Source: Paludibacteraceae bacterium
GTDB taxonomy: Bacteria > Bacteroidota > Bacteroidia > Bacteroidales > Paludibacteraceae
Length of the DNA stretch: 64,000 nucleotides
Direction: 5' to 3'
Assembly (NCBI GenBank): GCA_024401435.1
Contig: JAKSLB010000011.1
Location: 26,169-90,168, forward strand
Within the stretch, counting starts at the first letter, position 1, and every line of letters starts with the position of its first letter. The translations under genes and the position numbers were made by a program. A model generated the notes under the pieces. It was not told where the DNA came from. It did no database searches and worked only from the letters and a program-made list of their open reading frames with translations. Shown here in pieces: positions 1 through 64,000 of the stretch.

Positions 1-1
1 A

Positions 2-166
2 AATTGGATTATATGTAGTAAAAAATTGAAGTGCGAAATTGAAAGAATCAATAAGTTGTTTTTACTTGAAATCTCATATAGGAAATCAAAAGGCATAAAT
101 ATTAAACCTATTACACTTATGGAAAGGAATTTCCCAAAGATTGGTAACACATATTATACACTTTAA
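2..166 (+). CDS. C-terminal end of an unknown protein (cut by window edge)
   Basis: The frame is open from the window edge to a TAA at 164-166, giving 54 residues that end in GNTYYTL. The composition is basic and rich in Lys, Ile and Asn, like the neighbouring phage proteins. The next gene starts 9 bases later on the same strand, which supports a co-transcribed pair. No family is recognised and the start lies outside the window. Confidence 0.45.
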   Translation, partial: NWIICSKKLKCEIERINKLFLLEISYRKSKGINIKPITLMERNFPKIGNTYYTL

Positions 167-175
167 GGTTGTGTT

Positions 176-784
176 ATGGAATTGGCATTAGACAAAATCA
201 AGACTATGGTTGACTTTATTACCACTAATGGAATTAAGGATTATTCCATTCATCATAATCAATGTTCTTTTGGCATTGAAAATGTTAGTAATGTTAAAAG
301 TTTTAGCGTATTTGTTAATGGAGATAACAATCAAATTACCGCTGGATTCTACGACATATATGGAAAAGTTTGTAATGTGAACAATTTCTCATTGGATAAT
401 ATGTCATTATGTGAATTGATAAGACATATTCAAGTAGAAAAGGAAAAGGCTGATGAGGAAGCTATAAAAGAAAAAATGGAACAAGATTGTCGTTTGGAAA
501 GAAAAAGAAAATTGACATCTATGTTGATTCATAGGTTTTTTGGTGAATATAAACCTGAAAAGGATACCACAAAACAAGAATGTTATTTGTTTGAATATGG
601 TGGTTATTTCTATGAGTGTTCGGTGTCATTATGTGATGAATTGACAGTAAAACCTTATAGTATAGTTATCATCAAACGAAGAAAAATAGGTGATAAGAAA
701 TACCTATTATTATCTGGTGATTTCTATGAGGATGAAATGGATATGATTAAAGGTATGGTTGATGGTTTCATCAAAGGTAGCTAA
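176..784 (+). CDS. Hypothetical phage protein
   Basis: A 202-residue soluble protein of unknown function. Residues ~85-115 form a highly charged Lys/Glu stretch (EKEKADEEAIKEKMEQ) that is probably a helical linker between an N-terminal and a C-terminal alpha/beta half. It follows the partial gene above with a 9-base gap and is closed by a strong hairpin at 812-841. No recognised motif. Confidence 0.75.
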   Translation: MELALDKIKTMVDFITTNGIKDYSIHHNQCSFGIENVSNVKSFSVFVNGDNNQITAGFYDIYGKVCNVNNFSLDNMSLCELIRHIQVEKEKADEEAIKEKMEQDCRLERKRKLTSMLIHRFFGEYKPEKDTTKQECYLFEYGGYFYECSVSLCDELTVKPYSIVIIKRRKIGDKKYLLLSGDFYEDEMDMIKGMVDGFIKGS

Positions 785-811
785 AGTGTTATCAATGTTT
801 GTGTATTGAAT

Positions 812-841
812 AAAAAGACCACCATAATTGGTGGTCTTTTA
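812..841. terminator. Bidirectional rho-independent terminator
   Basis: AAAAGACCACC / GGTGGTCTTTT inverted repeat with an AT loop. It has a T-run on one side and an A-run on the other, and lies between the convergent genes ending at 784 (+) and 844 (-). Confidence 0.85.
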
Positions 842-843
842 GG

Positions 844-1623
844 CTAACTATGAGGACACATTCTTTTTTCTATATCAGGTATGAAATTTGAGAAATCCAC
901 ACAAGGAACGAATTCAACATTTGGTTTGTCATTTACTTCTCCCTTGCCGATTCTTACAAGCATCATTTCCTTGACATCAATACCACATCTCTTTTTAAGC
1001 ATATACTTGTACATAGAAAGTTGTAGTGAATAGTGGTGATAGTTTATGTCATCATATTCATGAAGCTCATTCTTCATCTTATCACCGAACTTACCTACCT
1101 TGTCAATTGTCTTTGATGTTTTCCAGTCAAGTATAGCCCAAGAGTCCGTTGTCTTGTTATAGCATAATAGGTCAATAGTGCCACCTAACTTGAAATCATC
1201 ATCAAACACTATATATTCCGCTGCAATTGGAATGAAATGCTTAACCAACTTTTCATATACAATGTCACAATTCTTTACATATTCTAGAAACTCTGGGTAT
1301 CTTTCCCATTCTGGTGTACCTTCATATAGTTTTCTATTCCACTTTAGTTCAAGATACTTATGAACTTCCGTACCCATATCGGTAGCATTCTTGCCCTTTG
1401 ATTCCCATAGCTTGGTAACTTCATCAACACTCATTCCGTTCTTTGCTGCATATCTAGCCTTGATGCTTTCCCAATCCTTTTCCGCTTCAAATTTCTTTAT
1501 GAAGCCAGTTACAGAACCATATTTCTCACCATTGCGAAGATATGTATGTGTGGATTCAATGAACTCAATACCATCCATATTGTCAAGAAGTTCAATGAAC
1601 TTTGGATTGACATTATTCATCAT
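844..1623 (-). CDS. PD-(D/E)XK nuclease, RecB/Cas4-like
   Basis: A 259-residue nuclease of the PD-(D/E)XK superfamily, probably a DNA exonuclease for recombination or processing. The motifs are in the right order: GTEVHKYLE (His88), LGGTIDLL (Asp151), ILDWKTSK (Asp166, Lys168), then QLSMYKYML near residue 200, the usual late helix with Gln and Tyr. That is the RecB/Cas4/AddB-type layout, but I see no four-cysteine Fe-S cluster, so it is not a typical Cas4. Its start (ATGATG) overlaps the end of the sigma-factor gene by 11 bases, with a GGGGGA ribosome binding site inside that gene. It is 26 kb from the CRISPR locus, so a role in spacer acquisition is unlikely from context. Confidence 0.8.
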   Translation of the reverse strand: MMNNVNPKFIELLDNMDGIEFIESTHTYLRNGEKYGSVTGFIKKFEAEKDWESIKARYAAKNGMSVDEVTKLWESKGKNATDMGTEVHKYLELKWNRKLYEGTPEWERYPEFLEYVKNCDIVYEKLVKHFIPIAAEYIVFDDDFKLGGTIDLLCYNKTTDSWAILDWKTSKTIDKVGKFGDKMKNELHEYDDINYHHYSLQLSMYKYMLKKRCGIDVKEMMLVRIGKGEVNDKPNVEFVPCVDFSNFIPDIEKRMCPHS

Positions 1624-2191
1624 ATTCCCCCATATCGTTGCCTTCTACATTCTCATAGAATTGGAGTGAACATATCTTCTTCTTTTCATCACTTTCCTTG
1701 TTTGTTTGACCAAACATTGACATAGTTCCCACTTCGGTAAAGTAGGCGAACACATTTGTATAGTTCTCATAGTCATATCGGTTCAAATACTTTAGGATAG
1801 TCATCAAAGATTCCATTTCAATATCCATAGAACTTGAATATTCTCTACCCTTGCAAATGCCTAGGGTATTCAATCTTCCGTGCATAATCTTCAATATGTC
1901 AATCAATACTTTTCCACGGACATCTTCAAGTTCCTTAAAGCACTTTCTCTTTTCATCATCACTCATTGCTTGGAATTGTGCTCCAAGTTCAGAATACATA
2001 TTCCTTCTTCTATTGATGAATTCCTTCTTCTTGTCAAATTCATCTTGGGAATATGTACCCTTCTTCAACTTGTTATTACATTTTGATTCGTAATCATCCA
2101 ACCAATCAGGTGGTTCTATCATACAGGTTAGTTCTATGGTTCTTTTTACCAACTCCCATAATTTCTTGTTGTCAACATAGTTTTTTGCCAT
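1613..2191 (-). CDS. 55: Late sigma factor, T4 gp55-like
   Basis: Probable phage sigma factor that directs host RNA polymerase to late promoters. The N-terminus KNYVDNKKLWELV resembles the YNYVNNKELL start of T4 gp55 as I remember it. The C-terminal half has the sigma region 2-like pattern RYDYENYTNVFAYFTEV, matching FDETKYKNPHAYITQA in gp55. At about 192 residues it is close to gp55 (185). I chose ATG 2191 over an upstream ATG because a TATATTTA box lies 4 bases before it. In T4, gene 55 also lies near nrdG and nrdD, as here. Divergent enough that an alignment is needed. Confidence 0.65.
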   Translation of the reverse strand: MAKNYVDNKKLWELVKRTIELTCMIEPPDWLDDYESKCNNKLKKGTYSQDEFDKKKEFINRRRNMYSELGAQFQAMSDDEKRKCFKELEDVRGKVLIDILKIMHGRLNTLGICKGREYSSSMDIEMESLMTILKYLNRYDYENYTNVFAYFTEVGTMSMFGQTNKESDEKKKICSLQFYENVEGNDMGEYDE

Positions 2192-2195
2192 ATTG

Positions 2196-2203
2196 TAAAT
2201 ATA
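2196..2203 (-). promoter_or_regulatory. Putative late promoter box TATATTTA
   Basis: TATATTTA on the minus strand, 4 bases before the ATG of the gp55-like gene. Same box and spacing as at 6120, 7887, 12925, 15458, 18688 and 44990. It resembles the T4 late -10 element TATAAATA. Confidence 0.55.
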
Positions 2204-2271
2204 TAAAAACGACAAAGCACCACAACGGATTGCTCCATTGTGTGCCTTGTTGTTCTCTATCTCAAAAATGT

Positions 2272-2547
2272 CTATTTAATTACAAATCCCTTGCCCCATT
2301 TCTCTATGTATAGGTCATAGAGTTTGTCCTTGTCATTTAAGATTTCTTCAAGGTCTTCTATCTTCCTCTTTAAAATGAGATTTTCAGTAAAGTATTCCTT
2401 GTTTTCTTCAATAAGGCGTTCATTCTCACCGACAATTGTTGACTTGTCAATGACAATGTTATTGTAGATTTCGCACCAAGCCTCATCTAGTTCTTCTACA
2501 CCACTTTCCTTCGCCTTGCGAAGTTTGCATCTTAAATTGTTGTCCAT
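2272..2547 (-). CDS. Hypothetical coiled-coil protein
   Basis: 91 residues. Residues ~40-75 (ENERLIEENKEYFTENLILKRKIEDLEEIL) have heptad spacing of Leu/Ile, so a coiled coil and possible dimer is expected. It starts a run of small minus-strand genes (2272-3122) with gaps of a few bases. No known family. Confidence 0.65.
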   Translation of the reverse strand: MDNNLRCKLRKAKESGVEELDEAWCEIYNNIVIDKSTIVGENERLIEENKEYFTENLILKRKIEDLEEILNDKDKLYDLYIEKWGKGFVIK

Positions 2548-2550
2548 ATA

Positions 2551-2709
2551 TTATCCATTGATTTGTTCAAATGAAACTATTTCAATATGGTCTTTTGACT
2601 TGTATCCCAATCCCCACCATTCTTCTGCTTCACACTTTGACTTAAATGAACCTATTGTGGTACGGATTACATCACTATTGCATTCTTTGTATTGTAGTCT
2701 AAAAAGCAT
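2551..2709 (-). CDS. Small hypothetical protein (52 aa)
   Basis: ATG at 2709, TAA at 2551-2553; the product starts MLFRLQYKECNSDVIR and contains EEWWGLGYKSKDHIEI. It fills the gap between two neighbours with 3-base spacings on both sides, which supports it as a real gene of the operon. Function unknown. Confidence 0.55.
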   Translation of the reverse strand: MLFRLQYKECNSDVIRTTIGSFKSKCEAEEWWGLGYKSKDHIEIVSFEQING

Positions 2710-2712
2710 TCC

Positions 2713-2850
2713 CTACACCTTTGGCTTTAGTTGAACCTCAATACCGACCTTGTAACGGAGTTGGTCATATAGCCTATACAATTCCTTGTGCGTACCTTCT
2801 TTTTGAATGAAAGTCTTTCCATCCTTTGAAGCCGTAAATATGTACATCAT
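2713..2850 (-). CDS. Small hypothetical protein (45 aa)
   Basis: Starts ATGATG at 2850 overlapping the TGA of the upstream gene (2847-2849), and ends with TAG at 2713. The product starts MMYIFTASKDGKTFIQK and ends VGIEVQLKPKV. The translationally coupled start and tight packing are the main support. It looks like a single beta-rich mini-domain; function unknown. Confidence 0.55.
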   Translation of the reverse strand: MMYIFTASKDGKTFIQKEGTHKELYRLYDQLRYKVGIEVQLKPKV

Positions 2851-3122
2851 TCTATATCCGTGTCCTTCTCATATAGGTAGAACTTTTCATAACCAACAAC
2901 CACTTGCATATTGCCTTCATTATAGATTGGCTTGTATACCATTCCATAGATATGATATATAGTATCCTTTTCCATAAAGTAACACTTGGGTGCTCCTTGG
3001 TAAATGTATGGCTCTTGAACAACCTTTCTATCTTCAGTAAAGATTTCGGCATCCAATTCACTTGCCTTGATGGTCAATTCATTATATGTCTTCAACTTGA
3101 TTTCTTTTGCGTCTGTGCTCAT
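2847..3122 (-). CDS. Hypothetical protein
   Basis: 91 residues from the preferred start MSTDAKEIK at 3122; the frame stays open 14 codons further up, but that stretch reads like an untranslated leader. Contains YNELTIKASELDAEIFTE and the aromatic-rich YHIYGMVYKPIYNE. Divergent from the leader-peptide gene at 3174, with a shared 50-base promoter region. Unknown function. Confidence 0.6.
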   Translation of the reverse strand: MSTDAKEIKLKTYNELTIKASELDAEIFTEDRKVVQEPYIYQGAPKCYFMEKDTIYHIYGMVYKPIYNEGNMQVVVGYEKFYLYEKDTDIE

Positions 3123-3173
3123 ATATAAAAATCTAGTAAAAAATAAAGCATTTGTCAATGACATATATAAAAT

Positions 3174-3881
3174 ATGAAAACTATATTATTGACCGAAAAT
3201 GAATACAATAAGGTTATGAGTGTCCTAAATGAAAGTGTAAAGGATTTGTCTAGCCTTATTATAAAGATGAACCAACATATTTCAAGTAAGGATACAACCC
3301 GTCCAAACTTGATGAGTGTTCATTATAATGCTGATAGGAATAGATTTGAAGCAACTGACGGATACAAAATGCTTATTGTTGATGGTGATTCCTTTGGTGT
3401 ACATTCCGTACAAGATGTCAAAGATAGATTGGAAGGTATGAAGGATGACCCTATGGAATCAGAGTTCGGCTTTGTAGATGACACCAAGGGCGGTCTTTGC
3501 ATATTCTACCTTATAAGCAAGACAAAACTCCGTGCATTTAAGAATGCGTTTGAAAAAGGAGACTTGTATTATCCAAATGTGGATGTAGTCATTCCACTAA
3601 AGCACAATGTGGTAAATGTTAAGGAATCAGTAGGTAAGGACTATTACCCAGTTAAGGTGCAAGATGATGAACACCCTTTCTTGGACAATGGTGATTGGTT
3701 GCTTTCATATAATTTTTATTTTACAAAAGATGATGTGATTGAAATGACAAAGTATATGAAATGGTTTGGTAGATATTCCTTTGAGGACACAATGATGTGG
3801 GACCCAGACAAGGCTAGTTCTCCGCTTGTATCATATCAAGACAATTTCACTATACTCCGTACGCCAAGACATCATCACTAA
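3174..3881 (+). CDS. Leader-family protein 1 (putative internal head protein)
   Basis: 235 residues. The first 20 residues, MKTILLTENEYNKVMSVLNE, match the N-termini of the proteins starting at 3902, 13928 (-), 19929 and 40670, while the rest of the protein does not. The block ends in Leu-Asn-Glu, the (L/I)-x-E pattern after which T4 prohead protease gp21 cuts. I infer a capsid-targeting peptide that carries the protein into the prohead, by analogy with T4 internal proteins. The C-terminus ends RTPRHHH. A TATATAAA box lies just before the ATG. Enzymatic function unknown. Confidence 0.7.
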   Translation: MKTILLTENEYNKVMSVLNESVKDLSSLIIKMNQHISSKDTTRPNLMSVHYNADRNRFEATDGYKMLIVDGDSFGVHSVQDVKDRLEGMKDDPMESEFGFVDDTKGGLCIFYLISKTKLRAFKNAFEKGDLYYPNVDVVIPLKHNVVNVKESVGKDYYPVKVQDDEHPFLDNGDWLLSYNFYFTKDDVIEMTKYMKWFGRYSFEDTMMWDPDKASSPLVSYQDNFTILRTPRHHH

Positions 3882-3901
3882 TAACAAAAAGAGGACAAAA
3901 A

Positions 3902-4402
3902 ATGAAAAAGGTACTACTTACAGAAAATGAATTTCAAAAGGTCAAACACCTATTGAATGAAAGACACAACAAAGATTATTTCAATGTTACCTATGTTGAC
4001 TATGAACTAACCGAAGATGACTATAAGGATGGCTATGGCAAAATGGAAAGTTCTTGGGATGATAGACCACATAAGTCTTATGGTTCATTCAAGGAATTGA
4101 TTGAAAAAATTGAAGATTATATCAATCTTCCAAGTGGTGTTGAAATCAAGCCATCAGACTTGTTTGTTTCCTATGGTGATGAAGATGATGGGTCATTTAG
4201 AATTCAATTTTCGGCATTAGTTAAGGTTAATAATGACTACTATGAATCTATGGAAGCACCTAGCGAAGGTGAACTAAAGTCTTGGCGAATGGGTAAGAAG
4301 AAACTATATGCACTTGATATCACAGTGAAAGTTGAATCCAATTTTGAATTGGATGAACTTGTAGAAGCTGGTAAGGAAATCGGTGTAGTTGATATTGAAT
4401 AA
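3902..4402 (+). CDS. Leader-family protein 2 (putative internal head protein)
   Basis: 166 residues, starting MKKVLLTENEFQKVKHLLNE and followed by Arg, so the L-N-E cleavage-like motif is at residues 18-20. The body is acidic (YELTEDDYKDGYGKMES, SYGDEDDGSF) and ends in a beta-rich segment. It follows the first leader gene by 20 bases with an AGAGGA ribosome binding site, so the two are probably expressed together. A hairpin terminator follows. Function unknown; packaged-protein role inferred from the shared N-terminus. Confidence 0.7.
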   Translation: MKKVLLTENEFQKVKHLLNERHNKDYFNVTYVDYELTEDDYKDGYGKMESSWDDRPHKSYGSFKELIEKIEDYINLPSGVEIKPSDLFVSYGDEDDGSFRIQFSALVKVNNDYYESMEAPSEGELKSWRMGKKKLYALDITVKVESNFELDELVEAGKEIGVVDIE

Positions 4403-4421
4403 CATCAATGCTTTTTGAAAG

Positions 4422-4452
4422 AAAAAGACCACCTAACAAGGTGGTCTTTTTT
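4422..4452. terminator. Bidirectional rho-independent terminator
   Basis: AAAAAGACCACC / GGTGGTCTTTTTT hairpin. It closes the leader-protein pair on the plus strand and the split tRNA on the minus strand, ending 3 bases from the mature tRNA 3' end. Confidence 0.8.
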
Positions 4453-4494
4453 CGTGGACGGACTCGGGCTTGAACCGAGAACCCACGGGTTTGC

Positions 4495-5190
4495 ATTTGT
4501 GTATGTTTCCATACTCTGCGGACTATATCTTCAACTTTCCTTTCGGTTAAGTTGTAGGACGCTTATGCGGTAATTAAGAAGACTGTACTTCTCCGCTAGT
4601 CTCTGCACCTTCTGATGGTGTACCATCAGCTTGGCTCAGTGTTGACATACCAGTATGATATTTAGCAAGCCATTTTGCAACCGCTTTGCCAGTAACACCA
4701 TACATTCGCCCAATAGCTTCTTTACTCATTGTCTTGGACAATTCATAAACATGGTCTAATGTAGGTCGTTTATTGCGTTCACTTTCGTAGCAGCACTTGC
4801 ATTCAATTGAACAAAATCGTTCCTGCTTATACTGTAATGTAAGTCCGCAATTTTCACATACTGGGTTAGTTTTCTCTGAATTCATCCTATGTTCATTTGA
4901 TAATTTCTTATCAAAGCCACATCTTCGTAGGAACACATGAAGTTTTGTATGTTGAGATTTACTTATAACAATCAAGTTTTCAAGCCGATTATTTAGACGA
5001 TTCATATCCAAGTGATGAATTTCTTCACCAGGCAAGAGTTGTCTACCAAGTTCTTTCTCAATGAAATAGATATGTTCATATACATAACCTTTATATCCAC
5101 TACCTTTAAATGCAGACGGATGGTCAGGCATGTATAAAATTCTATATCCATTCAACAACTTAAACTTCATATATCCTTGCAGAAAAAATG
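4495..5190 (-). ncRNA. Group I intron in the tRNA anticodon loop
   Basis: On the minus strand the conserved core is visible. TGCAGAGACTAG (P7 5' strand, near 4595) pairs through GACTA/TAGTC with AAGATATAGTCC (P7 3' strand, near 4530); a GATGGT...ACCATC hairpin near 4620 lies just before the first. These are classical group I signatures. The last ~70 bases have no ORF; most of the rest encodes the HNH protein. Exact ends are uncertain by 1-3 bases; I could not find a convincing internal guide sequence for P1. Confidence 0.75.
4574..5170 (-). CDS. Intron-encoded HNH homing endonuclease
   Basis: 198 residues from ATG 5170, preceded by AAGGA at a normal distance; the longer open frame upstream is just the translated tRNA half. 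The HNH motif is EEIHHLDMNRLNNRLENL followed by SKSQHTKLH: His-His, Asn and His catalytic/metal residues of the phage HNH type. A CENCG...CSIEC zinc finger follows, then a C-terminal helix-turn-helix-like MSKEAIGRMYGVTGKAVAKW, typical of DNA-binding tails of homing nucleases. The last residues are encoded inside the intron core. The enzyme should cut intron-less copies of the tRNA gene. Confidence 0.85.
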   Translation of the reverse strand: MKFKLLNGYRILYMPDHPSAFKGSGYKGYVYEHIYFIEKELGRQLLPGEEIHHLDMNRLNNRLENLIVISKSQHTKLHVFLRRCGFDKKLSNEHRMNSEKTNPVCENCGLTLQYKQERFCSIECKCCYESERNKRPTLDHVYELSKTMSKEAIGRMYGVTGKAVAKWLAKYHTGMSTLSQADGTPSEGAETSGEVQSS

Positions 5191-5272
5191 AGTCCGTAGC
5201 TCTAACCAATTGAGCTATCCGTCCAAGGACAAATATAAAAAAGTTTTTAAGTCTTGTCAATGTATGAAATTA

Positions 5273-5298
5273 AAAAAAGCACCAAATAATTGGTGCTT
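5273..5298 (-). terminator. Rho-independent terminator after nrdG
   Basis: AAGCACCAA / TTGGTGCTT hairpin just past the nrdG stop, followed on the minus strand by a run of Ts. It also separates nrdG from the tRNA. Confidence 0.8.
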
Positions 5299-5305
5299 GA
5301 ATTGT

Positions 5306-5836
5306 TTATACCATAGTAACGGCAATTCCGTGGGCTAGACTTTTGTTTATGTCAATAATCCTTTGATTGTCAGAACCTCTAAACTTCAATGTTATGTTTC
5401 TCTTGTTTAGTATGAACGGACCGTCAACCAAGTAATCACACATAGAAATCAATTGCTTTGCATCTTCCCTTTCCATAAGTTTTTCGTATGTATATCCACT
5501 CCATATCCATACATCTTTACTAGGAAATTGTTCCTTGAAAGCCTTTACAAGTTCTATGCAAGAACCGATATTGTACTTTGAGAATGGTTCGCCACCAAGT
5601 ATTGATATTCCGTTGTAATAATCATAGGAGGATATTTCATCGCAAATCTTCTTTAGATGATTTTCATTGAATTCTTCACCACTTTCTGGATTTTGGTATT
5701 GTTCGTTGTGGCAACCTTCACAATGAATGTCACAACCACTAAACCATACGATTACTCTAATTCCAGTTCCATTTGATGTACAAGCACTTCTTGTGTTTTC
5801 GTGCATCGTGTCTATTTGTATAATCTTTCCTTTCAT
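5306..5836 (-). CDS. nrdG: Anaerobic ribonucleotide reductase activase NrdG
   Basis: Radical SAM enzyme that puts the glycyl radical on NrdD. The cluster motif is CDIHCEGC, Cys35-x3-Cys39-x2-Cys42, binding a 4Fe-4S cluster and S-adenosylmethionine. SILGGEPF near residue 78 is the GGE SAM-binding motif. At 176 residues it matches T4 NrdG (~156) and bacterial versions. Its ATG overlaps the TAA region of the small gene upstream. The partner nrdD lies 2 kb upstream on the same strand, separated by a nuclease-methyltransferase gene. Points to an anaerobic host. Confidence 0.95.
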   Translation of the reverse strand: MKGKIIQIDTMHENTRSACTSNGTGIRVIVWFSGCDIHCEGCHNEQYQNPESGEEFNENHLKKICDEISSYDYYNGISILGGEPFSKYNIGSCIELVKAFKEQFPSKDVWIWSGYTYEKLMEREDAKQLISMCDYLVDGPFILNKRNITLKFRGSDNQRIIDINKSLAHGIAVTMV

Positions 5837-6114
5837 TACTTATTCATTCCATGATTGAAAACGATTGTAAAGTCAGTACCAATGATTCCTACTGTAATGT
5901 CATCTCTTGAATTGTCAATGACAATCTTTATTACACCATTCAATACATAGTCAACGCCATTGGGGGTTGTTATATACGGCTTTCCGTATTGCATAAGTAG
6001 ATTGAATGTTTGTTCATTGAACTTGACATAATTAGCTATTTGACCAAATTGAAAGAAACAATGATTTGCTTGATTCAATATTTGTGCTATTAATTTTTGT
6101 ATCTTTTCTTCCAT
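5836..6114 (-). CDS. Hypothetical protein upstream of nrdG
   Basis: 92 residues, starting MEEKIQKLIAQILNQANHC. The N-terminal half is predicted helical, the C-terminal half beta-rich (ITVGIIGTDFTIVF). Stop and nrdG start share a base, so translation is probably coupled. A TATATTTA box (6120-6127) lies 5 bases before its ATG. Function unknown. Confidence 0.6.
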   Translation of the reverse strand: MEEKIQKLIAQILNQANHCFFQFGQIANYVKFNEQTFNLLMQYGKPYITTPNGVDYVLNGVIKIVIDNSRDDITVGIIGTDFTIVFNHGMNK

Positions 6115-6127
6115 ATCATTAAATATA

Positions 6128-7882
6128 TCAAATGTCCTTGTATAGTTGAATGCCTACTTTCCTCTTGAACAACCCACATTTGTTGTTTTTGGAGTTTTCA
6201 TTTAGTTCTGGTCCTATGAATATGTAGTCTTTAGCCGTTATATGCTCTTTAATCAACTTACACCATTCCTTAAATTGTATATTGCTCATTTCTCTTGGTG
6301 TACCATTCCAATGCTCATATTCTTCACCAAATGGTGGGCATACTACAACAACTTTGTTTGTTTCAACGACTTGTGCCAATACATCTCTTTGTTTCCATCC
6401 ATACCAATCACAAAAGTCCTTGTTGATGTCATATGCTTCTATGTTTGGCTCTAAACCTCTATCATTGAACCATTTCCTACAACCTTCAACAATGCCACCG
6501 AAACCAGCCATAGGACAATACACACCGCTTGAAATGTCAACATTAGATTGTTCAACAATCTTTAATAGGTCATTTGACCGCAATGCCGTTACCTTTGGTG
6601 CTATCTTTGCTATTGTGAACCTATCAAGAACTAATGACAATATACTATCACCATCTACAATGATACCATCTTCAACAATACATTCATCAAAAGCCTTTTT
6701 GTGCTTTGCTACGAAACTTTCATATTTTCCGTTGTCTATGCTATACTTCAAGATGCTAAACATATTTCCTACGGCTTTCTTCAGACAACCCCTATTTTCC
6801 CAAGCAACCTTTGGGGAAATCTTGTTTCCTACATAACAATCCCATATAGGATGACTACTAGACCACTTGTTTGTTCCTGGAAATGGTTTGGATAAACAAT
6901 AATCAACAAGTTGATTCAATTTTATCCCAAACATCTCCTTGATTATCTTGGAATCCTTCAAAAAAGTCTTTCCATATTTCTCATTCACATAGGAAATGCA
7001 TTCATCCACATTAGTTATTATCCGTATGTTGTGCTCCAACATACACCTATATTTGCTCTTGACTTTCTCAATCGGTTCTCTATTGTAGGGGTCAATCATT
7101 TCTCCATCCTTGAAGAAATGTGAACCCTTTATTTCTATTAATTCCTTTCCAATGATGAAATCTGGATAATAGTTGAACTTGTTGCCATCATATTCATATT
7201 CAAATGACAATGTTTCATTTCTAACTATATCTATACCCTTGTCCTTGCTATGAAGATAATATGCCAATTCCCAAGAACTATCAAAACTTAAATCTTCATA
7301 GTAGTATCTTTCAGAACAACCCCAAGATGTATGATGTCCATTGTTGTTGAATATGGATTTCTTTATCTTCTCTATGCTTTCTTTCGTACCACCACCATTC
7401 TTTACACCATACTTCGCTATACAATTCTTCTCATATTCCTCTTGAAATGTCCTTGTACCAAACATTTTTGTGTCACCATATTTTGCTATCCTAGTTTCTA
7501 ATGTCTTGTTGTGAATTTCCTTGTTCTTTTGTGCATTATCTACACCATATCGTTCAACCAATGTTGACTTTATGCTTTCCTTGGTCTTTTCCAATTGCCA
7601 AGGAGATTTTAATCCAGTCCTTTCTTGAAATTTTTTAATTGCTAGTTCTTGTGGCTTCATTCCGTGGGTTTCAATGCATATCAACTCACTTCTACAAAAT
7701 TTGCACAAGTCCAAGTATTTGTTTTTCCTAACTAATGGATTTGCTCTAAAGTGTCTTCCACATTTTGTACAATCACCTTCATAGTCGGTTCTACACCTCA
7801 AGCAATGCTTTGAGTTGTAGTTCTTTGGTGTATATTCCTCACCACAACATTCACATATTCTTTTTGACATCATTTTAGCCAT
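6128..7882 (-). CDS. Zinc-finger PD-(D/E)XK nuclease fused to methyltransferase
   Basis: 584 residues in three parts. Residues 1-70 hold several CxxC pairs (CECC, CLRC, CTKCG, CKFC), giving DNA-binding zinc ribbons. Residues ~95-180 carry repeats ERYGVDNAQK, AKYGDTKMFG and AKYGVKNGGG, a pattern I know from homing-nuclease-linked proteins. Residues ~195-260 look like a PD-(D/E)XK nuclease: SSWELAYYL (Glu205), YYPDFIIG (Asp241), LIEIKGS (Glu250, Lys252). Residues ~450-560 hold a SAM-methyltransferase-like fold: PMAGFGG (457-463), AYDIN (Asp484) and CPPFG (515-519). It could be a single-chain restriction-modification enzyme or a free-standing homing nuclease that acquired a methylase. It sits between nrdD and nrdG, a usual place for homing genes. 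Confidence 0.7.
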   Translation of the reverse strand: MAKMMSKRICECCGEEYTPKNYNSKHCLRCRTDYEGDCTKCGRHFRANPLVRKNKYLDLCKFCRSELICIETHGMKPQELAIKKFQERTGLKSPWQLEKTKESIKSTLVERYGVDNAQKNKEIHNKTLETRIAKYGDTKMFGTRTFQEEYEKNCIAKYGVKNGGGTKESIEKIKKSIFNNNGHHTSWGCSERYYYEDLSFDSSWELAYYLHSKDKGIDIVRNETLSFEYEYDGNKFNYYPDFIIGKELIEIKGSHFFKDGEMIDPYNREPIEKVKSKYRCMLEHNIRIITNVDECISYVNEKYGKTFLKDSKIIKEMFGIKLNQLVDYCLSKPFPGTNKWSSSHPIWDCYVGNKISPKVAWENRGCLKKAVGNMFSILKYSIDNGKYESFVAKHKKAFDECIVEDGIIVDGDSILSLVLDRFTIAKIAPKVTALRSNDLLKIVEQSNVDISSGVYCPMAGFGGIVEGCRKWFNDRGLEPNIEAYDINKDFCDWYGWKQRDVLAQVVETNKVVVVCPPFGEEYEHWNGTPREMSNIQFKEWCKLIKEHITAKDYIFIGPELNENSKNNKCGLFKRKVGIQLYKDI

Positions 7883-7886
7883 ATAA

Positions 7887-7894
7887 TAAATATA
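7887..7894 (-). promoter_or_regulatory. Putative late promoter box TATATTTA
   Basis: TATATTTA on the minus strand, 4 bases before the ATG at 7882 and directly after the nrdD terminator, so the fusion gene has its own transcription start. Confidence 0.5.
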
Positions 7895-7925
7895 AAAATG
7901 CCGTTGGGGTTTCCCTCAACGGCAT
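7893..7925 (-). terminator. Rho-independent terminator after nrdD
   Basis: ATGCCGTTGAGG / CCCCAACGGCAT hairpin followed by TTTTTAT on the minus strand, just past the nrdD stop. Its T-run merges into the next promoter box. Confidence 0.75.
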
Positions 7926-7947
7926 TCCTATGAGTAAAAGATTAAGA

Positions 7948-10900
7948 TTAGATATGTTCTACTCTATTCTTAATGTCGTGTAGTCTTGCTTGACAACAAT
8001 CATTTGAATTTAATAAATAACCGCACACTCTACGGATAATTGTCATTCTAGCCTTATCGGTGTTACCGCAAGCAGGGCATTTCCAAATGAGTTTTCCTTC
8101 GCCATTGTCAATGAGTTCAATTCTACCTTCAAAACCACACTGGCATCTATCGGTAGAGCCGTTTAGTTCGGCATAGCCAATGTTGTTATAGATGTATTCC
8201 ATAACACTCAAGACAGCATCAACATTGTTACGGAGGTCGCCCATTTCAACATAGGATATAGCACCGCCCTTTGAAAGTTTTTGCAACTTGGATTCGTATT
8301 CAAGTTTAGTGAATGCATCCATTTCAACCCAAACTGGAATATGATATGAATTGGTGATGAATTCCTTATCAGATACGCCAGGTACGATTCCGTGTCTTTT
8401 CTTTAGAGCCTTTGCGAACTTGCCTACAAGGTTTTCTGCTGGAGTGCCATAGATGGAATAGCCGATATGTTCAACTGCCTTCCATTGTTCGCACTTTTCA
8501 TTCATCTTGTTAAGGATATCTTGAGCAAGTTTCATAGTATCTTCATCTTCCCAATAGTTCTTACCAGTTAGATAGTATACAGTTTCGTGGAGACCCATAT
8601 AGCCAACGGAGATTGTAGAGTAACCATTAAATAGCAACTTGTCAATGGTTTCGTGTTTGTCAAGTCTAGCAAGAGCACCGTGCTGCCAAAGGATAGGGGC
8701 AACATCGCTCTTTACTCCACGGAGTCTTTCGTGGCGAAGTCTTAATGCTCTATGTGCAAGTTCCATTCTTTGGTCAAGGAGAAGCCAGAACTTTTCCATA
8801 TCCTTCTTTGAGCAAAGGGCAATATCTGGAAGGTTGAGTGTGAATACACCTTGGTTAAATCTACCATAATACTTTGGTACACCACCCTTTGTAACAACCT
8901 TCCAAGGGTCATCCTTTGAAACCTTTACATCACTCAATGTACTACGACAGTTGTGAGAAACTATACCTGACATATTGAACATATCGCAATCAGTTTCAAA
9001 GTCATAGGTGGCTTCCTTTTCAACCTCTTCAATATTCAATATTTTTGAATATTCCTTTGTATCACATAGGATTACACTATCATTGGTAGTAAGATTTGCA
9101 CATTCAACTCTACCTCTTTGAGTATGTAGAGGATGGTCTTCGGTTATAGTAACTGAACCGAATTCGTGAGTTACCTTATACAACTTTAATGGTGTATATG
9201 CGTTGTTTATGATAACGCCACGGATAGGTACAAATTGATTGCCTGCCAAAATCTGCACATCGGCATCATCAATCTTCTTATAGAATTGATGATAATGTTG
9301 TGGTACATCGTGATAACCCTTGTTTGAATTCAAATGTCCATGATTGCCTCTAATGATGGGGTCTTTCATATTTACGCATAGGTCATTTGCTTCTTTTTTA
9401 TAGACGATACTTTCAGTTTCATATAGAGAATCAATGTCGCAAATTGTAAGGACACTAAATTCATAATTATCTTTATCATAGTCTCCAATGAAATAGGAGT
9501 CACCAAGAGTACCTTTATACTTTATTGATGTTCTATGTTCAGAGAATCTACGACCGATGTCCTTGCTAGAACCTATGTAGAACTTGTTTGTGGGCTTGTG
9601 TGTAACCTTATATACACCACATTGTCCACGATATGACACATCATATGTGAATTTCCCGTGTTGTTCACCCTTTCTAGAACATTTGTTTCTTACAAGTGAT
9701 GCAGCCTTGGAAATTTGGATGTTATAATAGATTTCATCATCAATCTTTATTGTAACGGTTTCCTTGCCTACGGCAGCACCCATTGTTGGGAAAGCATTGC
9801 CGTTATGGAGTTCCTTCATAACCTTTTCAGACATATAGTCTGGCACTTGCTTGTCAGCGGTACACTTTGCTGCAAGTTCGGTTAGATAGTAATACTTTGT
9901 ACCTGGCTTGTAGTTATCTTCTTGTAGATAATAAATCACTTTGGGGAATGCTATGCCTACATAGTGACCTGTTTCATCCTTGACACCCTTCATTCTTCTT
10001 TTGATGGTTTCTTCAATGACAATAGCTAGGTCTTCCTTTTCCTTTTCGTTCTTTGCTTCATTGAGGTACATACAAACAGTAACAAATGGGGCTTGACCAT
10101 TTACAGTCATTAGGGTGTTGATTTGATAGAGAAGTGTCTTGCAGCCCTTATAGATATCCTTACGGGTTTCTTCTTCAATGAAAGCATCAAATTCTTCCTT
10201 GGTCAACTTTTCTTCAAGTTTCTTATGTTCTTCTCTGAATGTCTTTCTTGTTTCTTCCACAAATGGTGCTAGGTGAGCCAATGAAATGGTTTGACCGCCA
10301 TATTGAGAAGAGGCTACCTGTGCAATGATTTGTGCGGTGATGTTTGATGCGGTACTAAAGGTGGAAGGCTTGTCAATCTTTACCTTATTGATGCAAGTTC
10401 CGTTTTGAAGCATATCTTCAATGTTCAATAAATCGCAGTTATGTTCATGAGCAGCGAAATAATCCATATCGTGAAAATGACCGATACCATCCTTATGAGC
10501 CTTGTAGATATCTTCTGGTATTAGATAACGCTTTGAATAGTCCTTTGATTGAATGCCAGCCATATAGTCACGCAATGTGCTATTCAATTCTGGATTCTTG
10601 TTTGCATTTTCTTGAATTATTTCTTCATTAGTTCCGTCAAGAAGTGTTCTTAATTCATCATCGGTAGTGTTCTTTCTTCTTGCTAATTCTTTTTCATATC
10701 TATAAGTGATGTATTCTCTTGCTACATCAGCTTTACCAGCCTTGATGATAGCATTCTCAACCATAACTTGGATATCACTTGCATTTACGGAGTGTGTCTC
10801 ATTCTTTACAACATTTTCAATGTCTTTAGTCATTGCCTTGATTTCATCGTTGGTGAATCTATCTTCAATTCTAACCATATTGTTTGCATTGCTAATGGCA

Positions 10901-10962
10901 TTGTAAACATTCATCTTTGAGAAATTTGCTTCTGAACCATCTCTCTTAATTATTTTACTCAT
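7948..10962 (-). CDS. nrdD: Anaerobic ribonucleotide reductase NrdD with intein
   Basis: Class III reductase, making dNTPs from NTPs without oxygen. From the preferred start MSKIIKRDG (10962, AAAGGA upstream) the precursor is 1004 residues; removing a 276-residue intein leaves 728. An N-terminal ATP-cone (IIKRDGSEANFSKMNVYNAI) indicates allosteric control by ATP/dATP. The extein reads FPTMG-CRSTL across the intein, and this Cys is the likely thiyl-radical cysteine (T4 Cys290). The C-terminus has a zinc site (CQCGFEG...CPACGN) and the glycyl radical motif RRVCGYL. Without splicing the enzyme should be dead, so intein activity controls it. Confidence 0.95.
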   Translation of the reverse strand: MSKIIKRDGSEANFSKMNVYNAISNANNMVRIEDRFTNDEIKAMTKDIENVVKNETHSVNASDIQVMVENAIIKAGKADVAREYITYRYEKELARRKNTTDDELRTLLDGTNEEIIQENANKNPELNSTLRDYMAGIQSKDYSKRYLIPEDIYKAHKDGIGHFHDMDYFAAHEHNCDLLNIEDMLQNGTCINKVKIDKPSTFSTASNITAQIIAQVASSQYGGQTISLAHLAPFVEETRKTFREEHKKLEEKLTKEEFDAFIEEETRKDIYKGCKTLLYQINTLMTVNGQAPFVTVCMYLNEAKNEKEKEDLAIVIEETIKRRMKGVKDETGHYVGIAFPKVIYYLQEDNYKPGTKYYYLTELAAKCTADKQVPDYMSEKVMKELHNGNAFPTMGAAVGKETVTIKIDDEIYYNIQISKAASLVRNKCSRKGEQHGKFTYDVSYRGQCGVYKVTHKPTNKFYIGSSKDIGRRFSEHRTSIKYKGTLGDSYFIGDYDKDNYEFSVLTICDIDSLYETESIVYKKEANDLCVNMKDPIIRGNHGHLNSNKGYHDVPQHYHQFYKKIDDADVQILAGNQFVPIRGVIINNAYTPLKLYKVTHEFGSVTITEDHPLHTQRGRVECANLTTNDSVILCDTKEYSKILNIEEVEKEATYDFETDCDMFNMSGIVSHNCRSTLSDVKVSKDDPWKVVTKGGVPKYYGRFNQGVFTLNLPDIALCSKKDMEKFWLLLDQRMELAHRALRLRHERLRGVKSDVAPILWQHGALARLDKHETIDKLLFNGYSTISVGYMGLHETVYYLTGKNYWEDEDTMKLAQDILNKMNEKCEQWKAVEHIGYSIYGTPAENLVGKFAKALKKRHGIVPGVSDKEFITNSYHIPVWVEMDAFTKLEYESKLQKLSKGGAISYVEMGDLRNNVDAVLSVMEYIYNNIGYAELNGSTDRCQCGFEGRIELIDNGEGKLIWKCPACGNTDKARMTIIRRVCGYLLNSNDCCQARLHDIKNRVEHI
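8950..9777 (-). mobile_element. Ala1-type intein with GIY-YIG endonuclease in NrdD
   Basis: 276 residues between extein Gly and Cys. Block A is AAVGKETVTIKID, beginning with Ala rather than Cys. Block B is GSVTITEDHPLHTQ (the TxxH site). Block F is ATYDFETDCDMFNMSG and block G is IVSHN, followed by extein Cys. Between A and B lies a GIY-YIG nuclease: GVYKVTHKPTNKFYIGSSKDIGRRFSEH with the Tyr, Tyr-Ile-Gly and Arg of the catalytic core. Inteins usually carry LAGLIDADG or HNH domains; GIY-YIG is rare. An Ala1 start implies direct attack of the Cys+1 side chain on the upstream bond (class 2 mechanism). Confidence 0.88.
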
Positions 10963-11016
10963 ATTATTTCCTTTAGAGGTATAGTATATATGACTAAATA
11001 TATCAAGATTCATTTT

Positions 11017-11041
11017 TTAAAAAAGGGCGGTTAAACCGCCC
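11017..11041 (-). terminator. Rho-independent terminator upstream of nrdD
   Basis: GGGCGG-TTTAA-CCGCCC hairpin followed by TTTTTT on the minus strand. It ends transcription of the Mom-like operon before nrdD. Confidence 0.85.
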
Positions 11042-11046
11042 AAATA

Positions 11047-11274
11047 TCATTCATCAATTTCATCTTTAGGTTCTTCTATCTCAAAGTTCTTGAAGTACCT
11101 TTTAAGTATTTCATTCCAATCATCACGGAGTTTGTAGTACAAATCTTCGCCATATTTTTCTTGTAGATACTTGGAACGCATATTGTAGTTGATATATGTG
11201 TCCTTTCCATCTTCATCCTTCAACCAATTGGTATAGTACCAAAAATACCTAGACCTTCCGTTTTCTTCAATCAT
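11047..11274 (-). CDS. Hypothetical protein coupled to Mom-like gene
   Basis: 75 residues, aromatic-rich N-terminus (SRYFWYYTNWLKDEDG) and acidic end (EIEEPKDEIDE). Its ATG overlaps the TGA of the Mom-like gene upstream by 4 bases, so the two are translated together. It may be an accessory to that modification protein. No family recognised. Confidence 0.6.
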   Translation of the reverse strand: MIEENGRSRYFWYYTNWLKDEDGKDTYINYNMRSKYLQEKYGEDLYYKLRDDWNEILKRYFKNFEIEEPKDEIDE

Positions 11275-12095
11275 TGTTCATTCCTTTTCATCAATGCTAG
11301 TTTTAATGGATTTATCTTTTCCTTAACCTTATCTTCTTCCTCAATGAAGGTATCACCATCCTTTATAAGTTTCTTCATATAACCACAACATTTTGGACAG
11401 GTATAGTATACATCATATCTCTTGTCATATACTATTTTAGTTCCTTTGCAACATTCAACTGGTAAAGTTCCTTTTTGTGTAGGGTGTGGTTGTTCATCAT
11501 ATAGTATGTTCAAGTTCTTGTCCATAATGTAAGCATATCTATGTTTTCTTGAAGTATTTAACCAACAACCTTGGTAATCATGTTTTTCACCACGGCATTT
11601 CACCTTTCCACCCCAATCATAGCAGAAGAATTCAGCCTTTTGGTCTGTCAATCCGTAATATTTAAAGTTACATACTTGATAAATGCTTCCTATGTGTCTT
11701 GAACTATCCGCTAATGTTATTACGGCACGGATTGAATGGTCTTTATGCATAATCTTCATAGAGTTTCCTAATAGGAATGATGTTGCATTTGTACCATTCA
11801 ATATAGGCAACATACATAGCCTAGAAAGTTCAAGGACGGACTTATCATCGTTGCCTAGACCAAACCACCCCATAAGCGTATTGTTGCCTTGTGGTGTGGA
11901 ATATGTGGCTACACCGACAAGTTTCATATTGATGAACAATCCATAGGCATACATTGAAAAAAATCTAGCATCTCCAAGATAATGATATTGTCTTACAAAG
12001 TCATATGCTCTATTCTTTGAAATTTCCTTCACCTTGAATATTGACTTTGCCTTGACTTCTCTATTCTTGAATTTTTCTATGATTTCTTCGTACAT
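11271..12095 (-). CDS. Mom-like DNA adenine modification protein
   Basis: 274 residues. The N-terminal ~150 residues look like the Mu Mom family (GNAT fold, which converts adenine in DNA to a carbamoylmethyl derivative and so blocks restriction). Signatures: QYHYLGDARF (36-45), LVGVATYSTPQGN, LELSRLCML (88-96), ADSSRHIGSIYQVCNFKYYGLT (129-150, split here as ADSSRHIGS and IYQVCNFKYY). A second part (~170-250) has HPTQKG and a zinc-like CPKCCGYM. The C-terminus is KINPLKLALMKR, the tail shared with three other modification proteins. A TATATTTC box lies 4 bases upstream. Assignment to Mom is from motif memory. Confidence 0.75.
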   Translation of the reverse strand: MYEEIIEKFKNREVKAKSIFKVKEISKNRAYDFVRQYHYLGDARFFSMYAYGLFINMKLVGVATYSTPQGNNTLMGWFGLGNDDKSVLELSRLCMLPILNGTNATSFLLGNSMKIMHKDHSIRAVITLADSSRHIGSIYQVCNFKYYGLTDQKAEFFCYDWGGKVKCRGEKHDYQGCWLNTSRKHRYAYIMDKNLNILYDEQPHPTQKGTLPVECCKGTKIVYDKRYDVYYTCPKCCGYMKKLIKDGDTFIEEEDKVKEKINPLKLALMKRNEQ

Positions 12096-12109
12096 ACAGG
12101 AAATATATA

Positions 12110-12920
12110 CTATTGGCTTTGATACAATTTCTTACGCATTAAAGCAATCTTCAAAGGATTTGTTTCAGTTTTTTCTTCAATTCCATTGTTGATTATATGC
12201 ATATAACCACAACATTTTGGACAGGTATATGTGATTCCATTTCTATTGTCAATTACCTTCTTTGTTCCTTGACAACACTCAACGGATATTGTGTTCTTTT
12301 GTGTTGGATGTGGTTGTTCCTTGTGTAGGCATACTAAAGTTTTGTCAAATATGTATGCGTATCTATGCTTTCTTGTCCTTGGAAGCCATACACCACGGAG
12401 TTTTGACCAATCTCCTCTTTGAATTATTTTTTCCACCATTGTCGTATGAATAAAATTCGGTTTTCTTGGCGGTCAATCCATAATATTTGAAATTACATAC
12501 TTGATAAATGCTTCCTATGTGTCTTGAGCTATCCGCTAGTGTTGTGACCGCTCTTGTTTTATAGGTGTTATGCATCATCCTCATTGAATTTCCAAGTAGG
12601 TATGATGTAGCATTGGTATTGTTTAATTCTGGCAACAAACAAAGCCTTGATAATTCCAATACGGAAGTGTCATTACACTTTAAACCAAACCATCCTTCCA
12701 ATGCGTGTATGCCTTGTAGAATTGAATATGTGGCTACACCGACAAGTTCATCTTTATTGAACATTCCGTATGAATACATAGTAAAGAATTTTGCATCTCC
12801 AAGATAATGGTATTGCTTTACAAAGTCATAAGCCTCTTGTTTGTTTATTTCTTTTATTTTGAATAATTCTTTTGCTTTGACTTCTCTATTCTTGAATCTT
12901 TCTATGTCATTTAAATCCAT
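12110..12920 (-). pseudogene. Second Mom-like gene, frameshifted
   Basis: A paralogue of the gene at 11271-12095, read in two frames. Frame one starts MDLNDIERFKNREVKAK at 12920 and carries the Mom motifs (QYHYLGDAKF, LELSRLCLL, ADSSRHIGSIYQ). It then goes off frame and stops at 12363. The second frame, open down to 12110, continues the homology: WLPRTRKHRYAYI, HPTQKN, CPKCCGYM, and the tail TNPLKIALMRKK. The switch lies at a run of six As near 12432. One extra A explains it, so this is a recent +1 mutation, a sequencing error, or +1 recoding. Both halves remain well conserved, which argues against long decay. Confidence 0.75.
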
Positions 12921-12924
12921 ATAG

Positions 12925-12932
12925 TAAATATA
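12925..12932 (-). promoter_or_regulatory. Putative late promoter box TATATTTA
   Basis: On the minus strand, 4 bases before the preferred ATG (12920) of the second Mom-like gene; this spacing helped fix the start. Confidence 0.5.
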
Positions 12933-12959
12933 AAAAAGGTGGTCAATGACCACCTTTTT
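12933..12959. terminator. Rho-independent terminator
   Basis: AAAAAGGTGGTCA / TGACCACCTTTTT hairpin downstream of the minus-strand leader gene that ends at 12978. Confidence 0.85.
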
Positions 12960-12977
12960 GTTAAATTTGTTTAATGA

Positions 12978-13928
12978 TTAATCCCTAATGTTAGACATAA
13001 TCTTATCAACAAGAGTGTCAATGATGTCAAAGTTAACATCAACAACTAGATTTTTACCATCAACAACCTTACCAATGACAACATTGTTAATGACATTCTT
13101 AATGATTTTGCCGATGTTCTTTTCTAGACTATTCTTGTACATTCTTGTGGAGTTACTTCTTTCTCTTACAGTGAAATGGTAGGCGTCAAAACGGATTCTT
13201 AATTCATCACCATCCTTTGCATCACCACGATATACATATTCATTTCCATTGCAAATTTCAATTTCTGGGTCTATGATGGAGAAAGCACCGAATCTCTTCA
13301 AAAATCTTTCATTCAACTTTTCATCCAATTCATGGATGAATTTTTCAACAAGTTCCTTGTAGTTTGATTTTACCTTTCTATCAAGTTCCCTTCTAGCATT
13401 TGCAATTAGGGCATCTCTACCAGAAGCTACACCAGCATATTCACGGTCATTGGAATCCTTGCCCTTTTTCATTTCAGACTTGTAGAATTCAACAAACAAA
13501 TCTTCTATCAACTTGGTAGATATGTTAAGATAGACAGTGATGTACTTTTTGCCAATCGTGAACTTGCTTTCATCAATGTTTCCATATCTTTCAACAATGG
13601 CAGAATTGCTAGTATTCTTTACCATATAGATAAGTTCCTTGATGAATTCATTTGCTTTATCCTTGTCTGTGAAACCATAAACATGCATTCCGTACTTCTT
13701 GGTATAGTCCATTAGGTCAACACCATATTTTTCCTTTACGAATTTAAATACAACACCACTATAGTTATCAATAGAGTGTCTATAATTCAATTCCTTGTTG
13801 TATTTTTCAGCAGCATCACCATATTGATTTTTCTTTTGTGCGTTTCTGTTAACGACATCATCAACATCTTCACCTAGAATTTGACATACCTTACGATATT
13901 CACTCTCGGTCAATAAAACAGTCTTCAT
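12978..13928 (-). CDS. Leader-family protein 3 (putative internal head protein)
   Basis: 316 residues, starting MKTVLLTESEYRKVCQILGE and then Asp, so an L-G-E cleavage-like site falls at residues 18-20. The mature part is Lys/Glu-rich with long helices (YKELVEKFIHELDEKLNERF) and a C-terminal region rich in Ile/Val/Asn. AAAAGGA ribosome binding site. It is flanked by modification genes, which suggests packaged proteins and DNA protection act early in infection, but this is inference. No enzyme motif seen. Confidence 0.7.
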   Translation of the reverse strand: MKTVLLTESEYRKVCQILGEDVDDVVNRNAQKKNQYGDAAEKYNKELNYRHSIDNYSGVVFKFVKEKYGVDLMDYTKKYGMHVYGFTDKDKANEFIKELIYMVKNTSNSAIVERYGNIDESKFTIGKKYITVYLNISTKLIEDLFVEFYKSEMKKGKDSNDREYAGVASGRDALIANARRELDRKVKSNYKELVEKFIHELDEKLNERFLKRFGAFSIIDPEIEICNGNEYVYRGDAKDGDELRIRFDAYHFTVRERSNSTRMYKNSLEKNIGKIIKNVINNVVIGKVVDGKNLVVDVNFDIIDTLVDKIMSNIRD

Positions 13929-13951
13929 AGTTTAAAAATCCTTTTGATATA

Positions 13952-14671
13952 TTATATATGTTTTTTAAACAACCTTGAAATTTTGTTTACTTTGACATTA
14001 TCTAGTCTTTCTTTGCAAATGTTGAAATAGTGTTCATCTATTTCGCAGCCGATATAATCCCTTCCACACATTTTAGCAGCAACACAAGTGCTACCACTCC
14101 CCATAAATGGCTCTAACACCAAGTCACCTTCTTTTGAAGAATTTTCAATCAAAATCTTCATAAGTTCAACAGGCTTCTCTGTGTCGTGGATGTTGTTTCC
14201 GTTTTCATCCTTTGTCTTTATGTTTGGTATGCTCAAAATGTCACTTGTTCCGCAATTGTTGATTTGTTTACCAAATCCTTTGCGGAAGAACAATATGTAT
14301 TCAAATTGCGACATATAGAATTGTCCCATAATTTTATTGCCTTTATCCCATATCAATGACTTGATGAAATGAAAACCTACATTTGTGAATTCATTCAACA
14401 TTTCAATCAAGTTAACATGATTTGTCATAACATAGCAATGAGTACCTTCCTTTAGTACTCTATAGAACTCTTTGGCATATTCTTTGCACTTGATGTCGTT
14501 GTGCTTGAATACTATTCCCTTCTTATTTTCATCCTTTTGTAACATACCACCAGCATTTCCAGCAGTACCTCTAGCCGTGACTAGATATGGAGGGTCTGTA
14601 ACAATTAGGTCAACGCTTTCGTTAGGTATCCGTTTGAATACTTCTAAACAACTTTCATTATAGATTTCCAT
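13952..14671 (-). CDS. DNA methyltransferase (DPPY type) A
   Basis: 239 residues. VTDPPYLV at 24-31 (catalytic motif IV) comes before the SAM-binding motif EPFMGSGSTCVAA near 190, the order of beta-class N6-adenine/N4-cytosine methyltransferases. HDTEKPVELMKILI is the usual motif X. No obvious target-recognition insert, so a short recognition site is likely. Preceded by a TATATTTC box 6 bases before the ATG. Lies next to a second methyltransferase of the same class; no cognate restriction enzyme is visible, so it is an orphan, probably protecting phage DNA. Confidence 0.92.
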   Translation of the reverse strand: MEIYNESCLEVFKRIPNESVDLIVTDPPYLVTARGTAGNAGGMLQKDENKKGIVFKHNDIKCKEYAKEFYRVLKEGTHCYVMTNHVNLIEMLNEFTNVGFHFIKSLIWDKGNKIMGQFYMSQFEYILFFRKGFGKQINNCGTSDILSIPNIKTKDENGNNIHDTEKPVELMKILIENSSKEGDLVLEPFMGSGSTCVAAKMCGRDYIGCEIDEHYFNICKERLDNVKVNKISRLFKKHI

Positions 14672-14683
14672 ACCTAGAAATAT

Positions 14684-14709
14684 AAAAAAGCACCAATTAT
14701 GGTGCTTTA
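14684..14709. terminator. Rho-independent terminator overlapping a stop codon
   Basis: AAAGCACCA / TGGTGCTTT hairpin with T-runs on both sides; the TAA of the methyltransferase at 14697 lies in its loop. Confidence 0.7.
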
Positions 14710-15452
14710 TTTTTCAAAGCCCTTTTTAATGGGTTTGATTCATCTTTGGGTGTATTGACTTTTTCCAACCTATTCTTTGACACCTCATAGAACTTTGGAC
14801 TTAACTCTATTCCTATGAAATCTCTATTGTTCTTCAACGCAGCTTCACCAGTAGAACCACTACCCATAAAGCAATCCAAGACAACTTGACCTTCACTTGA
14901 ACTATTACGAACCATTCTTTCAAGAAATTCTACAGGTTTGCAAGTTGGATGTCCGTATAATGCCTTGTCTTTTGCATTCAATGGTGTTACATAATAAGTC
15001 ATCGCATCTTCGTATGCGTGTGGGTCATTATGACCAGGTGTAAAGAAATTTAAACAAAATTCCGTATCGGTCAACCATTTCTTTCCGTATGCTGGAATTG
15101 GATTTGTCTTATGCCAAGTTAGTATGTTGTAGTTGTAGCCAAATTCATTGACATAAAGATTCAAGTAATCCATTACTTGCTTCTTGTTGCACCATACATA
15201 AAGATTCATACCATTCTTGCATATTCTACGAAATTGCTCCGCATATGCCTTGATGTCATATCCATTCTTGATGTCCAAATCACCCAATTCACCTCCCATT
15301 TTTTCAAATTTTTTAGCATAACCAATACTACCACCAGCATTTTCACTATGAACTTCATATGGTGGGTCGGTAATGATAAGGTCAACGGAATTATCTTCCA
15401 TCTTCTTTAAGAATTCCAAGGAATCTTCATTGTATATACTAAACTTTGCCAT
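14697..15452 (-). CDS. DNA methyltransferase (DPPY type) B
   Basis: 251 residues, beta-class order: ITDPPYEVHS (27-36), then HPTCKPVEFLERMV and DCFMGSGSTGEAAL. The enzyme should methylate adenine N6 or cytosine N4. The C-terminus ESNPLKRALKNK is the tail also found on the two Mom-like proteins and on the methyltransferase at 18701, but not on methyltransferase A next door. A TATATTTA box (15458-15465) lies 5 bases before the ATG. No partner nuclease seen. Confidence 0.92.
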   Translation of the reverse strand: MAKFSIYNEDSLEFLKKMEDNSVDLIITDPPYEVHSENAGGSIGYAKKFEKMGGELGDLDIKNGYDIKAYAEQFRRICKNGMNLYVWCNKKQVMDYLNLYVNEFGYNYNILTWHKTNPIPAYGKKWLTDTEFCLNFFTPGHNDPHAYEDAMTYYVTPLNAKDKALYGHPTCKPVEFLERMVRNSSSEGQVVLDCFMGSGSTGEAALKNNRDFIGIELSPKFYEVSKNRLEKVNTPKDESNPLKRALKNKAP

Positions 15453-15457
15453 ATGCT

Positions 15458-15465
15458 TAAATATA
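15458..15465 (-). promoter_or_regulatory. Putative late promoter box TATATTTA
   Basis: Minus strand, 5 bases before the ATG of methyltransferase B. Confidence 0.5.
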
Positions 15466-15466
15466 T

Positions 15467-15904
15467 CTAGGAATTATTGTACTTTTTTATGGCATTCATG
15501 AACTTTTCATCAATTTCTTTGACTTTTGCTTGATACTGGGCATCAATGATTTTTGCAGCCTTTGTATGCTTAAAGTACCTATGAATGCTATCTTGGATGA
15601 AGTCATAATCAACTTCTTTAATATCATTCCAAGAAATCATACTTGCGGTTGTAGTTACAAATGTTGCATCATAGTCATACAAAAGTTCTATACCAGTGAC
15701 ACTTGAAAAACTAATGTCGGCATTGTCATTTATGGTTTTAACCCATACACTAAAGAAAATATGGTAATCATTTTCATAAATATTCAAGCCGATAACATCA
15801 CCAGAATAGTCATCCTTATATCCAGTTTCTTTAACCTTGTAGTCAAGATTGATGGCTAGTTCCTTAATCTTTTCAATAACCTCTATAGCTTCGGTCTTTG
15901 TCAT
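15467..15904 (-). CDS. Hypothetical protein
   Basis: 145 residues from MTKTEAIEV at 15904, whose ATG overlaps the TGA of the upstream gene (ATGA). The frame is open 13 codons further up but that lies inside the neighbour. N- and C-terminal parts are helical (IEKIKELAINL; AKVKEIDEKFMNAIKKY), the middle beta-rich. Probably coupled with the gene at 15901-16185. Unknown function. Confidence 0.65.
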   Translation of the reverse strand: MTKTEAIEVIEKIKELAINLDYKVKETGYKDDYSGDVIGLNIYENDYHIFFSVWVKTINDNADISFSSVTGIELLYDYDATFVTTTASMISWNDIKEVDYDFIQDSIHRYFKHTKAAKIIDAQYQAKVKEIDEKFMNAIKKYNNS

Positions 15905-16185
15905 AGGAAATCCTTCAATGTATTTTTTGCGGTGTTTAAGCACTTGTCAACAAGTTTTTGCAAGTCGGTGTTAAACAAAATGTTTTCGCTATGGATGATT
16001 TCATCTTTGAAAATCAATGAAAAATGTGAACCAGCAATCTTGTAGTTGAAAGTTTCATCAAGATAGTCAAAAGAACCTACGATGCTTTCTTCATCTTCTG
16101 AAACAAAGGTGATACCGCCTTCACCATATAGATGGTGAGACAACAACTTTGTGATTGCATTGAATAAAATTCTTCTTACATTCAT
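15901..16185 (-). CDS. Hypothetical protein
   Basis: 94 residues, starting MNVRRILFNAITKLLSH; beta-rich centre (GSFDYLDETFNYKIAGSHFSL) and helical end. Middle gene of a three-gene minus-strand operon (15467-16531) with overlapping or 4-base junctions. Similar size and layout to its neighbour, so they may be a pair. No known family. Confidence 0.65.
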   Translation of the reverse strand: MNVRRILFNAITKLLSHHLYGEGGITFVSEDEESIVGSFDYLDETFNYKIAGSHFSLIFKDEIIHSENILFNTDLQKLVDKCLNTAKNTLKDFL

Positions 16186-16189
16186 TTGT

Positions 16190-16531
16190 TTAATCCTTTT
16201 CCTGTTTTAGTTTTTCATAGGCGTATTGTATAATATTGACACCAATGCAACGCAAATCAATGAAAGCATCAATATCATTGTACATTATTTGGTTTGCTAG
16301 TTTAACTATAATGGTATCCCTAAATGCGGTAATTTCTTCACTAGTCATTTTGTCATAGTTCAAATCAATTTTCAAGTCTTCAAAGTCATATGCTTCGCTA
16401 GTCACACAACCTATATGATTGAACATAAACTGGAATTCCATTGATTTTTCGTTCTGTCCTATGTAAACGGAGAAATCAATAAGATATTCCAAGTTGTACA
16501 TAGTATCATCAATTTTAATGAGTCCTTTCAT
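16190..16531 (-). CDS. Hypothetical protein
   Basis: 113 residues, first gene of the operon 15467-16531. Starts MKGLIKIDDTMYNLEYL and has an acidic middle (YDFEDLKIDLNYDKMTSEE). The GGAGGTTTAAATG start context has a strong ribosome binding site. Divergent from the small membrane gene at 16560. Function unknown. Confidence 0.65.
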   Translation of the reverse strand: MKGLIKIDDTMYNLEYLIDFSVYIGQNEKSMEFQFMFNHIGCVTSEAYDFEDLKIDLNYDKMTSEEITAFRDTIIVKLANQIMYNDIDAFIDLRCIGVNIIQYAYEKLKQEKD

Positions 16532-16559
16532 TTAAACCTCCAAATATAGATAAAATAGT

Positions 16560-16709
16560 ATGAAAAGAATGTTATTATGGATATTGCCCATTATACCTAT
16601 TCTCATTTGGGCGAAGAATGGAATAAGAAAAGAGAATACCGCATTAAGAGTTATAAGTCACGATTTGGATAAACACATCAAGAGAGAGCAGAACCTATGG
16701 AAGAAATAA
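16560..16709 (+). CDS. Small membrane protein (49 aa)
   Basis: ATG at 16560, TAA at 16707. The N-terminus KRMLLWILPIIPILIW is one hydrophobic transmembrane segment after two positive residues; the rest is a charged cytoplasmic or periplasmic tail (KENTALRVISHDLDKHIKRE). The next gene starts 13 bases before this one ends. Short, but the clear membrane segment supports it. Confidence 0.5.
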   Translation: MKRMLLWILPIIPILIWAKNGIRKENTALRVISHDLDKHIKREQNLWKK

Positions 16710-16951
16710 AGGATAAGGTGTCTAAAACATTGGAATCTTTCTCAAATGACTATTATATACCAAGGACATTTGAACTTTGTAGATACAACACAACAACTTC
16801 ACAATTAGAAACAATTTGTATATCAAAGGACATAAAGAACTTTTGCAATTATGAAGATTGGTGCTATGTACACAAGCATAGGGATTATGTAACCCTCATA
16901 TCAAAGGATTGTACCTACATAGTTAGAACATCCAAGGTTAAGGTGTTATAA
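16697..16951 (+). CDS. Hypothetical protein
   Basis: 84 residues, starting MEEIKDKVSKTLESFSNDY; beta-rich second half (YVTLISKDCTYIVRTSKVKVL). Overlaps the membrane-protein gene by 13 bases, so translational coupling is likely. Ends one base before the convergent small gene at 16953. Unknown function. Confidence 0.6.
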   Translation: MEEIKDKVSKTLESFSNDYYIPRTFELCRYNTTTSQLETICISKDIKNFCNYEDWCYVHKHRDYVTLISKDCTYIVRTSKVKVL

Positions 16952-16952
16952 T

Positions 16953-17048
16953 CTACTTTCGTTGAAAACGGCAAATCTTGATTGCATCAATCTTTAGGTA
17001 TACGATGTCTGGATTATAGATACCGATAAGTTCCTTAATTTTAGTCAT
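16953..17048 (-). CDS. Very small ORF (31 aa)
   Basis: ATG at 17048 to TAG at 16953. Product MTKIKELIGIYNPDIVYL then basic. Its start overlaps the end of the zinc-protein gene at 17041 by 8 bases. It has the look of the last gene in the minus-strand run but is short; treat as tentative. Confidence 0.35.
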   Translation of the reverse strand: MTKIKELIGIYNPDIVYLKIDAIKICRFQRK

Positions 17049-17226
17049 TGTCTTCACCAACCTCATTTTCATTGTAGTTTTCTTCATAATCAACACAATC
17101 AGGGTCACAATATGGAGTTCCGTATTGTGGACATTCGTTCATATTGTCAATATGTTTGTTGCAATTTTTGCAAAACGCACATTTGACCATATTGACATAT
17201 AATTGGTCTTGTATAATTATATTCAT
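17041..17226 (-). CDS. Small cysteine-rich protein
   Basis: 61 residues with CAFCKNC, CPQYG and CDPDC, so probably binds one or two zinc ions; ends in an acidic tail (EENYNENEVGEDND). Its ATG overlaps the TGA of the receiver-domain gene (17223). An alternative start is MVKCAFC 12 codons in. May be an adaptor for the coupled protein; function unknown. Confidence 0.6.
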   Translation of the reverse strand: MNIIIQDQLYVNMVKCAFCKNCNKHIDNMNECPQYGTPYCDPDCVDYEENYNENEVGEDND

Positions 17227-17642
17227 AGGTCTATACGGAGATGTGAGCCATCATACATCTCAAATGGAATGTTCTTTGCAACAACAACATCCATAATCTT
17301 TTTGTTATAAGAACGCATAGAAGAGTGTGCTTTAACTTCAACCTTAACTAGGTCTTGGATGTTGTGTTCTACCAAATATCTAGCAATGTCAGCACCGTTC
17401 TTTGTTTCGTTAAGGTCATAGTCCAAGTCAATTGAAATGCCTTCCCTTTTCATAACGCAAGCATCAATCAACTTGATTGCGTCTGCATAGGTGCGAGCCA
17501 AAACAAGAACATTCTTTGTGTCAAAGATACATTTGGGGTCTGCAAAGGTCTTGATATCCTTTTCGTATGGGATGATTGGCTTAATCATCTCATCACTTTC
17601 CAAATCACCAGGAAATCGGTTATCATCTACAAAAATACGCAT
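17223..17642 (-). CDS. Cyclic-phosphate-processing receiver-like protein
   Basis: 139 residues with the pattern of the cpREC family: MRIFVDDNRFP at the start, the SIDLDYDLNETKNGADIARYL acidic core (residues ~75-95), and VKAHSSMRSYNKK near residue 105. The family is a receiver-fold predicted to act on nucleotide or RNA cyclic phosphates, often near RNA-repair genes. A second copy lies at 47975 and an RtcB ligase at 43775. Its stop abuts the start of a zinc-like small protein. Activity is inferred. Confidence 0.7.
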   Translation of the reverse strand: MRIFVDDNRFPGDLESDEMIKPIIPYEKDIKTFADPKCIFDTKNVLVLARTYADAIKLIDACVMKREGISIDLDYDLNETKNGADIARYLVEHNIQDLVKVEVKAHSSMRSYNKKIMDVVVAKNIPFEMYDGSHLRIDL

Positions 17643-17900
17643 TTAAACCTCAACTTTTAATAATGCGGAGTTTAATCTAATCCAATCGTAGTCTTTAATG
17701 CCCAGATTGAATTTCTTGTTAAACATTTTAACTACAAAATCATTGTTATTGTACTGATTCTTTGTACAAAAGACAAAATCATTATCCATTTGTGTTTTCA
17801 AAAACTTGATGTTTTTAGTAGTAGACACTACAAATACAAGTTTATCTTTTAAAACACCTTTAAATGTGTCAATGTTCTTCAAGAGCATTTCGTTTGTCAT
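17643..17900 (-). CDS. Hypothetical protein
   Basis: 85 residues from MTNEMLLKN at 17900, chosen for the AAAGGAG site at a good distance; a longer frame begins 9 codons upstream. The content VFVVSTTKNIKFLKTQ suggests an alpha/beta fold. First gene of the minus-strand operon 16953-17900, with a sigma70-type promoter at 17930-17958. Unknown function. Confidence 0.65.
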   Translation of the reverse strand: MTNEMLLKNIDTFKGVLKDKLVFVVSTTKNIKFLKTQMDNDFVFCTKNQYNNNDFVVKMFNKKFNLGIKDYDWIRLNSALLKVEV

Positions 17901-17929
17901 ACACATTCTCCTTTGAATTTCCAACATTC

Positions 17930-17958
17930 AATATAGCAAATTATGTAATACTTGTCAA
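17930..17958 (-). promoter_or_regulatory. Sigma70-type promoter
   Basis: Minus strand: TTGACA (17958-17953), 17-base spacer, TATATT (17935-17930). Serves the operon starting at 17900. Confidence 0.7.
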
Positions 17959-18002
17959 GTGTTAAATGAAATATTATATTTTTATAGCAAAGGCTAGGAT
18001 AT

Positions 18003-18401
18003 ATGAAAACATTTAAGGATTTAAAACACGACATCTGGAACATAATGATGGACTATGGTTTCAACATTTTAACCGACATCAAATACACAAACAATAATTA
18101 TGGTTTCAAGATTGGTAAAGGATTCAATAACATATTTGAGTTGAAACTCCAAGATTGGTACATTAAGGATGAAGAATATATCCAAATCAAAAATGCCGTT
18201 TCTATTGCTTTGGATAAGTATATTAGATATGACTATTGGATGTTTTTCCGTAAGGTTAAGGTGTATAAGCAAGGAGTATTCCAATGTCAAAATATCAAGA
18301 CTTTAAATGATTTAGGCGAAAACTACCATTATGACTACACAACTAATGAAATAGTGTACGAAAAGTCAATTGTGTTAAATGAAGAAACCAATGAGGAGTG
18401 A
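18003..18401 (+). CDS. Hypothetical protein
   Basis: 132 residues, starting MKTFKDLKHDIWNIMMD; rich in Tyr, Asn and Lys, with DYWMFFRKVKVYKQG in the middle. Its stop overlaps the next start (TGATAATG region at 18398). Divergent from the minus-strand operon; no own sigma70 box is obvious. No family recognised. Confidence 0.65.
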   Translation: MKTFKDLKHDIWNIMMDYGFNILTDIKYTNNNYGFKIGKGFNNIFELKLQDWYIKDEEYIQIKNAVSIALDKYIRYDYWMFFRKVKVYKQGVFQCQNIKTLNDLGENYHYDYTTNEIVYEKSIVLNEETNEE

Positions 18402-18589
18402 TAATGACACAAGAGGAAGTATATGATTTCTTTCTAGAATACAACCTATTTGCACAATATGATAGTGTTGATGTTGGATATGACATCTACGATTCATCTC
18501 ATTGCGTTATAGCAACATTGCAAGACAATCCAACTATGTATGATTGTCTTATGAAAATTAAGGACTTAAAAGATTCTAATTTTATATGA
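18398..18589 (+). CDS. Hypothetical small acidic protein
   Basis: 63 residues (61 if started at MTQEEV, 18404). Acidic, starting TQEEVYDFFLEYNLFAQY. The start overlaps the previous gene. Possibly a small regulator or inhibitor by charge, but this is only a guess. Confidence 0.55.
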   Translation: MIMTQEEVYDFFLEYNLFAQYDSVDVGYDIYDSSHCVIATLQDNPTMYDCLMKIKDLKDSNFI

Positions 18590-18598
18590 GGTATAATT

Positions 18599-18679
18599 AT
18601 GAAAAATGCTTACAAATTGTTTGTTGGTGAAGAATTATTTAAAAAGTCAAAATTGAAAAATGAAAAAGACCTTCTTTAA
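18599..18679 (+). CDS. Very small ORF (26 aa)
   Basis: ATG at 18599 after GAGGTATAATT, stop TAA at 18677 inside the following terminator hairpin. Product MKNAYKLFVGEELFKKSK. Tentative, kept because of the ribosome binding site and its position in the operon. Confidence 0.3.
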   Translation: MKNAYKLFVGEELFKKSKLKNEKDLL

Positions 18680-18690
18680 GGTCTTTTTAT
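18664..18690 (+). terminator. Rho-independent terminator
   Basis: AAAGACCTT / AAGGTCTTT hairpin with TTTTTAT. The T-run flows into a TATATTTA box (18688-18695) 5 bases before the ATG at 18701. Confidence 0.75.
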
Positions 18691-18695
18691 ATTTA
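18688..18695 (+). promoter_or_regulatory. Putative late promoter box TATATTTA
   Basis: Plus strand, 5 bases before the ATG of the methyltransferase at 18701. Confidence 0.5.
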
Positions 18696-18700
18696 TTGAT

Positions 18701-19861
18701 ATGTGGAATTATAAAAGCGAAACTAAAAAGTCTAGTGGTTATGAAGATGTAATGGATGAGTTGTCAAAGTACACATCCATTGCCTATAAGAATGCTACCA
18801 AGCAAGAACAAGAGGATATGATTGAAAAGGTTTTCAACATATATCGTACAAAGAACATCTTCCCAATATCATATTATAACACCGCTGGGGTATGCGATGA
18901 AATCATTAGATGTATGAAGGCTGACGGAAAGGAATTGGACTTCAATAGTTCAATTGGACAATCCGTATGCAAGTTCTTGTTTGAAAACCTTCACAAGGTT
19001 GAGTGTAAGGGTGTAAAGAATAATAGCATATATGACAAGTTCTATGATGACCACAAGTTGAAAAGGGCTATCAAGTTATCACTAGACATAAAGGAAGGGG
19101 TAAAGCCTTCTGAATTGTTCGGTGCGTTGGAACTAATCGGTGGTAATTCTGCAACAAACTTTAAGCCAATGTCCGCAAAATCAATCTATGAGTATTTTTT
19201 ACCAAATGGCGGTGCAATATATGACTATTCTTGCGGATTCGGTGGTAGAATGCTAGGTGCTTTGACAACAAAAAGTCCTTGTACCTATTATGGTTGCGAA
19301 CCTTGTACCGAAACATTCCAACACTTGAATGAACTTGGTCAACATATTGAAATGGTATCAAAGAGGAAAGATTCATACCACATCTTTATGCAAGGTAGCG
19401 AAATTCCATTTACCGATAATAAAGAATTTATTGATTTTGCATTCAGTTCACCACCATATTTCAACTTGGAGAAGTATTCAGATGAAGATACACAATGCTA
19501 CATACAATATCCAACATTAGAATCTTGGTATGAAGGATATGTAAAGCCTACCATTCAAAACATATATAACTATCTAAAACCTGAAAAGTATTATGCCGTT
19601 AACATTGCCGATTTCAATGTTGGAAAGACTAGGGTGAAGTTTGTAGACAAATGGTTGGAAATATCTGAAAGTATAGGTTTCAAATTTGTTAAGACAATTG
19701 ATATGAACATTACTGTAAGAAGCAACACAGGCAATCAAACTGGTTCAAAGGATAAGAAAGAAGGAATTTATGTGTTTAAGAAAACAAACAATTCCATTGT
19801 TGTGAATGAAACCAATCCTTTGAAAAGGGCTTTGCTAAAGAAACAAGGTGCTTTGATTTAA
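18701..19861 (+). CDS. DNA methyltransferase with SPPY motif
   Basis: 386 residues. The SAM-binding motif DYSCGFGG (175-182) precedes the catalytic SSPPYFNLEKY (249-259), the opposite order from the two DPPY enzymes at 14-15 kb. The N-terminal ~160 residues are a family-specific domain. I know similar proteins from large phages as DNA methylases, usually without a nuclease. C-terminus ETNPLKRALLKK is the shared NPLKxAL tail. It stands alone between two terminators with its own TATATTTA box. Base target not predictable. Confidence 0.85.
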   Translation: MWNYKSETKKSSGYEDVMDELSKYTSIAYKNATKQEQEDMIEKVFNIYRTKNIFPISYYNTAGVCDEIIRCMKADGKELDFNSSIGQSVCKFLFENLHKVECKGVKNNSIYDKFYDDHKLKRAIKLSLDIKEGVKPSELFGALELIGGNSATNFKPMSAKSIYEYFLPNGGAIYDYSCGFGGRMLGALTTKSPCTYYGCEPCTETFQHLNELGQHIEMVSKRKDSYHIFMQGSEIPFTDNKEFIDFAFSSPPYFNLEKYSDEDTQCYIQYPTLESWYEGYVKPTIQNIYNYLKPEKYYAVNIADFNVGKTRVKFVDKWLEISESIGFKFVKTIDMNITVRSNTGNQTGSKDKKEGIYVFKKTNNSIVVNETNPLKRALLKKQGALI

Positions 19862-19865
19862 GAAA

Positions 19866-19904
19866 ATAAACAAGTTTATTGCTTTGCGATAAACTTGTTT
19901 TTTT
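19866..19904 (+). terminator. Rho-independent terminator
   Basis: AACAAGTTTAT...ATAAACTTGTT hairpin followed by TTTTTT, just after the methyltransferase stop. Confidence 0.8.
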
Positions 19905-19928
19905 ATATATACTATAAAAGGAAAAATC

Positions 19929-21128
19929 ATGAAGAAAGTTTTACTAACCGAAAGGGAATATCTTAAAGTTTGTGCCATTTTAAATGAAAAAACTAAAGAA
20001 ATTGATGAAAAGAAAGAAAAGGTTATAGATGCCATCATCAAGTCATATAATGATATAAAGGTTAATGGTTATAGAAATTCAATTTATAGTGAACTATATG
20101 AAAATTTTTTGTATGAATTCGGTGTTAAAATTTTTGATGATAACAAAATAACTATAGTTGGAAATGTATTAAATGTTATTTATAAAAATAGTAGTAGTCC
20201 ATACGAATCATCATTTAGAAAGTTTAAATCTAATGTAAAAAGTCATTTTAAAGACTTTAAGTTTAGTAAATGTTTTAAATATGTTGAAGAACAATATTAC
20301 AAAAATAATAAAAATGATGAGCGTGAACTCATTAAAGATTTGAGAGCAGATAACTACACATCTTATGGATATTCTGCTGAAGTTAAGTGTGAATTGTATC
20401 TTGATAAGATTCCTAGTGAAATTGTTGATAAATATTATGAAAAATTTGTTAATATTGAAGCTAAATATGATGATACATTAAATTCCATAGATTTTTCAAG
20501 TATTAAAATTCCAGATAGAGATTGGGTAAAAATGATTGCCTATAAGAAAAAACAATCAGATGAAAAGGTGCTAGTTAATTCTATTAAAGATGATACTAAA
20601 TTACTTAATAGATTTTTAATTGCCTCTATTATTGGTTGGAATGAATTTTCAAAATTGGCAGCAGAAAAATTAGGTCTTGATATTTATAAATTAAATGCAT
20701 ATAAGAATGAGTTCATTTCTTCTGGTAAAGTTCCAGATAAGTATTTGGAAGAATTTAATGCTTCAAAGGAAGGGAAATATGCATTTGATTATAGGTATAT
20801 GACAACAAAAATTAAGAACGCTATACTAAATAACGAAAACATTGTTGATATTAGAGAAATTAAAGAGGATAAAAAATATACAAATTTAGAACCCGATAAA
20901 AGAAATGGTATATGTTGGACTATAACATTAGCCTATGAACTTACATTATCTAATGGTAATACAGTTAGTTTCCAATATGATGACCATACAAGTGAAAGAA
21001 TAGAAGGTCCTTCATATGGATATGAATGGGGTCATTCAAGCATTCCAGTTGGTTGGACAAAAGAATTTGATACCCAAGATTCAATAATAAAACTAATAAA
21101 TAAATTGGTTGAAGAAGGTATGAAGTAA
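19929..21128 (+). CDS. Leader-family protein 4 (putative internal head protein)
   Basis: 399 residues, starting MKKVLLTEREYLKVCAILNE then Lys; L-N-E at 18-20. The body is Lys/Asn/Glu-rich and AT-biased in codon use. A C-terminal region (SYGYEWGHSSIPVGWTKEFD) is aromatic and glycine-rich. Preceded by TATATATACTATAAAAGGA, combining a late-type box and a ribosome binding site. Lies alone between terminators. If the leader is cleaved, the mature protein is ~379 residues. Function unknown. Confidence 0.7.
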   Translation: MKKVLLTEREYLKVCAILNEKTKEIDEKKEKVIDAIIKSYNDIKVNGYRNSIYSELYENFLYEFGVKIFDDNKITIVGNVLNVIYKNSSSPYESSFRKFKSNVKSHFKDFKFSKCFKYVEEQYYKNNKNDERELIKDLRADNYTSYGYSAEVKCELYLDKIPSEIVDKYYEKFVNIEAKYDDTLNSIDFSSIKIPDRDWVKMIAYKKKQSDEKVLVNSIKDDTKLLNRFLIASIIGWNEFSKLAAEKLGLDIYKLNAYKNEFISSGKVPDKYLEEFNASKEGKYAFDYRYMTTKIKNAILNNENIVDIREIKEDKKYTNLEPDKRNGICWTITLAYELTLSNGNTVSFQYDDHTSERIEGPSYGYEWGHSSIPVGWTKEFDTQDSIIKLINKLVEEGMK

Positions 21129-21131
21129 ATA

Positions 21132-21163
21132 AAATAAAAACCGACCATTATGGTCGGTTTTTA
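21132..21163. terminator. Bidirectional rho-independent terminator
   Basis: AAAAACCGACCA / TGGTCGGTTTTT hairpin between convergent genes ending at 21128 and 21178. Confidence 0.85.
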
Positions 21164-21177
21164 TCTTCATTTTTTAA

Positions 21178-21762
21178 TCAATTCTTGAAATTGTCAAATG
21201 ATTCAACCAAGCTATCGTAGGCATCATCATCGTATAATGTCAATGCGATTTCTTCAAATTCATTTTCAAAGTCATAATCATCAACATCCCAAGTATATTT
21301 TTCTTTTGCTTCCTCAACTATGGAATCAATATCATAGTCATCTGCATTAAGACCCTTTTCATTCATAACATTTAAAATGTAGTTGCGAATGTTATTTTCG
21401 CTAAAAATGTCATCTTCTTGGATGTACATAAAATTGCCATCAACATTAGAACCCATCCCTACGAAAAGATTAGCTTCTTCGGTCACAACATAGTTTACTT
21501 CAACATCTCTCCATTTTTCACACAATTTTTCAAGAAATGTTGTTGGTGGATTCCAAGGTGTGTTAAAGATATACGCAATTTTATCATCATCATCGTCTTC
21601 AAGACAAGCCTCACTTGCGTTCCATTTGCACCCATAGTTGCCATTTTCACACAATGAATCAAAGTCAATATCATTGTCTTCAATCTTTAGAGTGTTCTTT
21701 ATTTCTTCTAGCTTTTCTTTGTTAGCTTTAATTTCAAGTCTATTATAAGCCCAGTTTGGCAT
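21178..21762 (-). CDS. Api92-like phage protein
   Basis: 194 residues. MPNWAYNRLEI at the start, NYGCKWNA near residue 44, and FNTPWNPP near 68 fit the Api92/ferredoxin-like family common in phages and plasmids, whose role is not known. The C-terminal ~60 residues are strongly acidic (DDYDFENEFEEIALTLYDDDAYD), an addition to the usual core. AAGGAG ribosome binding site. A TATATATTT box lies ~25 bases upstream. Confidence 0.7.
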   Translation of the reverse strand: MPNWAYNRLEIKANKEKLEEIKNTLKIEDNDIDFDSLCENGNYGCKWNASEACLEDDDDDKIAYIFNTPWNPPTTFLEKLCEKWRDVEVNYVVTEEANLFVGMGSNVDGNFMYIQEDDIFSENNIRNYILNVMNEKGLNADDYDIDSIVEEAKEKYTWDVDDYDFENEFEEIALTLYDDDAYDSLVESFDNFKN

Positions 21763-21922
21763 AATAATTCTCCTTAATTATATGTTAAATATATACGGCT
21801 AGAATTATATTTTTCCTAAAAAAAATAAAAATGTCAAAAAAAGACAAAATCAAAACATACATAAATATAGTCTTTACATATTGTGAAGATTTTTTAAATT
21901 TAAATAATATAAGAGTAATAAT

Positions 21923-23785
21923 ATGGCAAAACAATATAGTGCAGAAAGCATAGAATTATTAGAATACCCAGATTGTGTCAGAAAGAGACCTGATATGTAT
22001 TTGGGAGCAACAAGTGGTCAAAACCCACCAGCATTGTATAGAATGTTTAGGGAAGTCCTTGACAACTCGTTGGATGAATACCTTATTGGCGTAAACAAGC
22101 ACATCGTAATTAAGCTAAACACAAAGACTAATGAATATACCATTATAGACAATGGTAGAGGTGTACCTAGTGACATAAATCCAAAGACTGGAAAGAATGC
22201 TTTGTTTATGGCGTTCGGTCAATTGCATGCAAGTGGCAAGTTTAGTAAGGATAGTTACAAGGTTTCAAGTGGTAAGAATGGTGTAGGTTCATCTTGTACC
22301 AATGCTTTATCCTCCTCATTCATAGCATATTCAAACAATAACAAGGCTGGTGAATGGGTTTCGCAAGCATTCAAGAAAGGTTTACCCATCGGTGATGTCA
22401 AGGCTGATAAGCCCAAGGATAGGTCTTTTGTAAAGAAAAATGGCACTATCGTTAAGTTCATTCCAGATACATCCGTATTTGAAAATGTAAAACCTGATAT
22501 AAATCGTATCAAGAAGGAAATCAAGGACATACAATATCTTTGTCCTAAATTGAAGATTTCCCTATATGTTGATGATGTATTGGAAGAATACTATTCTGAA
22601 AAGGGTATATCTGAACTTGTAGGTGAAGAAGAACAATTCCCAATCTTCACATATACGGCAGAAAACATTGATGTTGCATTGAATTTCACAACGAAGGATT
22701 CAAATACATTCCGTTCCTATGTAAACCTAGTCTATACGGATATGGGCGGTACTCACCTAAATGGTCTACGAAAGTCTATATGCAACATTATCAAGGACAA
22801 GAGTAAACAAAAGATTACAAACGATGATATTCTTGAAGGTGTTGTTGGTATAATCCACTACAAGATGAGTGAACCACAATATCAATCACAGACAAAGAAT
22901 GAATTGACTAGTGCTAGTGCGGAAAAGGATGTCATTGAAATCCTTACTCCACAACTTGAAAAGTATTTCCGCAAGAACAAGGAACTTACGGATAAGATTG
23001 TCAAGTATGCCGAAAAGATGCTTGAACAAAGAAACAAGATGAAGACAAACAAGGCTTTGCTAAAGGGTCTTGACAAGTTGAGCAAGGGAGCAAAGTTCAT
23101 TAGTGATAAGTTCCTTGATGCGGATAGAAAGAAATACCGCAATGTCAATGACCTTGAAATGTTTGTTGTTGAAGGTGATTCCGCTGGCGGTCACTTCAAG
23201 TATGCCCGTGAAGGTTTCCAAGCAGCACTTAAACTCCGTGGTAAGGTTCTAAATGCTACAAAGGCTAGTGACAAGGAGTTGTTCGGTGATGGCAAGAATG
23301 TTAAGGGTAATAGGGAAATCCAAGACCTTATTGCAGCACTCGGTTGTGGTATCCTAGAAAACTATGATGAAGGCAAGTTGCGTTTCAATAAGTTGATTCT
23401 ATTATGCGATGAGGATAATGATGGCGGGCACATTACGAACCTAATACTAGCATTCCTAATAAAGTATATCCCTCAATTGATAAAGGATGGTCATGTCTAT
23501 ATCGTAGACGCACCATTGTTCATTGGAAACTCCGCAAATTATCGTTCCTATGGTAAGACAAGAAACGAAGTTGAGAATGACATGAAGAAACACAACATCA
23601 AGAATTATACAATCATCCGTGCAAAGGGTTGGGGTGAAACTAACGCAGAAGAACTTTCTGAACTTTGTCTAAATCCAAAGACAAGAAAGTTGATACAACT
23701 TGAATGGGACTCCACTACCGAAGAAATGTTGGAAAAAACTATGGGTGAAGATGTATCATTTAGAAAGGATATGATGGGAGTTTAA
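21923..23785 (+). CDS. 39: DNA topoisomerase II ATPase/TOPRIM subunit (gp39-like)
   Basis: 620-residue large subunit of a T4-type type II topoisomerase (GyrB-like). GHKL ATPase motifs: VLDNSLDE (Asn for Mg-ATP), IIDNGRGVP, and GKNGVGSSCTNAL. TOPRIM: VVEGDSAGG (about 414-422) and LLCDEDNDGGHI (about 493-503). In T4 the TOPRIM lies in the separate gp60; here one chain holds all of it, as in bacterial GyrB. It lacks a clear GyrB tail insert. One base separates it from the gp52-like gene, so the two subunits are co-translated. Relieves supercoiling for replication. Confidence 0.95.
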   Translation: MAKQYSAESIELLEYPDCVRKRPDMYLGATSGQNPPALYRMFREVLDNSLDEYLIGVNKHIVIKLNTKTNEYTIIDNGRGVPSDINPKTGKNALFMAFGQLHASGKFSKDSYKVSSGKNGVGSSCTNALSSSFIAYSNNNKAGEWVSQAFKKGLPIGDVKADKPKDRSFVKKNGTIVKFIPDTSVFENVKPDINRIKKEIKDIQYLCPKLKISLYVDDVLEEYYSEKGISELVGEEEQFPIFTYTAENIDVALNFTTKDSNTFRSYVNLVYTDMGGTHLNGLRKSICNIIKDKSKQKITNDDILEGVVGIIHYKMSEPQYQSQTKNELTSASAEKDVIEILTPQLEKYFRKNKELTDKIVKYAEKMLEQRNKMKTNKALLKGLDKLSKGAKFISDKFLDADRKKYRNVNDLEMFVVEGDSAGGHFKYAREGFQAALKLRGKVLNATKASDKELFGDGKNVKGNREIQDLIAALGCGILENYDEGKLRFNKLILLCDEDNDGGHITNLILAFLIKYIPQLIKDGHVYIVDAPLFIGNSANYRSYGKTRNEVENDMKKHNIKNYTIIRAKGWGETNAEELSELCLNPKTRKLIQLEWDSTTEEMLEKTMGEDVSFRKDMMGV

Positions 23786-23786
23786 T

Positions 23787-25208
23787 ATGAAGTTATCAGA
23801 ATTATTGGAAACCAACATTAAGGAATATGCCATTGAAGTTGCCGAAGATAGAGCATTGCCTTCATTTAGAGATGGTATGAAGCCTTCTCAAAGAAGATTG
23901 ATAAAGGCTCTACTTGACAAGAATGCAACATTTGACAAGAAAACCATCAAGTCCGCTCAAATAGTCGGTGATGCTATGGGAAACTACCATCCACACGGTG
24001 ATAGCGGTCTTGCGGGTGCTTTGGAAACATTGGTCAACCAACCTTACAATATTGTTTATGGTCAAGGCAACTGGGGTTCTTTGACGGATGGTGCAGCTTC
24101 AACTAGATATACCGAATGTAAGTTGTCTGACCTCGGTATGAAATACATTGAATGCTATGAAGTTGCCGATGAAGTTCCAAACTATACGGGTGAAAAACTT
24201 GAACCTGTTGACTTCCCAACTAGATTTCCAGCATACTTTGTGAATGGATGTAAGGGAATTGCGGTGGGTCTTACTTGCGAAATACCTAACCACAATCTTG
24301 AAGAAATAGTGTCCGCAATGAAGGATATAGTCAAGAAGGGTGATAAGTTTGGCATCAAGGACTTGTTGAAATCCGTAAAGGGTCCTGACTACAAGTATGG
24401 TGGTAGACTTATCTCTACGGAAGAAGACTTGAAGACCCTATATGAAACTGGCAAGGGAAAGATTTCCTATGAATGTGAATATACATTGAGCAAGTACAAG
24501 ATGAATACATTGTTGACCATAACAGGTTATTGCCCCAATTTCAACCCAGCAAGTTTCCAAGATGATATGATTAAGTTGATTGAGGATGGTGTAGTCATTA
24601 GTGCAAATGATAGTTCAACAAAGACCGAACCTTGCAAGTTTGAAGTCATATTGAAGAATGAGGATGTATTTGAAAAGTATGTTCATAAGTACATCCAAAA
24701 GTCCGTCACATATCAACTCTATGCACTTGATAGAACAAAGTCAAAGTCTGAAGACAAGGACATTGATACAAAAATCCTTATGCCTAATATGATTGACCTT
24801 ATGAAAATGTGGGTCAATTGGAGAAAGGAAGTTGAAACCAAGGTCATCGCAAAGGAAAAGGACATCATTGAAAACAAGAAGTTCAAGACCCTTTGTAGAT
24901 TGGATGCTGCAACTCATCTTGATATTGTCAAGAAGGGATTGGAAAGTGACGACACCATAGGCTACTATGCTTCATCTATGCCATTCCTAAAGAAGAACAA
25001 GAGAGCCGATGAAGGTGCTAAATACATATCTGACCTAAAGATTGGCTCTATCAAGAAAATGGATATTGACAAGATTAAGGATGAATTGAATGGCTATGAA
25101 AAGGAACTTGAAAGCCTTAATAACGACCTTTCAAACATTGATAAGGTAGTGTTGAGGGAACTTGACAAGCTAAAGAAATTCTACAAACCTAGAAACTTGA
25201 AAGTATAA
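23787..25208 (+). CDS. 52: DNA topoisomerase II cleavage subunit (gp52-like)
   Basis: 473 residues, GyrA/ParC N-terminal-type cleavage domain. SFRDGMKPSQRRLIKAL near the start, NYHPHGDSG (67-75), and GAASTRYTE with catalytic Tyr108, which forms the covalent bond to DNA. A C-terminal coiled coil (YEKELESLNNDLSNIDKV) follows. There is no GyrA C-terminal beta-pinwheel, so it should relax rather than actively supercoil DNA, as T4 topoisomerase does. Forms a heterotetramer with the product of the gene just upstream. Confidence 0.95.
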   Translation: MKLSELLETNIKEYAIEVAEDRALPSFRDGMKPSQRRLIKALLDKNATFDKKTIKSAQIVGDAMGNYHPHGDSGLAGALETLVNQPYNIVYGQGNWGSLTDGAASTRYTECKLSDLGMKYIECYEVADEVPNYTGEKLEPVDFPTRFPAYFVNGCKGIAVGLTCEIPNHNLEEIVSAMKDIVKKGDKFGIKDLLKSVKGPDYKYGGRLISTEEDLKTLYETGKGKISYECEYTLSKYKMNTLLTITGYCPNFNPASFQDDMIKLIEDGVVISANDSSTKTEPCKFEVILKNEDVFEKYVHKYIQKSVTYQLYALDRTKSKSEDKDIDTKILMPNMIDLMKMWVNWRKEVETKVIAKEKDIIENKKFKTLCRLDAATHLDIVKKGLESDDTIGYYASSMPFLKKNKRADEGAKYISDLKIGSIKKMDIDKIKDELNGYEKELESLNNDLSNIDKVVLRELDKLKKFYKPRNLKV

Positions 25209-25211
25209 CAC

Positions 25212-25238
25212 AAAACCCACCTTTATGGTGGGTTTTTT
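25212..25238 (+). terminator. Rho-independent terminator
   Basis: AAACCCACC / GGTGGGTTT hairpin plus T-run after the topoisomerase genes. Confidence 0.85.
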
Positions 25239-25265
25239 CATATATAAGTAAAAGGGTGTATACAA

Positions 25266-26120
25266 ATGAAGTTGACATATAAAATGCTAAAGGAAGCAAA
25301 GGAAAGTGAAAGACTTATCCTTGAAAGCAAGGAAGAAAACCGTGGTATCATACTTCACGCAATCCGTGATTATTGTCTAGATTGTGGTGATTGCTATAGT
25401 GAAGATTCCTTTGAATGTGGTGATGTTACTCTTGAAAGTGTAAAGAATTGGAAACTTGAAACATTGAAGAAGGCTATAAAGGAAAATCCTTCCTTCTCCA
25501 TAGAAATAGCTCAACTAATTCCAAACGCAAGCATAAATGGTTCAGATGTTACGGATGTGATTGAAAGCCTTACCGATGAAGAATTTAACAAGTACATCAA
25601 GCCAAAGATTAAAAAGGTTGATTGCATGAAAGAAAACGGAAAGAAGGCAAAACACCCATTTGCTAGACCTTGTAAGTTCTGTGGCAATTGGTTTATATTC
25701 AATGACCTTGAAGAACAAAATGCTTGGGAAATGGTTGAGGAAAAGAAGGAAAGAATTAAACTTGCACAAGAAATCGCACCAGATATGAAACCTGAATATA
25801 TTGAGTTGATTCTACTTTCCCACACTTGTAACGATTGCTACAATGCTATGTTCAATCCAATGTATGAAAGCACAATCAATGAAAGTGCAATGAATGATGA
25901 AATCCGTGAATGGTATATGAAGGAATATCCAACCGATGAACTAGGTTCAAGTTTGAGAGGTACTTTCAGCGGTGCTATGGAATGTCTAAATGCTGGTGAT
26001 GACATATATGACTATATCGGTGTTGGAGATTCTATCATTAGGGAAAGATTGTTTAGTCAACTTGCACAAATGAACAATGTTGATTATGGTTATATCTATA
26101 ACCTTTGGTTGAATGCCTAA
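25266..26120 (+). CDS. Hypothetical protein with zinc site and phage C-terminal domain
   Basis: 284 residues. Starts MKLTYKMLKEAKE, which resembles the T4 internal-protein targeting peptide (MKTYQEFIAEA) and contains L-K-E. A CLDCGDC near residue 40 and a CKFCG...CNDC pair (about 137-195) probably bind zinc. The last ~75 residues (EWYMKEYPTDELG...YIGVGDSIIRERLF) match a domain I have seen in many phage proteins of unknown role. Flanked by terminators on both sides, so expressed alone. Confidence 0.65.
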   Translation: MKLTYKMLKEAKESERLILESKEENRGIILHAIRDYCLDCGDCYSEDSFECGDVTLESVKNWKLETLKKAIKENPSFSIEIAQLIPNASINGSDVTDVIESLTDEEFNKYIKPKIKKVDCMKENGKKAKHPFARPCKFCGNWFIFNDLEEQNAWEMVEEKKERIKLAQEIAPDMKPEYIELILLSHTCNDCYNAMFNPMYESTINESAMNDEIREWYMKEYPTDELGSSLRGTFSGAMECLNAGDDIYDYIGVGDSIIRERLFSQLAQMNNVDYGYIYNLWLNA

Positions 26121-26151
26121 AATATGAGTGACTTTTCATGTTGAAATCCTA

Positions 26152-26179
26152 AAAAAAGACCCACTTGTGTGGGTCTTTT
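26152..26179. terminator. Bidirectional rho-independent terminator
   Basis: AAAAGACCCAC / GTGGGTCTTTT hairpin between convergent genes. Confidence 0.85.
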
Positions 26180-26623
26180 CTATTTGTTCACTATAATGCA
26201 CTTGCTAAAGTCTATTGTTTCTTGTGGATTGTGCTTTTCATACAATTTGTCAAGTTTCCTTCGTAATTCAATCCGTTTGTATTCAATATCCTTTTCCATT
26301 TTGGCTTTAAATGCAAGTTGGTGTATTACTTCCAATGAATAATCAATAGCCTTTTCATATTCAATGTAAAGAGAAAAATTATCCGCAAACATAAACAAAA
26401 CCTTACATTCATCAACTATTGTTACTAACGCTTCATATTTACTATTCTTGATTGTTACCTTGTTGTAATATTCCATTACTGATGGAACGATATAAAGATT
26501 ATATCTATCCATATATGTTTCAATGAACGCCTTGAATTTGTCCTCCAATTCAACACATTTTGGATTTATGTAATTTTCATATGCGTTCTTCTTCTCTTTT
26601 AATACCCTCCTCAATTTAACCAT
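26180..26623 (-). CDS. Hypothetical helical protein
   Basis: 147 residues, mostly helical and charged (EYKRIELRRKLDKLYEKH), with hydrophobic IVDECKVLFMFADNFSLYIEY in the centre. Last of a three-gene minus-strand operon 26180-27332; overlaps the gene upstream by 8 bases. Unknown function. Confidence 0.65.
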   Translation of the reverse strand: MVKLRRVLKEKKNAYENYINPKCVELEDKFKAFIETYMDRYNLYIVPSVMEYYNKVTIKNSKYEALVTIVDECKVLFMFADNFSLYIEYEKAIDYSLEVIHQLAFKAKMEKDIEYKRIELRRKLDKLYEKHNPQETIDFSKCIIVNK

Positions 26624-26999
26624 TTCTTGCCAACTCCTTCAACTTACACAACATCTCCTCTCTTTTGGATTCAATAATGAAATTTGTACTTTCCACATCA
26701 TACCAGTCCTTGAGGTCTTCAAGGGAATGTTTTCCAAGTTCCCTTCTATTGAAATCCCTTTGAAATGTCATTGATTGTTGTGATACCTTTTGAACATCAA
26801 CTTGGATTATGTTTGTCGTCTCATAGCAAGAGAAACTAAATTTATAATTATTCAAATCTAATTGGACTTGAAAAGTGCCGTTATAATAAACAAATTCTTC
26901 TAGATGATGCTTCCGTATATAACCATTCATCAATCTCTTAAATAGGATTTCCCTTCTATTATCTTTGTTGTATATTCTTAACTTGAATAATGGTTTCAT
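26616..26999 (-). CDS. Hypothetical protein
   Basis: 127 residues, N-terminus basic (KLRIYNKDNRREILFKRLM), middle beta-rich, C-terminus helical. Middle gene of the three-gene operon; 9 bases from the upstream gene. Similar size and layout to the first gene, so the two may be diverged paralogues. Unknown function. Confidence 0.65.
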   Translation of the reverse strand: MKPLFKLRIYNKDNRREILFKRLMNGYIRKHHLEEFVYYNGTFQVQLDLNNYKFSFSCYETTNIIQVDVQKVSQQSMTFQRDFNRRELGKHSLEDLKDWYDVESTNFIIESKREEMLCKLKELARNG

Positions 27000-27008
27000 A
27001 TATCACCT

Positions 27009-27332
27009 TCATCGTATTTGATATTTTTCGTTGAATTTTTCCAATGTGGTTGTCATTTGTTCCTTCTTTTCATTGATTATCATTTTCAATGTTTCATTCA
27101 ACAAAGCATTCTTGACATCCTCAAATACAATTTCATTGAATGTTATAGCTGGAATTTCTACAAAAACATATTTATCATTAAATGTGACACTTACCTTCAC
27201 TACATTGTTAGATATGGTTGTTATATGGTACATCTCATTTTCAACTAATATGAAAGCAGATTCTTCAATACCATAAACACGATTGTTTGGTATTTTTGAC
27301 CTATTTATGAAATTTTGAATGATTTCTTTCAT
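27009..27332 (-). CDS. Hypothetical protein
   Basis: 107 residues from MKEIIQNF at 27332 (a slightly longer start exists at 27341). Beta-rich centre (VVKVSVTFNDKYVFVEIPAI) and a helical tail. First gene of the minus-strand operon; divergent from cas7, with both promoters in the ~150-base gap. Confidence 0.65.
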   Translation of the reverse strand: MKEIIQNFINRSKIPNNRVYGIEESAFILVENEMYHITTISNNVVKVSVTFNDKYVFVEIPAITFNEIVFEDVKNALLNETLKMIINEKKEQMTTTLEKFNEKYQIR

Positions 27333-27402
27333 ATATGACAATATAAGAAATGATATTTTTTATGTCAATGTAACTTTTTTAAGATTTTTTTAAAAATATC
27401 TC

Positions 27403-27431
27403 TTGACAATCCTTATTTAATTTCTTAAATT
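27403..27431 (+). promoter_or_regulatory. Sigma70-type promoter of cas7
   Basis: TTGACA (27403-27408), 17-base spacer, TAAATT (27426-27431). About 57 bases upstream of the cas7 ATG; the sequence up to ATCCTTAT is the same as in the cas5 promoter. Confidence 0.65.
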
Positions 27432-27488
27432 ATGTAACAATAATGGACAAGTAGTCCAAAAACACAAAAAACAAAAAGAGGTATGTAA

Positions 27489-28688
27489 ATGAAGAAGATT
27501 ATTCTCACCGAAGAAGTCAAGGCTATCAAGATTGATGTTGAAACAGTTGGTGCCCGTGGCATTATCAACTTTGATGGTTCTGAACAAAAGAATCTTTACA
27601 ATGGTTCTTACAACTACAATAGTAGGAACATTTCTAACGCAAGTTGGAATTTCGCTGGTTACACCGACAACATTAAACTTGGTAAGGGAATCTTTGGTGT
27701 CGGTAAGCAGTTTATGGGCTATAAGGAGAATGATGATGGTAAAATCGTTGTAGATGATAACGGCAATCCTATCAAAGAATACAAGGATGTAATTCTCCGT
27801 AGAAACATTATTAGCAACGAATCATTCAAGCAGATGGTGTTTTCAAAAAAGTGTCCGTATAACACTACCGACATTTGGTATAAGGAACCTGATGTGGTTT
27901 CCAACTATCTTGCAAACCCCATTATGATTTCAAAGGGATATCTTGGTCTTGCAGAAGAAACCAAAGCACAGAGAAATTCTATGCTCAATTTCACAAATCT
28001 CAAGATTGACGATGTAACTTTGGCAAATGTTGCATTTGGTTCTACGAATACCATTTCAGATAATGATGGCGATAAGGCAACATCTATCCACAATAAAGAA
28101 ACATGCGATGAATGTGTATGGACTGGTTCTATCACATTAATGTGTTGTGGTATTGGTAATATTGTTCTTCTCAACAATGCGGCAGGTAAGAGTGCAAAGC
28201 CACTTAAATCTACGGAAGGTGCGTTCCTTAATGCTATGCAGAATTCATTTAATGATAATACACTAAAGATTGGGGATTACATTTCCACAAACTCTCTCAA
28301 TCCTACAATCCTTCACGGCATCCTTCTCAATGAAAAGAGTATGGCTACTATTGCAAACACTCTTATTAAAGAAATCCGTGATTTTGATACCCGCACCAAT
28401 GCAGGTGGTTCAAGTGGAAATTTCAGAATTACTGCAATGTCTTGGAAGGATAAGTATCAAGAATATCACGATATTGATTTAGAGTCCTATGATAGAGATG
28501 AGCCGTTTGGAAGCATTGCAATTGGAAACGAATTCCGTGAAGCAACAAAGGAAGAAATTGAAGCCTTCAATAACGCAAGACTTGCAAATGAGAATAAAGC
28601 AAAAGAAAGAAATGCTCAAAAGGAAGAAGATAAGAAGAAAAAGAAGGAAAAAAAGGCAAAAAAGGAATCCGCTAAAAAGGCAGATTAA
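27489..28688 (+). CDS. cas7: Cas7-like Cascade backbone protein (I-F2/I-Fv type)
   Basis: 399 residues. After a short N-terminal MKKIILTE, the segment VKAIKIDVETVGARGIINFDG aligns by eye with the start of Cas7fv of the Shewanella I-F2 system ([20 protein letters not shown]). Later parts fit the same order: LRRNIISNESFKQMVF, then an ISKGYLGLAEE turn, then KATSIHNKET...VWTGSITL. Cas7 subunits wrap the crRNA in the Cascade complex. A Lys-rich tail (last ~30 residues) is extra. A sigma70 promoter and a terminator isolate it from cas5, so backbone dosage can be set apart. No Cas8 or Cas11 gene is present, as in I-F2. Family call is from memory of that protein; needs profile search. Confidence 0.72.
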   Translation: MKKIILTEEVKAIKIDVETVGARGIINFDGSEQKNLYNGSYNYNSRNISNASWNFAGYTDNIKLGKGIFGVGKQFMGYKENDDGKIVVDDNGNPIKEYKDVILRRNIISNESFKQMVFSKKCPYNTTDIWYKEPDVVSNYLANPIMISKGYLGLAEETKAQRNSMLNFTNLKIDDVTLANVAFGSTNTISDNDGDKATSIHNKETCDECVWTGSITLMCCGIGNIVLLNNAAGKSAKPLKSTEGAFLNAMQNSFNDNTLKIGDYISTNSLNPTILHGILLNEKSMATIANTLIKEIRDFDTRTNAGGSSGNFRITAMSWKDKYQEYHDIDLESYDRDEPFGSIAIGNEFREATKEEIEAFNNARLANENKAKERNAQKEEDKKKKKEKKAKKESAKKAD

Positions 28689-28699
28689 TAAATGCTAAT

Positions 28700-28733
28700 A
28701 AAAATGGGGTATAAGTCAAATACCCCATTTTTT
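28700..28733 (+). terminator. Rho-independent terminator after cas7
   Basis: AAATGGGGTAT / ATACCCCATTT hairpin with TTTTTT, between cas7 and the cas5 promoter. Confidence 0.8.
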
Positions 28734-28744
28734 CATAAAAACGC

Positions 28745-28773
28745 TTGACAATCCTTATATAATTTTGTATATT
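28745..28773 (+). promoter_or_regulatory. Sigma70-type promoter of cas5-cas6
   Basis: TTGACA (28745-28750), exactly 17 bases, TATATT (28768-28773), with AAGGAG before the ATG at 28794. Nearly the same sequence recurs at 35175 and 51338. Confidence 0.8.
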
Positions 28774-28793
28774 ATACACAACAAGGAGATTAT

Positions 28794-29786
28794 ATGCCTA
28801 TTTTAAGAATGCGATTTGAAAATGTCCATTACTATTATGGTTCAAAGAACACCATTTCTGAACAATTTAACACTGGGAAACTTGGCATTACCGATTATGA
28901 ATTGCGTAATGTATTTGCTAATATGTTAAATGTATGTCCAATTTCATTTCTACCCCCCAAAAACCCTAATGATAGTTCAAAAAAGAAGGTGGGTGATTGT
29001 TATGTTTCTTGGTTTGCTACAAACGAACTCATTAAGAAGCACAAGGAACTTTATGAATTGGCTAAAAGTGCTTTAATTAAATATAACGACAATGCCGATG
29101 ATGATAGATTTCTTAAAATGAAAGAAACTGTTAGCACTTTACATTGTGGCGAACAAGACAAAGGTGGTGAAGGTAAAGGCAGTGAAATTATTCATTTTCA
29201 CGGACAAACTTTTACACCTAAAAACAATAGACCGTTAACTCTAGGTGCTTTGTATGATATTTTCTTCATTGTATGGGATGAATTTGTGAATATCGTAACT
29301 AAAATTTGTAATGATGATATTCACAATTTAAGACCTTGGGAAGATATTATGACCAAATTGTATGAAGAATATCATAAGCATAATGATTTGGTTGTGAACT
29401 TCATTGATAAAATCAATGGGAAAGATTATCCGTGTTGTATGTATAAGTTGGCAACTTGTGTAAAGACTGGGAATGTTGCCGATAGCACAATTAGAAATGA
29501 TTCAAAGACAATAATCAGTGACTTTTCAATGAGTCCAAGATTCCCACAAAAATCAACTATCCGTATGGATGGCGAAATCTACATTGAAGTTTCAGAAGAA
29601 ATGAAGAATGAATTCCTTAATGGTTGTGGGTATGCAACATTAGGCAATGGTTTCATTGAAATTGAAAAAACTAATAAATTTGAAAATCATTACGAAGTCT
29701 ATGGTTTTGAAGATGACTTCCTTGAAACTTTGAAGAAGCCTATTCATAAAGAAATTGACTTTGATGCCTTTACAAACCTTACATAA
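28794..29786 (+). CDS. cas5: Cas5-like Cascade subunit (I-F2/I-Fv type)
   Basis: 330 residues, like Cas5fv (~330). The N-terminal part (RMRFENVHYYYGSKN) may be the crRNA 5'-handle binding fold. The C-terminal part CCMYKLATCVKTGNVAD...DFSMSPRFPQK, then IRMDGEIYIEVSEEMKNEFL and GCGYATLGNGFIEI, follows the order of Cas5fv (IYCSALYLQLARL..., then GQLEISID, then SFYLGKKGLAYVSNI). In I-F2, Cas5fv also takes over the PAM-sensing role of the missing large subunit; this protein would have to do the same. Gene order cas7-cas5-cas6 matches I-F2. No other large protein is near that could be Cas8. Confidence 0.7.
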   Translation: MPILRMRFENVHYYYGSKNTISEQFNTGKLGITDYELRNVFANMLNVCPISFLPPKNPNDSSKKKVGDCYVSWFATNELIKKHKELYELAKSALIKYNDNADDDRFLKMKETVSTLHCGEQDKGGEGKGSEIIHFHGQTFTPKNNRPLTLGALYDIFFIVWDEFVNIVTKICNDDIHNLRPWEDIMTKLYEEYHKHNDLVVNFIDKINGKDYPCCMYKLATCVKTGNVADSTIRNDSKTIISDFSMSPRFPQKSTIRMDGEIYIEVSEEMKNEFLNGCGYATLGNGFIEIEKTNKFENHYEVYGFEDDFLETLKKPIHKEIDFDAFTNLT

Positions 29787-29824
29787 TTTTCTACATTTTA
29801 ACTAACATATAAAAGAGGTAAAAT

Positions 29825-30376
29825 ATGTATCATCACACTATACAATTCAAAGAAGCCAAGAACGAATATAGCTACCATTGCAATATGTATAAGTTGTTTG
29901 GATATGATAACTATACACAAAATGCAAAAATCCCAAGGTTTCAAATTTTAGGTAATGGTTGGGTTGATTTTTATACCAATACCGATGTATTTTCAAACAC
30001 TAGTGTAATTGAATGCAAGTATTCAGAACAGATAGATGCGTGTGTTGATAATTTTTCTTTAGTGTATGTTCCACGCCATAAGAACCAATATGGAAAGAAA
30101 GTCTTATATGTCAACCCCACAAACGATGACCTCAAGAAAATTAAAAACAAACTTGAAAAGTTCCTTTGTGAACAAGGACTTGATGTTGAAGAAATTGACA
30201 TTAAGTATGAAACCAGAAGGACTATTAAAAATTGTAAAGGCAAAAATTCTAAATTGAAAAGCATTTCTTACGCAATTTCAAAAATTGTGTTGAATAAGTC
30301 TTGTGACATTTCTTACCTACTTGAAAATGGGTATGGTGCTTTCAAATACAATGGTCTTGGGTATGTAAAATTGTAA
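29825..30376 (+). CDS. cas6: Cas6-like CRISPR RNA endonuclease
   Basis: 183 residues, the size of Cas6f/Csy4 (187). The C-terminus GYGAFKYNGLGYVKL (169-183) is the glycine-rich loop typical of Cas6. His18 in SYHCNMYKLFG is a candidate catalytic residue; His3/His4 are alternatives. It should cut the repeat hairpin just 3' of GGGTG, leaving an 8-base AAATTTAT handle on each crRNA. Basic segments (ETRRTIKNCKGK) fit RNA binding. It starts 38 bases after cas5 and its stop lies at the beginning of the array leader. Confidence 0.8.
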   Translation: MYHHTIQFKEAKNEYSYHCNMYKLFGYDNYTQNAKIPRFQILGNGWVDFYTNTDVFSNTSVIECKYSEQIDACVDNFSLVYVPRHKNQYGKKVLYVNPTNDDLKKIKNKLEKFLCEQGLDVEEIDIKYETRRTIKNCKGKNSKLKSISYAISKIVLNKSCDISYLLENGYGAFKYNGLGYVKL

Positions 30377-30446
30377 GTAGAATGTAAGTTTCTTTTTAAT
30401 ACACTATATATTGTTGTTATTGAATATTTTCTACACAATATATAGT
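30377..30446 (+). promoter_or_regulatory. CRISPR leader 1
   Basis: AT-rich leader between the cas6 stop and the first repeat. AATGTAAGTTTCTTTTTAA and CTATATATTGTTGTTATT are repeated before array 2. It holds a perfect 14-bp inverted repeat: ACACTATATATTGT (30401-30414) and ACAATATATAGTGT (30435-30448), the second arm running two bases into the first repeat. Likely the integration signal and/or array promoter. Confidence 0.65.
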
Positions 30447-30963
30447 GTATCACTCCTATGCGGGTGAAATTTATTTGCTACAATAATAGAAACATTGTAA
30501 TAGAAGAGTATCACTCCTATGCGGGTGAAATTTATGTTTAAACATTCTACTTTATATAAGATTCGTCAGTATCACTCCTATGCGGGTGAAATTTATAGGT
30601 GAACACTTGTACCAAGTACAATCATCATATGTATCACTCCTATGCGGGTGAAATTTATGGGCAATGAATGACAGCAGATGATTTATTCCTAGTATCACTC
30701 CTATGCGGGTGAAATTTATATATGGTGGTCGTGGTCTTGGCTTTGATAAATCGTATCACTCCTATGCGGGTGAAATTTATATAAATTATGGTTGAAATCC
30801 TCGCAAACATCGTGTATCACTCCTATGTGGGTGAAATTTATAATACTAGATGGCAACTCTATGTATGTACGCAAGTATCACTCCTATGCGGGTGAAATTT
30901 ATGCAACAAAGAATTGGGAAAGATGATAACAAATGGTATCACTCCTATGCGGGTGAAATAAAA
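30447..30963 (+). CRISPR. CRISPR array 1: nine 28-base repeats, eight spacers
   Basis: Repeats start at 30447, 30508, 30569, 30631, 30692, 30753, 30814, 30875 and 30936. Each begins GTATCACTCC and ends GGGTGAAATTTAT, with CTATGC or TATGC as the loop of a TCAC(T)C/GGGTGA hairpin. The seventh has C to T in the loop side; the ninth has a decayed end (AAATAAAA), which marks it as the oldest, leader-distal repeat. Spacers are 33 bases except the third (34). Repeat and spacer length fit I-F/I-E systems. cas1 starts 15 bases after the last repeat, so the array is probably transcribed into cas1. Confidence 0.98.
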
Positions 30964-30977
30964 ACAATAGGATTTTT

Positions 30978-31772
30978 ATGAAGTATTTTCAATTATCAGA
31001 ATTGTTGCATACGGATGAAAGGTCGTGTGCAATTTTCATAGAAAAATCAAAGATAACTAAATCAAACAATCAATTAATAGCAGACAATCATATACGAAAA
31101 GAAGTCATAAATTACGGATTATTTTGTAGTATTATAATGGGTCGTGGTACTAGCATAACACACGATGCTATGGAGTTATTGGCATCAACAAATACTTCTT
31201 TGGTTGTAGCCTCTAATGAATGTAAAAGTATACAAATGTTATCATTATCACCTACGGCAAATACGACTAAAATATACAAACAAATAGAAATATTACAAAA
31301 TGAAAACAAGTTGAAAGATGTGCAAAATTCTTTATTGAATGAAAGATTTAATGCTAACACTTCATATGATGAATATCAAAAATTAGGTCAAGAAGGACAT
31401 TTTATGAAATGTCTATATCAAGATAAATCAAAAGAGTATGGTGTTAAATGGATTCATAGGGATTACAATGCTACTTGTGGTATAAACGCTAGATTGAATT
31501 TATTGAACTCTTGTTTATATGGTATAACAACCGCTGTAATTCATACATTAGGAATGAGTCCTTATATTGGATTTATACATAAATCTTCTTCATTGCCTTT
31601 TGTATATGATTTATCAGATTGTGTTAAAAAAGAAACAAGTATTGATGTTGCATTTGAATGTGAATCAAAACAAACTACTAATGAAATGATGATTAATATG
31701 TTCATTGATAGATGTGATGGTTTGAAAATAACAAAAAAACTTTCAACGATAGCTTTGAGTATATTAAAATGA
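30978..31772 (+). CDS. cas1: Cas1 integrase, subtype I-E-like
   Basis: 264 residues. Inserts new spacers into the array. GRGTSITHDAMELLAS (55-70), then LGQEGHFMKCLY with metal ligand Glu139, INARLNLLNSCLYGITTAVIH, IGFIHKSSS with His201 and FVYDLSDCVKK with Asp211/Asp214. The text between Glu139 and Asp214 follows E. coli Cas1 (RGIEGSRVR, INQCISAATSCLYGVTEAAI, AIGFVHTGKPLSFVYDIAD), not the I-F type. All active-site residues are present. AGGA ribosome binding site. The region cas1-cas2 looks more AT-rich in codon choice than cas7, a hint of separate origin. Confidence 0.93.
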   Translation: MKYFQLSELLHTDERSCAIFIEKSKITKSNNQLIADNHIRKEVINYGLFCSIIMGRGTSITHDAMELLASTNTSLVVASNECKSIQMLSLSPTANTTKIYKQIEILQNENKLKDVQNSLLNERFNANTSYDEYQKLGQEGHFMKCLYQDKSKEYGVKWIHRDYNATCGINARLNLLNSCLYGITTAVIHTLGMSPYIGFIHKSSSLPFVYDLSDCVKKETSIDVAFECESKQTTNEMMINMFIDRCDGLKITKKLSTIALSILK

Positions 31773-31963
31773 TAATTATAGATGCTTCAAAATTAACTAA
31801 AAAAGAAAGAGGGTTACTATCTGCATTTTGTGTAAAAATAACTCCTTCCATATATGCAACCCCTTGTAATATGAAGATTGTAAAAACTTTTGTGAATAGA
31901 TGTAGCGATTCTTGTATAATTTACAATCAAATAGGAAATAAAATATTGACAATAAACCATTAA
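31769..31963 (+). CDS. cas2: Minimal Cas2, subtype I-E-like
   Basis: 64 residues; the ATG overlaps the TGA of cas1. KKERGLLSAFCVKITPSIYA aligns with LRGRLAIWLLEVRAGVYV of E. coli Cas2, and KIVKTFVNRCSDSCIIYNQIGNK with the second helix and strand. I-E Cas2 is normally ~95 residues; the last ~30, which form the strand that holds Cas1, are missing. Small Cas2 may still dimerise and set spacer length, or it may be impaired. The gene ends cleanly at TAA with no frameshifted continuation that I can see; the cas3 promoter overlaps its end. Confidence 0.75.
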   Translation: MIIIDASKLTKKERGLLSAFCVKITPSIYATPCNMKIVKTFVNRCSDSCIIYNQIGNKILTINH

Positions 31964-31974
31964 ATTGCTATATT
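31946..31974 (+). promoter_or_regulatory. Sigma70-type promoter of cas3
   Basis: TTGACA (31946-31951), 17 bases, TATATT (31969-31974). The -35 box lies within the last codons of cas2. About 77 bases to the cas3 ATG. Confidence 0.75.
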
Positions 31975-32051
31975 TGTTACATACACATTTGTGTTGTTGA
32001 TTAATCCGTTTTCAACATGGTTGAAAATAAACTCTTTACGGAGTATTAAAT

Positions 32052-34517
32052 ATGCTTAAAGCAAAATTGAATTCAAACATCTCTTTGAAAGACCATAGCA
32101 CCGATGTAGCAAATAAAAGCTATGACCTTGCAAAATCCTTAAATTGTAACGAAGAGATTTGTAACGCAAGTAGATTGGCAGGGATGTTTCATGACATTGG
32201 AAAGTCTATTTCAAGAATTCAATCTTATTATAACGGAAGTCCAAGTAGCAACATTCCACATCCGTACCATAACGAAATCGGCTGGCTTTGGCTTCAAAAG
32301 CATAAGGATGAAGTTGTAGAATTAATCAAAAAGTTTAATGCCGTTCCAATTGATTTGAATGAGTCAAACCGAAAAATTGCGGATGAATACATTTTTCAAA
32401 TTATTTCTTCTTGCGTATATTATTCTCATGCAAAGAGATTAAATGTTGTAGAAAATAAAAAGACCATTAAAAACGACATCAATGTTGCCGAAAAACATTA
32501 TATGTTGCAGAACAACGATGGTGAAATTTCAAGTTTTATGAAGGATTTGTTTAATGTTGATTTTAACAAAATTCAATCATTGAACAATAAAGAACCAAAA
32601 CTTATCGTTGAAAGAGATGTGTATGGTTTAGACTTTGGTTATGTTACATTACCAAAAGCTGGAAGTAATACACCTATATTTAGATATGAAAAGATTGCAT
32701 ATGCAAATGCAATTCTCTTGTTGATTAGAGCATTGCTCATTGAATCAGACCATATTGTTTCTTCAAACAATAGTGAAGATATTATTTATGACATCATTGA
32801 AAAGAATGAAATGCCTAGTGAATGGCTAAAAGGTGATGATGAAACAATCAAAATAAATAAGCGTAGATTTAATGAGTGCTTTGATGCCGTAAAAACGACA
32901 CAAGAAAATAACACATATTCTGTTGTTAATATGACCGCAGGTGGTGGTAAGACATCTGTGGGATATCATCTTGGTTTGCGAAGCAATAAGAAAACCATTT
33001 TCCTTTGTTCTAGAAAGGAAGTTGCAAAGAGCATTTACGATGAATTGAAAGACCTTGAAAGACTCTTTGGAACTAATGAAGGCATTGAATTGGTGTACGA
33101 AACAAAAAGGCAAAATTCTACAAAAGAAGGTGATTGTAGATTTTGCGTAGGCACTATTGATACATTTATTGGAACTTGTGTTAATGGACGCAATATGGGG
33201 AATAACATTGAAGATTCTTCCGTAAGGATGTTCAACCTATTCAACTCCAATTTAGTTTTTGATGAATATCATGAACTTATGGATGACACAAGCCTTTTCA
33301 CTTTGTTTATTCATTTGATGTCCGCTAGAGCAAACATCATAAAGAACGATACTTTCACTCTACTTCTTTCAGCTACACCAGTTTACATTAATTCCCTTGT
33401 ATTTGGTGTGGGTAATGAGTTTGCTAGTTATTATCCTTCAAAGTATAATCATTGTAGTCCACAACATAATAAAACATACCATTCAAGTTGTGTAAAGTGT
33501 GTTTCTCCAATTTATAACAATTGTTTTGGCATTTTCAACGCAATTGAAACTTCTCAATTGTATTTTGTTGATGGTAAAAATATATGCGTAAACAATAATT
33601 TGTTGTATGTAGATAAGTTCAATGCCATAAATAGACTTATTCAACATAATGGAAAATATGGTACAAATCCCATTTCCGTAACGGCTAGTCCTTTGATTCA
33701 AGCAAGTATGAATATAAGTTGCGAAAGACTTGTAGAAAGTGTTTCAAATCCTTGGAATACCATTCAAAGAATTGGTAGATGTAATAGATATGGCAAGTTA
33801 AACGATGCTTATATTGAGCACTACATTAGTGAAGAGGGTTCACCAGAATCATTATTGCATCCATTTGTTAAAATCAATGATACAATGAAAAACATCATTC
33901 GTAATTGGCGAAATTATCTTAACACTAGCGTTGGAACTACTGGTAAGAATCTAGTTCTATCAAATTACTATGAAATGTTTATGCTTTTCTATCGTACAAA
34001 TTCTACATTGATTGAAAGTCATATTGAATATTGTTATAAAGAAGGGTTAAATAATCTTGAAATCTTTTTCCCCAAAAAGGTTAATTATTTAGAAGATGGC
34101 AAAAAGATAAATTGCACATCTTTGCGTGGTTGTGCCGAAAGTGTAATGACTATATATGGTACTGATAATAATGGAAATTTGAGATGGATTGGTTCTAATT
34201 ATAAAAATGATAAAGAAATTCCATTTACTGTAAAAGATTGGGAATTGAAGAAATTGTTAGGTTATTGGCGAGGACATGAGAATGTATTAAAGAATATTTT
34301 GCTTAAATCTAGACCCAATGAATTTAGTGGCATCAAGAAATTTATTAAGTATAAAAGTGGAATTAAAAAACTCTCTGACAATAAAATAAAATTCCTAATT
34401 GAAAATTGGGAATGGATGAGTAAGAATTATGATTTACCTATAATCGTCCCTCCAAAGGCTTGTAAATATGATTTCAAAACTGGTAGAGAAAGGGTGGTCA
34501 TAGAAAATTGTAAGTAA
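32052..34517 (+). CDS. cas3: Cas3 nuclease-helicase
   Basis: 821 residues. HD nuclease domain: KDHSTDV (His15), GMFHDIGKS (His47, Asp48), IPHPYHNEIG (His70, His73), the ligands for the metal centre that nicks and degrades the displaced strand. SF2 helicase: TAGGGKTS (Walker A, ~295-302), VFDEYHEL (DExH box, ~400), LLLSATPVY (motif III, ~440), IQRIGRCNRYG (motif VI, ~571). It is a free-standing Cas3; in I-F systems Cas3 is fused to Cas2. Likely recruited by the Cas5/Cas7 complex after target binding. Complete active sites indicate a working interference enzyme. Array 2 follows directly. Confidence 0.95.
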   Translation: MLKAKLNSNISLKDHSTDVANKSYDLAKSLNCNEEICNASRLAGMFHDIGKSISRIQSYYNGSPSSNIPHPYHNEIGWLWLQKHKDEVVELIKKFNAVPIDLNESNRKIADEYIFQIISSCVYYSHAKRLNVVENKKTIKNDINVAEKHYMLQNNDGEISSFMKDLFNVDFNKIQSLNNKEPKLIVERDVYGLDFGYVTLPKAGSNTPIFRYEKIAYANAILLLIRALLIESDHIVSSNNSEDIIYDIIEKNEMPSEWLKGDDETIKINKRRFNECFDAVKTTQENNTYSVVNMTAGGGKTSVGYHLGLRSNKKTIFLCSRKEVAKSIYDELKDLERLFGTNEGIELVYETKRQNSTKEGDCRFCVGTIDTFIGTCVNGRNMGNNIEDSSVRMFNLFNSNLVFDEYHELMDDTSLFTLFIHLMSARANIIKNDTFTLLLSATPVYINSLVFGVGNEFASYYPSKYNHCSPQHNKTYHSSCVKCVSPIYNNCFGIFNAIETSQLYFVDGKNICVNNNLLYVDKFNAINRLIQHNGKYGTNPISVTASPLIQASMNISCERLVESVSNPWNTIQRIGRCNRYGKLNDAYIEHYISEEGSPESLLHPFVKINDTMKNIIRNWRNYLNTSVGTTGKNLVLSNYYEMFMLFYRTNSTLIESHIEYCYKEGLNNLEIFFPKKVNYLEDGKKINCTSLRGCAESVMTIYGTDNNGNLRWIGSNYKNDKEIPFTVKDWELKKLLGYWRGHENVLKNILLKSRPNEFSGIKKFIKYKSGIKKLSDNKIKFLIENWEWMSKNYDLPIIVPPKACKYDFKTGRERVVIENCK

Positions 34518-34583
34518 AATGTAAGTTTCTTTTTAACATACTATATATTGTTGTTATTAATTGGTGCTTACACAACATATAGT
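34518..34583 (+). promoter_or_regulatory. CRISPR leader 2
   Basis: Follows the cas3 stop and repeats most of leader 1, including ATGTAAGTTTCTTTTTAA and CTATATATTGTTGTTATT. The homology starts before the stop codon (AATTGTAAGTA in both cas6 and cas3 ends), so a leader block was duplicated. The inverted repeat is imperfect here (ACAACATATAGTGC arm). Confidence 0.6.
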
Positions 34584-34794
34584 GCATCACTCATATGTGG
34601 GTGAAATTTATACAAAGTTTACACCACCTATAAGCACGGAGCTAGTATCACTCCTATGTGGGTGAAATTTATTTACAAGGAACTCAAAGCCCTTTTTCTT
34701 GGTAGGTATCACTCCTATGCGGGTGAAATTTATTAATAACGGCTTGCAATTTTGTATGCTTCTTCCGTATCACTCCTATGCGGGTGAAATTTAT
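34584..34794 (+). CRISPR. CRISPR array 2: four repeats, three spacers
   Basis: Repeats start at 34584, 34645, 34706 and 34767; same 28-base unit as array 1, spacers all 33 bases. The first repeat differs at three positions (GCATCACTCA..., loop T), the second at one; the last two are consensus. Variation at the leader end is the reverse of the usual pattern, so new integration here may be slow or blocked. No spacer is shared with array 1. Confidence 0.97.
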
Positions 34795-34796
34795 AA

Positions 34797-34898
34797 GTAA
34801 CCAAGAATATTATTGAATACGATGATGTTGCCTTCTACCTAGGTGATGGTATTTTTGTAGAAGCAGAAGAAATGTTAGGAAACGATTTCTATTTTTAA
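34797..34898 (+). pseudogene. 3' remnant of a gene cut by array 2
   Basis: Right after the last repeat a frame is open from 34797 to TAA 34896 with no early start: NIIEYDDVAFYLGDGIFV then EAEEMLGNDFYF. The composition is that of a real protein end. I read it as the tail of a gene whose front was lost when the CRISPR array was inserted. The next gene follows 13 bases later with a GGGG ribosome binding site. Confidence 0.45.
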
Positions 34899-34911
34899 GG
34901 GGATATTCCGT

Positions 34912-35178
34912 ATGATTGTACAAAATAAAACCAAATATGAAGCAATTCAATTCAATGGAAACAATGTGGATGAAGTTAATGCCTTCATTGAAAAGTATAA
35001 AATGAAGGATTATTGCATTGTCAATGAAAATGAAATCAAATACTGGTTTGATTGTTTTGTTGGTTGGCAGACCTTTCCAATCGGTTCGTATCTAGTGTCT
35101 TGCGATGACAATGACATTTTGGTGTATGCGGAAGATAAATTCTTTGAAAGGTACAAAGAAGTTGTAGAAAACACTTGA
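34912..35178 (+). CDS. Hypothetical phage protein (YEAIQFNGNN type)
   Basis: 88 residues. TKYEAIQFNGNNVDEVNAFI, IGSYLVSCDDNDILVYAEDKFFERY: the layout Y-E-A-(V/I)-Q-(F/W)-x-G-N-N ... G-x-(Y/W)-(L/I)-V is common in small phage proteins of unknown role. Its end overlaps the sigma70 promoter of the next operon. Start context GGGGATATTCCGTATG. Confidence 0.65.
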   Translation: MIVQNKTKYEAIQFNGNNVDEVNAFIEKYKMKDYCIVNENEIKYWFDCFVGWQTFPIGSYLVSCDDNDILVYAEDKFFERYKEVVENT

Positions 35179-35203
35179 CAATGCTTATATAATTTTGTAT
35201 ATT
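35175..35203 (+). promoter_or_regulatory. Sigma70-type promoter
   Basis: TTGACA (35175-35180), 17 bases, TATATT (35198-35203), then AAAGGAG before the ATG at 35227. Differs from the cas5 promoter by few bases. Confidence 0.8.
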
Positions 35204-35226
35204 ATACTCAACACAAAGGAGTATGA

Positions 35227-35523
35227 ATGAATGAGTTTATCACAAGATTGCTTGAAGATGGTCTTACCATTGAAATTTCAATGAAGGACGGAAATTTGGT
35301 ATATGACCTTAAAACAATGATGAAGAGCGAATGCATTGTTACTGACAAAGGTAATGGAATCTTGAACCTTTCTGGTCGTTATGATTGGAATGTTGATTAT
35401 GACACCAATGATGATGACTATAAGGGTTTCATTGAATACATTGCAAGAAACTGTTCTTGTGGACGGAGCTATTGTAGTTGCTCTTGGAGTGACTTGCTTG
35501 CAAAATATGACATTGTTATTTAG
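35227..35523 (+). CDS. Hypothetical protein with Cys cluster
   Basis: 98 residues; the end has CSCGRSYCSCSW, five cysteines that may bind zinc. The front half is beta-rich (GLTIEISMKDGNLVYDL). First gene of an operon (35227-36575) of small genes with short gaps. An ATG two codons further (MNEF after MNEW-like overlap) is not distinguishable. Unknown function. Confidence 0.65.
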   Translation: MNEFITRLLEDGLTIEISMKDGNLVYDLKTMMKSECIVTDKGNGILNLSGRYDWNVDYDTNDDDYKGFIEYIARNCSCGRSYCSCSWSDLLAKYDIVI

Positions 35524-35534
35524 GAGGTTAAAAT

Positions 35535-35810
35535 ATGACTGAAAAGGATAGAGCTGAATTCAATGAATGGGTTTCCAAGATGGAGCATCACGACATCAAT
35601 TGGAAGCCTATGTGGGATTTCCCAACAGTAGCCGAAGACAAGAAGATTAAGGATAGACCTTTGGTTGTGATGACCGATATGGGATATGTCTTTTCTGCCT
35701 TTTACGATGGAAGGGGTAAGTTTGCCTTGGCATCCATTAGGAATAACAAGGTTGAGTATGACACCATTGAGAAGAAGTCTAGCCTTATTGCTTGGGCGTT
35801 TAGTGAATAG
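35535..35810 (+). CDS. Hypothetical protein
   Basis: 91 residues, GGAGG ribosome binding site. TEKDRAEFNEWVSKMEHHD is helical; the centre DRPLVVMTDMGYVFSAFYDGRG looks like a small beta domain. Second gene in the operon. No family recognised. Confidence 0.65.
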   Translation: MTEKDRAEFNEWVSKMEHHDINWKPMWDFPTVAEDKKIKDRPLVVMTDMGYVFSAFYDGRGKFALASIRNNKVEYDTIEKKSSLIAWAFSE

Positions 35811-35818
35811 AGGTTGAA

Positions 35819-35965
35819 ATGCGTATAGAAATTGCAAAGATGAATTTTGCACAAAACAACCTTGACATTGAATTAGGTACTTTGCAAGTATATACGGACA
35901 AAAGTACATATCCTTTGCTTTGTATTGAAGAATCTGAACGGAAAAATGATTGTGAATTCTTGTAA
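35819..35965 (+). CDS. Small hypothetical protein (48 aa)
   Basis: ATG at 35819 after AGAGG, TAA at 35963. MRIEIAKMNFAQNNLDIELG then an acidic end. Nine bases after the previous gene and overlapping the next by 20. The minus-strand frame across this region is only a shadow. Confidence 0.5.
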   Translation: MRIEIAKMNFAQNNLDIELGTLQVYTDKSTYPLLCIEESERKNDCEFL

Positions 35966-36041
35966 ACGACATATTAAGCATTGGAAGAATTACATCAAGG
36001 CTTTGGAAAAGGTCATCAAAAAGAGAAAAAGAAATGCGTAA
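35946..36041 (+). CDS. Very small basic protein (31 aa)
   Basis: MIVNSCKRHIKHWKNYIK then KVIKKRKRNA: strongly basic, so possibly nucleic-acid binding. Overlaps both neighbours by a few bases; tentative. Confidence 0.35.
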   Translation: MIVNSCKRHIKHWKNYIKALEKVIKKRKRNA

Positions 36042-36231
36042 GTACGATTGTAAGATTATGGTTAAATGTAGGGGTATTTGCACTGCAACCTATAACATCA
36101 AGGCAAATCTTGAAATTGATGAAACCAAGTCACTTGAACAAATTGAAAAAGACATCATCAATGACATTAAACGACAATATAACATTGGTATGGTCATTGA
36201 CTACACCATTTCATTCAAACGGGTAAAGTGA
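36034..36231 (+). CDS. Hypothetical protein
   Basis: 65 residues: MRKYDCKIMVKCRGICTAT then a helical middle (SLEQIEKDIINDIKRQ) and a final strand (IDYTISFKRVK), a compact alpha/beta fold. Overlaps the genes on both sides by 4-8 bases. Unknown function. Confidence 0.55.
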   Translation: MRKYDCKIMVKCRGICTATYNIKANLEIDETKSLEQIEKDIINDIKRQYNIGMVIDYTISFKRVK

Positions 36232-36575
36232 TGTACATTAGACTTTATTCAAAGGATTCAAGACCAAGACTTGTTACTTGTTGTAAGGTTGATGCTCAAA
36301 AGGTTTGCACGGAAGTCAAGAATTTCAAGTGCGTCAAGCGAACAAGTTTCTTTGGATTCAAGTATGAAAAGGACAAGGAATCCACAATTGATGAAACCGA
36401 TAGTGGATGGTACTTGAATGTATGGCTTGATGGTTCTGTTGCATCAGAACAACTAAAGATTGGAAGAAGCTATTGGGTTCAAGAGAGTTTGGCTACCGAA
36501 CCGATTGAGTACAAGGTTGAAACAAGAAAAGACCTTGAAGAACTCAGGTCTTTCCTTATGAAGGCTATTTCTTGA
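36228..36575 (+). CDS. Hypothetical protein
   Basis: 115 residues; start ATGATG overlaps the previous stop. Beta-rich (GWYLNVWLDGSVASEQLKIG) with basic N-terminus and two cysteines (TCCKVD). Ends with a helix (KDLEELRSFLMKAI). Last gene of the small operon. Unknown. Confidence 0.65.
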   Translation: MMYIRLYSKDSRPRLVTCCKVDAQKVCTEVKNFKCVKRTSFFGFKYEKDKESTIDETDSGWYLNVWLDGSVASEQLKIGRSYWVQESLATEPIEYKVETRKDLEELRSFLMKAIS

Positions 36576-36601
36576 TTTTGCAATTTTCAAATATATAATG
36601 T

Positions 36602-36808
36602 ATGAACGAAACCACAAGACAACTCTACGCAGCAGCGAACGCTGGACACGGAAATGAACTACTCAATAGTGCATTAGGTATTTATGCTTTAAGCGGTTTG
36701 GGTTGTCTACTTATCATAATATGCATTTTGATTGCACTATTTGCATTGAAATACTTGATATTTGATGTGATTTTCAATATGTTTGATGATGAAGATGAAG
36801 ATGACTAA
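36602..36808 (+). CDS. Small membrane protein
   Basis: 68 residues with one transmembrane stretch, ALSGLGCLLIIICILIALF (29-47), and an acidic tail (FDDEDEDD). A TATATAAT box lies 2 bases before the ATG, the late type. Could be a holin-like or envelope protein; no lysis partner is visible nearby, so this remains open. Confidence 0.6.
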   Translation: MNETTRQLYAAANAGHGNELLNSALGIYALSGLGCLLIIICILIALFALKYLIFDVIFNMFDDEDEDD

Positions 36809-37770
36809 TTGGAATTTAATTTTTCCAATAGCTTCAATTTCCTTCTTCTTTCAATTTCAACTTCTAGAACCATAGATGTATGGTCAACTACCCACACCCT
36901 AAAGGGTGTGAGCTTGTAATGCACCAGAGCAGCCATGCACCCTGCCTTCCAAGTCCGCAACGCTCCGTCTAGGGGCATCTTGAACGAGGAAGGATGTTTG
37001 CTCTTCTGAGCGATGTTGATTGCAGCGTTCCAGTCGGCATCAAGTACAGTACCGTTCTTGCAATAGAACCTTCGGTTCTTGCGGGTACCTTCCTTCTTGC
37101 CAGTGGTACAATCGGTCTGACTTGTCAAAAACGGAGAAACTGTTTCTACTCTTTTTCCATTGAGTAGTGCCTTGTATGACAAGATTTGCTTGAACTTGTA
37201 GAATGGAATCTGATACATTCTACGGTTGTGGGATTTCCGTTTGAACCCCTTGTTAGTCTTTGCTGTCTTCTGCTTGATGCCAGATAAGTCTTCCATCACG
37301 ACAATGGAAGCTGGTGTGCTTTGAATTACCGCATTGGCAATCTTCTGGCACATGTCGGTAGACTGGTTCTGCTCCTTGATGGACAGCTTGCGAGAGTGCC
37401 TATTAGCAGACTTGGTGCCCTTCTTCTGCAAGCATCTCTTTAGGTATCTAAGTTTTCTTCTACGCTTGTTGTACTCCTTGTCGTGAAACATCACACCTTC
37501 GGAGGAGATTGCGAACCTGCGTTCGCCCATATCCAACCCGATGCAGTTATCATCATACAACGGCACATCTGGCACATTGAATGTTATTGCAAGGAAGAAC
37601 CTTCCGTTCCGCATGAAAATCAGTGGGTCATCTGTGGTATATTGCACAAACAACGAATCCAACCTATCATAACCGACAATATCCGCTACGGCTCTTCTGC
37701 AAGACTTACCTGAGCATAATGCAATGGTCTTGCGATTGAACTTGGAATACAGTCGCTTGTCCAATCTCAT
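36805..37770 (-). pseudogene. tnpB: TnpB with N-terminal deletion
   Basis: 321 residues from MRLDKRLYSKFN, against 404 in the related copy at 57395, where the same words start near residue 104. Nineteen bases upstream, out of frame, lies ATG with the reading MAHLTYN, matching the MCEITYN start of the full copy. So ~95 codons were lost and the frame shifted. RuvC residues remain: CIGLDMGERR (Asp), VVMEDLSGIK (Glu), LDADWNAAIN (Asp). The zinc finger is reduced to TDC...FYC. The frame runs through the right end into 25 codons of flanking phage DNA. Probably inactive as nuclease, perhaps recruited for another role. Confidence 0.75.
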
Positions 37771-37929
37771 TGTAGGTTAGATGTGCCATATAACTTTCAC
37801 CCGTGTTCACCTATTAGTTTAGCATTTGTTGATTTGAATATCAAGCATTTTATGCAAGTTTGAACATAAAAAGTGTTCCCAAAGTGTTCTCGTGGGCATT
37901 CCTATGCCACCCTAAAGGGATGGCATCTT
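36881..37929 (-). mobile_element. Decayed IS605-like TnpB element 1
   Basis: Ends match element 2 at 57388-58717. Right end: GTGTG(A/G)GTAGTTGACC and the CACACCCTTTAGGGTGTG hairpin (36891-36910). Left end: AAGATGCCATCC...GGTGGCATAGG near 37905-37929. There is no TnpA, so it is non-autonomous. The tnpB inside has an internal deletion. The right end is where a guide (omega) RNA would form. The neighbour at 37928 takes its stop codon from the left end, so insertion cut that gene. Confidence 0.65.
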
Positions 37930-38299
37930 ACTGCCCACATCTTTTGTGAATCTTGTCATAATAACTTGGAATGTGATTAACATCCGTAATAGGATTTGAA
38001 TAACAATCAAATTCACCATTGATTTCTTCTGGATAAAACTGAAGACTATTTAAGTTGTTGTTGGAACAATCAAATGTACCACCAACAAATGACGGACAAC
38101 CCTTCAAAGTTGTAAGTTTGTTGAAACAACAAATGAAACTACCGCCTACATATGTGAAATCTATACCAAGTTCATATAAACCACAATTTGCAAGCATCAC
38201 ACTACCAGATACATAGACCCGCTTACCTTTGTATTTTAGGTAATTGCTTCTATCTATGTATGCCACTTGAACTATAGCTTCATTATTACCAAATGTCAT
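37928..38299 (-). CDS. LRR-like phage protein, C-terminus cut by element 1
   Basis: 123 residues with two or three repeats: FICCFNKLTTLKGCPSFVGG and FDCSNNNLNSLQFYPEEING, i.e. L..CP..VGG.F.CS.N.L.SL, a pattern of short leucine-rich repeat proteins found in large phages. Such repeats usually mediate protein binding. The final codon reads into AAGATGCC of the TnpB element, so the natural C-terminus is gone. Start overlaps the upstream gene by 14 bases. Confidence 0.65.
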   Translation of the reverse strand: MTFGNNEAIVQVAYIDRSNYLKYKGKRVYVSGSVMLANCGLYELGIDFTYVGGSFICCFNKLTTLKGCPSFVGGTFDCSNNNLNSLQFYPEEINGEFDCYSNPITDVNHIPSYYDKIHKRCGQ

Positions 38300-38813
38300 T
38301 ATCTAGTTTTAAAATGAGGTTCTTTGTTGCATTTATCAAATCATCTATGTTGCTATAACTATCATTGGGGAAGCAATAGTTGACACTTAAAATGTTATAT
38401 TCCTTATTTCCTAGAAATGGACGCATCCTAGAAAGACAAACAACACGACATAAATGTTTACCGTCAATATCTTTTCCCCATCTAGACATATAATCACTGC
38501 GTTGTGCTTCTTCATTATGAACATTTTCAACTTCATTCACATATCCCAAACTAGACATCATTGAACGGATTTTTTCTAGTTCTTCTTCTGTGAACTTATA
38601 AATCGGTTTTTGTATTATATTCACATCATTCTGAAGAATGAGTGTAGCATCTATAACATCATCGTTGAGATTGTTAACAAAATCTATTGCTTCTTGCAAT
38701 TTATTAGCATCGTATTCGTCTGGCTTATCTTGCACTAGTTTTTTCAATAATTCTATGCGATTGGTGCGTAATTTTGCACAACGAACAACATCATCTTCTT
38801 TATTTTCAGACAT
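38286..38813 (-). CDS. Hypothetical protein
   Basis: 175 residues. Helical N-terminus (ELLKKLVQDKPDEYDANKLQEAIDF), then TEEELEKIRSMMSSLGY and a C-terminal strand-helix region. Co-transcribed with the LRR-like gene. Unknown function. Confidence 0.65.
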   Translation of the reverse strand: MSENKEDDVVRCAKLRTNRIELLKKLVQDKPDEYDANKLQEAIDFVNNLNDDVIDATLILQNDVNIIQKPIYKFTEEELEKIRSMMSSLGYVNEVENVHNEEAQRSDYMSRWGKDIDGKHLCRVVCLSRMRPFLGNKEYNILSVNYCFPNDSYSNIDDLINATKNLILKLDNDIW

Positions 38814-38928
38814 ATTTTCACCTTTAAATGTTTTTCTTCACTTAAAAGTTAAAAAAATATTAAAAAATGTAAATATGTCTTTTTAAGATATTTTTAATTT
38901 TCTATATTAGTGTTACATAACATATAGT

Positions 38929-38956
38929 GTATCACTCCTATGCGGGTGAAATTTAT
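38929..38956 (+). repeat. Solitary CRISPR repeat with leader end
   Basis: One perfect 28-base repeat, same as array consensus, preceded by TTACATAACATATAGT, like the last bases of leaders 1 and 2. No second repeat follows at the expected 61 bases; a terminator hairpin begins 28 bases later. It could be an array reduced to one repeat, a new integration site, or a repeat-bearing small RNA. Confidence 0.9.
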
Positions 38957-38983
38957 GAAATATTCTAGAATGTAGATTTCAAT

Positions 38984-39016
38984 GAAAAAAGACCTTCCTA
39001 AACGGAAGGTCTTTTT
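38984..39016. terminator. Bidirectional rho-independent terminator
   Basis: AAAAAAGACCTTCC / GGAAGGTCTTTTT hairpin, closing the portal gene and any RNA from the solitary repeat. Confidence 0.85.
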
Positions 39017-39026
39017 GAATCATAGG

Positions 39027-40625
39027 CTAGAAGTCTACATCATCTTCTTCTTCATCATCTTCGCCATTAGCGGCAGCTTCCTCCTTTGCCTTTTTAGCAG
39101 CATCAAGGATTTTTTGCTTTTCCTTTTCAACCATTTCATCATTTGTAATGATTTCATCGGTAGTAAGACCGAAGAATTTTTCCATAACAAATTGCTTTGA
39201 GAATACTGGGTTGATTTCTTCTGAAGTTGGGCTAGAATTTGCAAGTGTTGGTAGGAATGTTGAGAATGAACCCATAACACCGCCAATCTTTTCCGCAAAT
39301 GACATTTCACGGATTCTTTGGAAATCTGAACCTGCTATGAAGTTTATTTCATATATGGTTGAATCCAAGTATTTCTTTTCATAGTTACGCAATCTCAATT
39401 GTTGCATAAAGGTATGAAGAATCATATCATTACAGAATTTCTTTCCCCATCTCTTGCAATTGGTTTGGAAATCTATTTCCGTAACTGCGGTTTCTGGTGC
39501 GGATGTGTATGTTGATGGTGTTTCGCCTTCAATAGTTCTAGCTACGGGCACAAGCATTCCGTCAACTACTTCGTGTTGGAAATACTTCAAATCATCTAGA
39601 CCTGTGCTAAATTCGGTAGAACCCTTCAAGTATTCAACTGTTGAGCCGTTACCAGCAGCATTGATACCGAATATGAAATCTTCGGTCAATGCGTTAACAC
39701 TTCTATTACCGCTAATAGCACCGCTACGATGGTCAATGCTCATTGTCTTGAAGTATTGCTTCTTTACGGAATCTAATAGACCTTGTATCTTTGAGTTTGG
39801 TGTAGTTCCCGTAAATATTTTAAATTGTCTTCTTTCAGGTGCTCTTGTGATGCGGTATATTGTAAGTGCATCTTGGATAGCCCTCAATTGGTTTACAGGT
39901 CTAACCACTGGGTCAAGATGACCTATGATGTCATTGCGGTTAGAACCCCAAAATCCATAGGAACAATATGCCACTTGGTCTCTTGTGAATGTCTTAATCT
40001 CTGGGTCAACGATATTGCTATTCACCATACTTGGGTCTTGAATGAAACCAGTAAGAACATCGTGGTCATATATGGCACTTGTACAATATGCAGGTAATGA
40101 ATTGATTGCGACTAGCGAAGTCTTTTCATTGTTGGGGCAAAGTTCCCAAAAGACTTCGGCATCTACGAACCATTTATACACATAGTACCATAGTTCATCC
40201 TTCTTAATGACACAATTGATGACATAATTGAATTCTTCCTTCAATTGTTCATATTCAGCCTTTGTGAAAGATGACTTGAATGCGTCCTTTATGTCAAACT
40301 TTACCACTTCTCCGTGTGAGTTTTCCCTAATGATTTCATTCACTATGACATGTAGGCTCTTGCGTACAAGAGGGAACAATGACATATACCTATATGTAGA
40401 AATCTTCTCCATTTTATTCTTGAAAACGACATCAAACAATATGTTTGCTTGATTGTGTGATGCAGCATAGGGGGAGTATTGATTCATCATTGTAGCATAG
40501 TCAAAGGAATCCTCATTTACACCATAGGAGTTGAGTTTTCCTTCAAGTTCCCTTAAATATGCTTGGTCTGAATCATTTTGCAAGAAACCATCTGAAAATG
40601 GATTTATGAAACTTAAAATATTCAT
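39027..40625 (-). CDS. 20: Portal protein, T4 gp20-like
   Basis: 532 residues, similar in size to gp20 (524). Forms the dodecameric ring at the head vertex through which DNA enters and leaves. Fits: early ..YRYMSLFPLVRKSLHVIVNEI.., the mid-protein DPVVRPVNQLRAIQDALTIYRITRAPERRQFKIFTG, a hallmark of gp20-like portals (DALVIYRITRAPERRVFYID in T4), and VVDGMLVPVARTI. The end is acidic (EDDEEEDDVDF). A TATATTTA box lies 14 bases upstream. No other head gene is adjacent, so head genes are scattered. Confidence 0.9.
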   Translation of the reverse strand: MNILSFINPFSDGFLQNDSDQAYLRELEGKLNSYGVNEDSFDYATMMNQYSPYAASHNQANILFDVVFKNKMEKISTYRYMSLFPLVRKSLHVIVNEIIRENSHGEVVKFDIKDAFKSSFTKAEYEQLKEEFNYVINCVIKKDELWYYVYKWFVDAEVFWELCPNNEKTSLVAINSLPAYCTSAIYDHDVLTGFIQDPSMVNSNIVDPEIKTFTRDQVAYCSYGFWGSNRNDIIGHLDPVVRPVNQLRAIQDALTIYRITRAPERRQFKIFTGTTPNSKIQGLLDSVKKQYFKTMSIDHRSGAISGNRSVNALTEDFIFGINAAGNGSTVEYLKGSTEFSTGLDDLKYFQHEVVDGMLVPVARTIEGETPSTYTSAPETAVTEIDFQTNCKRWGKKFCNDMILHTFMQQLRLRNYEKKYLDSTIYEINFIAGSDFQRIREMSFAEKIGGVMGSFSTFLPTLANSSPTSEEINPVFSKQFVMEKFFGLTTDEIITNDEMVEKEKQKILDAAKKAKEEAAANGEDDEEEDDVDF

Positions 40626-40669
40626 ATCTTATGTATCATTAAATATATAATATACAAAAGGATTTTAAT

Positions 40670-41116
40670 ATGAAAAAGGTTATACTCACAGAAAGCGAAT
40701 ATGAAAAGGTTTGTCAAATTCTAGGTGAATCTGCCAAGAAGACCGCTGAAGAAGTGGCAAAGAGTGTTGTTGATATGCTAGGCAATTCCATTTGGATTAC
40801 TAACTATCATCACATTGGTAGTCATTTCCTTGTTTCCATAGAAAGAACTAATGCTGGTATGAGACATTTCTTGTTTGAACTTGAATTCTCAAATGATGTT
40901 GAAGGTGTAAAGTATAAACTTGATTTCTTGAAGTTTATGGAAGATGATGACATTACATTTGGTAAACATTTGAGCACAGGTATTGTTACCAACTTGCAAG
41001 TATTCCTAAAGAACTTGCGTAAGGAATTGAATGAAGTTTGCAATGAAAATGACACTAGAAAGATGTCAAAGGAAGAAAAGCAAATCTACTTTGATGAATT
41101 CTACGAAAAGGTATAA
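40670..41116 (+). CDS. Leader-family protein 5 (putative internal head protein)
   Basis: 148 residues, starting MKKVILTESEYEKVCQILGE then Ser, with L-G-E at 18-20. Body: mixed alpha/beta (RHFLFELEFSNDVEGVKYKLDFL), ending KQIYFDEFYEKV. Divergent from the portal gene, sharing a promoter region with TATATAATATACAAAAGGA. The neighbourhood fits a head-related role. Unknown activity. Confidence 0.72.
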   Translation: MKKVILTESEYEKVCQILGESAKKTAEEVAKSVVDMLGNSIWITNYHHIGSHFLVSIERTNAGMRHFLFELEFSNDVEGVKYKLDFLKFMEDDDITFGKHLSTGIVTNLQVFLKNLRKELNEVCNENDTRKMSKEEKQIYFDEFYEKV

Positions 41117-41137
41117 GTCATTTAGATAGTATTAAAA

Positions 41138-41171
41138 CAAAAGGGTTGGTTCTATTAACCGACCCCTTTTT
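41138..41171. terminator. Rho-independent terminator
   Basis: AAAAGGGTTGGTT / AACCGACCCCTTTTT hairpin (one mismatch) between convergent genes. Confidence 0.75.
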
Positions 41172-41202
41172 AATGGACAAAATTTTCAAATTATGGCTTG
41201 TT

Positions 41203-41667
41203 TTATAGAATCTTGAAGGTCTTTGCCTTTGGTTCTTCCTTTTGTGCCTTTTGGACGGTAATTGTCAAAAGACCATTCTTCATTTCTGGAACAAGTTTGT
41301 CGGTATCCCAGATAGTAGGCAACTTGATTTCCAAGTCTTCATTGATTGTCTTAATCTTCTTAACCAAGTCCATCCAAGTATCATCTTCCAATTCCTTGTT
41401 TTCCTTGATTGCTATTTTGATTGTATTGTATCCATTTCCATTTTCAACGCAAGACACCCCAATGTCATCACTAGACTTACCAGGCATAGCAATTACGAAC
41501 TTTATGGTATTTGCATCTTCCGTCATCTTCATATCAAACGGAATGTTTGGTAGTTCAATATTTTGCTTTATGAATTGTGAAGGGATTAGGTCAAATCCGC
41601 TTACATTGTTGAATGGGAAAAGAGCATCCGCTGCTCTAAAGAGGTCAAGCATATAGTTATGCGACAT
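41203..41667 (-). CDS. Small heat-shock protein, Hsp20 family
   Basis: 154 residues. PFNNVSGFDLIPSQ at the front, alpha-crystallin domain with FVIAMPGKSSDDIGVS, YNTIKIAIKENKE and LPTIWDTDKLVPEMKNGLLTITVQKAQKEE, the G-L-L-x-I-x-(I/V) end strand. Holdase chaperone. T4-like and marine phages often encode an Hsp20 near structural genes, thought to help particle assembly. The usual C-terminal I-x-I/V is present as FKIL. Confidence 0.85.
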   Translation of the reverse strand: MSHNYMLDLFRAADALFPFNNVSGFDLIPSQFIKQNIELPNIPFDMKMTEDANTIKFVIAMPGKSSDDIGVSCVENGNGYNTIKIAIKENKELEDDTWMDLVKKIKTINEDLEIKLPTIWDTDKLVPEMKNGLLTITVQKAQKEEPKAKTFKIL

Positions 41668-41820
41668 AGTGTTTATTCCTTTGGTCTAATTCTATGACCG
41701 ATTTGCGGTTGTAAAGATTGAAACCCATTCGGTATTCCACAAGAAAGCAACCACGCTCATTTGATTTCTCTTGTCATTTGAGAACTCTTTCGGTTCTCAT
41801 ACATTATATATATTTTTAAT

Positions 41821-42705
41821 ATGTCCACATTTTATAACAACATACCCATTGAAGATTTACCATCAAAGGGTAGACTATATAGAGAAGATGCCTTTTTTAG
41901 GATAAAAATCCTATCAATCGGTGATATAAAGTACCTAGAAACCAATAACGACATAGACATCATATACAAGGACATCCTACAAAAGAACCTAGAAACCAAT
42001 GTTCCTATTGATGACATATTGATAGATGATAGGAACTATATGATAGTGTTCCTAAAGATTAACTCATTTACAAATTCACAAACGGAGATAAAGACACAAT
42101 GTCCTTATTGCGGATATATGAATGAGGAATTGCATAGTCTAGATGAATTGGATATAAAGTACATAGAAGATACCTATGCCAATGACGGATACAAGAGAAG
42201 GATAAACCTAACCTATATGGCGGTTGAGTTGAGATATCCTACCATAGGAAACTACAATCGTGTTGAGGGTGAATTTGCGGACATATACAAGTATACGGAC
42301 ATAGTTTCAGACATTTCCAATATGGATGCCTATGACTATATGACATTGCAAACGGCTGTTGATGAATTCAAGATAGGATTCCAAGAGGATTTCTTGCAGA
42401 CTTGTGGTCAATGTAGGAATGACTACAATGTAAAGGTGGTTGTTGACTATAATACCCTATTGAAGGGTGTTGACATAATGTTAGTGTATAGGAACATATT
42501 GGGTATATGCAAGTATTGTGGTTATCAAATAAATGATGATATGTCATATCGTGACTATATGAGTTACTTGGATATAGTGAACAAAATGATTGAGGAAGAA
42601 AAGGAAAAGGAGAAGTCCAATTCAAAGAACTCAATGGAATCAAGTTCATTCATTTCATTGAAGAATAACATAGCAAATATGAAAAATATGATTAAACAGT
42701 CCTAG
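41821..42705 (+). CDS. 26: T4 gp26-like baseplate hub protein
   Basis: 294 residues. FYNNIPIEDLPSKGRLYRED, then DDRNYMIVFLKINSFTNSQ and zinc pairs CPYCG (~94), CGQC (~193), CKYCG (~230). This matches the T4 baseplate gp26 family (T4_baseplate), needed to build the baseplate hub. C-terminal ~60 residues form a charged coiled coil (VNKMIEEEKEKEK). A TATATTTT box lies 4 bases before the ATG. Indicates a contractile-tailed phage. Confidence 0.7.
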   Translation: MSTFYNNIPIEDLPSKGRLYREDAFFRIKILSIGDIKYLETNNDIDIIYKDILQKNLETNVPIDDILIDDRNYMIVFLKINSFTNSQTEIKTQCPYCGYMNEELHSLDELDIKYIEDTYANDGYKRRINLTYMAVELRYPTIGNYNRVEGEFADIYKYTDIVSDISNMDAYDYMTLQTAVDEFKIGFQEDFLQTCGQCRNDYNVKVVVDYNTLLKGVDIMLVYRNILGICKYCGYQINDDMSYRDYMSYLDIVNKMIEEEKEKEKSNSKNSMESSSFISLKNNIANMKNMIKQS

Positions 42706-42733
42706 ATAACATTTTTTTATGATTTTTTTATTT

Positions 42734-42760
42734 AACCCCCCTACACAAATAGGGGTTTTT
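42734..42760 (+). terminator. Rho-independent terminator
   Basis: AACCCCCCTA / TAGGGGTT hairpin with T-run. It shows that the next gene starts at 42779, not at the earlier in-frame codon. Confidence 0.75.
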
Positions 42761-42778
42761 ATTTTATATTTTTTGTAT

Positions 42779-43681
42779 ATGATTAATACCAACTACGCAA
42801 AACGCCAGCCACGCCCTAGAAGAAGGGTTGAAGAAGAACTTGAAATGGGAGCACCAATGATGCTACCAACTTATCAACCGCTCACCAAGAAGATAGCACA
42901 AGATGGTTCTACCATCATTGACTACTACATCTACGATGGTGATGGAAGATTTTCACCTGATAGTATCACCAATCCTTCCTATTATGTCAATTTTCTTGCA
43001 TTATTGAATGATTTGAATCCAAATGACAATGTGCATGTCCATTTGAATACAGGTGGTGGTATGTTGGATAGTTCCCTTGCTATTTATGAAGGACTTTGCA
43101 ATTGTAACGCACAAGTTACAATGCATGTTGAAGGTCCTTGTTGTAGCGGTGGTTCTATGATTTTGATGGCTGGTGACCAAATCATCATCAACAAGTTCGG
43201 CTATGTTATGATTCACACCTTTAGCGGTGGTATGATTGGCAAGGCTTCTGATATGAAAATCAAGAACGAATTTGAGATGAAGTGGTGGGATTATTCCTTC
43301 AAGGAAATCTACAAGGACTTCTTGACCGAAGAAGAAATGAATGATTGTCTAAACGGCAAGGACTTTTGGTTCAATGCGGTTGAAGTTGATGAAAGATTCA
43401 ACAACAAGTTGAAGAAGGCTCTTGATAGAGATAGACTTGTTTCCTTTATGCAAAGGGAAACACAGATGAAGGTCACGGCAGAAATGACATCATATATCAA
43501 TGAATTTGGCGAATTGACCGAAAAGGGTTACAAGAAGTTGAAGCAATTTGATAAAATGATTGAAAATGCTTGTGAAGAAGAAGTAACTGAAGAAGTTGAA
43601 CAAGTTGAGAAACCGACCAAGAAGGCAAAGTCCAAGGATAAGACTCCAAAGAAGTCAAAGTCCAAGGAAAAGTCTGAATAA
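42779..43681 (+). CDS. ClpP-like serine protease
   Basis: 300 residues from MINTNYAKRQP. ClpP/crotonase fold: VHLNTGGGMLDSSLAIYEGL, nucleophile Ser in GPCCSGGSMILMAG, and His in MIHTFSGG, matching GxxxS and MIHQP of ClpP; an Asp ligand is probably downstream. The tail (EVTEEVEQVEKPTKKAKSKDK) is long and basic. T4-like phages cut head proteins with gp21 (different fold); this enzyme could replace gp21, or process host proteins. The C-terminal Lys-rich tail may bind DNA or scaffold. A TATATTTT box lies 6 bases upstream, so late expression is likely. Confidence 0.8.
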   Translation: MINTNYAKRQPRPRRRVEEELEMGAPMMLPTYQPLTKKIAQDGSTIIDYYIYDGDGRFSPDSITNPSYYVNFLALLNDLNPNDNVHVHLNTGGGMLDSSLAIYEGLCNCNAQVTMHVEGPCCSGGSMILMAGDQIIINKFGYVMIHTFSGGMIGKASDMKIKNEFEMKWWDYSFKEIYKDFLTEEEMNDCLNGKDFWFNAVEVDERFNNKLKKALDRDRLVSFMQRETQMKVTAEMTSYINEFGELTEKGYKKLKQFDKMIENACEEEVTEEVEQVEKPTKKAKSKDKTPKKSKSKEKSE

Positions 43682-43709
43682 TTTTGTGTCCTAAAACCAT
43701 ATTAGGTTG

Positions 43710-43741
43710 CTCTCCACTTGACAAAGTGGAGAGTTTTTTTT
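43710..43741 (+). terminator. Rho-independent terminator
   Basis: CTCTCCACTT / AAGTGGAGAG hairpin with eight Ts. Confidence 0.9.
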
Positions 43742-43774
43742 AAATTATATAACAAACAAAAAAGGAAATAGTTT

Positions 43775-44953
43775 ATGTTAGAAATTGTTGGAAAGTATAC
43801 GAAGGCTAATGTATATGCCGATACCATTGAAAATGAATGCATTTCTCAATTGTATTCCCTTTGTAATCATCCAGTTTTCAAGGATTGCAATGTTGCCATT
43901 ATGCCAGATTGCCACGCAGGTGCAGGTTGTGTAGTAGGATTTACATCTCAATTGCCAAAGAATGGAGAAATCATCCCCAATATCATTGGAGTTGATATTT
44001 CTTGTGGTATGTATGTGGTGAAGTTAAAGGATTCCCCACTATTGAATGACTATGAAAAGTTGGACAAGGTTATCCGTCAAAATGTACCTAGTGGTTTTAA
44101 CGGAAATACCAAGATTTCAAAGTTTCTACCAGATGATGTAAGGGAACGCATTGAAGATGTTTGTTGGAATGTCCTTGGAGAAAAGGCTAACGACCATCTA
44201 TTGAAGGTCGGTTCTCTTGGTGGTGGAAACCATTTCATTTCAATTGAAAAGGGTGAAACTGGAACATATCTAATAATTCATTCAGGTTCAAGAAACTTTG
44301 GATTGAAGGTATGCAAGCATTTCCAAAGCATAGCAAAGCAAAAGCATCCGTTCGGTGATATGTCATACATAGACGGAGATGATGCAAAGGAATATATGCG
44401 TTGTGCCGAAGTATGTAGAGAATATGCCCATTGGTCTAGAAAGATTATGGCTAATACCATACTTGTAGGTATGCGTTGGAGAGAAGAAGAACACTTTGAA
44501 ACATTGCATAACTACATAGGTAATGACAATATCATCCGTAAGGGTGCTATTTCTTGCAATGAAGGTGAAAAGGTATTGATTCCGCTAAATATGCGTGATG
44601 GTTCTTTGATTTGTATTGGAAAGGGCATTGCCGAATGGAACAATAGCGGTCCTCACGGAGCTGGAAGAATCCTTTCTCGTTCCAAGGCAAAGGAAACCAT
44701 ATCTATGGATGATTACAAGAAGTCTATGGAAGGTATATGGACATCTTGCGTTGGAACTTCCACACTTGATGAATCCCCTATGGCATACAAGAGTGCCGAT
44801 GAAATCAAGAACTTGGTTCTAGATACAGCGGAACTTGTTGACCACTTGAAGCCGTTGTACAATTTCAAGGCTAATGATGAGATTACTTGGAAGGAACGCA
44901 AGAAGTATGAAAAGGAAATGAAGAATAGAATCAAGGAAATTGAGGAAGAATAA
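43775..44953 (+). CDS. rtcB: RNA ligase RtcB
   Basis: 392 residues. Joins RNA 2',3'-cyclic phosphate or 3'-phosphate ends to 5'-OH ends using GTP and Mn2+. Metal and catalytic motifs: PDCHAGAG (44-51), GVDISCGM (Cys77), SLGGGNHFISIE, IIHSGSRNFG, and GPHGAGRILSR, whose His is guanylylated. Length fits the short bacterial type. Phages can use it to repair tRNAs cut by host anticodon nucleases. Two cpREC-type proteins in the window may act in the same pathway. AAGGA ribosome binding site; flanked by terminators. Confidence 0.95.
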   Translation: MLEIVGKYTKANVYADTIENECISQLYSLCNHPVFKDCNVAIMPDCHAGAGCVVGFTSQLPKNGEIIPNIIGVDISCGMYVVKLKDSPLLNDYEKLDKVIRQNVPSGFNGNTKISKFLPDDVRERIEDVCWNVLGEKANDHLLKVGSLGGGNHFISIEKGETGTYLIIHSGSRNFGLKVCKHFQSIAKQKHPFGDMSYIDGDDAKEYMRCAEVCREYAHWSRKIMANTILVGMRWREEEHFETLHNYIGNDNIIRKGAISCNEGEKVLIPLNMRDGSLICIGKGIAEWNNSGPHGAGRILSRSKAKETISMDDYKKSMEGIWTSCVGTSTLDESPMAYKSADEIKNLVLDTAELVDHLKPLYNFKANDEITWKERKKYEKEMKNRIKEIEEE

Positions 44954-44955
44954 TA

Positions 44956-44990
44956 CCAAGCCAATGTGTACAATACGCATTGGCTTTTTT
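44956..44990 (+). terminator. Rho-independent terminator
   Basis: AAGCCAATG / CATTGGCTT hairpin plus TTTTTT after rtcB; it merges into a TATATTTA box (44990-44997) 5 bases before the next ATG. Confidence 0.8.
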
Positions 44991-45002
44991 ATATTTAAAT
45001 GT

Positions 45003-45383
45003 ATGATGCTAGAAAAACAATTCAATGATGTTATTGGCAACTATACCGCTATGCTCAAAGAAAAGGGCATTAGGTATCATATAACCACATTGTATAATTA
45101 TGGCACGGAAGAAGAAATATATGTGAACTTTCTTCAAATGAATACTGGATATATGGTTGAATTTAATGTAGTCGGCTATATGACAACAGTAGAAAAGGTA
45201 TATGAATGTTATTGCTATGACCACGAAGGTCATAAATTTGAATGTAATATTGATTTTGATGCAAGCAATTACATCAACATACCATCACACATTGTAAGCA
45301 GATTAAGACTTAATGCTATGAAAGATACTATTGACAAGGTATTTAAATGGTTTGAAGACCCAAAGTTCCACTTTAAAGAATAA
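45003..45383 (+). CDS. Hypothetical protein
   Basis: 126 residues starting MMLEKQFNDVIGNY; I prefer 45003 because it follows the terminator and the late-type box by the standard 5 bases. Beta-rich centre (YMVEFNVVGYMTTVEKVYECYCYD) and helical end. Unknown function. Confidence 0.65.
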   Translation: MMLEKQFNDVIGNYTAMLKEKGIRYHITTLYNYGTEEEIYVNFLQMNTGYMVEFNVVGYMTTVEKVYECYCYDHEGHKFECNIDFDASNYINIPSHIVSRLRLNAMKDTIDKVFKWFEDPKFHFKE

Positions 45384-45474
45384 TTTTATATATTTTCCAT
45401 TGTGTAGGATGGTTTGTCTTTGCTTTTCTAGAATCGCCCTACGCAAATACCTCCTTTGTGTTGATGAAGAAAAG

Positions 45475-45507
45475 CAAACCCACTTGATTAATCAAGTGGG
45501 TTTTTTT
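45475..45507. terminator. Bidirectional rho-independent terminator
   Basis: AAACCCACTTGAT / ATCAAGTGGGTTT hairpin with seven Ts. The 85 bases before it hold no gene I can support. Confidence 0.85.
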
Positions 45508-45508
45508 G

Positions 45509-45943
45509 TTATTTGTCGTTGAATTCTCTTATAGGTTGAATGACCAATGATATTGGGATTTCAATGCTATATCCATAATTTTCACTCATAAAGAATGAAA
45601 CATCCTTTGGATTGATGTAGATGTTATCCTCATCTTCAAGCCTATCCAAGGTCTTTTCAAGGGCATTCAATTCCCCCTTCCAATATGAATATGCAAAATC
45701 ACTATCCCATTCTTCATCTTCATCATCTGGGTAGTATTCTGGGTTGTACTTGTTTGGAATTGCTTGGTCAAGTTCAATATCTAGGACATAGTTGACTTGA
45801 ATATCACCATCTCCTACATCTTCGTTTTCACAAACCTTTTCAAGTTTGAATTTGAATGTCTTTAAACCGACACCGATTTCGCTTACAACACCATTTACAA
45901 ATTCACCTATTGCGGTTTGAATTGCGATTTGGCTATTTCTCAT
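45509..45943 (-). CDS. Hypothetical protein
   Basis: 144 residues; N-terminal helix-strand region (FVNGVVSEIGVGLKTFKFKL), acidic middle (YYPDDEDEEWDSDF), and an end with IEIPISLVIQPI. Last gene of a short minus-strand operon (45509-46318). Unknown function. Confidence 0.65.
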   Translation of the reverse strand: MRNSQIAIQTAIGEFVNGVVSEIGVGLKTFKFKLEKVCENEDVGDGDIQVNYVLDIELDQAIPNKYNPEYYPDDEDEEWDSDFAYSYWKGELNALEKTLDRLEDEDNIYINPKDVSFFMSENYGYSIEIPISLVIQPIREFNDK

Positions 45944-45969
45944 TAGAATGACCTTCCTATTTTAGGGTT

Positions 45970-46164
45970 CTACTTTGTTTCTTCGGTTGGCTTTTCTTCG
46001 CCACCTGCTATATTATCGGTAGATTCTTTTGACTTGTCAAAATTTTTTTTAATATTTTCTTTAGAAAATGGGAAAGGTGGCTTCTTGCCCTTATTTTCTT
46101 CCAACATTTTCTTGAACTTTTCTTTTACAATCTTTAGTTTTTCATCAAATGTCAATTCAGCCAT
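45970..46164 (-). CDS. Small charged protein
   Basis: 64 residues, Lys/Glu-rich and low-complexity (KLKIVKEKFKKMLEENKGKK), end GGEEKPTEETK. GGAGG ribosome binding site inside the preceding gene. Likely disordered; could be a scaffold-like or DNA-mimic small protein, but no evidence for either. Confidence 0.55.
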   Translation of the reverse strand: MAELTFDEKLKIVKEKFKKMLEENKGKKPPFPFSKENIKKNFDKSKESTDNIAGGEEKPTEETK

Positions 46165-46168
46165 TGTA

Positions 46169-46318
46169 TTAGTCCTCCATTAGGTTCTTGATTCTTTCGT
46201 AGAAAATACGCATTTTTTCAACATCACCCTTTTCAAATGGAATGGCGAAGTTCTTAATGTCATCCTTAATGATAGCAACTTTTTCGCTATAACTCAATTG
46301 TTCAGATAAAATTTGCAT
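46169..46318 (-). CDS. Small hypothetical protein (49 aa)
   Basis: ATG 46318 to TAA 46169; MQILSEQLSYSEKVAIIKDD, then KMRIFYERIKNLMED. Helical. Tight spacing to the next gene, whose ribosome binding site overlaps its end. Short but well placed. Confidence 0.5.
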   Translation of the reverse strand: MQILSEQLSYSEKVAIIKDDIKNFAIPFEKGDVEKMRIFYERIKNLMED

Positions 46319-46352
46319 AAGCAATCCTCTTTTAGTTTATATATTTTCTTGT

Positions 46353-46754
46353 ATGGAAAGATTGTTTAGTAGTGAAGAATATGATGATTCAATCATAGGA
46401 ATGACATTAGACAATAGATTGGTATATAGTTATTACGAAGCCATAGATTGCTATTTCAAGCATAATCATAAAGAAAGTATTGATGGTGATGCTTTGTATG
46501 ATGAAGCAGCGGACTTCATAAGTTACAATGCAAGATATAACGACTATATTGAAAACGCACCAATCCTAGTGTATGAATCATATAGATGTGATATTGACCC
46601 ATCATTGGAAAACAAATTACTGAAAGACCAAGATGACGCATTTGTCGGTGTTTCCTATGATGAAGAATTGATATATGACATTGACAAAATTTCAAATAAT
46701 TTTAATTTTGGTGATGTTGATGAAAAAATAGTGTTCATTAAAGGAAATTTGTAA
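46353..46754 (+). CDS. Hypothetical acidic protein
   Basis: 133 residues, acidic and aromatic (YDEAADFISYNARYNDYIENA). A TATATTTT box at 46340-46347 is 5 bases before the ATG. The stop shares bases with the next start (TAATG). Unknown function. Confidence 0.65.
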   Translation: MERLFSSEEYDDSIIGMTLDNRLVYSYYEAIDCYFKHNHKESIDGDALYDEAADFISYNARYNDYIENAPILVYESYRCDIDPSLENKLLKDQDDAFVGVSYDEELIYDIDKISNNFNFGDVDEKIVFIKGNL

Positions 46755-46891
46755 TGGATTTAATGTCATTTGATGAAGCGGATGAACAATTTGAGCATAT
46801 CTTCAATAAGCTAGAAAAGCAAATGGAAGAAATGAAGAAAGACCTTAAAGAAAAAATGAAAACAATGAAGGACAATGAAAATGAACAATAA
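46754..46891 (+). CDS. Small coiled-coil protein (45 aa)
   Basis: MDLMSFDEADEQFEHIFNKL then EKQMEEMKKDLKEKMKTM: heptad-like coiled coil. Start overlaps the stop of the previous gene; end overlaps the zinc-ribbon gene. Likely an oligomerising small protein. Confidence 0.5.
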   Translation: MDLMSFDEADEQFEHIFNKLEKQMEEMKKDLKEKMKTMKDNENEQ

Positions 46892-47081
46892 TCTACCAAC
46901 TATGGAAGAATTTCAAACAATTCTAAACATAGCCAACTTTAGTCCAGAATGGTCAGAACCGATATTCAAGTGTCCAAAATGCGATGGCGGTATGTGTAGG
47001 AACAACAAGGTTGTATTGGCAAGTATGCCACCAAAGCATAAGTATCGTTGCAACAAATGTAATCATGAGGTTGCATTGTAA
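46875..47081 (+). CDS. Small zinc-ribbon protein
   Basis: 68 residues (66 if MNNNLP). FKCPKCDGGMCRNN and YRCNKCNHEV give two CxxC knuckles of a zinc ribbon, as in transcription or translation accessory proteins. Two bases before the acetyltransferase gene. Function unknown. Confidence 0.65.
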   Translation: MKMNNNLPTMEEFQTILNIANFSPEWSEPIFKCPKCDGGMCRNNKVVLASMPPKHKYRCNKCNHEVAL

Positions 47082-47083
47082 CA

Positions 47084-47503
47084 ATGATTACAAGTTCAAT
47101 CACTATAAGGCAAATGTCTAGGGCTAAACTCTTTGGATATGCCGTAAATGCCGAAAAGTTCCCATATTTCCTATATGAGGATGATTGTAGGATGAAGGTA
47201 TACTCAAAGTTCATAAGGGATTCATTGTATGGTGATAATGAATGTTCTTGGTTTGCCCTATATCAAGATGATTACATCATAGGCATATTCGCTACATCAA
47301 ACCTTGATGACTCATTGACCTTGCGGTTCTTGGAAATAAGCAAGTACAAGAAAGGTATGGGCTATGGAACATATGTGATTGAACATCTAAAGAAAACAAA
47401 CCAAGTCATTCTTGTCAAGCCAAGGAATGACTTGGTAAAAGATTTCTACTTGAAGAACGGATTCAAGTTGAATGATGACAATATGGTTTGGCAAAATACA
47501 TAA
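47084..47503 (+). CDS. GNAT-family acetyltransferase
   Basis: 139 residues. DDYIIGIFATSNL (beta-4), KKGMGYGTYVIEHL (acetyl-CoA pyrophosphate loop, Q/R-x-x-G-x-G/A type), and VKDFYLKNGFKLNDD (motif B end) define a GNAT N-acetyltransferase. Substrate unknown; phage GNATs may modify host proteins or toxins. Part of the small-gene run 46353-47943. Confidence 0.75.
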   Translation: MITSSITIRQMSRAKLFGYAVNAEKFPYFLYEDDCRMKVYSKFIRDSLYGDNECSWFALYQDDYIIGIFATSNLDDSLTLRFLEISKYKKGMGYGTYVIEHLKKTNQVILVKPRNDLVKDFYLKNGFKLNDDNMVWQNT

Positions 47504-47518
47504 TGAAAGAGGTTTATA

Positions 47519-47857
47519 ATGAATAACGAAATGGAAATTCTACTTAACACAATCAAGGAACTCAATGAGACTATTAAAATGCTACGGAAGGAAATTAGTG
47601 AATTGAAGTCTGAAAACAGTATTCTAAAACTAGAAAAGGATTATAAAGACATCAATAAAACACAATTTCCATACACCCCAGAAATACTAAAATATCCAAA
47701 CATTGAAGACCCATATGCACCTGGTATTGGAAAGCCTTGGTGGGAAGTTAGAATGGATAATGGTGTAACATATAGCCTAAATGTAAACGGAAAAGATGTA
47801 GTAGCAGATAATGCTACAACACATTCAGAAGATAAGGGTCACTTATTGAACGGATAA
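47519..47857 (+). CDS. Hypothetical coiled-coil protein
   Basis: 112 residues. N-terminal ~45 residues form a clear coiled coil (LLNTIKELNETIKMLRKEIS); the C-terminal part (PGIGKPWWEVRMDNG) looks globular. AGAGG ribosome binding site. Unknown function. Confidence 0.65.
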   Translation: MNNEMEILLNTIKELNETIKMLRKEISELKSENSILKLEKDYKDINKTQFPYTPEILKYPNIEDPYAPGIGKPWWEVRMDNGVTYSLNVNGKDVVADNATTHSEDKGHLLNG

Positions 47858-47859
47858 CT

Positions 47860-47943
47860 ATGGATGAGAACAAATCACAAATAATATCAATCATATTGTT
47901 GGCTATTGCCACAATCATAATAATGTATTTGGTATTCAATTAA
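47860..47943 (+). CDS. Tiny membrane protein (27 aa)
   Basis: MDENKSQIISIILLAIATII then MYLVFN: one transmembrane helix and almost nothing else. Two bases after the previous stop. Could be a membrane anchor or toxin-like peptide; tentative. Confidence 0.45.
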   Translation: MDENKSQIISIILLAIATIIIMYLVFN

Positions 47944-47973
47944 AAAATGACCGACATTTGTCGGTCATTTTGT
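47944..47973. terminator. Bidirectional rho-independent terminator
   Basis: AAATGACCGACA / TGTCGGTCATTT hairpin between convergent genes. Confidence 0.85.
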
Positions 47974-47974
47974 T

Positions 47975-48271
47975 TTAGTCAAAATATTCATATCCGTAAT
48001 GTGTAACCAATTGACGGATGTTGACCCTTCCTACTGGATTTGATGAATGTACCTTAAATGTACAATCCTTGTATTGGTTCTCAACAATGTACTTGGCAAT
48101 GTCATAACCAGTCTTTTCTTCACCAAGGTCGTGGTCAAGGTCAATTATGAAAGCAATACCATCAAGCATACATTGGTCTATGATTGTAATGGCTTCCACA
48201 TAGTTTCTACAAATAACCAAATCCCTAGGTCTTTCAACTGGACTTCTAATATCATCAACATAAATGTACAT
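47975..48271 (-). CDS. Cyclic-phosphate-processing receiver-like protein (second copy)
   Basis: 98 residues. MYIYVDDIRSP, FIIDLDHDLGEEKTGYDIAKYI and FKVHSSNPVGRVNI are the three cpREC signatures, closer to the usual family than the copy at 17223 (HSSN-P-x-G-x-x-N-I is intact here). Possible metal site from the Asp and His residues. With RtcB 4 kb away it supports an RNA-end repair function. Divergent from the gene at 48359. Confidence 0.8.
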   Translation of the reverse strand: MYIYVDDIRSPVERPRDLVICRNYVEAITIIDQCMLDGIAFIIDLDHDLGEEKTGYDIAKYIVENQYKDCTFKVHSSNPVGRVNIRQLVTHYGYEYFD

Positions 48272-48358
48272 AGCAATATTCCTCTAAATTATGTATTTTA
48301 GTCATTGACTAGTGATATTATTTTTCTATATTTTTGTCAATCTATATGGAGGTATAAT

Positions 48359-48838
48359 ATGAACAATGTTGAATTTAGAGGTACATACGAAGGCTACAAC
48401 TATGTAGTGCGTATCAATATTCTTGGTTTCCGTTGTGGTTATGTTGAAATCTCAAATACACCTTTTGAAGGAAAGAATTTCTACGATTATCGCAAAGAAT
48501 GTATTGATATTGATGTCCACGGAGGCATAACCTTCCAAGGAAAGTTTGTTGGTGAAGGTATTGATATTGATGTCCACGGAGGCATAACCTTCCAAGGAAA
48601 GTTTGTTGGTGAAGGTATTGAATGTATTGGGTGGGATTACGCACACCTTAATGATGAACCAATTCCAGATGAAGAATTCATTGAAATTTGTAATAGGATT
48701 GGTTGGCAAGAAGGAAAGGAAAGAAAACTCCATAGCATTAATAGACTATACAGTGGTGATGTCTATTCCTTGGAAGATGTAAAGAATGATTGCATTGATG
48801 TAATCAAACAACTCAAGGCATTAGAACTCAAAATGTAG
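48359..48838 (+). CDS. Hypothetical protein with internal tandem duplication
   Basis: 159 residues from MNNVEFRGTY (GGAGG ribosome binding site 6 bases upstream; the longer frame is leader). Residues IDIDVHGGITFQGKFVGEG occur twice in a row, from an exact 57-bp DNA duplication. The segment resembles a strand-turn-strand with His and Asp. First half beta-rich, second half helical (LEDVKNDCIDVIKQLKAL). Unknown function. Confidence 0.7.
   Translation: MNNVEFRGTYEGYNYVVRINILGFRCGYVEISNTPFEGKNFYDYRKECIDIDVHGGITFQGKFVGEGIDIDVHGGITFQGKFVGEGIECIGWDYAHLNDEPIPDEEFIEICNRIGWQEGKERKLHSINRLYSGDVYSLEDVKNDCIDVIKQLKALELKM
48503..48616 (+). repeat. Perfect 57-bp tandem duplication
   Basis: Copy 1 is 48503-48559, copy 2 is 48560-48616, with no differences seen. 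57 is a multiple of three, so the frame is kept and 19 residues are duplicated. It begins ATTGATATTGATGTCC. Confidence 0.95.
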
Positions 48839-48847
48839 AGGTATAAT

Positions 48848-49201
48848 ATGGAAGATGATATTATTGAATTGTTGATTGAAAAAACAAAAGAGAACAAAAT
48901 CAATTGGTTAAGCTATAACCATAGAATATGTGAATTTAATGAAAGTTCTGAAGAAATTGAAGAAGCCTTTAAGATAGACATTCAATCCATAACGCATTAT
49001 GCATTGTTTAGTGTAGAGTTATACATTATTAGAAAAAATAAAGCATTGATTAGACTGATTTCAAGAAATGATTGTACAATCATTTCGTACAATGGAGAAA
49101 CGCTAATCAATGTCGTTAGGAAACAAAGAGCTAAAAAGAGAGTTGAGATTCTAAATGATTCTCTAAACTACTTGAAAAAAATTGGCGAAACTTTTGTATA
49201 G
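48848..49201 (+). CDS. Hypothetical protein
   Basis: 117 residues; AGAGG ribosome binding site. Acidic N-terminus, centre VELYIIRKNKALIRLISRND, basic helical end (RKQRAKKRVEILNDSL). Unknown. Confidence 0.65.
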   Translation: MEDDIIELLIEKTKENKINWLSYNHRICEFNESSEEIEEAFKIDIQSITHYALFSVELYIIRKNKALIRLISRNDCTIISYNGETLINVVRKQRAKKRVEILNDSLNYLKKIGETFV

Positions 49202-49208
49202 GAATTGT

Positions 49209-49580
49209 ATGATTAATGACTTAACCGCTGGATTGTTCTCAATCCACAAGGCAACACAGAACAATGTAATTATATCTTGTATCCTTACGATGGTTCGTGA
49301 TTGCAACCTATCAATGTGTGAAGAATCTGGTGACAAGTATTCCTACAATGTCATTAGCGAAGGCGAGGACTTTATTGGATTTTCCATTGACAAGATTGAA
49401 GGAGACCCTTGGGGTTTCAAGTATGTCATAGAGATATATCCGCAAAATGAACATAGACTATGCCGACTTTATAAGAAAATGGGTGTTGACAAGATATTTT
49501 ACAAGGAAATGTCCGTTGATGAAGACCTTTGGCTAACATCTACATCCATAGCAAAGGAAATCTTCGGTTACAACCCTTGA
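49209..49580 (+). CDS. Hypothetical protein
   Basis: 123 residues from MINDLTAGLF at 49209 (AGGA 5 bases upstream); an ATG at 49182 lies within the previous gene. IHKATQNNVIISCILTMVR is helical; the rest mixed alpha/beta. Its end overlaps a sigma70 promoter. Unknown. Confidence 0.65.
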   Translation: MINDLTAGLFSIHKATQNNVIISCILTMVRDCNLSMCEESGDKYSYNVISEGEDFIGFSIDKIEGDPWGFKYVIEIYPQNEHRLCRLYKKMGVDKIFYKEMSVDEDLWLTSTSIAKEIFGYNP

Positions 49581-49605
49581 CAAGTATTACATAATTTGTT
49601 ATATT
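49577..49605 (+). promoter_or_regulatory. Sigma70-type promoter
   Basis: TTGACA (49577-49582), 17 bases, TATATT (49600-49605). Drives the lipoprotein-led operon. Confidence 0.7.
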
Positions 49606-49628
49606 GTTTTTATACATTGGAGATGTGT

Positions 49629-49838
49629 ATGAAGAAACTTGTTTGTCTTATTGGACTTGTATTTCTATGTGGGTGCGTTGAAGAAAACGCCACCACTTCT
49701 AGTACAACATATGTGTGGACATTGGAATATGCTTCTACTGTGGAGATAAATAGCCAAACACTACACAATTGTGTATATGTAGGACATCGTAGAGCATTTT
49801 CCATTTTAAGTAACGAGCCTTGCAAGTATAGGCTTTAA
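49629..49838 (+). CDS. Small lipoprotein
   Basis: 69 residues from MKKLVCLIGLVFLCGC: positive n-region, hydrophobic core and lipobox FLCGC with Cys16 as the lipidated residue. Mature part short, two cysteines. Phage lipoproteins made from early promoters often block superinfection at the envelope; an outer spanin is the other option, but no inner spanin is next to it. Start chosen 8 bases after GGAG. Confidence 0.65.
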   Translation: MKKLVCLIGLVFLCGCVEENATTSSTTYVWTLEYASTVEINSQTLHNCVYVGHRRAFSILSNEPCKYRL

Positions 49839-49849
49839 TTGAGGAAAAA

Positions 49850-50002
49850 ATGAAAAAGAATAACAATTTTGTTGTAAATCCGTTAACTACACAGAATGTG
49901 AAGAAGTGTGGTAATTGCAATTTTTGTGGCAACAATATGTGCTACAAGAAGCCCTTGGTTATTATCGTAGGTGAAAACGACCGCTGCCACTACGAGGCAT
50001 AG
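49850..50002 (+). CDS. Small Cys-rich protein (50 aa)
   Basis: ATG after GAGGAAAAA. CGNCNFCGNNMCYKK holds four cysteines within 12 residues, plus DRCHYEA near the end: zinc-binding knuckle. Overlap-free but only 1 base from the next start. Unknown. Confidence 0.55.
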   Translation: MKKNNNFVVNPLTTQNVKKCGNCNFCGNNMCYKKPLVIIVGENDRCHYEA

Positions 50003-50003
50003 A

Positions 50004-50288
50004 ATGTTCAATATCCGTTCATTGCTTGCAAAATACCTATTTGAATCCTTGAAAGACCTTGTAGTTAGGAAAGAGGTTATGTACAAGGATTTCAATAAGT
50101 TTTCTATCATCATCGGTGCTACAAAGAAGGTAAGCATCTATGTCAAGGAATCAAAGGTTGTTGTGAATGTATTCCGTGAGGATAAGGAAGTCCTATTGAA
50201 TGTACACAACTATTTCGCCTACACCGACCTTGAAAAGATGGCAATGGATATACGGAAGGAAATCATTGCGTATAAGGAGGATGTATGA
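50004..50288 (+). CDS. Hypothetical protein
   Basis: 94 residues from MFNIRSLLAKYLF at 50004. Basic N-terminus, centre IIIGATKKVSIYVKESKVVVNVF, helical end. Stop overlaps the next start (ATGTATGA). Unknown. Confidence 0.65.
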   Translation: MFNIRSLLAKYLFESLKDLVVRKEVMYKDFNKFSIIIGATKKVSIYVKESKVVVNVFREDKEVLLNVHNYFAYTDLEKMAMDIRKEIIAYKEDV

Positions 50289-50929
50289 CCGACAAAGAAT
50301 TATTGGAATTGTATCCTTTTCTAAAGGTTGACCCAGAATACAATTACATTGAAAGCGATGAAACTGGTCTTTATTCTGAAAAGGGTTTATATATTCCAGA
50401 AGGTTGGTATGACCTTTTCCTTGATTGTTGTGCCGAATTGAGGGAAGCCTTGCTTGAAACCAATGAGTTGAATGAATTCAAAATCAACCAACTCAAGGAA
50501 AAGTATGGCGAAATGCGTATCTATACAAATTTCACAAATGATAAGATTGGTGAAATCATTAGAAGATACGAAATCATTAGTCAATTCACTTGTTGTGTAT
50601 GTGGAAAGATTGCAAGATATGAATCCAAGGGATGGATTTGTCCATTTTGTGAAGATTGCAAGACAAAAGATGCTAAATATAATGACCTATATGGTTGTTA
50701 CTTTACAAAGTTTGAAGGTGACTTGATGGTTTCCCACCATTATACGCATCACAACATTCCTTTGCGACTAAATGAGGTCAGAGAAATCAATGAAGAAACC
50801 ATTGAATGCTCAAACGGAAAGGTGATAGTTCCTTCAATTTATTTAGAAAACGAAGAATTCAAGGAATACATCTCAACTACAAAGACTGTTGGTGATGTGA
50901 ATGAATGTATAAGGAGAATTTTCAAATGA
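50285..50929 (+). CDS. Conserved phage protein with zinc finger
   Basis: 214 residues. GWYDLFLDCCAELREAL, FKINQLKEKYGEMRIYTN, IGEIIRRYEIISQFTCCVCG and WICPFCEDC: this order (helical domain, K-E-K-(F/Y)-G-x-(L/M)-R-(F/I)-Y, then C-x2-C...C-x2-C) is a family often found in phages with no known function. The C-terminal 70 residues are less typical. Coupled to both neighbours. Confidence 0.7.
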   Translation: MTDKELLELYPFLKVDPEYNYIESDETGLYSEKGLYIPEGWYDLFLDCCAELREALLETNELNEFKINQLKEKYGEMRIYTNFTNDKIGEIIRRYEIISQFTCCVCGKIARYESKGWICPFCEDCKTKDAKYNDLYGCYFTKFEGDLMVSHHYTHHNIPLRLNEVREINEETIECSNGKVIVPSIYLENEEFKEYISTTKTVGDVNECIRRIFK

Positions 50930-51186
50930 TTACGGCTAAAACTTATTTTTTGTTGTTGGGTCTCATTGGTTGCATATATGCCTTTGGTTTCATATTTGCA
51001 AGCAAATACTTTGAACATAGGTACAAGGAGTATAGAAAAATCTTCTTGATTGCTTCTAGTTGTCCAATATGGCATTTTTACTTCGCATTTAAGTATATCT
51101 GCATTAAGACATTCAATAGCATTGTTGGATTCAAGGATTATGTCAAGTCCAAAGAGTTCAAGAAAGAATTTACCTTTAAGGATTGA
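50926..51186 (+). CDS. Membrane protein
   Basis: 86 residues from MITAKTYF at 50926 (ATGA overlap with the previous stop). YFLLLGLIGCIYAFGFIFA is a transmembrane helix, and KIFLIASSCPIWHFYFAF a probable second one. Basic tail (KSKEFKKEFTFKD). Unknown role at the membrane. Confidence 0.6.
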   Translation: MITAKTYFLLLGLIGCIYAFGFIFASKYFEHRYKEYRKIFLIASSCPIWHFYFAFKYICIKTFNSIVGFKDYVKSKEFKKEFTFKD

Positions 51187-51188
51187 TT

Positions 51189-51341
51189 ATGAAGACTTGC
51201 AATACCTGTAAACATTCTCACGCAGATAATGGCAATTCTTGCTTTTGTAGTGTCCACTCTAATCGTGTAAAAAAGAAAGAAAAACACGATAAGAACCATT
51301 GTGAACATTGGGAACATAAAAATTCTTCAAAAAACTCTTGA
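51189..51341 (+). CDS. Small Cys/His-rich protein (50 aa)
   Basis: MKTCNTCKHSHADNGNSCFC then HCEHWEH: Cys and His spacing of a small zinc finger. Two bases after the previous stop. The stop codon lies inside the -35 box of the next promoter. Unknown. Confidence 0.55.
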   Translation: MKTCNTCKHSHADNGNSCFCSVHSNRVKKKEKHDKNHCEHWEHKNSSKNS

Positions 51342-51366
51342 CACTTCTTATATAATTTTGTATATT
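51338..51366 (+). promoter_or_regulatory. Sigma70-type promoter
   Basis: TTGACA (51338-51343), 17 bases, TATATT (51361-51366), then AAAGGAG at 51381. Confidence 0.8.
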
Positions 51367-51391
51367 ATAGATACAAAAACAAAGGAGCAAG

Positions 51392-51472
51392 TTATCCAAG
51401 GACTTAACCGATGATGAAGTCAACGCATACCTAAAGGTAAAGAAACTCATTGATGAAAAAGGAGAATTCTAA
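51392..51472 (+). pseudogene. ORF with promoter and RBS but no standard start
   Basis: After the promoter and AAAGGAG a frame runs from TTA (51392) to TAA (51470): LSKDLTDDEVNAYLKVKKLI then DEKGEF. The peptide looks real and is coupled to the next gene (TAATG), but no ATG, GTG or TTG stands at its front. A start codon was probably lost. Confidence 0.35.
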
Positions 51473-51777
51473 TGGCTATTAATATTGAAATCATTCCCTA
51501 TAATGCATTTCCTTGTAACCACAAAGTCTTCAAGATTAATGGAATTGATGCCGACAAGAATGACTTCGGTTATATGGAAGATGTGGATTTAGAACACCGA
51601 CCTGACTATGGTTGTGGCGACTACAAGTTCATTCCTTATAACTTTGAAGAAGAAGATAGGAAGTATGAACTTATGAGCCTCAAGAGCAAGTATGGCATTG
51701 ATGAGTGCGAAATCTATGAAATCCAATGCCGTTTGAGTGATGAATTTCATGTAGGATGTTGTTCTTGGTGTTCCTAG
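51472..51777 (+). CDS. Hypothetical protein
   Basis: 101 residues; start shares bases with the preceding stop; GGAG ribosome binding site. Acidic, Tyr/Asp-rich centre (EHRPDYGCGDYKFIPYNFEEED), end CRLSDEFHVGCCSWCS with four cysteines. Unknown. Confidence 0.65.
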   Translation: MAINIEIIPYNAFPCNHKVFKINGIDADKNDFGYMEDVDLEHRPDYGCGDYKFIPYNFEEEDRKYELMSLKSKYGIDECEIYEIQCRLSDEFHVGCCSWCS

Positions 51778-51813
51778 AAACAATTTCAACAAGAAATCAA
51801 CAATATCAACAAG

Positions 51814-51842
51814 AACTTAACCTAAAAAAGGTTAAGTTTTTT
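51814..51842 (+). terminator. Rho-independent terminator
   Basis: AACTTAACC / GGTTAAGTT hairpin with TTTTTT. Confidence 0.8.
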
Positions 51843-51892
51843 GGTATATACGCCCTTGTTTCATTTTAAATTTTTGACTACATTGTTTCAAT

Positions 51893-52516
51893 ATGGGTAA
51901 TGAAATGGACAACACACCAAGCATTGAAGAACTACGGAAACACTACGATGAAATAATTGTGGATGAAATCAATGACAATTTCGTTGTAGTAAACCTTTTC
52001 AATTCAAAGAAGGTCTGTGATAGATTCACAAAGATAATATTTGAGAACTATGATGCCATCGGTAGAGTATTCATAGATGGTGATATGGGTTCTTGTACAT
52101 TAAAGTTCTATGACAATTCTTTGAAGGCATTTAATAGCAAGGATTACAAGCCCAACTATGAATATTGGTGCAAGAAGATTGTTTCCTTTGACAAAAACCT
52201 TACATATATGGTATATGACATAGAAAAGTCAAAAAAAGCATTCAATGATTTCTTTAACGAAGCTATGGATGGTCTAGACATTGAATCAAATGAGTATAAG
52301 AGTTTGGAATATAACCACAAGGAAGTTCTAGGAATTCTTGAAGAACATAAGGATGATGATTGTAGGAATTATGCCATCTATTCAGAATTGAACAATTTGA
52401 ATATTTCCAACAATGTAAATCTCACGGAAATGGTGTATACAAGATATTCATATGAGGCACAATACCTATGTGTTTGTGCTATGTTGGCTGCTAACGAAGT
52501 TTTAGGTTGTGTATAA
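51893..52516 (+). CDS. Hypothetical protein
   Basis: 207 residues (203 if from MDNTPS). Mixed alpha/beta N-terminal part (IDGDMGSCTLKFYDNSL) and helical C-terminal part with AQYLCVCAMLAANEVLGC. Stop overlaps the next start (TAATG). Unknown. Confidence 0.65.
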   Translation: MGNEMDNTPSIEELRKHYDEIIVDEINDNFVVVNLFNSKKVCDRFTKIIFENYDAIGRVFIDGDMGSCTLKFYDNSLKAFNSKDYKPNYEYWCKKIVSFDKNLTYMVYDIEKSKKAFNDFFNEAMDGLDIESNEYKSLEYNHKEVLGILEEHKDDDCRNYAIYSELNNLNISNNVNLTEMVYTRYSYEAQYLCVCAMLAANEVLGCV

Positions 52517-53244
52517 TGAAGAATAGCATAGTAAGATTGAATAGGAATGTCACATACAAGGACTTTCAAAAACCTATGGATGAAAGGTTTTCACCTATTG
52601 AGGTTGAAATCCGTGAAAAGGCGAAAAGTCTAGCGGAAGATGCGTTATTCAACTATTTTATCAAGTTGGGTAATGCGTTGGATATGGTGAAAGAGATTGA
52701 AAGATGTCCCAAGGACATAAATGTGTATGATTATATGGTAAAGATATACTTTAGGCATCAAAGGAACTCTATGAAGTTCTATAACCTTGAAGATAATCTT
52801 AACTATATCATAATGCGAAAGAAGTTGTATATGCTTTGTATTATGAACAAGTACACTATCGGTGAAAAGGAAAATATGGATGGTCGCATAAATGTATGTG
52901 CCGAATCATTATATAAAAGCCATACAGATATGATTGTTCAATACTATGCTATGAAAGAAATGAAGGGTATCCTAAAGAAAAAAGCAATCCAATTGTATGA
53001 ATCTTCAATGTCATACATAGATGGATATGAGGATGTACGCTGTTATAAAATAAGGGATGAATTGCAGCGACATTTAGAGTTGATGGATGTAGAATCAATG
53101 TATAATGGATATGCCCATACATTTAATTATTTCTTGAAGAAACAAGGCTTATATGGCAAGGAATATAAAGATATATGTTTTCTGCCAAGTTATAAGAAAG
53201 CCGAAAAAGATTTCAACAACGAATATAATTGGAGATTTCTTTAA
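52516..53244 (+). CDS. Hypothetical helical protein
   Basis: 242 residues from MKNSIVRLN at 52516. Nearly all-helical, Tyr/Met/Lys-rich (FRHQRNSMKFYNLEDNLNYI). No motif. Coupled with the gene upstream. Confidence 0.65.
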   Translation: MKNSIVRLNRNVTYKDFQKPMDERFSPIEVEIREKAKSLAEDALFNYFIKLGNALDMVKEIERCPKDINVYDYMVKIYFRHQRNSMKFYNLEDNLNYIIMRKKLYMLCIMNKYTIGEKENMDGRINVCAESLYKSHTDMIVQYYAMKEMKGILKKKAIQLYESSMSYIDGYEDVRCYKIRDELQRHLELMDVESMYNGYAHTFNYFLKKQGLYGKEYKDICFLPSYKKAEKDFNNEYNWRFL

Positions 53245-53258
53245 AGTATATTTTTGAT

Positions 53259-53636
53259 ATGAGTAACAATAAAAGAATTTATAAAAAGCAGACGGAAGCA
53301 TCCTTGAAGAACCATAAGGTAATGCTTGATATGAATGACAATCTATTTGTCATTACAAGCCTTGATGGAAAGTTCCATTGCTCATATGACATATTTCACC
53401 AAGAAGCAAAGTTCTGGCACGGAAGGAATCAATTGAGTGTAAACGGTGAAATCGCAAGCGAAAAGTTCCAATTTTGGCGGGCTAAAAGTGAGCCAAATGC
53501 AAAGAACAATTTCTTGGTTTATTCAAACCATAGGGATGACATCAAGACTGCCGTATATGAACTTATGGAACTTGTAAGAAACTACAAGTCAAATTCTTCA
53601 TTATTCAATAATTCCAACGGAGAATCCGTATATTAA
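53259..53636 (+). CDS. Hypothetical protein
   Basis: 125 residues from MSNNKRIYKK at 53259. A TATATTTT stretch lies just before it, so the earlier TTG codon is not needed. Beta-rich domain (NLFVITSLDGKFHCSYDIF...QFWRAKSEP). Unknown. Confidence 0.65.
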   Translation: MSNNKRIYKKQTEASLKNHKVMLDMNDNLFVITSLDGKFHCSYDIFHQEAKFWHGRNQLSVNGEIASEKFQFWRAKSEPNAKNNFLVYSNHRDDIKTAVYELMELVRNYKSNSSLFNNSNGESVY

Positions 53637-53647
53637 AGGAGTTAAAT

Positions 53648-53941
53648 ATGTCAATAGAAAACAATGAACATAATAGAAACTATTTATATAATTGGTGTGT
53701 GAATACTTTCAAAGACAAAAAATTCAAAATGGATGAAAAAGGGATTTCATTATTCACAAACAAAGATGAAATGCGTATAATTCATTTTTATACCTATAGT
53801 TACGATAGTGATAACATCAATTATAAGGATGATGTTTTTAAAATATGCGATAACTTGATTACTTTATCTTGTAATGGTGATGAGTTGTATGTAAATTCAT
53901 TTTATGCTGATGTCACTTTCATGAAGCAATCAAACTGCTAA
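53648..53941 (+). CDS. Hypothetical protein
   Basis: 97 residues; AAAGGAG ribosome binding site. FKDKKFKMDEKGISLFTNKD, then DDVFKICDNLITLSC. The last 8 codons overlap the right end of TnpB gene 3, so the natural C-terminus may have been altered by insertion. Confidence 0.6.
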   Translation: MSIENNEHNRNYLYNWCVNTFKDKKFKMDEKGISLFTNKDEMRIIHFYTYSYDSDNINYKDDVFKICDNLITLSCNGDELYVNSFYADVTFMKQSNC

Positions 53942-55178
53942 ATACAGTTGATTTTCCAGCGTGGCTATGTGATTTGCTATCACAAGCTATGACTGGTTCC
54001 TGCGTATCAACAGGCTTTGACGATTTATCGTCTCCCGTGCCTCCCACGGTAGTTCTACATTTTAAAATTTTAAGACCTTCTTTAAGGATGTTTCTAGCAG
54101 CATTTTCATCTCTATCCAAATAAGTACCGCAATTAGGACAAGTCCAAAATCTTTCTTCTAACTTTAATCCTTTGTACTTATAACCACAACAATAACATAA
54201 CTTACTACTTGGATAGAATTGGTTTATCTTTATGTAAGTTCTATTCATTTCTTTAGATTTGTAATCAATCATATTACAGAATGTTAAGAAACTAGCATCT
54301 TGGATAGATTTTGCTAATTTATGGTTCTTTAACATACCTCTAACATTTAAGTCTTCACTAACAATGACTTGGTTTTCGTTCACTATTTGTGTAGACCATT
54401 TATGTTGAAAGTCTTTTCTTTGATTTTTTATTTTCTCATGTACTAAAGCTACTCTTAACTTTTGTTTCTTGTAGTTTTGAGAACCTTTAGCACAATGACT
54501 TAATTTTCTTTGCTCTTTTGCTAATTTTATTTGTGAAGTTCTAAAATACTTTGGATTTTCAATAACTTGACCTGAGTCAAAAATACAGAAATCTTTTAAT
54601 CCCAAATCAAACCCACAAGAATAAAATTTAGGTTCAATGTATTCTTTTTCAGATAATTCACAGCAAATACTAGCAAAATACTTATCAGTTGGTGTTTTCT
54701 TGATAGTAATATTGTAGATATGAACTTGAGACCAATCAACATCTTTGTAGTTTTTAAACTTTACATTTCCTAGTTTAGGAACTTTAATATGTTGATAGTC
54801 TACAACCCTAATATCATATCCTTTAGAGGTCTTTGTAGCTGCAATTCTAAATGAATCCTTCTGACCTTTCTTATGAAACTTTGGATATTTTGCATCTTGC
54901 TTTGTCTTTTTCTTTAGTGAATTAAAGAAATTGTTGTATGCTTGCAAGCAATCCATATAAGAATTTGCTAGTGCTTGACTTGGTACTTTAGTAAGGAACT
55001 TCCATTCTTCTTTGAAACTCTTTAGATTAGGATTAAAGTTAAATTTATAATCTTCCCATAGTTCTTTCTTCAAGGCAAGAATATGATTATACACAAACCT
55101 AGAACAACCTAGAGTTCTATCTATTAGAACTCTTTGTTCCTTGCTTGGGTATAATCGTATTTCTAATCCTTTCTTCAT
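53919..55178 (-). CDS. tnpB: Intact TnpB RNA-guided nuclease
   Basis: 419 residues from MKKGLEIRLYPSKEQ at 55178; the longer frame upstream is left-end sequence. N-terminal LIDRTLGCSRFVYNHILAL is typical OrfB_IS605. RuvC: CGFDLGLKDF (Asp), VIVSEDLNVRGM (Glu), YLDRDENAARNIL (Asp). Zinc finger CYCCG...CPNCG intact. The last ~40 residues (CRTTVGGTGDD...) run into the right end, where the omega RNA is encoded, as in many TnpB genes. No TnpA, so not self-mobile. It is a different lineage from the two related copies at 36805 and 57395. Confidence 0.9.
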   Translation of the reverse strand: MKKGLEIRLYPSKEQRVLIDRTLGCSRFVYNHILALKKELWEDYKFNFNPNLKSFKEEWKFLTKVPSQALANSYMDCLQAYNNFFNSLKKKTKQDAKYPKFHKKGQKDSFRIAATKTSKGYDIRVVDYQHIKVPKLGNVKFKNYKDVDWSQVHIYNITIKKTPTDKYFASICCELSEKEYIEPKFYSCGFDLGLKDFCIFDSGQVIENPKYFRTSQIKLAKEQRKLSHCAKGSQNYKKQKLRVALVHEKIKNQRKDFQHKWSTQIVNENQVIVSEDLNVRGMLKNHKLAKSIQDASFLTFCNMIDYKSKEMNRTYIKINQFYPSSKLCYCCGYKYKGLKLEERFWTCPNCGTYLDRDENAARNILKEGLKILKCRTTVGGTGDDKSSKPVDTQEPVIACDSKSHSHAGKSTVFSSLIAS

Positions 55179-55378
55179 ACAAACAAAAATCCTATTGATA
55201 GTAGTGGTATCAATAGGACTAAAGCTAATACTAGCTTTTAAAAACTTTTTCCTATTATTGAAACCCACTACCTTTCCAATAATCTATATATTATTTATAT
55301 TTTAAGTTATAAAAAATTTTAATTTTAGTGGAGATTCATATCAACCACTAAAGATGGTTGATTTTTATTTCCGCAACA

Positions 55379-55951
55379 ATGATAAATGCTGTCCGTAATG
55401 GAACTGGATACTTTGAATCAGACATATACTCAAAGAACCTTGGTTGGAACGACTATGCCAATGAACATTTTAAAGATTTTATTAAAAGGGTAGAGAATAT
55501 GAATAATGCAACAAAATCAAATTGGAAAGAAATTAGGAAGGAACTTCCTCCAATTGATAAACCAATAACCATACACAAGACATTTGAAAAGAATGGCTAC
55601 TATGTTGTGAAGATAATCAATTATAGCAATGATATGGAGCATTTAACCATTACCAACCTTGATGGTTTCAATAGACAAGATGTACGAAAAAGCGAAATAG
55701 ACTATTGGTGCTTGTTCCACACATTAGATGAAAAGTGTGAAGTTGAAAATGAATCAAAGCAAGTAGTTGAAGAAAGTTTCAATGGAAATTTTAATAATAG
55801 ATGGATGAACAATAGTTTAACAAGTAATCAACAAATATTTTCATCTTCAACCGCAATTATAGAACCCCATGTAAAATTTGTTGAATGTCTCCCAAACGAA
55901 TTGTCTGGAACGATTGTAAATGACAATTGTTTTTTTAATGACAATTGGTAA
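55379..55951 (+). CDS. Hypothetical protein
   Basis: 190 residues from MINAVRNGTGYF at 55379. Middle KNGYYVVKIINYSNDMEHLT is a small beta domain; the last third is Asn/Ser-rich and probably disordered (NGNFNNRWMNNSLTSNQQ). The 5' side adjoins the TnpB left end. Unknown. Confidence 0.6.
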   Translation: MINAVRNGTGYFESDIYSKNLGWNDYANEHFKDFIKRVENMNNATKSNWKEIRKELPPIDKPITIHKTFEKNGYYVVKIINYSNDMEHLTITNLDGFNRQDVRKSEIDYWCLFHTLDEKCEVENESKQVVEESFNGNFNNRWMNNSLTSNQQIFSSSTAIIEPHVKFVECLPNELSGTIVNDNCFFNDNW

Positions 55952-55966
55952 TTAATTTACTATATT
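55938..55966 (+). promoter_or_regulatory. Sigma70-like promoter
   Basis: ATGACA (55938-55943), 17 bases, TATATT (55961-55966); 18 bases before the ATG at 55985. Confidence 0.5.
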
Positions 55967-55984
55967 TGTTCAAAAAGGTTATAT

Positions 55985-56518
55985 ATGGCAAACAATGTAT
56001 GGGGTAGCCCACTAAACTACGGAAAGATTAACAACAACGAAAAGAACGATTCGTTTGAACCTTTTAGGGATTGTAACGGAGAATGTTGTAGATGTTGTAA
56101 CTTTGAATATACAGGTGATACCGAGAAGGGTTGGTGTAGAGGCGGTCTTTTCGTAGGAAGGCATCGCAAGGGGTGTAAGCATTTTAATGACTACATCAAA
56201 CCACAAATCGTTGAGATTGAGCAGAAACCAGAAATAAAGCCGAAAAGGTGTATGCTCAATGGTAGAATTGAATACATTGAGTTTGATGGTGAAAATATGA
56301 ACTCCATTATGGCTTTCACCAATTGTGAGGTCGTTGAGAATGAGGTTTACACTACGGCATCCTTTAGTGATTATCCAGTAAAGAAGATTATCCATAGATT
56401 GAAGACAAACCGAGGTGAAATTCAAATTGTAAAGGGTGATGTCATCATGAGACTTGGAGAAAATGAATACATTCCACTTTCAAAGGAACTTGTTGGAGGA
56501 TACATAGATGAGCACTAA
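55985..56518 (+). CDS. Hypothetical protein with Cys cluster
   Basis: 177 residues. CNGECCRCCNFEYTGDTEKG then WCRGG...KGCKHF: seven cysteines in the first 65 residues, likely a zinc or metal cluster. C-terminal part beta-rich. Overlaps the next gene by 11 bases. Unknown. Confidence 0.65.
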   Translation: MANNVWGSPLNYGKINNNEKNDSFEPFRDCNGECCRCCNFEYTGDTEKGWCRGGLFVGRHRKGCKHFNDYIKPQIVEIEQKPEIKPKRCMLNGRIEYIEFDGENMNSIMAFTNCEVVENEVYTTASFSDYPVKKIIHRLKTNRGEIQIVKGDVIMRLGENEYIPLSKELVGGYIDEH

Positions 56519-57122
56519 TGACTTTAACCTTTTAAAGACTTTCATTAACAAGAACCACCATACCAAGATAGGTAGTACGAATGACAATTATGCACCCATC
56601 AAGCAAGAAATTGTCAATGTAACCTATGGTGAAAGGATTGTTGAAAAGGAAGTTCCAAAAATCGTTGAAAAAATCGTTGAGAAGAAAGTCCCTCTTGTAG
56701 AAATGCTTCAAGATATGTCAATGACCGACATTCAAAATGATTTATCTGCATTGAATCGTGAAATTTCCAAAAGGTCTATTGAAATTTGTTCCATTTATAT
56801 GAATTATAGCATTAAAGAATGGCATAAGCACTTTGATTTCAGTAACAATAACGAAATAAAGCCTATTTGGTGTTGTAATAGATATGGTTTCAAGGGTGCG
56901 AAATTCAAGTCAGACAAGTACAATGGTGTTGATTGTATTGTTGTGTTCTATGAAGACAAGGCACTCAAGCCATTCTACATTCCAAAGGTTTTCTATGACA
57001 ATCTAAATAATGAAAAGGCGTTGAAGAATGAAATGCTAAAGTTTATTACATTTGACATCAATTCTATGAAGAAAGAGATATATGCAAGAATGTCGGCACA
57101 AAAGTATCTCAACGACCTTTAA
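56508..57122 (+). CDS. Hypothetical protein with EKIVEK repeats
   Basis: 204 residues. Residues ~43-62 hold a repetitive charged stretch (VEKEVPKIVEKIVEKKVP), similar to linkers in some large structural proteins. Then a coiled coil and a C-terminal domain with WCCNRYGFKGAKFKSDKYN. Unknown. Confidence 0.65.
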   Translation: MSTNDFNLLKTFINKNHHTKIGSTNDNYAPIKQEIVNVTYGERIVEKEVPKIVEKIVEKKVPLVEMLQDMSMTDIQNDLSALNREISKRSIEICSIYMNYSIKEWHKHFDFSNNNEIKPIWCCNRYGFKGAKFKSDKYNGVDCIVVFYEDKALKPFYIPKVFYDNLNNEKALKNEMLKFITFDINSMKKEIYARMSAQKYLNDL

Positions 57123-57134
57123 GGAGATAACATT

Positions 57135-57314
57135 ATGTCAGAACTTTTCAAGGAATTTCCATTTGAACAACTTTCTAGGATGGTAGGCAACATTGATAGG
57201 TTTGACCATCATTATGTTGACCATACCATAGAGAATGCGGTTCAAAAGAAAGAAGAAGAAACTGAAGAAAAGCTAAAAGAAGTGAGTGACAAAATCATAG
57301 AGGACGGAATATAA
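57135..57314 (+). CDS. Small hypothetical protein (59 aa)
   Basis: AAGGAG ribosome binding site, ATG 57135, TAA overlapping the next start. MSELFKEFPFEQLSRMVGNI then a Glu/Lys-rich helix. Unknown. Confidence 0.6.
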   Translation: MSELFKEFPFEQLSRMVGNIDRFDHHYVDHTIENAVQKKEEETEEKLKEVSDKIIEDGI

Positions 57315-57387
57315 TGATTAACGAAGAAATCATCAAAAAGTTGCAAGAACTTGACCCTAAAAAACAAGTAGTTTTCATTGACAACTT

Positions 57388-58717
57388 TGGTCAACTACTC
57401 ACACCCTAAAAGGGTGTGAGCTTGCGAATTTGATGTAGTCAAATTCACTATTGGTTGGTTGACAACAACCTGCTTATTAAGTATGTTCAAAGTACCATCT
57501 AATGGTAGTTTATTATACGAAATAAGGTGTTTAACATTTTCGGCACGATTTTTAATGTTTATAGAAGCATTCCAATCAGCATCAAAAACATAGCCATTTG
57601 TTGAATAATACCTACAACCTTGTCTTTTTCCATCACGCTTATTTGTAGAACAATCTATTTGTGATGTATAAGCAGGACTAACAGTTTTAACCTCTTTTCC
57701 ACAAAGAGTTGCCTTATAGGTTAAGATTTGTTTGAACATATAGAATGGTATTTGACTTATTCTATTATTATGTGAACCATATTTTTTATATGTCTTCTTT
57801 TTTATTTTTGTCAAATCTTCTATAGCTATAATATCTTCTTTTGTATTTTGCAATATGAGATTTACTGATTTTTCTATATATTGTTTACTAAAATTTTTTT
57901 CTCTATTGCTAATTGATTTTAACTTTGTTCTAGCACTATGACTACTTTTCTTTTTAGAATTCAAAATTCTTTTAAGATATCTTATCTTTCGTTTTTGCCT
58001 CAAAAAATCATTAGATTTTATAACATCGCCATTAGAAGTAGTAATTAACCTTCTACAACCCAAATCTATTCCCAAAGTATATTCATTCTGTTTAACTTTG
58101 TCTGGTACTTTGAATGGTATTGAAAGATAAAATTCATTGTTTCTTACATATATTAGCGGGTCAGAAGTTCTATAACTATCAAACATTTCAATTATTTTTG
58201 GATATAACTTAATTGTTGCCTTACATCTTTTCATTGAAACATTGGATGTTAAATATATGCCATCTTTATTGAATTTGGAATATAGTCTTTTATCCAACCT
58301 TAAACTTAATTTGTTTTTTATTGGTTCAGATTCTATTTTATGACCGTTTGACTTTATACTTCTAAATGTAGATAGTATTTCTCTTTCAATTTTACAAACA
58401 CATTGGGAATTCAAGTATTTAGATTGTCTTCTAATTGGATAGTATATTAAATCTGCTATGTCTTTTTGTTTTAGTTTTGGGTTTTTGTTGAAAACCTCTT
58501 TAGATGCGAAATTAAACATATCTCTAGCCTCAGATAAAACATTATACCAAAATGCTTCGCCATCTTTGGTTTCAAATTCAATCTTTGCATTGTATGTAAT
58601 TTCACACATTTCAATAACCTATATTATATATAAATATAACTTGTTAAAAAATTAATTTTTGTTATATTTTAATTGCGAAAATTCCTATGCCCCCCCCACC
58701 TAAATGGATGGCATCTT
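57388..58717 (-). mobile_element. IS605-like TnpB element 2
   Basis: Right end CACACCCTTTTAGGGTGTG hairpin and GTAGTTGACCA (57388-57420); left end AAGATGCCATCC...GGGGCATAGG (58685-58717), with a run of eight G/C bases. Both ends match element 1 at 36881-37929, so they are one family. No TnpA. Inserted in a small phage gene. Confidence 0.7.
57395..58609 (-). CDS. tnpB: TnpB-like nuclease, full-length copy of element 2
   Basis: 404 residues, starting MCEITYNAKIEFE. RuvC residues: TLGIDLGCRR (Asp), IIAIEDLTKIKK (Glu), VFDADWNASIN (Asp). The zinc finger is not the usual CxxC...CxxC: it reads IDCSTNKRDGKRQGCRYY, so metal binding is doubtful. SAYTSQ before it is kept as PAYTSQIDC. Related to the shortened copy at 36805 over its whole length. 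It may be a working guide-RNA nuclease of a divergent branch. Confidence 0.85.
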   Translation of the reverse strand: MCEITYNAKIEFETKDGEAFWYNVLSEARDMFNFASKEVFNKNPKLKQKDIADLIYYPIRRQSKYLNSQCVCKIEREILSTFRSIKSNGHKIESEPIKNKLSLRLDKRLYSKFNKDGIYLTSNVSMKRCKATIKLYPKIIEMFDSYRTSDPLIYVRNNEFYLSIPFKVPDKVKQNEYTLGIDLGCRRLITTSNGDVIKSNDFLRQKRKIRYLKRILNSKKKSSHSARTKLKSISNREKNFSKQYIEKSVNLILQNTKEDIIAIEDLTKIKKKTYKKYGSHNNRISQIPFYMFKQILTYKATLCGKEVKTVSPAYTSQIDCSTNKRDGKRQGCRYYSTNGYVFDADWNASINIKNRAENVKHLISYNKLPLDGTLNILNKQVVVNQPIVNLTTSNSQAHTLLGCE

Positions 58718-58804
58718 CCTTTTCGTAGCAAATGTGAAAAACATTACATTAATAGTGTAAAGATTTCCAACGACAAAGAAACAATCAAGATTTGTGAATT
58801 CTAA

Positions 58805-59200
58805 ATGACTTATGTACTAATACTTACAAACATCCTTACATTTGTGGGGATGTTGTATCTATTACATAGGTGTAGGAAAATTTCAACCATATTCCATAAG
58901 AAGTTGAGACAAACCGAATTCAAGAACAAGTGCTTAAATGAACAAATTGAGCAACTTAATAGGGATGTTGAGGATTATTACTACAACCACAAACTTGAAA
59001 AGGAATGTTCTAGCAACATTGAATCTTGGTTGAGCAATGAAATGTACAACATAGCACTTGCACTTATGAAGTTCAATGTCCCTTTAAATCTTGTAAGACA
59101 AATCATCTACACCAATGCGGTAAAGTTTGAAAAGTATGGCATATCAATACAAAGGATTGTACCAGACTATTCAAGATTGACAATAGATGTATACAGGTAG
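58805..59200 (+). CDS. Membrane-anchored coiled-coil protein
   Basis: 131 residues. ILTNILTFVGMLYLLH is an N-terminal transmembrane helix; NKCLNEQIEQLNRDVEDY is a coiled coil; the end is globular. ATG directly follows the stop of the split gene (TAAATG). Overlaps the next frame slightly. Unknown. Confidence 0.6.
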   Translation: MTYVLILTNILTFVGMLYLLHRCRKISTIFHKKLRQTEFKNKCLNEQIEQLNRDVEDYYYNHKLEKECSSNIESWLSNEMYNIALALMKFNVPLNLVRQIIYTNAVKFEKYGISIQRIVPDYSRLTIDVYR

Positions 59201-59204
59201 AAAT

Positions 59205-59504
59205 ATGAAACTAAAGTATGAAGACTATCATAGAATGCTACAAAATAATAACCCTATCATATTGTATAATAGGGAAATTATTCCGTTCAACCAACAAATT
59301 GATGATACCAATACCACAATTGTAGAACCACCAAAGAAGAAACCTTTCAAGTTGGTGGCATTTTTTCTTGTAATGCTAGTCCTACTTGTAACATATCTTC
59401 TCTATGGTTGTAGTTCAAATGAAAACACATCAGCACCGAGTTGCGAAGGTGAATGGGGTGATTCTATAGCCGTTTGTGGCGAAAATACATTCAAAATCTA
59501 TTAA
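59205..59504 (+). CDS. Membrane protein with Cys after the membrane helix
   Basis: 99 residues from MKLKYEDYHRM (AGGTAGAAAT upstream). Cytoplasmic ~45 residues with PPKKKP, then LVAFFLVMLVLLVTYLLYGC, one membrane helix ended by Gly-Cys, and an acidic, Cys-containing outside part. Too far from the N-terminus for a standard lipobox. Unknown. Confidence 0.6.
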   Translation: MKLKYEDYHRMLQNNNPIILYNREIIPFNQQIDDTNTTIVEPPKKKPFKLVAFFLVMLVLLVTYLLYGCSSNENTSAPSCEGEWGDSIAVCGENTFKIY

Positions 59505-59532
59505 AAAAGTGTATTACAATGTATTATATTGT

Positions 59533-59561
59533 TTGACACTATGTCATACATTTTTTATCTT
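59533..59561 (+). promoter_or_regulatory. Sigma70-like promoter
   Basis: TTGACA (59533-59538), 17 bases, TATCTT (59556-59561), with AAGAGG before the ATG at 59580. Confidence 0.55.
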
Positions 59562-59579
59562 TAGTCCAAAGAGGTATAT

Positions 59580-59960
59580 ATGAACAATTTCTTCAATGAC
59601 TTTGAATTTTTCAACAACATCAATCTTATGAGGTCTTTTTTGAACGAACCTTCTATCAAGGAAAGACCTATCAACCTTTACATCGGTGAAAGACCTAGAC
59701 ACAATGACAATGAACCTATGTATGTAGGCGAACACAAAGCCAATAACACCGACTATGTTACCGAACTTCAAAATGCATTGAGCCGACAGATTGAGGAAAC
59801 CAATCGCATTAACAAGTTGTATAACGATGCCATCAAGAAGATTTCATATCTTGAAAATGAGAACAATTCCTTCAAGGAACAGCTCAATGAATACTACAAG
59901 ATTAAAGAACTCCTACAAAATGTAGGCGTTCAACTGTCCACCGCAAGAAATGAGGAATAG
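59580..59960 (+). CDS. Hypothetical coiled-coil protein
   Basis: 126 residues. N-terminus Phe/Asn-rich (NNFFNDFEFFNNINLMR); residues ~65-115 coiled coil (LQNALSRQIEETNRINKLYN). Next gene 3 bases on. Unknown. Confidence 0.65.
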   Translation: MNNFFNDFEFFNNINLMRSFLNEPSIKERPINLYIGERPRHNDNEPMYVGEHKANNTDYVTELQNALSRQIEETNRINKLYNDAIKKISYLENENNSFKEQLNEYYKIKELLQNVGVQLSTARNEE

Positions 59961-59963
59961 AAG

Positions 59964-60386
59964 ATGAAGAAACACAATGTTGATATCATCCGTGAATACC
60001 TAAAGTCAGGGATGAACATTCTATTTATTGGTCATAACAAGACCAAGTACAAGGATGCCCAAGACCTTATCGGCATAACCGACAATGAATTGGGTAGAAT
60101 GTCTAGCGAAGAATTTAACAAGAAATATGTTGATTTCATCAAGACTTGTAGCCATGAAGCATATTGCAATATCAAGTACCTTGACCAAGACAAGAGAAAG
60201 ATGAGTGACTTGGTTGAAATGATTGACAAGTATTCTCCCAATGTTGTTGTGTTTGATGATATCAATGTACTTGAATCCACAATGGTATCAAACGATACAA
60301 CTCAACGACAAGCAAACATACTTTCAGACTTGAGTGAAATTGCACGGAAATGTTGCGTAGGTATTATTACTAATGTGAGCAAGTAG
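59964..60386 (+). CDS. Hypothetical protein, possibly P-loop-like
   Basis: 140 residues. SGMNILFIGHNKTKYKDAQ has a strand followed by a loop where a Walker A would stand but lacks GxxxxGK. VVVFDDINVLE resembles a Walker B, and VGIITNVS a later strand. It may be a degenerate RecA/AAA-type domain. Weak call. Confidence 0.6.
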   Translation: MKKHNVDIIREYLKSGMNILFIGHNKTKYKDAQDLIGITDNELGRMSSEEFNKKYVDFIKTCSHEAYCNIKYLDQDKRKMSDLVEMIDKYSPNVVVFDDINVLESTMVSNDTTQRQANILSDLSEIARKCCVGIITNVSK

Positions 60387-60391
60387 AAAAG

Positions 60392-60424
60392 AAAAAACAA
60401 CCTTTAAAAAAGGTTGTTTTTTTA
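60392..60424 (+). terminator. Rho-independent terminator
   Basis: AAAACAACCTTT / AAAGGTTGTTTT hairpin with T-run. Confidence 0.8.
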
Positions 60425-60425
60425 T

Positions 60426-60454
60426 TTGACATCGTATTTGAAAATTTCTATAAT
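60426..60454 (+). promoter_or_regulatory. Sigma70-type promoter with perfect boxes
   Basis: TTGACA (60426-60431), 17 bases, TATAAT (60449-60454), then AAAAGGA before the ATG at 60476. Confidence 0.85.
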
Positions 60455-60475
60455 TTTATAATAAAAGGACAAGAT

Positions 60476-60925
60476 ATGAATTACGGAAAGATTTATACAA
60501 CAATAGAGAACGACATTGTATCAAATGTGAAATCAAAGAACCTAGTTGACCTTACAATTCTTCGCACATTGAAGGCTGACATCAACAAGGTAATCATTGA
60601 CAAGAAGATTGAAGATGTTACCGATGATATTGTAATTGATGTTGTATCAAAGTGCGTTAAGCAATTCAACGATTCCGTTGAAATGATGAAGAACAACGAA
60701 GAAAAGGTCAGTGAATACAAGCACAAGATTGAAGTCATTTCAAAGTATCTTCCAGAACAAATGAGCGAAGAAGATGTGTTGAAGATTGTCAACCAAGTGA
60801 AGGTCAACACCAATGCCACTACGAAGAAGGATATGGGCAAGATGATGAAGGAACTCACCCCTATGCTAAAGGGTAAGTTTGATAGCAAGCGTCTATCCGC
60901 TATTGTAAACTCCATTCTAGAATAA
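60476..60925 (+). CDS. YqeY/GatB-tail family protein
   Basis: 149 residues. VSKCVKQFNDSVEMMKNN, VISKYLPEQMSEEDVLKIV, TTKKDMGKMMKELTPMLKGKFDSKRLSAIV match YqeY (…YLPxQLSEEE…KDMGKVM…GRADGK…V…L) along its whole length. The fold is also the tail of GatB, which binds tRNA in amidotransferases; YqeY itself has an unclear role. In a phage it might act on tRNA or charging. Has its own strong promoter. Confidence 0.85.
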   Translation: MNYGKIYTTIENDIVSNVKSKNLVDLTILRTLKADINKVIIDKKIEDVTDDIVIDVVSKCVKQFNDSVEMMKNNEEKVSEYKHKIEVISKYLPEQMSEEDVLKIVNQVKVNTNATTKKDMGKMMKELTPMLKGKFDSKRLSAIVNSILE

Positions 60926-60935
60926 GAGGAAACAT

Positions 60936-61301
60936 ATGACACAGAATGAAATGCGAAAGGTTATCCTTAACCTACGACTAAACCAAAACATTAAAATCCT
61001 TCATCCAAAGAAGGATGGTTGCTTCAATGTATACTATGAAAATGATGGTAAGTTGTGGAGAATTTCAACACTTGAAAAGGACTCCTTTGGAAGATATTTT
61101 GTAAAGTTCTATCCATATATTGACTTTGATGCTAATGTAAGTGTTAGAAAGGAAGAATATGCAACATATAAATCTTCTTTCAATTCTCCAACAATATTGG
61201 ATATGAAAGAATTGATTTCCGTTACATATAGTGAATTGCTTTCATTGACCATTGATAGCATTAAGTATCAACTTACGGAGAATTTCAAGAATTCTCTTTA
61301 A
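60936..61301 (+). CDS. Hypothetical protein
   Basis: 121 residues; AGAGGA ribosome binding site 10 bases after YqeY-like gene. DGCFNVYYENDGKLWRISTL is a small beta domain; the end is helical. Unknown; same operon. Confidence 0.65.
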   Translation: MTQNEMRKVILNLRLNQNIKILHPKKDGCFNVYYENDGKLWRISTLEKDSFGRYFVKFYPYIDFDANVSVRKEEYATYKSSFNSPTILDMKELISVTYSELLSLTIDSIKYQLTENFKNSL

Positions 61302-61310
61302 TGTAATTCA

Positions 61311-61350
61311 TCACACAACAAGTTGCTTTGTTGGCTTGTTGTGTGTTTTT
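61311..61350 (+). terminator. Rho-independent terminator
   Basis: CACACAACAAG / CTTGTTGTGTG hairpin plus TTTTT. Confidence 0.85.
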
Positions 61351-61366
61351 CTTATAGGATTTAATT

Positions 61367-61654
61367 ATGGAAATTGTTAATAAAGCAGAATTTATGAAAC
61401 TCCCATTAGGCACAGTTTGGTCAGAGGCTGGTGCATATAGTTGGCAAATTAAAACTGGAATGCGTATGGGTGCGTTAGCTTTAATTGATGCCGATAGTGA
61501 TGATATTATGTGCGATAATGGCTGGGATTGCGACTATGATGTAGACTATGAAGATAATGATGAATTCTGGGTTTTGAAACCCGAAGAAATTGATAAAGTC
61601 ATTGAAAAATTAACAAATGCAAGAAAACAATTAACTACAACAATTGAGGAATAA
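61367..61654 (+). CDS. Hypothetical acidic protein
   Basis: 95 residues: LPLGTVWSEAGAYSWQIKTG, then an Asp-rich stretch (CDYDVDYEDNDEF) and helical end. The front resembles short phage proteins with P-x-G-T-x-(F/W/Y) turns. AGGA ribosome binding site. Unknown. Confidence 0.65.
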   Translation: MEIVNKAEFMKLPLGTVWSEAGAYSWQIKTGMRMGALALIDADSDDIMCDNGWDCDYDVDYEDNDEFWVLKPEEIDKVIEKLTNARKQLTTTIEE

Positions 61655-61659
61655 GTAAA

Positions 61660-61794
61660 ATGAGTGACTTTGGCGTATTACTTGGAATCTCAGCAATTAT
61701 TTTAGCACTATTCTATGGAGTTCATCTAATGGAACAAGATAATCTTGCTAAAGAAAAACTAAAAACCGAATGTGTTTGTGTAGAAAATAAGTGA
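61660..61794 (+). CDS. Tiny membrane protein (44 aa)
   Basis: MSDFGVLLGISAIILALFYG: one transmembrane helix, then a charged tail ending CVCVENK. Five bases after the previous stop. Plausible. Confidence 0.5.
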   Translation: MSDFGVLLGISAIILALFYGVHLMEQDNLAKEKLKTECVCVENK

Positions 61795-61856
61795 TGTTAA
61801 AAGAAAGTTTAACATTGGTCTATACGAAGTATGAATAATTCTTATATGGAAGAAGA

Positions 61857-62213
61857 ATGACTGATTACGAATTTACACAGATAATGCGTGATGTTGGATA
61901 TGAAGTGTCTGGTGGAAGTTCAACATCTTGGGAATATATCAAGAATAAGTCCTTTAAAGTTGATGAATGGAAAGGTATTCTAGGCAGTGATGAAGTATGG
62001 GTTAGATTGCCTATTACCTCAAGAGAATTGGATGTAATTTTATATAACTTTGAGTATACCTTTGAAAATGTTTCTAAAATGAATTCTATTGAGTTCAAGA
62101 AGAAGCTAGAAGGTATTACTGAATATGCTTATAGTCTGTATATGGATATTAACCGACATATTGATGCTTTAAGCAAGAAGATGGAAACCAAAGCAAATAG
62201 ATTGGGTATGTAG
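61857..62213 (+). CDS. Hypothetical protein
   Basis: 118 residues, start TGACTGATTACG context with GAAGAAGA upstream. SGGSSTSWEYIKNKSFKVDE then VWVRLPITSRELDVILYNFE; mixed fold, helical end. Two bases before the next gene. Unknown. Confidence 0.65.
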   Translation: MTDYEFTQIMRDVGYEVSGGSSTSWEYIKNKSFKVDEWKGILGSDEVWVRLPITSRELDVILYNFEYTFENVSKMNSIEFKKKLEGITEYAYSLYMDINRHIDALSKKMETKANRLGM

Positions 62214-62215
62214 AT

Positions 62216-62458
62216 ATGATTATAATTTTGGGTATTATTAGTTATTTTATTATTGGATTCATTATTGGTATTGTAATCTGTAAGATTAAGGGTAAAGAAT
62301 GGTGTAGAGCTAATAAATTTGATACTCTTTGGTTTAATAATAATGTGGAAGGCACACTATACATTTCAACTTTTCTCTGGGGATTTTATATATTGTTTAG
62401 TCCATATTTTATTATTGAATCCATTATAGAATATACTACAAAGAAGCTGCGAGAATAG
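62216..62458 (+). CDS. Membrane protein with two helices
   Basis: 80 residues: IIILGIISYFIIGFIIGIVI and YISTFLWGFYILFSPYFII are two transmembrane helices with a short basic loop containing KGKEW. Could be a holin-like or superinfection protein; no direct evidence. Confidence 0.6.
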   Translation: MIIILGIISYFIIGFIIGIVICKIKGKEWCRANKFDTLWFNNNVEGTLYISTFLWGFYILFSPYFIIESIIEYTTKKLRE

Positions 62459-62466
62459 AGGGATAT

Positions 62467-62685
62467 ATGTGGGTGTCAAGAGATAAAGACGGTGAAACGA
62501 TTGAAACGCTCCGTGGAACATTTAAGATTGAAAGATTCTGCGACCAGATTAACCTTTACGAAAATGGTAAATTGGTTAGTCGCAATTATTTGAGCGAATA
62601 CACCAGCAACGATGGTTATGACAAAGCATGGGTACGCCTGTATAATCATATTGTAAAGTGGCTCAACTTGGAACTTTGTTACTAA
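62467..62685 (+). CDS. Hypothetical protein
   Basis: 72 residues: VSRDKDGETIETLRGTFKIE then ENGKLVSRNYLSEY, small beta-barrel-like pattern, helical end. Codon choice here (CGC, CTC, GGC) is less AT-biased than in upstream genes. Unknown. Confidence 0.6.
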   Translation: MWVSRDKDGETIETLRGTFKIERFCDQINLYENGKLVSRNYLSEYTSNDGYDKAWVRLYNHIVKWLNLELCY

Positions 62686-62730
62686 TTGGACTAAATTAAA
62701 TGAATAAGAAAACTTATTGGAGGTATTATA

Positions 62731-63009
62731 ATGATAATTAGCAAGCTCAAGAAAGAAATCACCGATGAACTCACCACGATGGAGTCTCATTTTGGTGACA
62801 TAGACATTGAAGAATTGTCCCTTATAGATAGGTCTGATAGGCTTGTCATTAACTATAAGTCGGCAAGCCCAATTGACCAGCGTAAGGCAGCATTTGACTC
62901 TATCAAGGATAAAATCCGTGACGCAGTGCGTTACTTTAACGAGGATTTTGAACCACTCACTGATGCTGAAAAGGCGAGCATAAAGTCGTTGGAATGTTTA
63001 TGTTTGTAG
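62731..63009 (+). CDS. Hypothetical protein
   Basis: 92 residues; GGAGG ribosome binding site. DELTTMESHFGDIDIEELSL, DRLVINYKSASPIDQRKAAF; helical with one strand. Uses more G/C third positions than most genes in the window, like its neighbour. Unknown. Confidence 0.6.
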   Translation: MIISKLKKEITDELTTMESHFGDIDIEELSLIDRSDRLVINYKSASPIDQRKAAFDSIKDKIRDAVRYFNEDFEPLTDAEKASIKSLECLCL

Positions 63010-63093
63010 GATGGCGAAAGTGTACTGTGAATCCGTTGAAGTTCATTTTTTAAATCATATCATATATAAAAAGTTAAAAAAGGATTAGAACTT

Positions 63094-63444
63094 ATGCTAT
63101 TTAAAGATTTGAAAGTTGGTGATACGCTTTATATAAAGAATCGCATTACTTGGAACAAGCCTATTAAGAAAACTATTGGAAAAATAGAACCTTTTGATGC
63201 AGATAGTGCTAGGCTTGATTTCTATGATGAAAATGGAGCTTTTCTTGGTACAGCTATGTCAAATCGTTCCAGTAGTATTGGAAATGTGATTTTTGCTGAC
63301 TTTGAAGGTTTCAAAAAATTTTGGATAGAATTTCAAAAGAAAAATGTTGAATATATTGAAGCTGAAATGAAAAAAATATGTGAAGCACTTGAATATGCTC
63401 GGCAAGATTTAACATCAGCTAATAACATTGAAGATGTGGACTAA
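63094..63444 (+). CDS. Hypothetical protein
   Basis: 116 residues: MLFKDLKVGDTLYIKN, then FYDENGAFLGTAMS and a helical end (EYIEAEMKKICEALEYARQD). The front half reads like the short SH3-like K-V-G-D-x-(L/V)-Y barrels. Unknown. Confidence 0.6.
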   Translation: MLFKDLKVGDTLYIKNRITWNKPIKKTIGKIEPFDADSARLDFYDENGAFLGTAMSNRSSSIGNVIFADFEGFKKFWIEFQKKNVEYIEAEMKKICEALEYARQDLTSANNIEDVD

Positions 63445-63549
63445 AATTATGATTAAGCAATTAAATAAAATAATTACTAGTTATAATGAATAACCTAGTC
63501 TTTAATGATGGCTTTATATTAAAATAAATTATTACATTTGGAGTATAAT

Positions 63550-63921
63550 ATGATTGGTGGAATACTTGACCCTCATAGTTTGGAAAATTTCATAGCACCG
63601 ATTGGGTATGATAACAAAACACCTATTGAAAAAGCAGTACATGCTTTATTGGTCCGTGAATTATACCGAGACGGTAAAAAGGTCTTTTTAAAGAAACAAA
63701 TGCCAGAAGATGAAGTCGTTGACTATTCATATCATAGAGAAATTGAAAGAAAAACTTGTGAATTGCTTGACCTTGATTATGAAAAGACTTTGGTGAAACT
63801 TGTTGCTAATGATTTATGGTCTTTTTTTCAATGGCAGAAGAGCGTGACTATTTTGGATTGGAAAGTTTCAATAAATGGTGATGTTGTAAATTATTCTATT
63901 ATGTGTTTAAAGGAGGAATAA
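63550..63921 (+). CDS. Hypothetical protein
   Basis: 123 residues from MIGGILDPHSLENFIAPIG at 63550, with TTGGAG 7 bases upstream. Helical middle (KAVHALLVRELYRDGKKVFL), end beta (VTILDWKVSINGDVVNYSI). Unknown. Confidence 0.6.
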   Translation: MIGGILDPHSLENFIAPIGYDNKTPIEKAVHALLVRELYRDGKKVFLKKQMPEDEVVDYSYHREIERKTCELLDLDYEKTLVKLVANDLWSFFQWQKSVTILDWKVSINGDVVNYSIMCLKEE

Positions 63922-63923
63922 AG

Positions 63924-64000
63924 ATGTGCGGAAATAATGAAATTCCTAATGATAGTGAGTTGTCTGAATTTGAGATAGATACTTATTTACCTAGTAGGCA
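63924..64000 (+). CDS. Start of an unknown protein (cut by window edge)
   Basis: ATG at 63924, AGGAGG ribosome binding site, open to the window end: MCGNNEIPNDSELSEFEI. Two bases after the previous stop. Confidence 0.45.
   Translation, partial: MCGNNEIPNDSELSEFEIDTYLPSR

Follow-up and report, generated by a model that had tools for sequence, protein, structure and literature searches.

A phage-borne type I CRISPR-Cas locus of probable hybrid make-up, with an I-F2-like core and I-E-like adaptation genes

The window, which is the whole stretch of 64,000 nucleotides that was analysed, carries a locus that, judging from its sequence, is probably a hybrid type I CRISPR-Cas system, carried by a phage and directed at DNA. 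As such it would represent a novel type I variant and may even be a subtype. The locus (27489-34794) runs cas7-cas5-cas6-array (9 repeats)-cas1-cas2-cas3-array (4 repeats), its six cas genes and two arrays occupying ∼7.3 kb of a T4-like phage contig of 90 kb (Table 1). Gene order, coordinates and motifs were as the initial annotation described them when open reading frames (ORFs), repeats and motifs were checked, and the T4-like context of the contig agreed with its phage-borne reading. That annotation had joined an I-F2-like effector to I-E-like adaptation genes. The mosaic itself is real, with an I-F2-like core beside an I-E-like Cas1 and a weakly I-E-like Cas2, and was seen again in the relative L036. 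The seam, however, appears to lie between cas5 and cas6 and not where it had been put, because Cas6 appears to be remote kin of Cas6e and not of Cas6f. An I-F2-like core was borne out by the profiles of Cas7 and Cas3 and by the lack of a recognisable large subunit, but not by Cas6; as for the whole Cas7-Cas5-Cas6 set, Cas7 was placed in I-F2 by profile, Cas6 was not, and Cas5 was left unplaced.

Table 1. Features of the locus and its surroundings (window positions).
Feature	Position	Strand	Description
Promoter-like site before cas7	27403..27431	+	TTGACA, 17 nt, TAAATT
cas7	27489..28688	+	399 aa; Cas7fv-like backbone subunit, lysine-rich tail
Presumed cas5	28794..29786	+	330 aa; named by position and size
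cas6	29825..30376	+	183 aa; remotely Cas6e-like
Leader of array 1	30358..30446	+	Overlaps end of cas6; inverted repeat reaching first CRISPR repeat
CRISPR array 1	30447..30963	+	9 repeats of 28 nt, 8 spacers of 33-34 nt
cas1	30978..31772	+	264 aa; I-E type, active-site residues kept
cas2	31769..31963	+	64 aa; overlaps end of cas1
cas3	32052..34517	+	821 aa; HD nuclease and helicase, Cas3fv-like
CRISPR array 2	34584..34794	+	4 repeats, 3 spacers; copied leader; first repeat decayed
Lone exact CRISPR repeat	38929..38956	+	Then 28 nt and a terminator-like hairpin, next to end of portal gene

Cas3 was assigned to Cas3fv by PADLOC (E 2.1e-42, vs 0.035 for Cas3f) and matched PDB 9g44_A at E 4.2e-24. 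The HD and helicase motifs, described as intact in the initial annotation, are common to the window protein and the solved 9g44 Cas3: H47-D48, GxGKT (297-301), DE(Y/F)H (404-407), SATP (440-443) and QRxGR (572-576). Residues 11-697 correspond to Cas3fv profile positions 116-823 of 951, which leaves no room for an N-terminal Cas2 domain, and cas2 is a separate ORF. In a Cas3 tree, built without L021 and L025-L031 (same matches as L020/L032), the fragment L039 and L123, 12 phage rows formed a clade (support 98/99) separate from bacterial Cas3fv, while L038 fell among the bacterial rows on a long branch. This clade may partly mirror sampling, since a single query of a single collection supplied the phage rows.

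The phage clade is made up of two groups. Group B (support 94/93) consists of the window, L019 and L036, which have 28-nt repeats and a Cas6e-like Cas6, Cas1 being confined to the window and L036. Group A has repeats of ∼36 nt and Cas6b in both members tested (L020, 1.2e-45; L037, 8.1e-31), and no Cas1 was found in the eight group A records searched. One core therefore goes with different Cas6/repeat modules, and the relatives make the system a lineage with a compact Cas3-Cas7-Cas5 core and varied Cas6/repeat modules. L036 has the gene set of the window in another order, cas3-cas7-cas5-cas6-cas1-cas2-array. No close relatives of the window Cas7, Cas3 or Cas1 were found in viral_contigs, nor of Cas7 and Cas3 by tblastn in 50,697 phage records. 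Cas3 was detected in one of 16 genus, one of 300 family and one of 395 phylum genomes, and the Cas7 profile in one of 120 family genomes, each time on the contig of the window itself. Two loci drawn in by Cas1, L015 and L126, were rejected as relatives, being ordinary I-E loci.

Checked against subtype profiles, as the initial annotation had proposed, Cas7 led to Cas7fv, Cas6 remotely to Cas6e and Cas5 to no profile. The Cas7 family profile matched Cas7fv at 99.7%, and Cas7fv of PDB 5o6u at E 6.7e-30. The match comes through relatives: the window Cas7 alone reached just E 0.95 or 3.1%, below threshold. The next protein is presumed to be Cas5, its sequence suggesting remote kinship to Cas5fv at best. 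No Cas profile family matched it, hhalign gave 0.4-0.8% to Cas5fv, and the reverse search with the Cas5fv profile found none of the phage Cas5 proteins. Its family is common to the phage lineage (group B vs group A, 96.7%), and 8 of its 30 weak matches were Cas5fv. Profile comparison gave Cas7e and Cas5e kinship of 0.0-0.7%. The I-F2 reference sets comprised 52 of 79 genome loci, hand-picked by gene sizes; L043 and L110 were profile-checked for cas1, cas7, cas5 and cas6, matching Cas1fv, Cas7f/Cas7fv, Cas5fv and Cas6f at 3.6e-54 or better, and L104 was checked for cas7 and cas5.

The glycine-rich C-terminal tail of Cas6 noted initially is present. The group profile of Cas6 matched Cas6e at 79.6% (E 1.5e-5), and at 62.5% when 23 cleaned Cas6e were used, with a score of 36.4 against a maximum of 21.3 in 100 column shuffles; this re-run used 23 of 30 rows, some Cas6e, Cas7e and Cas5e rows being cut or falsely extended. 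The glycine-rich tail and a conserved His align, His18 standing where Cas6e has its conserved His. For Cas6f, hhalign gave 0.4-0.5%. Single proteins reached Cas6e by hhalign at 19% (window, 27 columns), 2.9% (L019) and 7.2% (L036); the best Cas6e in hmmsearch stood at E 0.028, with a group A Cas6 close at 0.043. The family-profile searches gave no direct Cas6e family match for the window or group B Cas6, and the PDB profile search with Cas6 found no Cas6. The sole Cas6 profile match was that of L036 to the type IV-A3 model of PADLOC (Cas6_0_IVA3, E 2.8e-5), which would suit a type IV-like, non-cleaving silencing system. We consider this highly improbable, as the locus has a Cas3 with its motifs kept and a Cas7 that resembles Cas7fv.

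The adaptation genes were I-E-like, Cas2 weakly so, in line with the initial annotation. For Cas1, Cas1e was the best family, yet the match lay under the curated TIGR03638 cut-off (153 vs 215.6 bits). The active-site residues E139, H201, D211 and D214 were invariant in a three-row alignment. In the Cas1 phylogeny, which the initial annotation had also proposed, the window and L036 stood beside the 11 I-E rows and not inside them, on long branches (5.5 changes per column), 6 of the 11 being a distant clade of their own. Cas2 matched Cas2 and Cas2e weakly (E 0.0031 and 0.017; range 0.003-0.08, under curated cut-offs where given), and hhalign gave 31% for Cas2e vs 3.4% for the I-F Cas2 domain, with two of the five Cas2e rows looking like wrong-frame ORFs.

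These results bear on whether the locus is simply a divergent member of I-F2 (I-Fv) whose Cas6 and Cas1 have diverged too far to be recognised. I-F2 is the best match for Cas3 and Cas7, the lengths of the presumed Cas5 and Cas6 (330 and 183 aa) are close to those of Cas5fv (335-341) and Cas6f (183) in L043 and L110, and the matches of the presumed Cas5 are weakly enriched in Cas5fv. Such drift is nevertheless unlikely, given that Cas1 is far nearer to Cas1e (E 4.8e-46) than to Cas1f (1.3e-12) or Cas1fv (1.7e-11), that Cas6 remotely matches Cas6e and not Cas6f, and that Cas3 is without a fused Cas2. The opposite derivation, from an I-E system by loss of Cas8e and Cas11, with a Cas7 and a Cas3 that only resemble those of I-F2, draws on the I-E-like Cas6, Cas1 and Cas2 and on L036, whose order is that of I-E (as in L015) minus two genes. 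It is already disfavoured and very unlikely: the group B Cas7 matched Cas7fv at 98.0% vs 0.4% for Cas7e, the Cas3 rows split from the two I-E Cas3 at 100/100, and group A has the same core with Cas6b.

The initial annotation had seen no gene for a large or small subunit. The contig holds 119 non-overlapping ORFs of ≥90 aa; five are the larger cas genes and five more, TnpB-like or methyltransferase genes, were not carried forward, which left 109 to be scanned with PADLOC profiles (E≤0.001) in batches of 27 and 82. None of these 109 matched a Cas8, Cas10 or Cas11 model, on a contig that may be a fragment. In the batch of 27, four families each had a single matching member (Cas4, PDC-S06 and two methyltransferase families), a result for which the cas5 row and three ORFs, two TnpB-like and one methyltransferase, were excluded; the single match in the batch of 82 was a homing endonuclease. 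In another profile scan, the 25 of 86 families listed were mostly Cas12f, methyltransferase and a 'Csx1' label. The stretch with the promoter-like site before cas7 is one of four similar stretches (27396, 28738, 29762 and 35168); the region has 74 promoter-like sites vs 66.3 in shuffles (sd 8.2), a total not above the shuffles.

The CRISPR repeats, I-E-like by eye, fold to a 6-bp stem and recur with a period of 61, once 62. The last repeat of array 1 is decayed at its 3' end, and the stretch 30358-30474 recurs at 34495-34611 (85%). Allowing ≤3 mismatches, the 204-contig genome bin holds 14 copies of the repeat, all on this contig and 10 of them exact, vs none for the pattern read backwards. 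The searches made found no targets for the 11 spacers, so that the use against rival mobile elements inferred in the initial annotation is a putative role; in the self-targeting comparison, the best matches were 19-23 of 33-34, with no spacer standing out. A lone repeat beside the locus occurs in the window and L019; that of the window is the 14th copy, absent from the initial annotation. The hairpin in the tail of the lone repeat did not surpass shuffles (z -0.5; L019, -1.7), and no perfect run of ≥9 from the tail start was found in the cas promoters. On the minus strand, 25 and 24 of 33 tail positions were matched at 12902 and 12077, these being bare counts without a null.

The 64-aa Cas2 may not be functional, its length falling below the 86-102 positions spanned by Cas2 profiles. 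Partial decay, in which interference may work while Cas1 and Cas2 no longer add spacers, is compatible with the hybrid reading and is a possibility that we hold doubtful. The decayed first repeat of array 2 speaks for it, as does the finding of Cas1 in only one of the ten other phage records searched. On the other side, the Cas1 active site is kept, and in L036 a Cas2 of comparable shortness precedes an array whose 30 repeats (within 6 mismatches) include 25 exact copies. In a working system, a Cas2 of this size would be unusually short.

In the hybrid system, Cas6 would cut array transcripts at the foot of the repeat stem and keep the 3' hairpin, Cas7 copies would coat the spacer part of the crRNA, and the third protein, as Cas5, would hold the 5' end and read the PAM in place of the missing Cas8. 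By analogy with the I-Fv complex, which manages without a Cas8, the effector could work without one. The target-bound complex would recruit Cas3, which keeps its motifs and would degrade the DNA, and Cas1 with the short Cas2 would insert new spacers next to the leader. The phage lineage would keep its Cas3-Cas7-Cas5 core and swap the Cas6-repeat(-Cas1-Cas2) half, namely Cas6b with ∼36-nt repeats in group A and Cas6e-like proteins with 28-nt repeats in group B. We tentatively propose, without holding it to be probable, a subtype of its own in which the Cas8-less core with its own kind of Cas5 is an exchangeable DNA-cutting cartridge. This core would have been mated at least two times with different Cas6-repeat modules, I-B-like ones giving group A and I-E-like ones group B. 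Some members of group B would also have gained a working Cas1 and minimal Cas2 as a self-updating memory, and the lone repeat transcript (window, L019) would tune or block its own complex.

Among known systems, I-F2 (I-Fv; PDB structures 5o6u/5o7h and 9g44) shares with the window the Cas7 and Cas3 families, the cas7-cas5-cas6 order, the lengths of the second and third products and the absence of any large subunit found. A passage of PMC12714560 gives the Shewanella putrefaciens I-F2 system as Cas7, Cas5, Cas6 and a Cas2/3 fusion; unlike it, the window has a Cas6 that is not Cas6f, a Cas1 that is not Cas1f, a Cas2 apart from Cas3, a Cas5 that matches no profile and a phage home. With I-E (L015, L126 and 28 Cas6e loci), the locus shares Cas1e and, through L036, the gene order, its Cas2 being weakly and its Cas6 remotely like those of I-E, but no Cas8e or Cas11 was found in the window, its Cas7 is not Cas7e and its Cas3 is of the I-F2 kind. 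The system of the Vibrio phage ICP1, as a passage of PMC11656645 presents it, is likewise a type I system in a phage that has cas1 and an array of its own; it is, however, I-F, and its Cas1 aligns with 70% of the window Cas1 at 25% identity.

Parts of PMC7162821 describe, in huge phages, a type I-C variant without Cas1/Cas2 and with a helicase instead of Cas3, which resembles the window system in being a compact type I from a large phage but has another effector and no Cas3. One of its legends tells of a phage type I that lacks Cas6, and acquisition genes are called rare in phage CRISPR systems. The 2025 classification mentions a variant of I-F that stands between I-F1 and I-F2 (PMC12669027); compared by this mention alone, it is also a rare relative of I-F2 and may be the same as the window system. 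Exchange of adaptation and effector modules is already known, as a passage of the same classification states. In the phage lineage, exchange appears to have reached the processing endonuclease and the repeat as well, beneath a constant effector core. This makes the recognition of the repeat handle testable, the question being what the Cas7-Cas5 core must recognise if Cas6b with ∼36-nt repeats and Cas6e-like proteins with 28-nt repeats both serve.

The CRISPR locus of the window is adjoined by genes of a T4-like tailed phage, which encode a portal, major head protein, scaffold, tail sheath stabiliser, topoisomerase II, NrdD and RtcB. The contig carrying it (C13 of genome bin G000, which comprises 204 contigs) is 90,168 bases long. 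The repeats measure 28 nt and the spacers 33–34 nt, and each of the 14 repeat copies in the bin was located on this contig, the fourteenth standing isolated from the two arrays. The 109 other ORFs of at least 90 aa on the contig yielded no large or small subunit.

Several further features were observed in the surrounding sequence (Table). A homing-endonuclease match falls within NrdD (residues 464–565) and is therefore perhaps an intein. Three transposase-family genes are probably TnpB-like; the first lies directly past the CRISPR locus and was identified with PHROGs, while the other two were inferred from Cas12f labels. A motif resembling NYxxYIGKTISV was noticed by eye in several ORFs, in L009 (contig 1–16700) as well as in the window. 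Two other contigs of the bin (C139 and C46) hold two more Cas1 genes with Pfam Cas1 scores far above that of the phage Cas1.

Features of the window and gene orders of the related loci L019 and L036
Feature	Position in window	Strand	Details
Group I intron	4499–4950	-	Rfam RF00028, 70.5 bits
NrdD	7948–11013	-	1021 aa
CRISPR locus	27489–34794	+	cas7, cas5, cas6, 9-repeat array, cas1, cas2, cas3, 4-repeat array
Array 1	30447–30963	+	9 repeats
Array 2	34584–34794	+	4 repeats
Duplicated segment	30358–30474, copied at 34495–34611		leader plus coding ends of cas6 and cas3
Transposase-family gene	36805–37770	-	
ORF with shared motif	37928–38299		
Lone exact repeat	38929 (element 38929–39018)		preceded by TATATT box; then 28 nt and 13-bp hairpin
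Transposase-family gene	53919–55268	-	
Transposase-family gene	57395–58609	-	
L019 locus			cas7-cas5-cas6-array-cas3
L036 locus			cas3-cas7-cas5-cas6-cas1-cas2-array

A Cas3 alignment led to 21 loci in viruses, with several duplicates among them, and Cas7 added one more (L123); 79 loci came from genomes, and the 52 with an I-F2-like layout served as references. In the Cas3 tree, the window and 11 phage rows formed one clade apart from bacterial I-F2 (98/99). Within it, the window grouped with L019 and L036 (group B; three rows, 94/93), and the other nine phage rows formed group A (99/98). Uncut group A loci (L020, L022, L024, L032, L034, L037 and L123) share the order cas3-cas7-cas5-cas6, with arrays of period ~66 downstream of cas6, or upstream of cas3 in L022. 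Their repeats are ~36 nt long in L020, L022, L032, L037 and L123, and Cas6 is Cas6b in L020 (1.2e-45) and L037 (8.1e-31). No suitably sized ORFs were found beside cas3 in L035. L036 also carries 17 dispersed, perhaps regulatory, copies of a 51-base element (CTACCGTGT...CATCGTA) between 150 and 19298.

The window Cas3 matched Cas3fv in PADLOC at 2.1e-42, as against 0.035 for Cas3f. In the PDB it matched 9g44 (Cas3-like chain, 4.2e-24), an entry that also includes a Cas7 chain and for which the open literature searched gave no match. The window Cas7 is too divergent to be recognised by itself (E 0.95 in the profile search). It was settled as Cas7fv-like because its relatives and the family profiles match Cas7fv: L036 at 3.1e-14, L020 at 8.6e-19, and an 11-row Cas7 profile that retrieved the Cas7fv of 5o6u at 6.7e-30. 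With hhalign, the phage Cas7 set scored 99.7% against the 52 I-F2 Cas7, and group B alone 98.0% (82% without L036) versus 0.4% against I-E Cas7.

The presumed Cas5, a 330-aa protein, was not marked as such by any Pfam, PADLOC or NCBIfam profile, and its hhalign comparison with Cas5fv failed (0.4–0.8%). Eight of the 30 weak matches of phage Cas5 outside phage loci were Cas5fv (best E 0.24), and none was an I-F2 Cas7 or Cas6. Against a background of 52 Cas5fv in 1680 proteins this gives p 1.7e-6, which overstates the enrichment because the Cas5fv are kin. When end segments were aligned with hhalign, like paired with like slightly better, at 2.7% and 1.9% versus 0.7% and 0.1% otherwise. Two results speak against kinship with Cas5fv: outside the phages, the phage Cas5 profile scored best with a Cas3 (E 0.0053), and the reverse search with the Cas5fv profile retrieved no phage Cas5. 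The enrichment and the end-segment pairing are sequence-level hints toward kinship with Cas5fv.

Group B Cas6 appears, from profile comparison, to be remote kin of Cas6e. It aligned with Cas6e over most of its length at 79.6% (E 1.5e-5), at 62.5% (score 36.4) with 23 cleaned Cas6e sequences, and at 64% without L036; Cas6f gave 0.4%. With 100 column-shuffled profiles the score rose no higher than 21.3, against 36.4 for the real one. Single group B proteins gave 3–19%, and plain hmmsearch reached Cas6e at E 0.028 at best. In the alignment the glycine-rich tails line up, and His18 falls on a conserved Cas6e histidine, which is catalytic in that family. The three group B repeats are predicted to fold into 6–8-bp stems (z -2.5 to -3.2), and, judged by eye against the usual I-E pattern, they look I-E-like.

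The initial annotation had joined an I-F2-like effector to I-E-like adaptation genes, and the Cas1 profile agreed, being of the I-E type. In the Cas1 tree, where branches are long, the window and L036 form a pair (98/92) that stands next to the 11 I-E rows; the split from the 18 I-F Cas1 has 100/100 support. Cas2 has 64 aa; the L036 cas2 ORF extends into the first repeat, with ~74 codons upstream of it. Cas1 was found in one of ten phage records, that of L036, although the records may be fragments. Among the matches listed, open-literature titles and abstract starts held no earlier account of the window's gene set; the survey of virus-encoded CRISPR by Al-Shayeb (2022) lies outside this coverage, so an earlier description is possible.

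Against 50,697 phage records, array 1 gave a single 27-nt match (E 0.5) and array 2 none. Among 16 genomes of the genus, array 1 had no match outside the contig better than E 0.005 and no whole-spacer match, and spacers 1 and 5 (two of the 11), searched with each sixth base free, matched no viral contig. The arrays probably have their leaders on the 5' side: the decayed end of array 1 is the far one, and a copy of its leader, inverted repeat included, stands ahead of array 2 (85% over 117 nt); array 2 may have originated by this leader duplication. The cas1 start lies 15 bases past array 1, and cas1-cas2 may therefore be transcribed along with the array.

The TATATT box before the lone repeat has no good -35 upstream by eye, and a scan for consensus promoter sites did not list it. 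The hairpin could terminate both the lone-repeat transcript and the portal gene on the opposite strand. A lone near-copy occurs in L019 (6428) and a decayed lone repeat in L022 (14978); L036 has none within 21.6 kb of sequence. Single repeats in viruses are described as RNA anti-CRISPRs (PMC11656645); the lone repeat here matches the phage's own system, and a role in self-regulation of that system is therefore possible.
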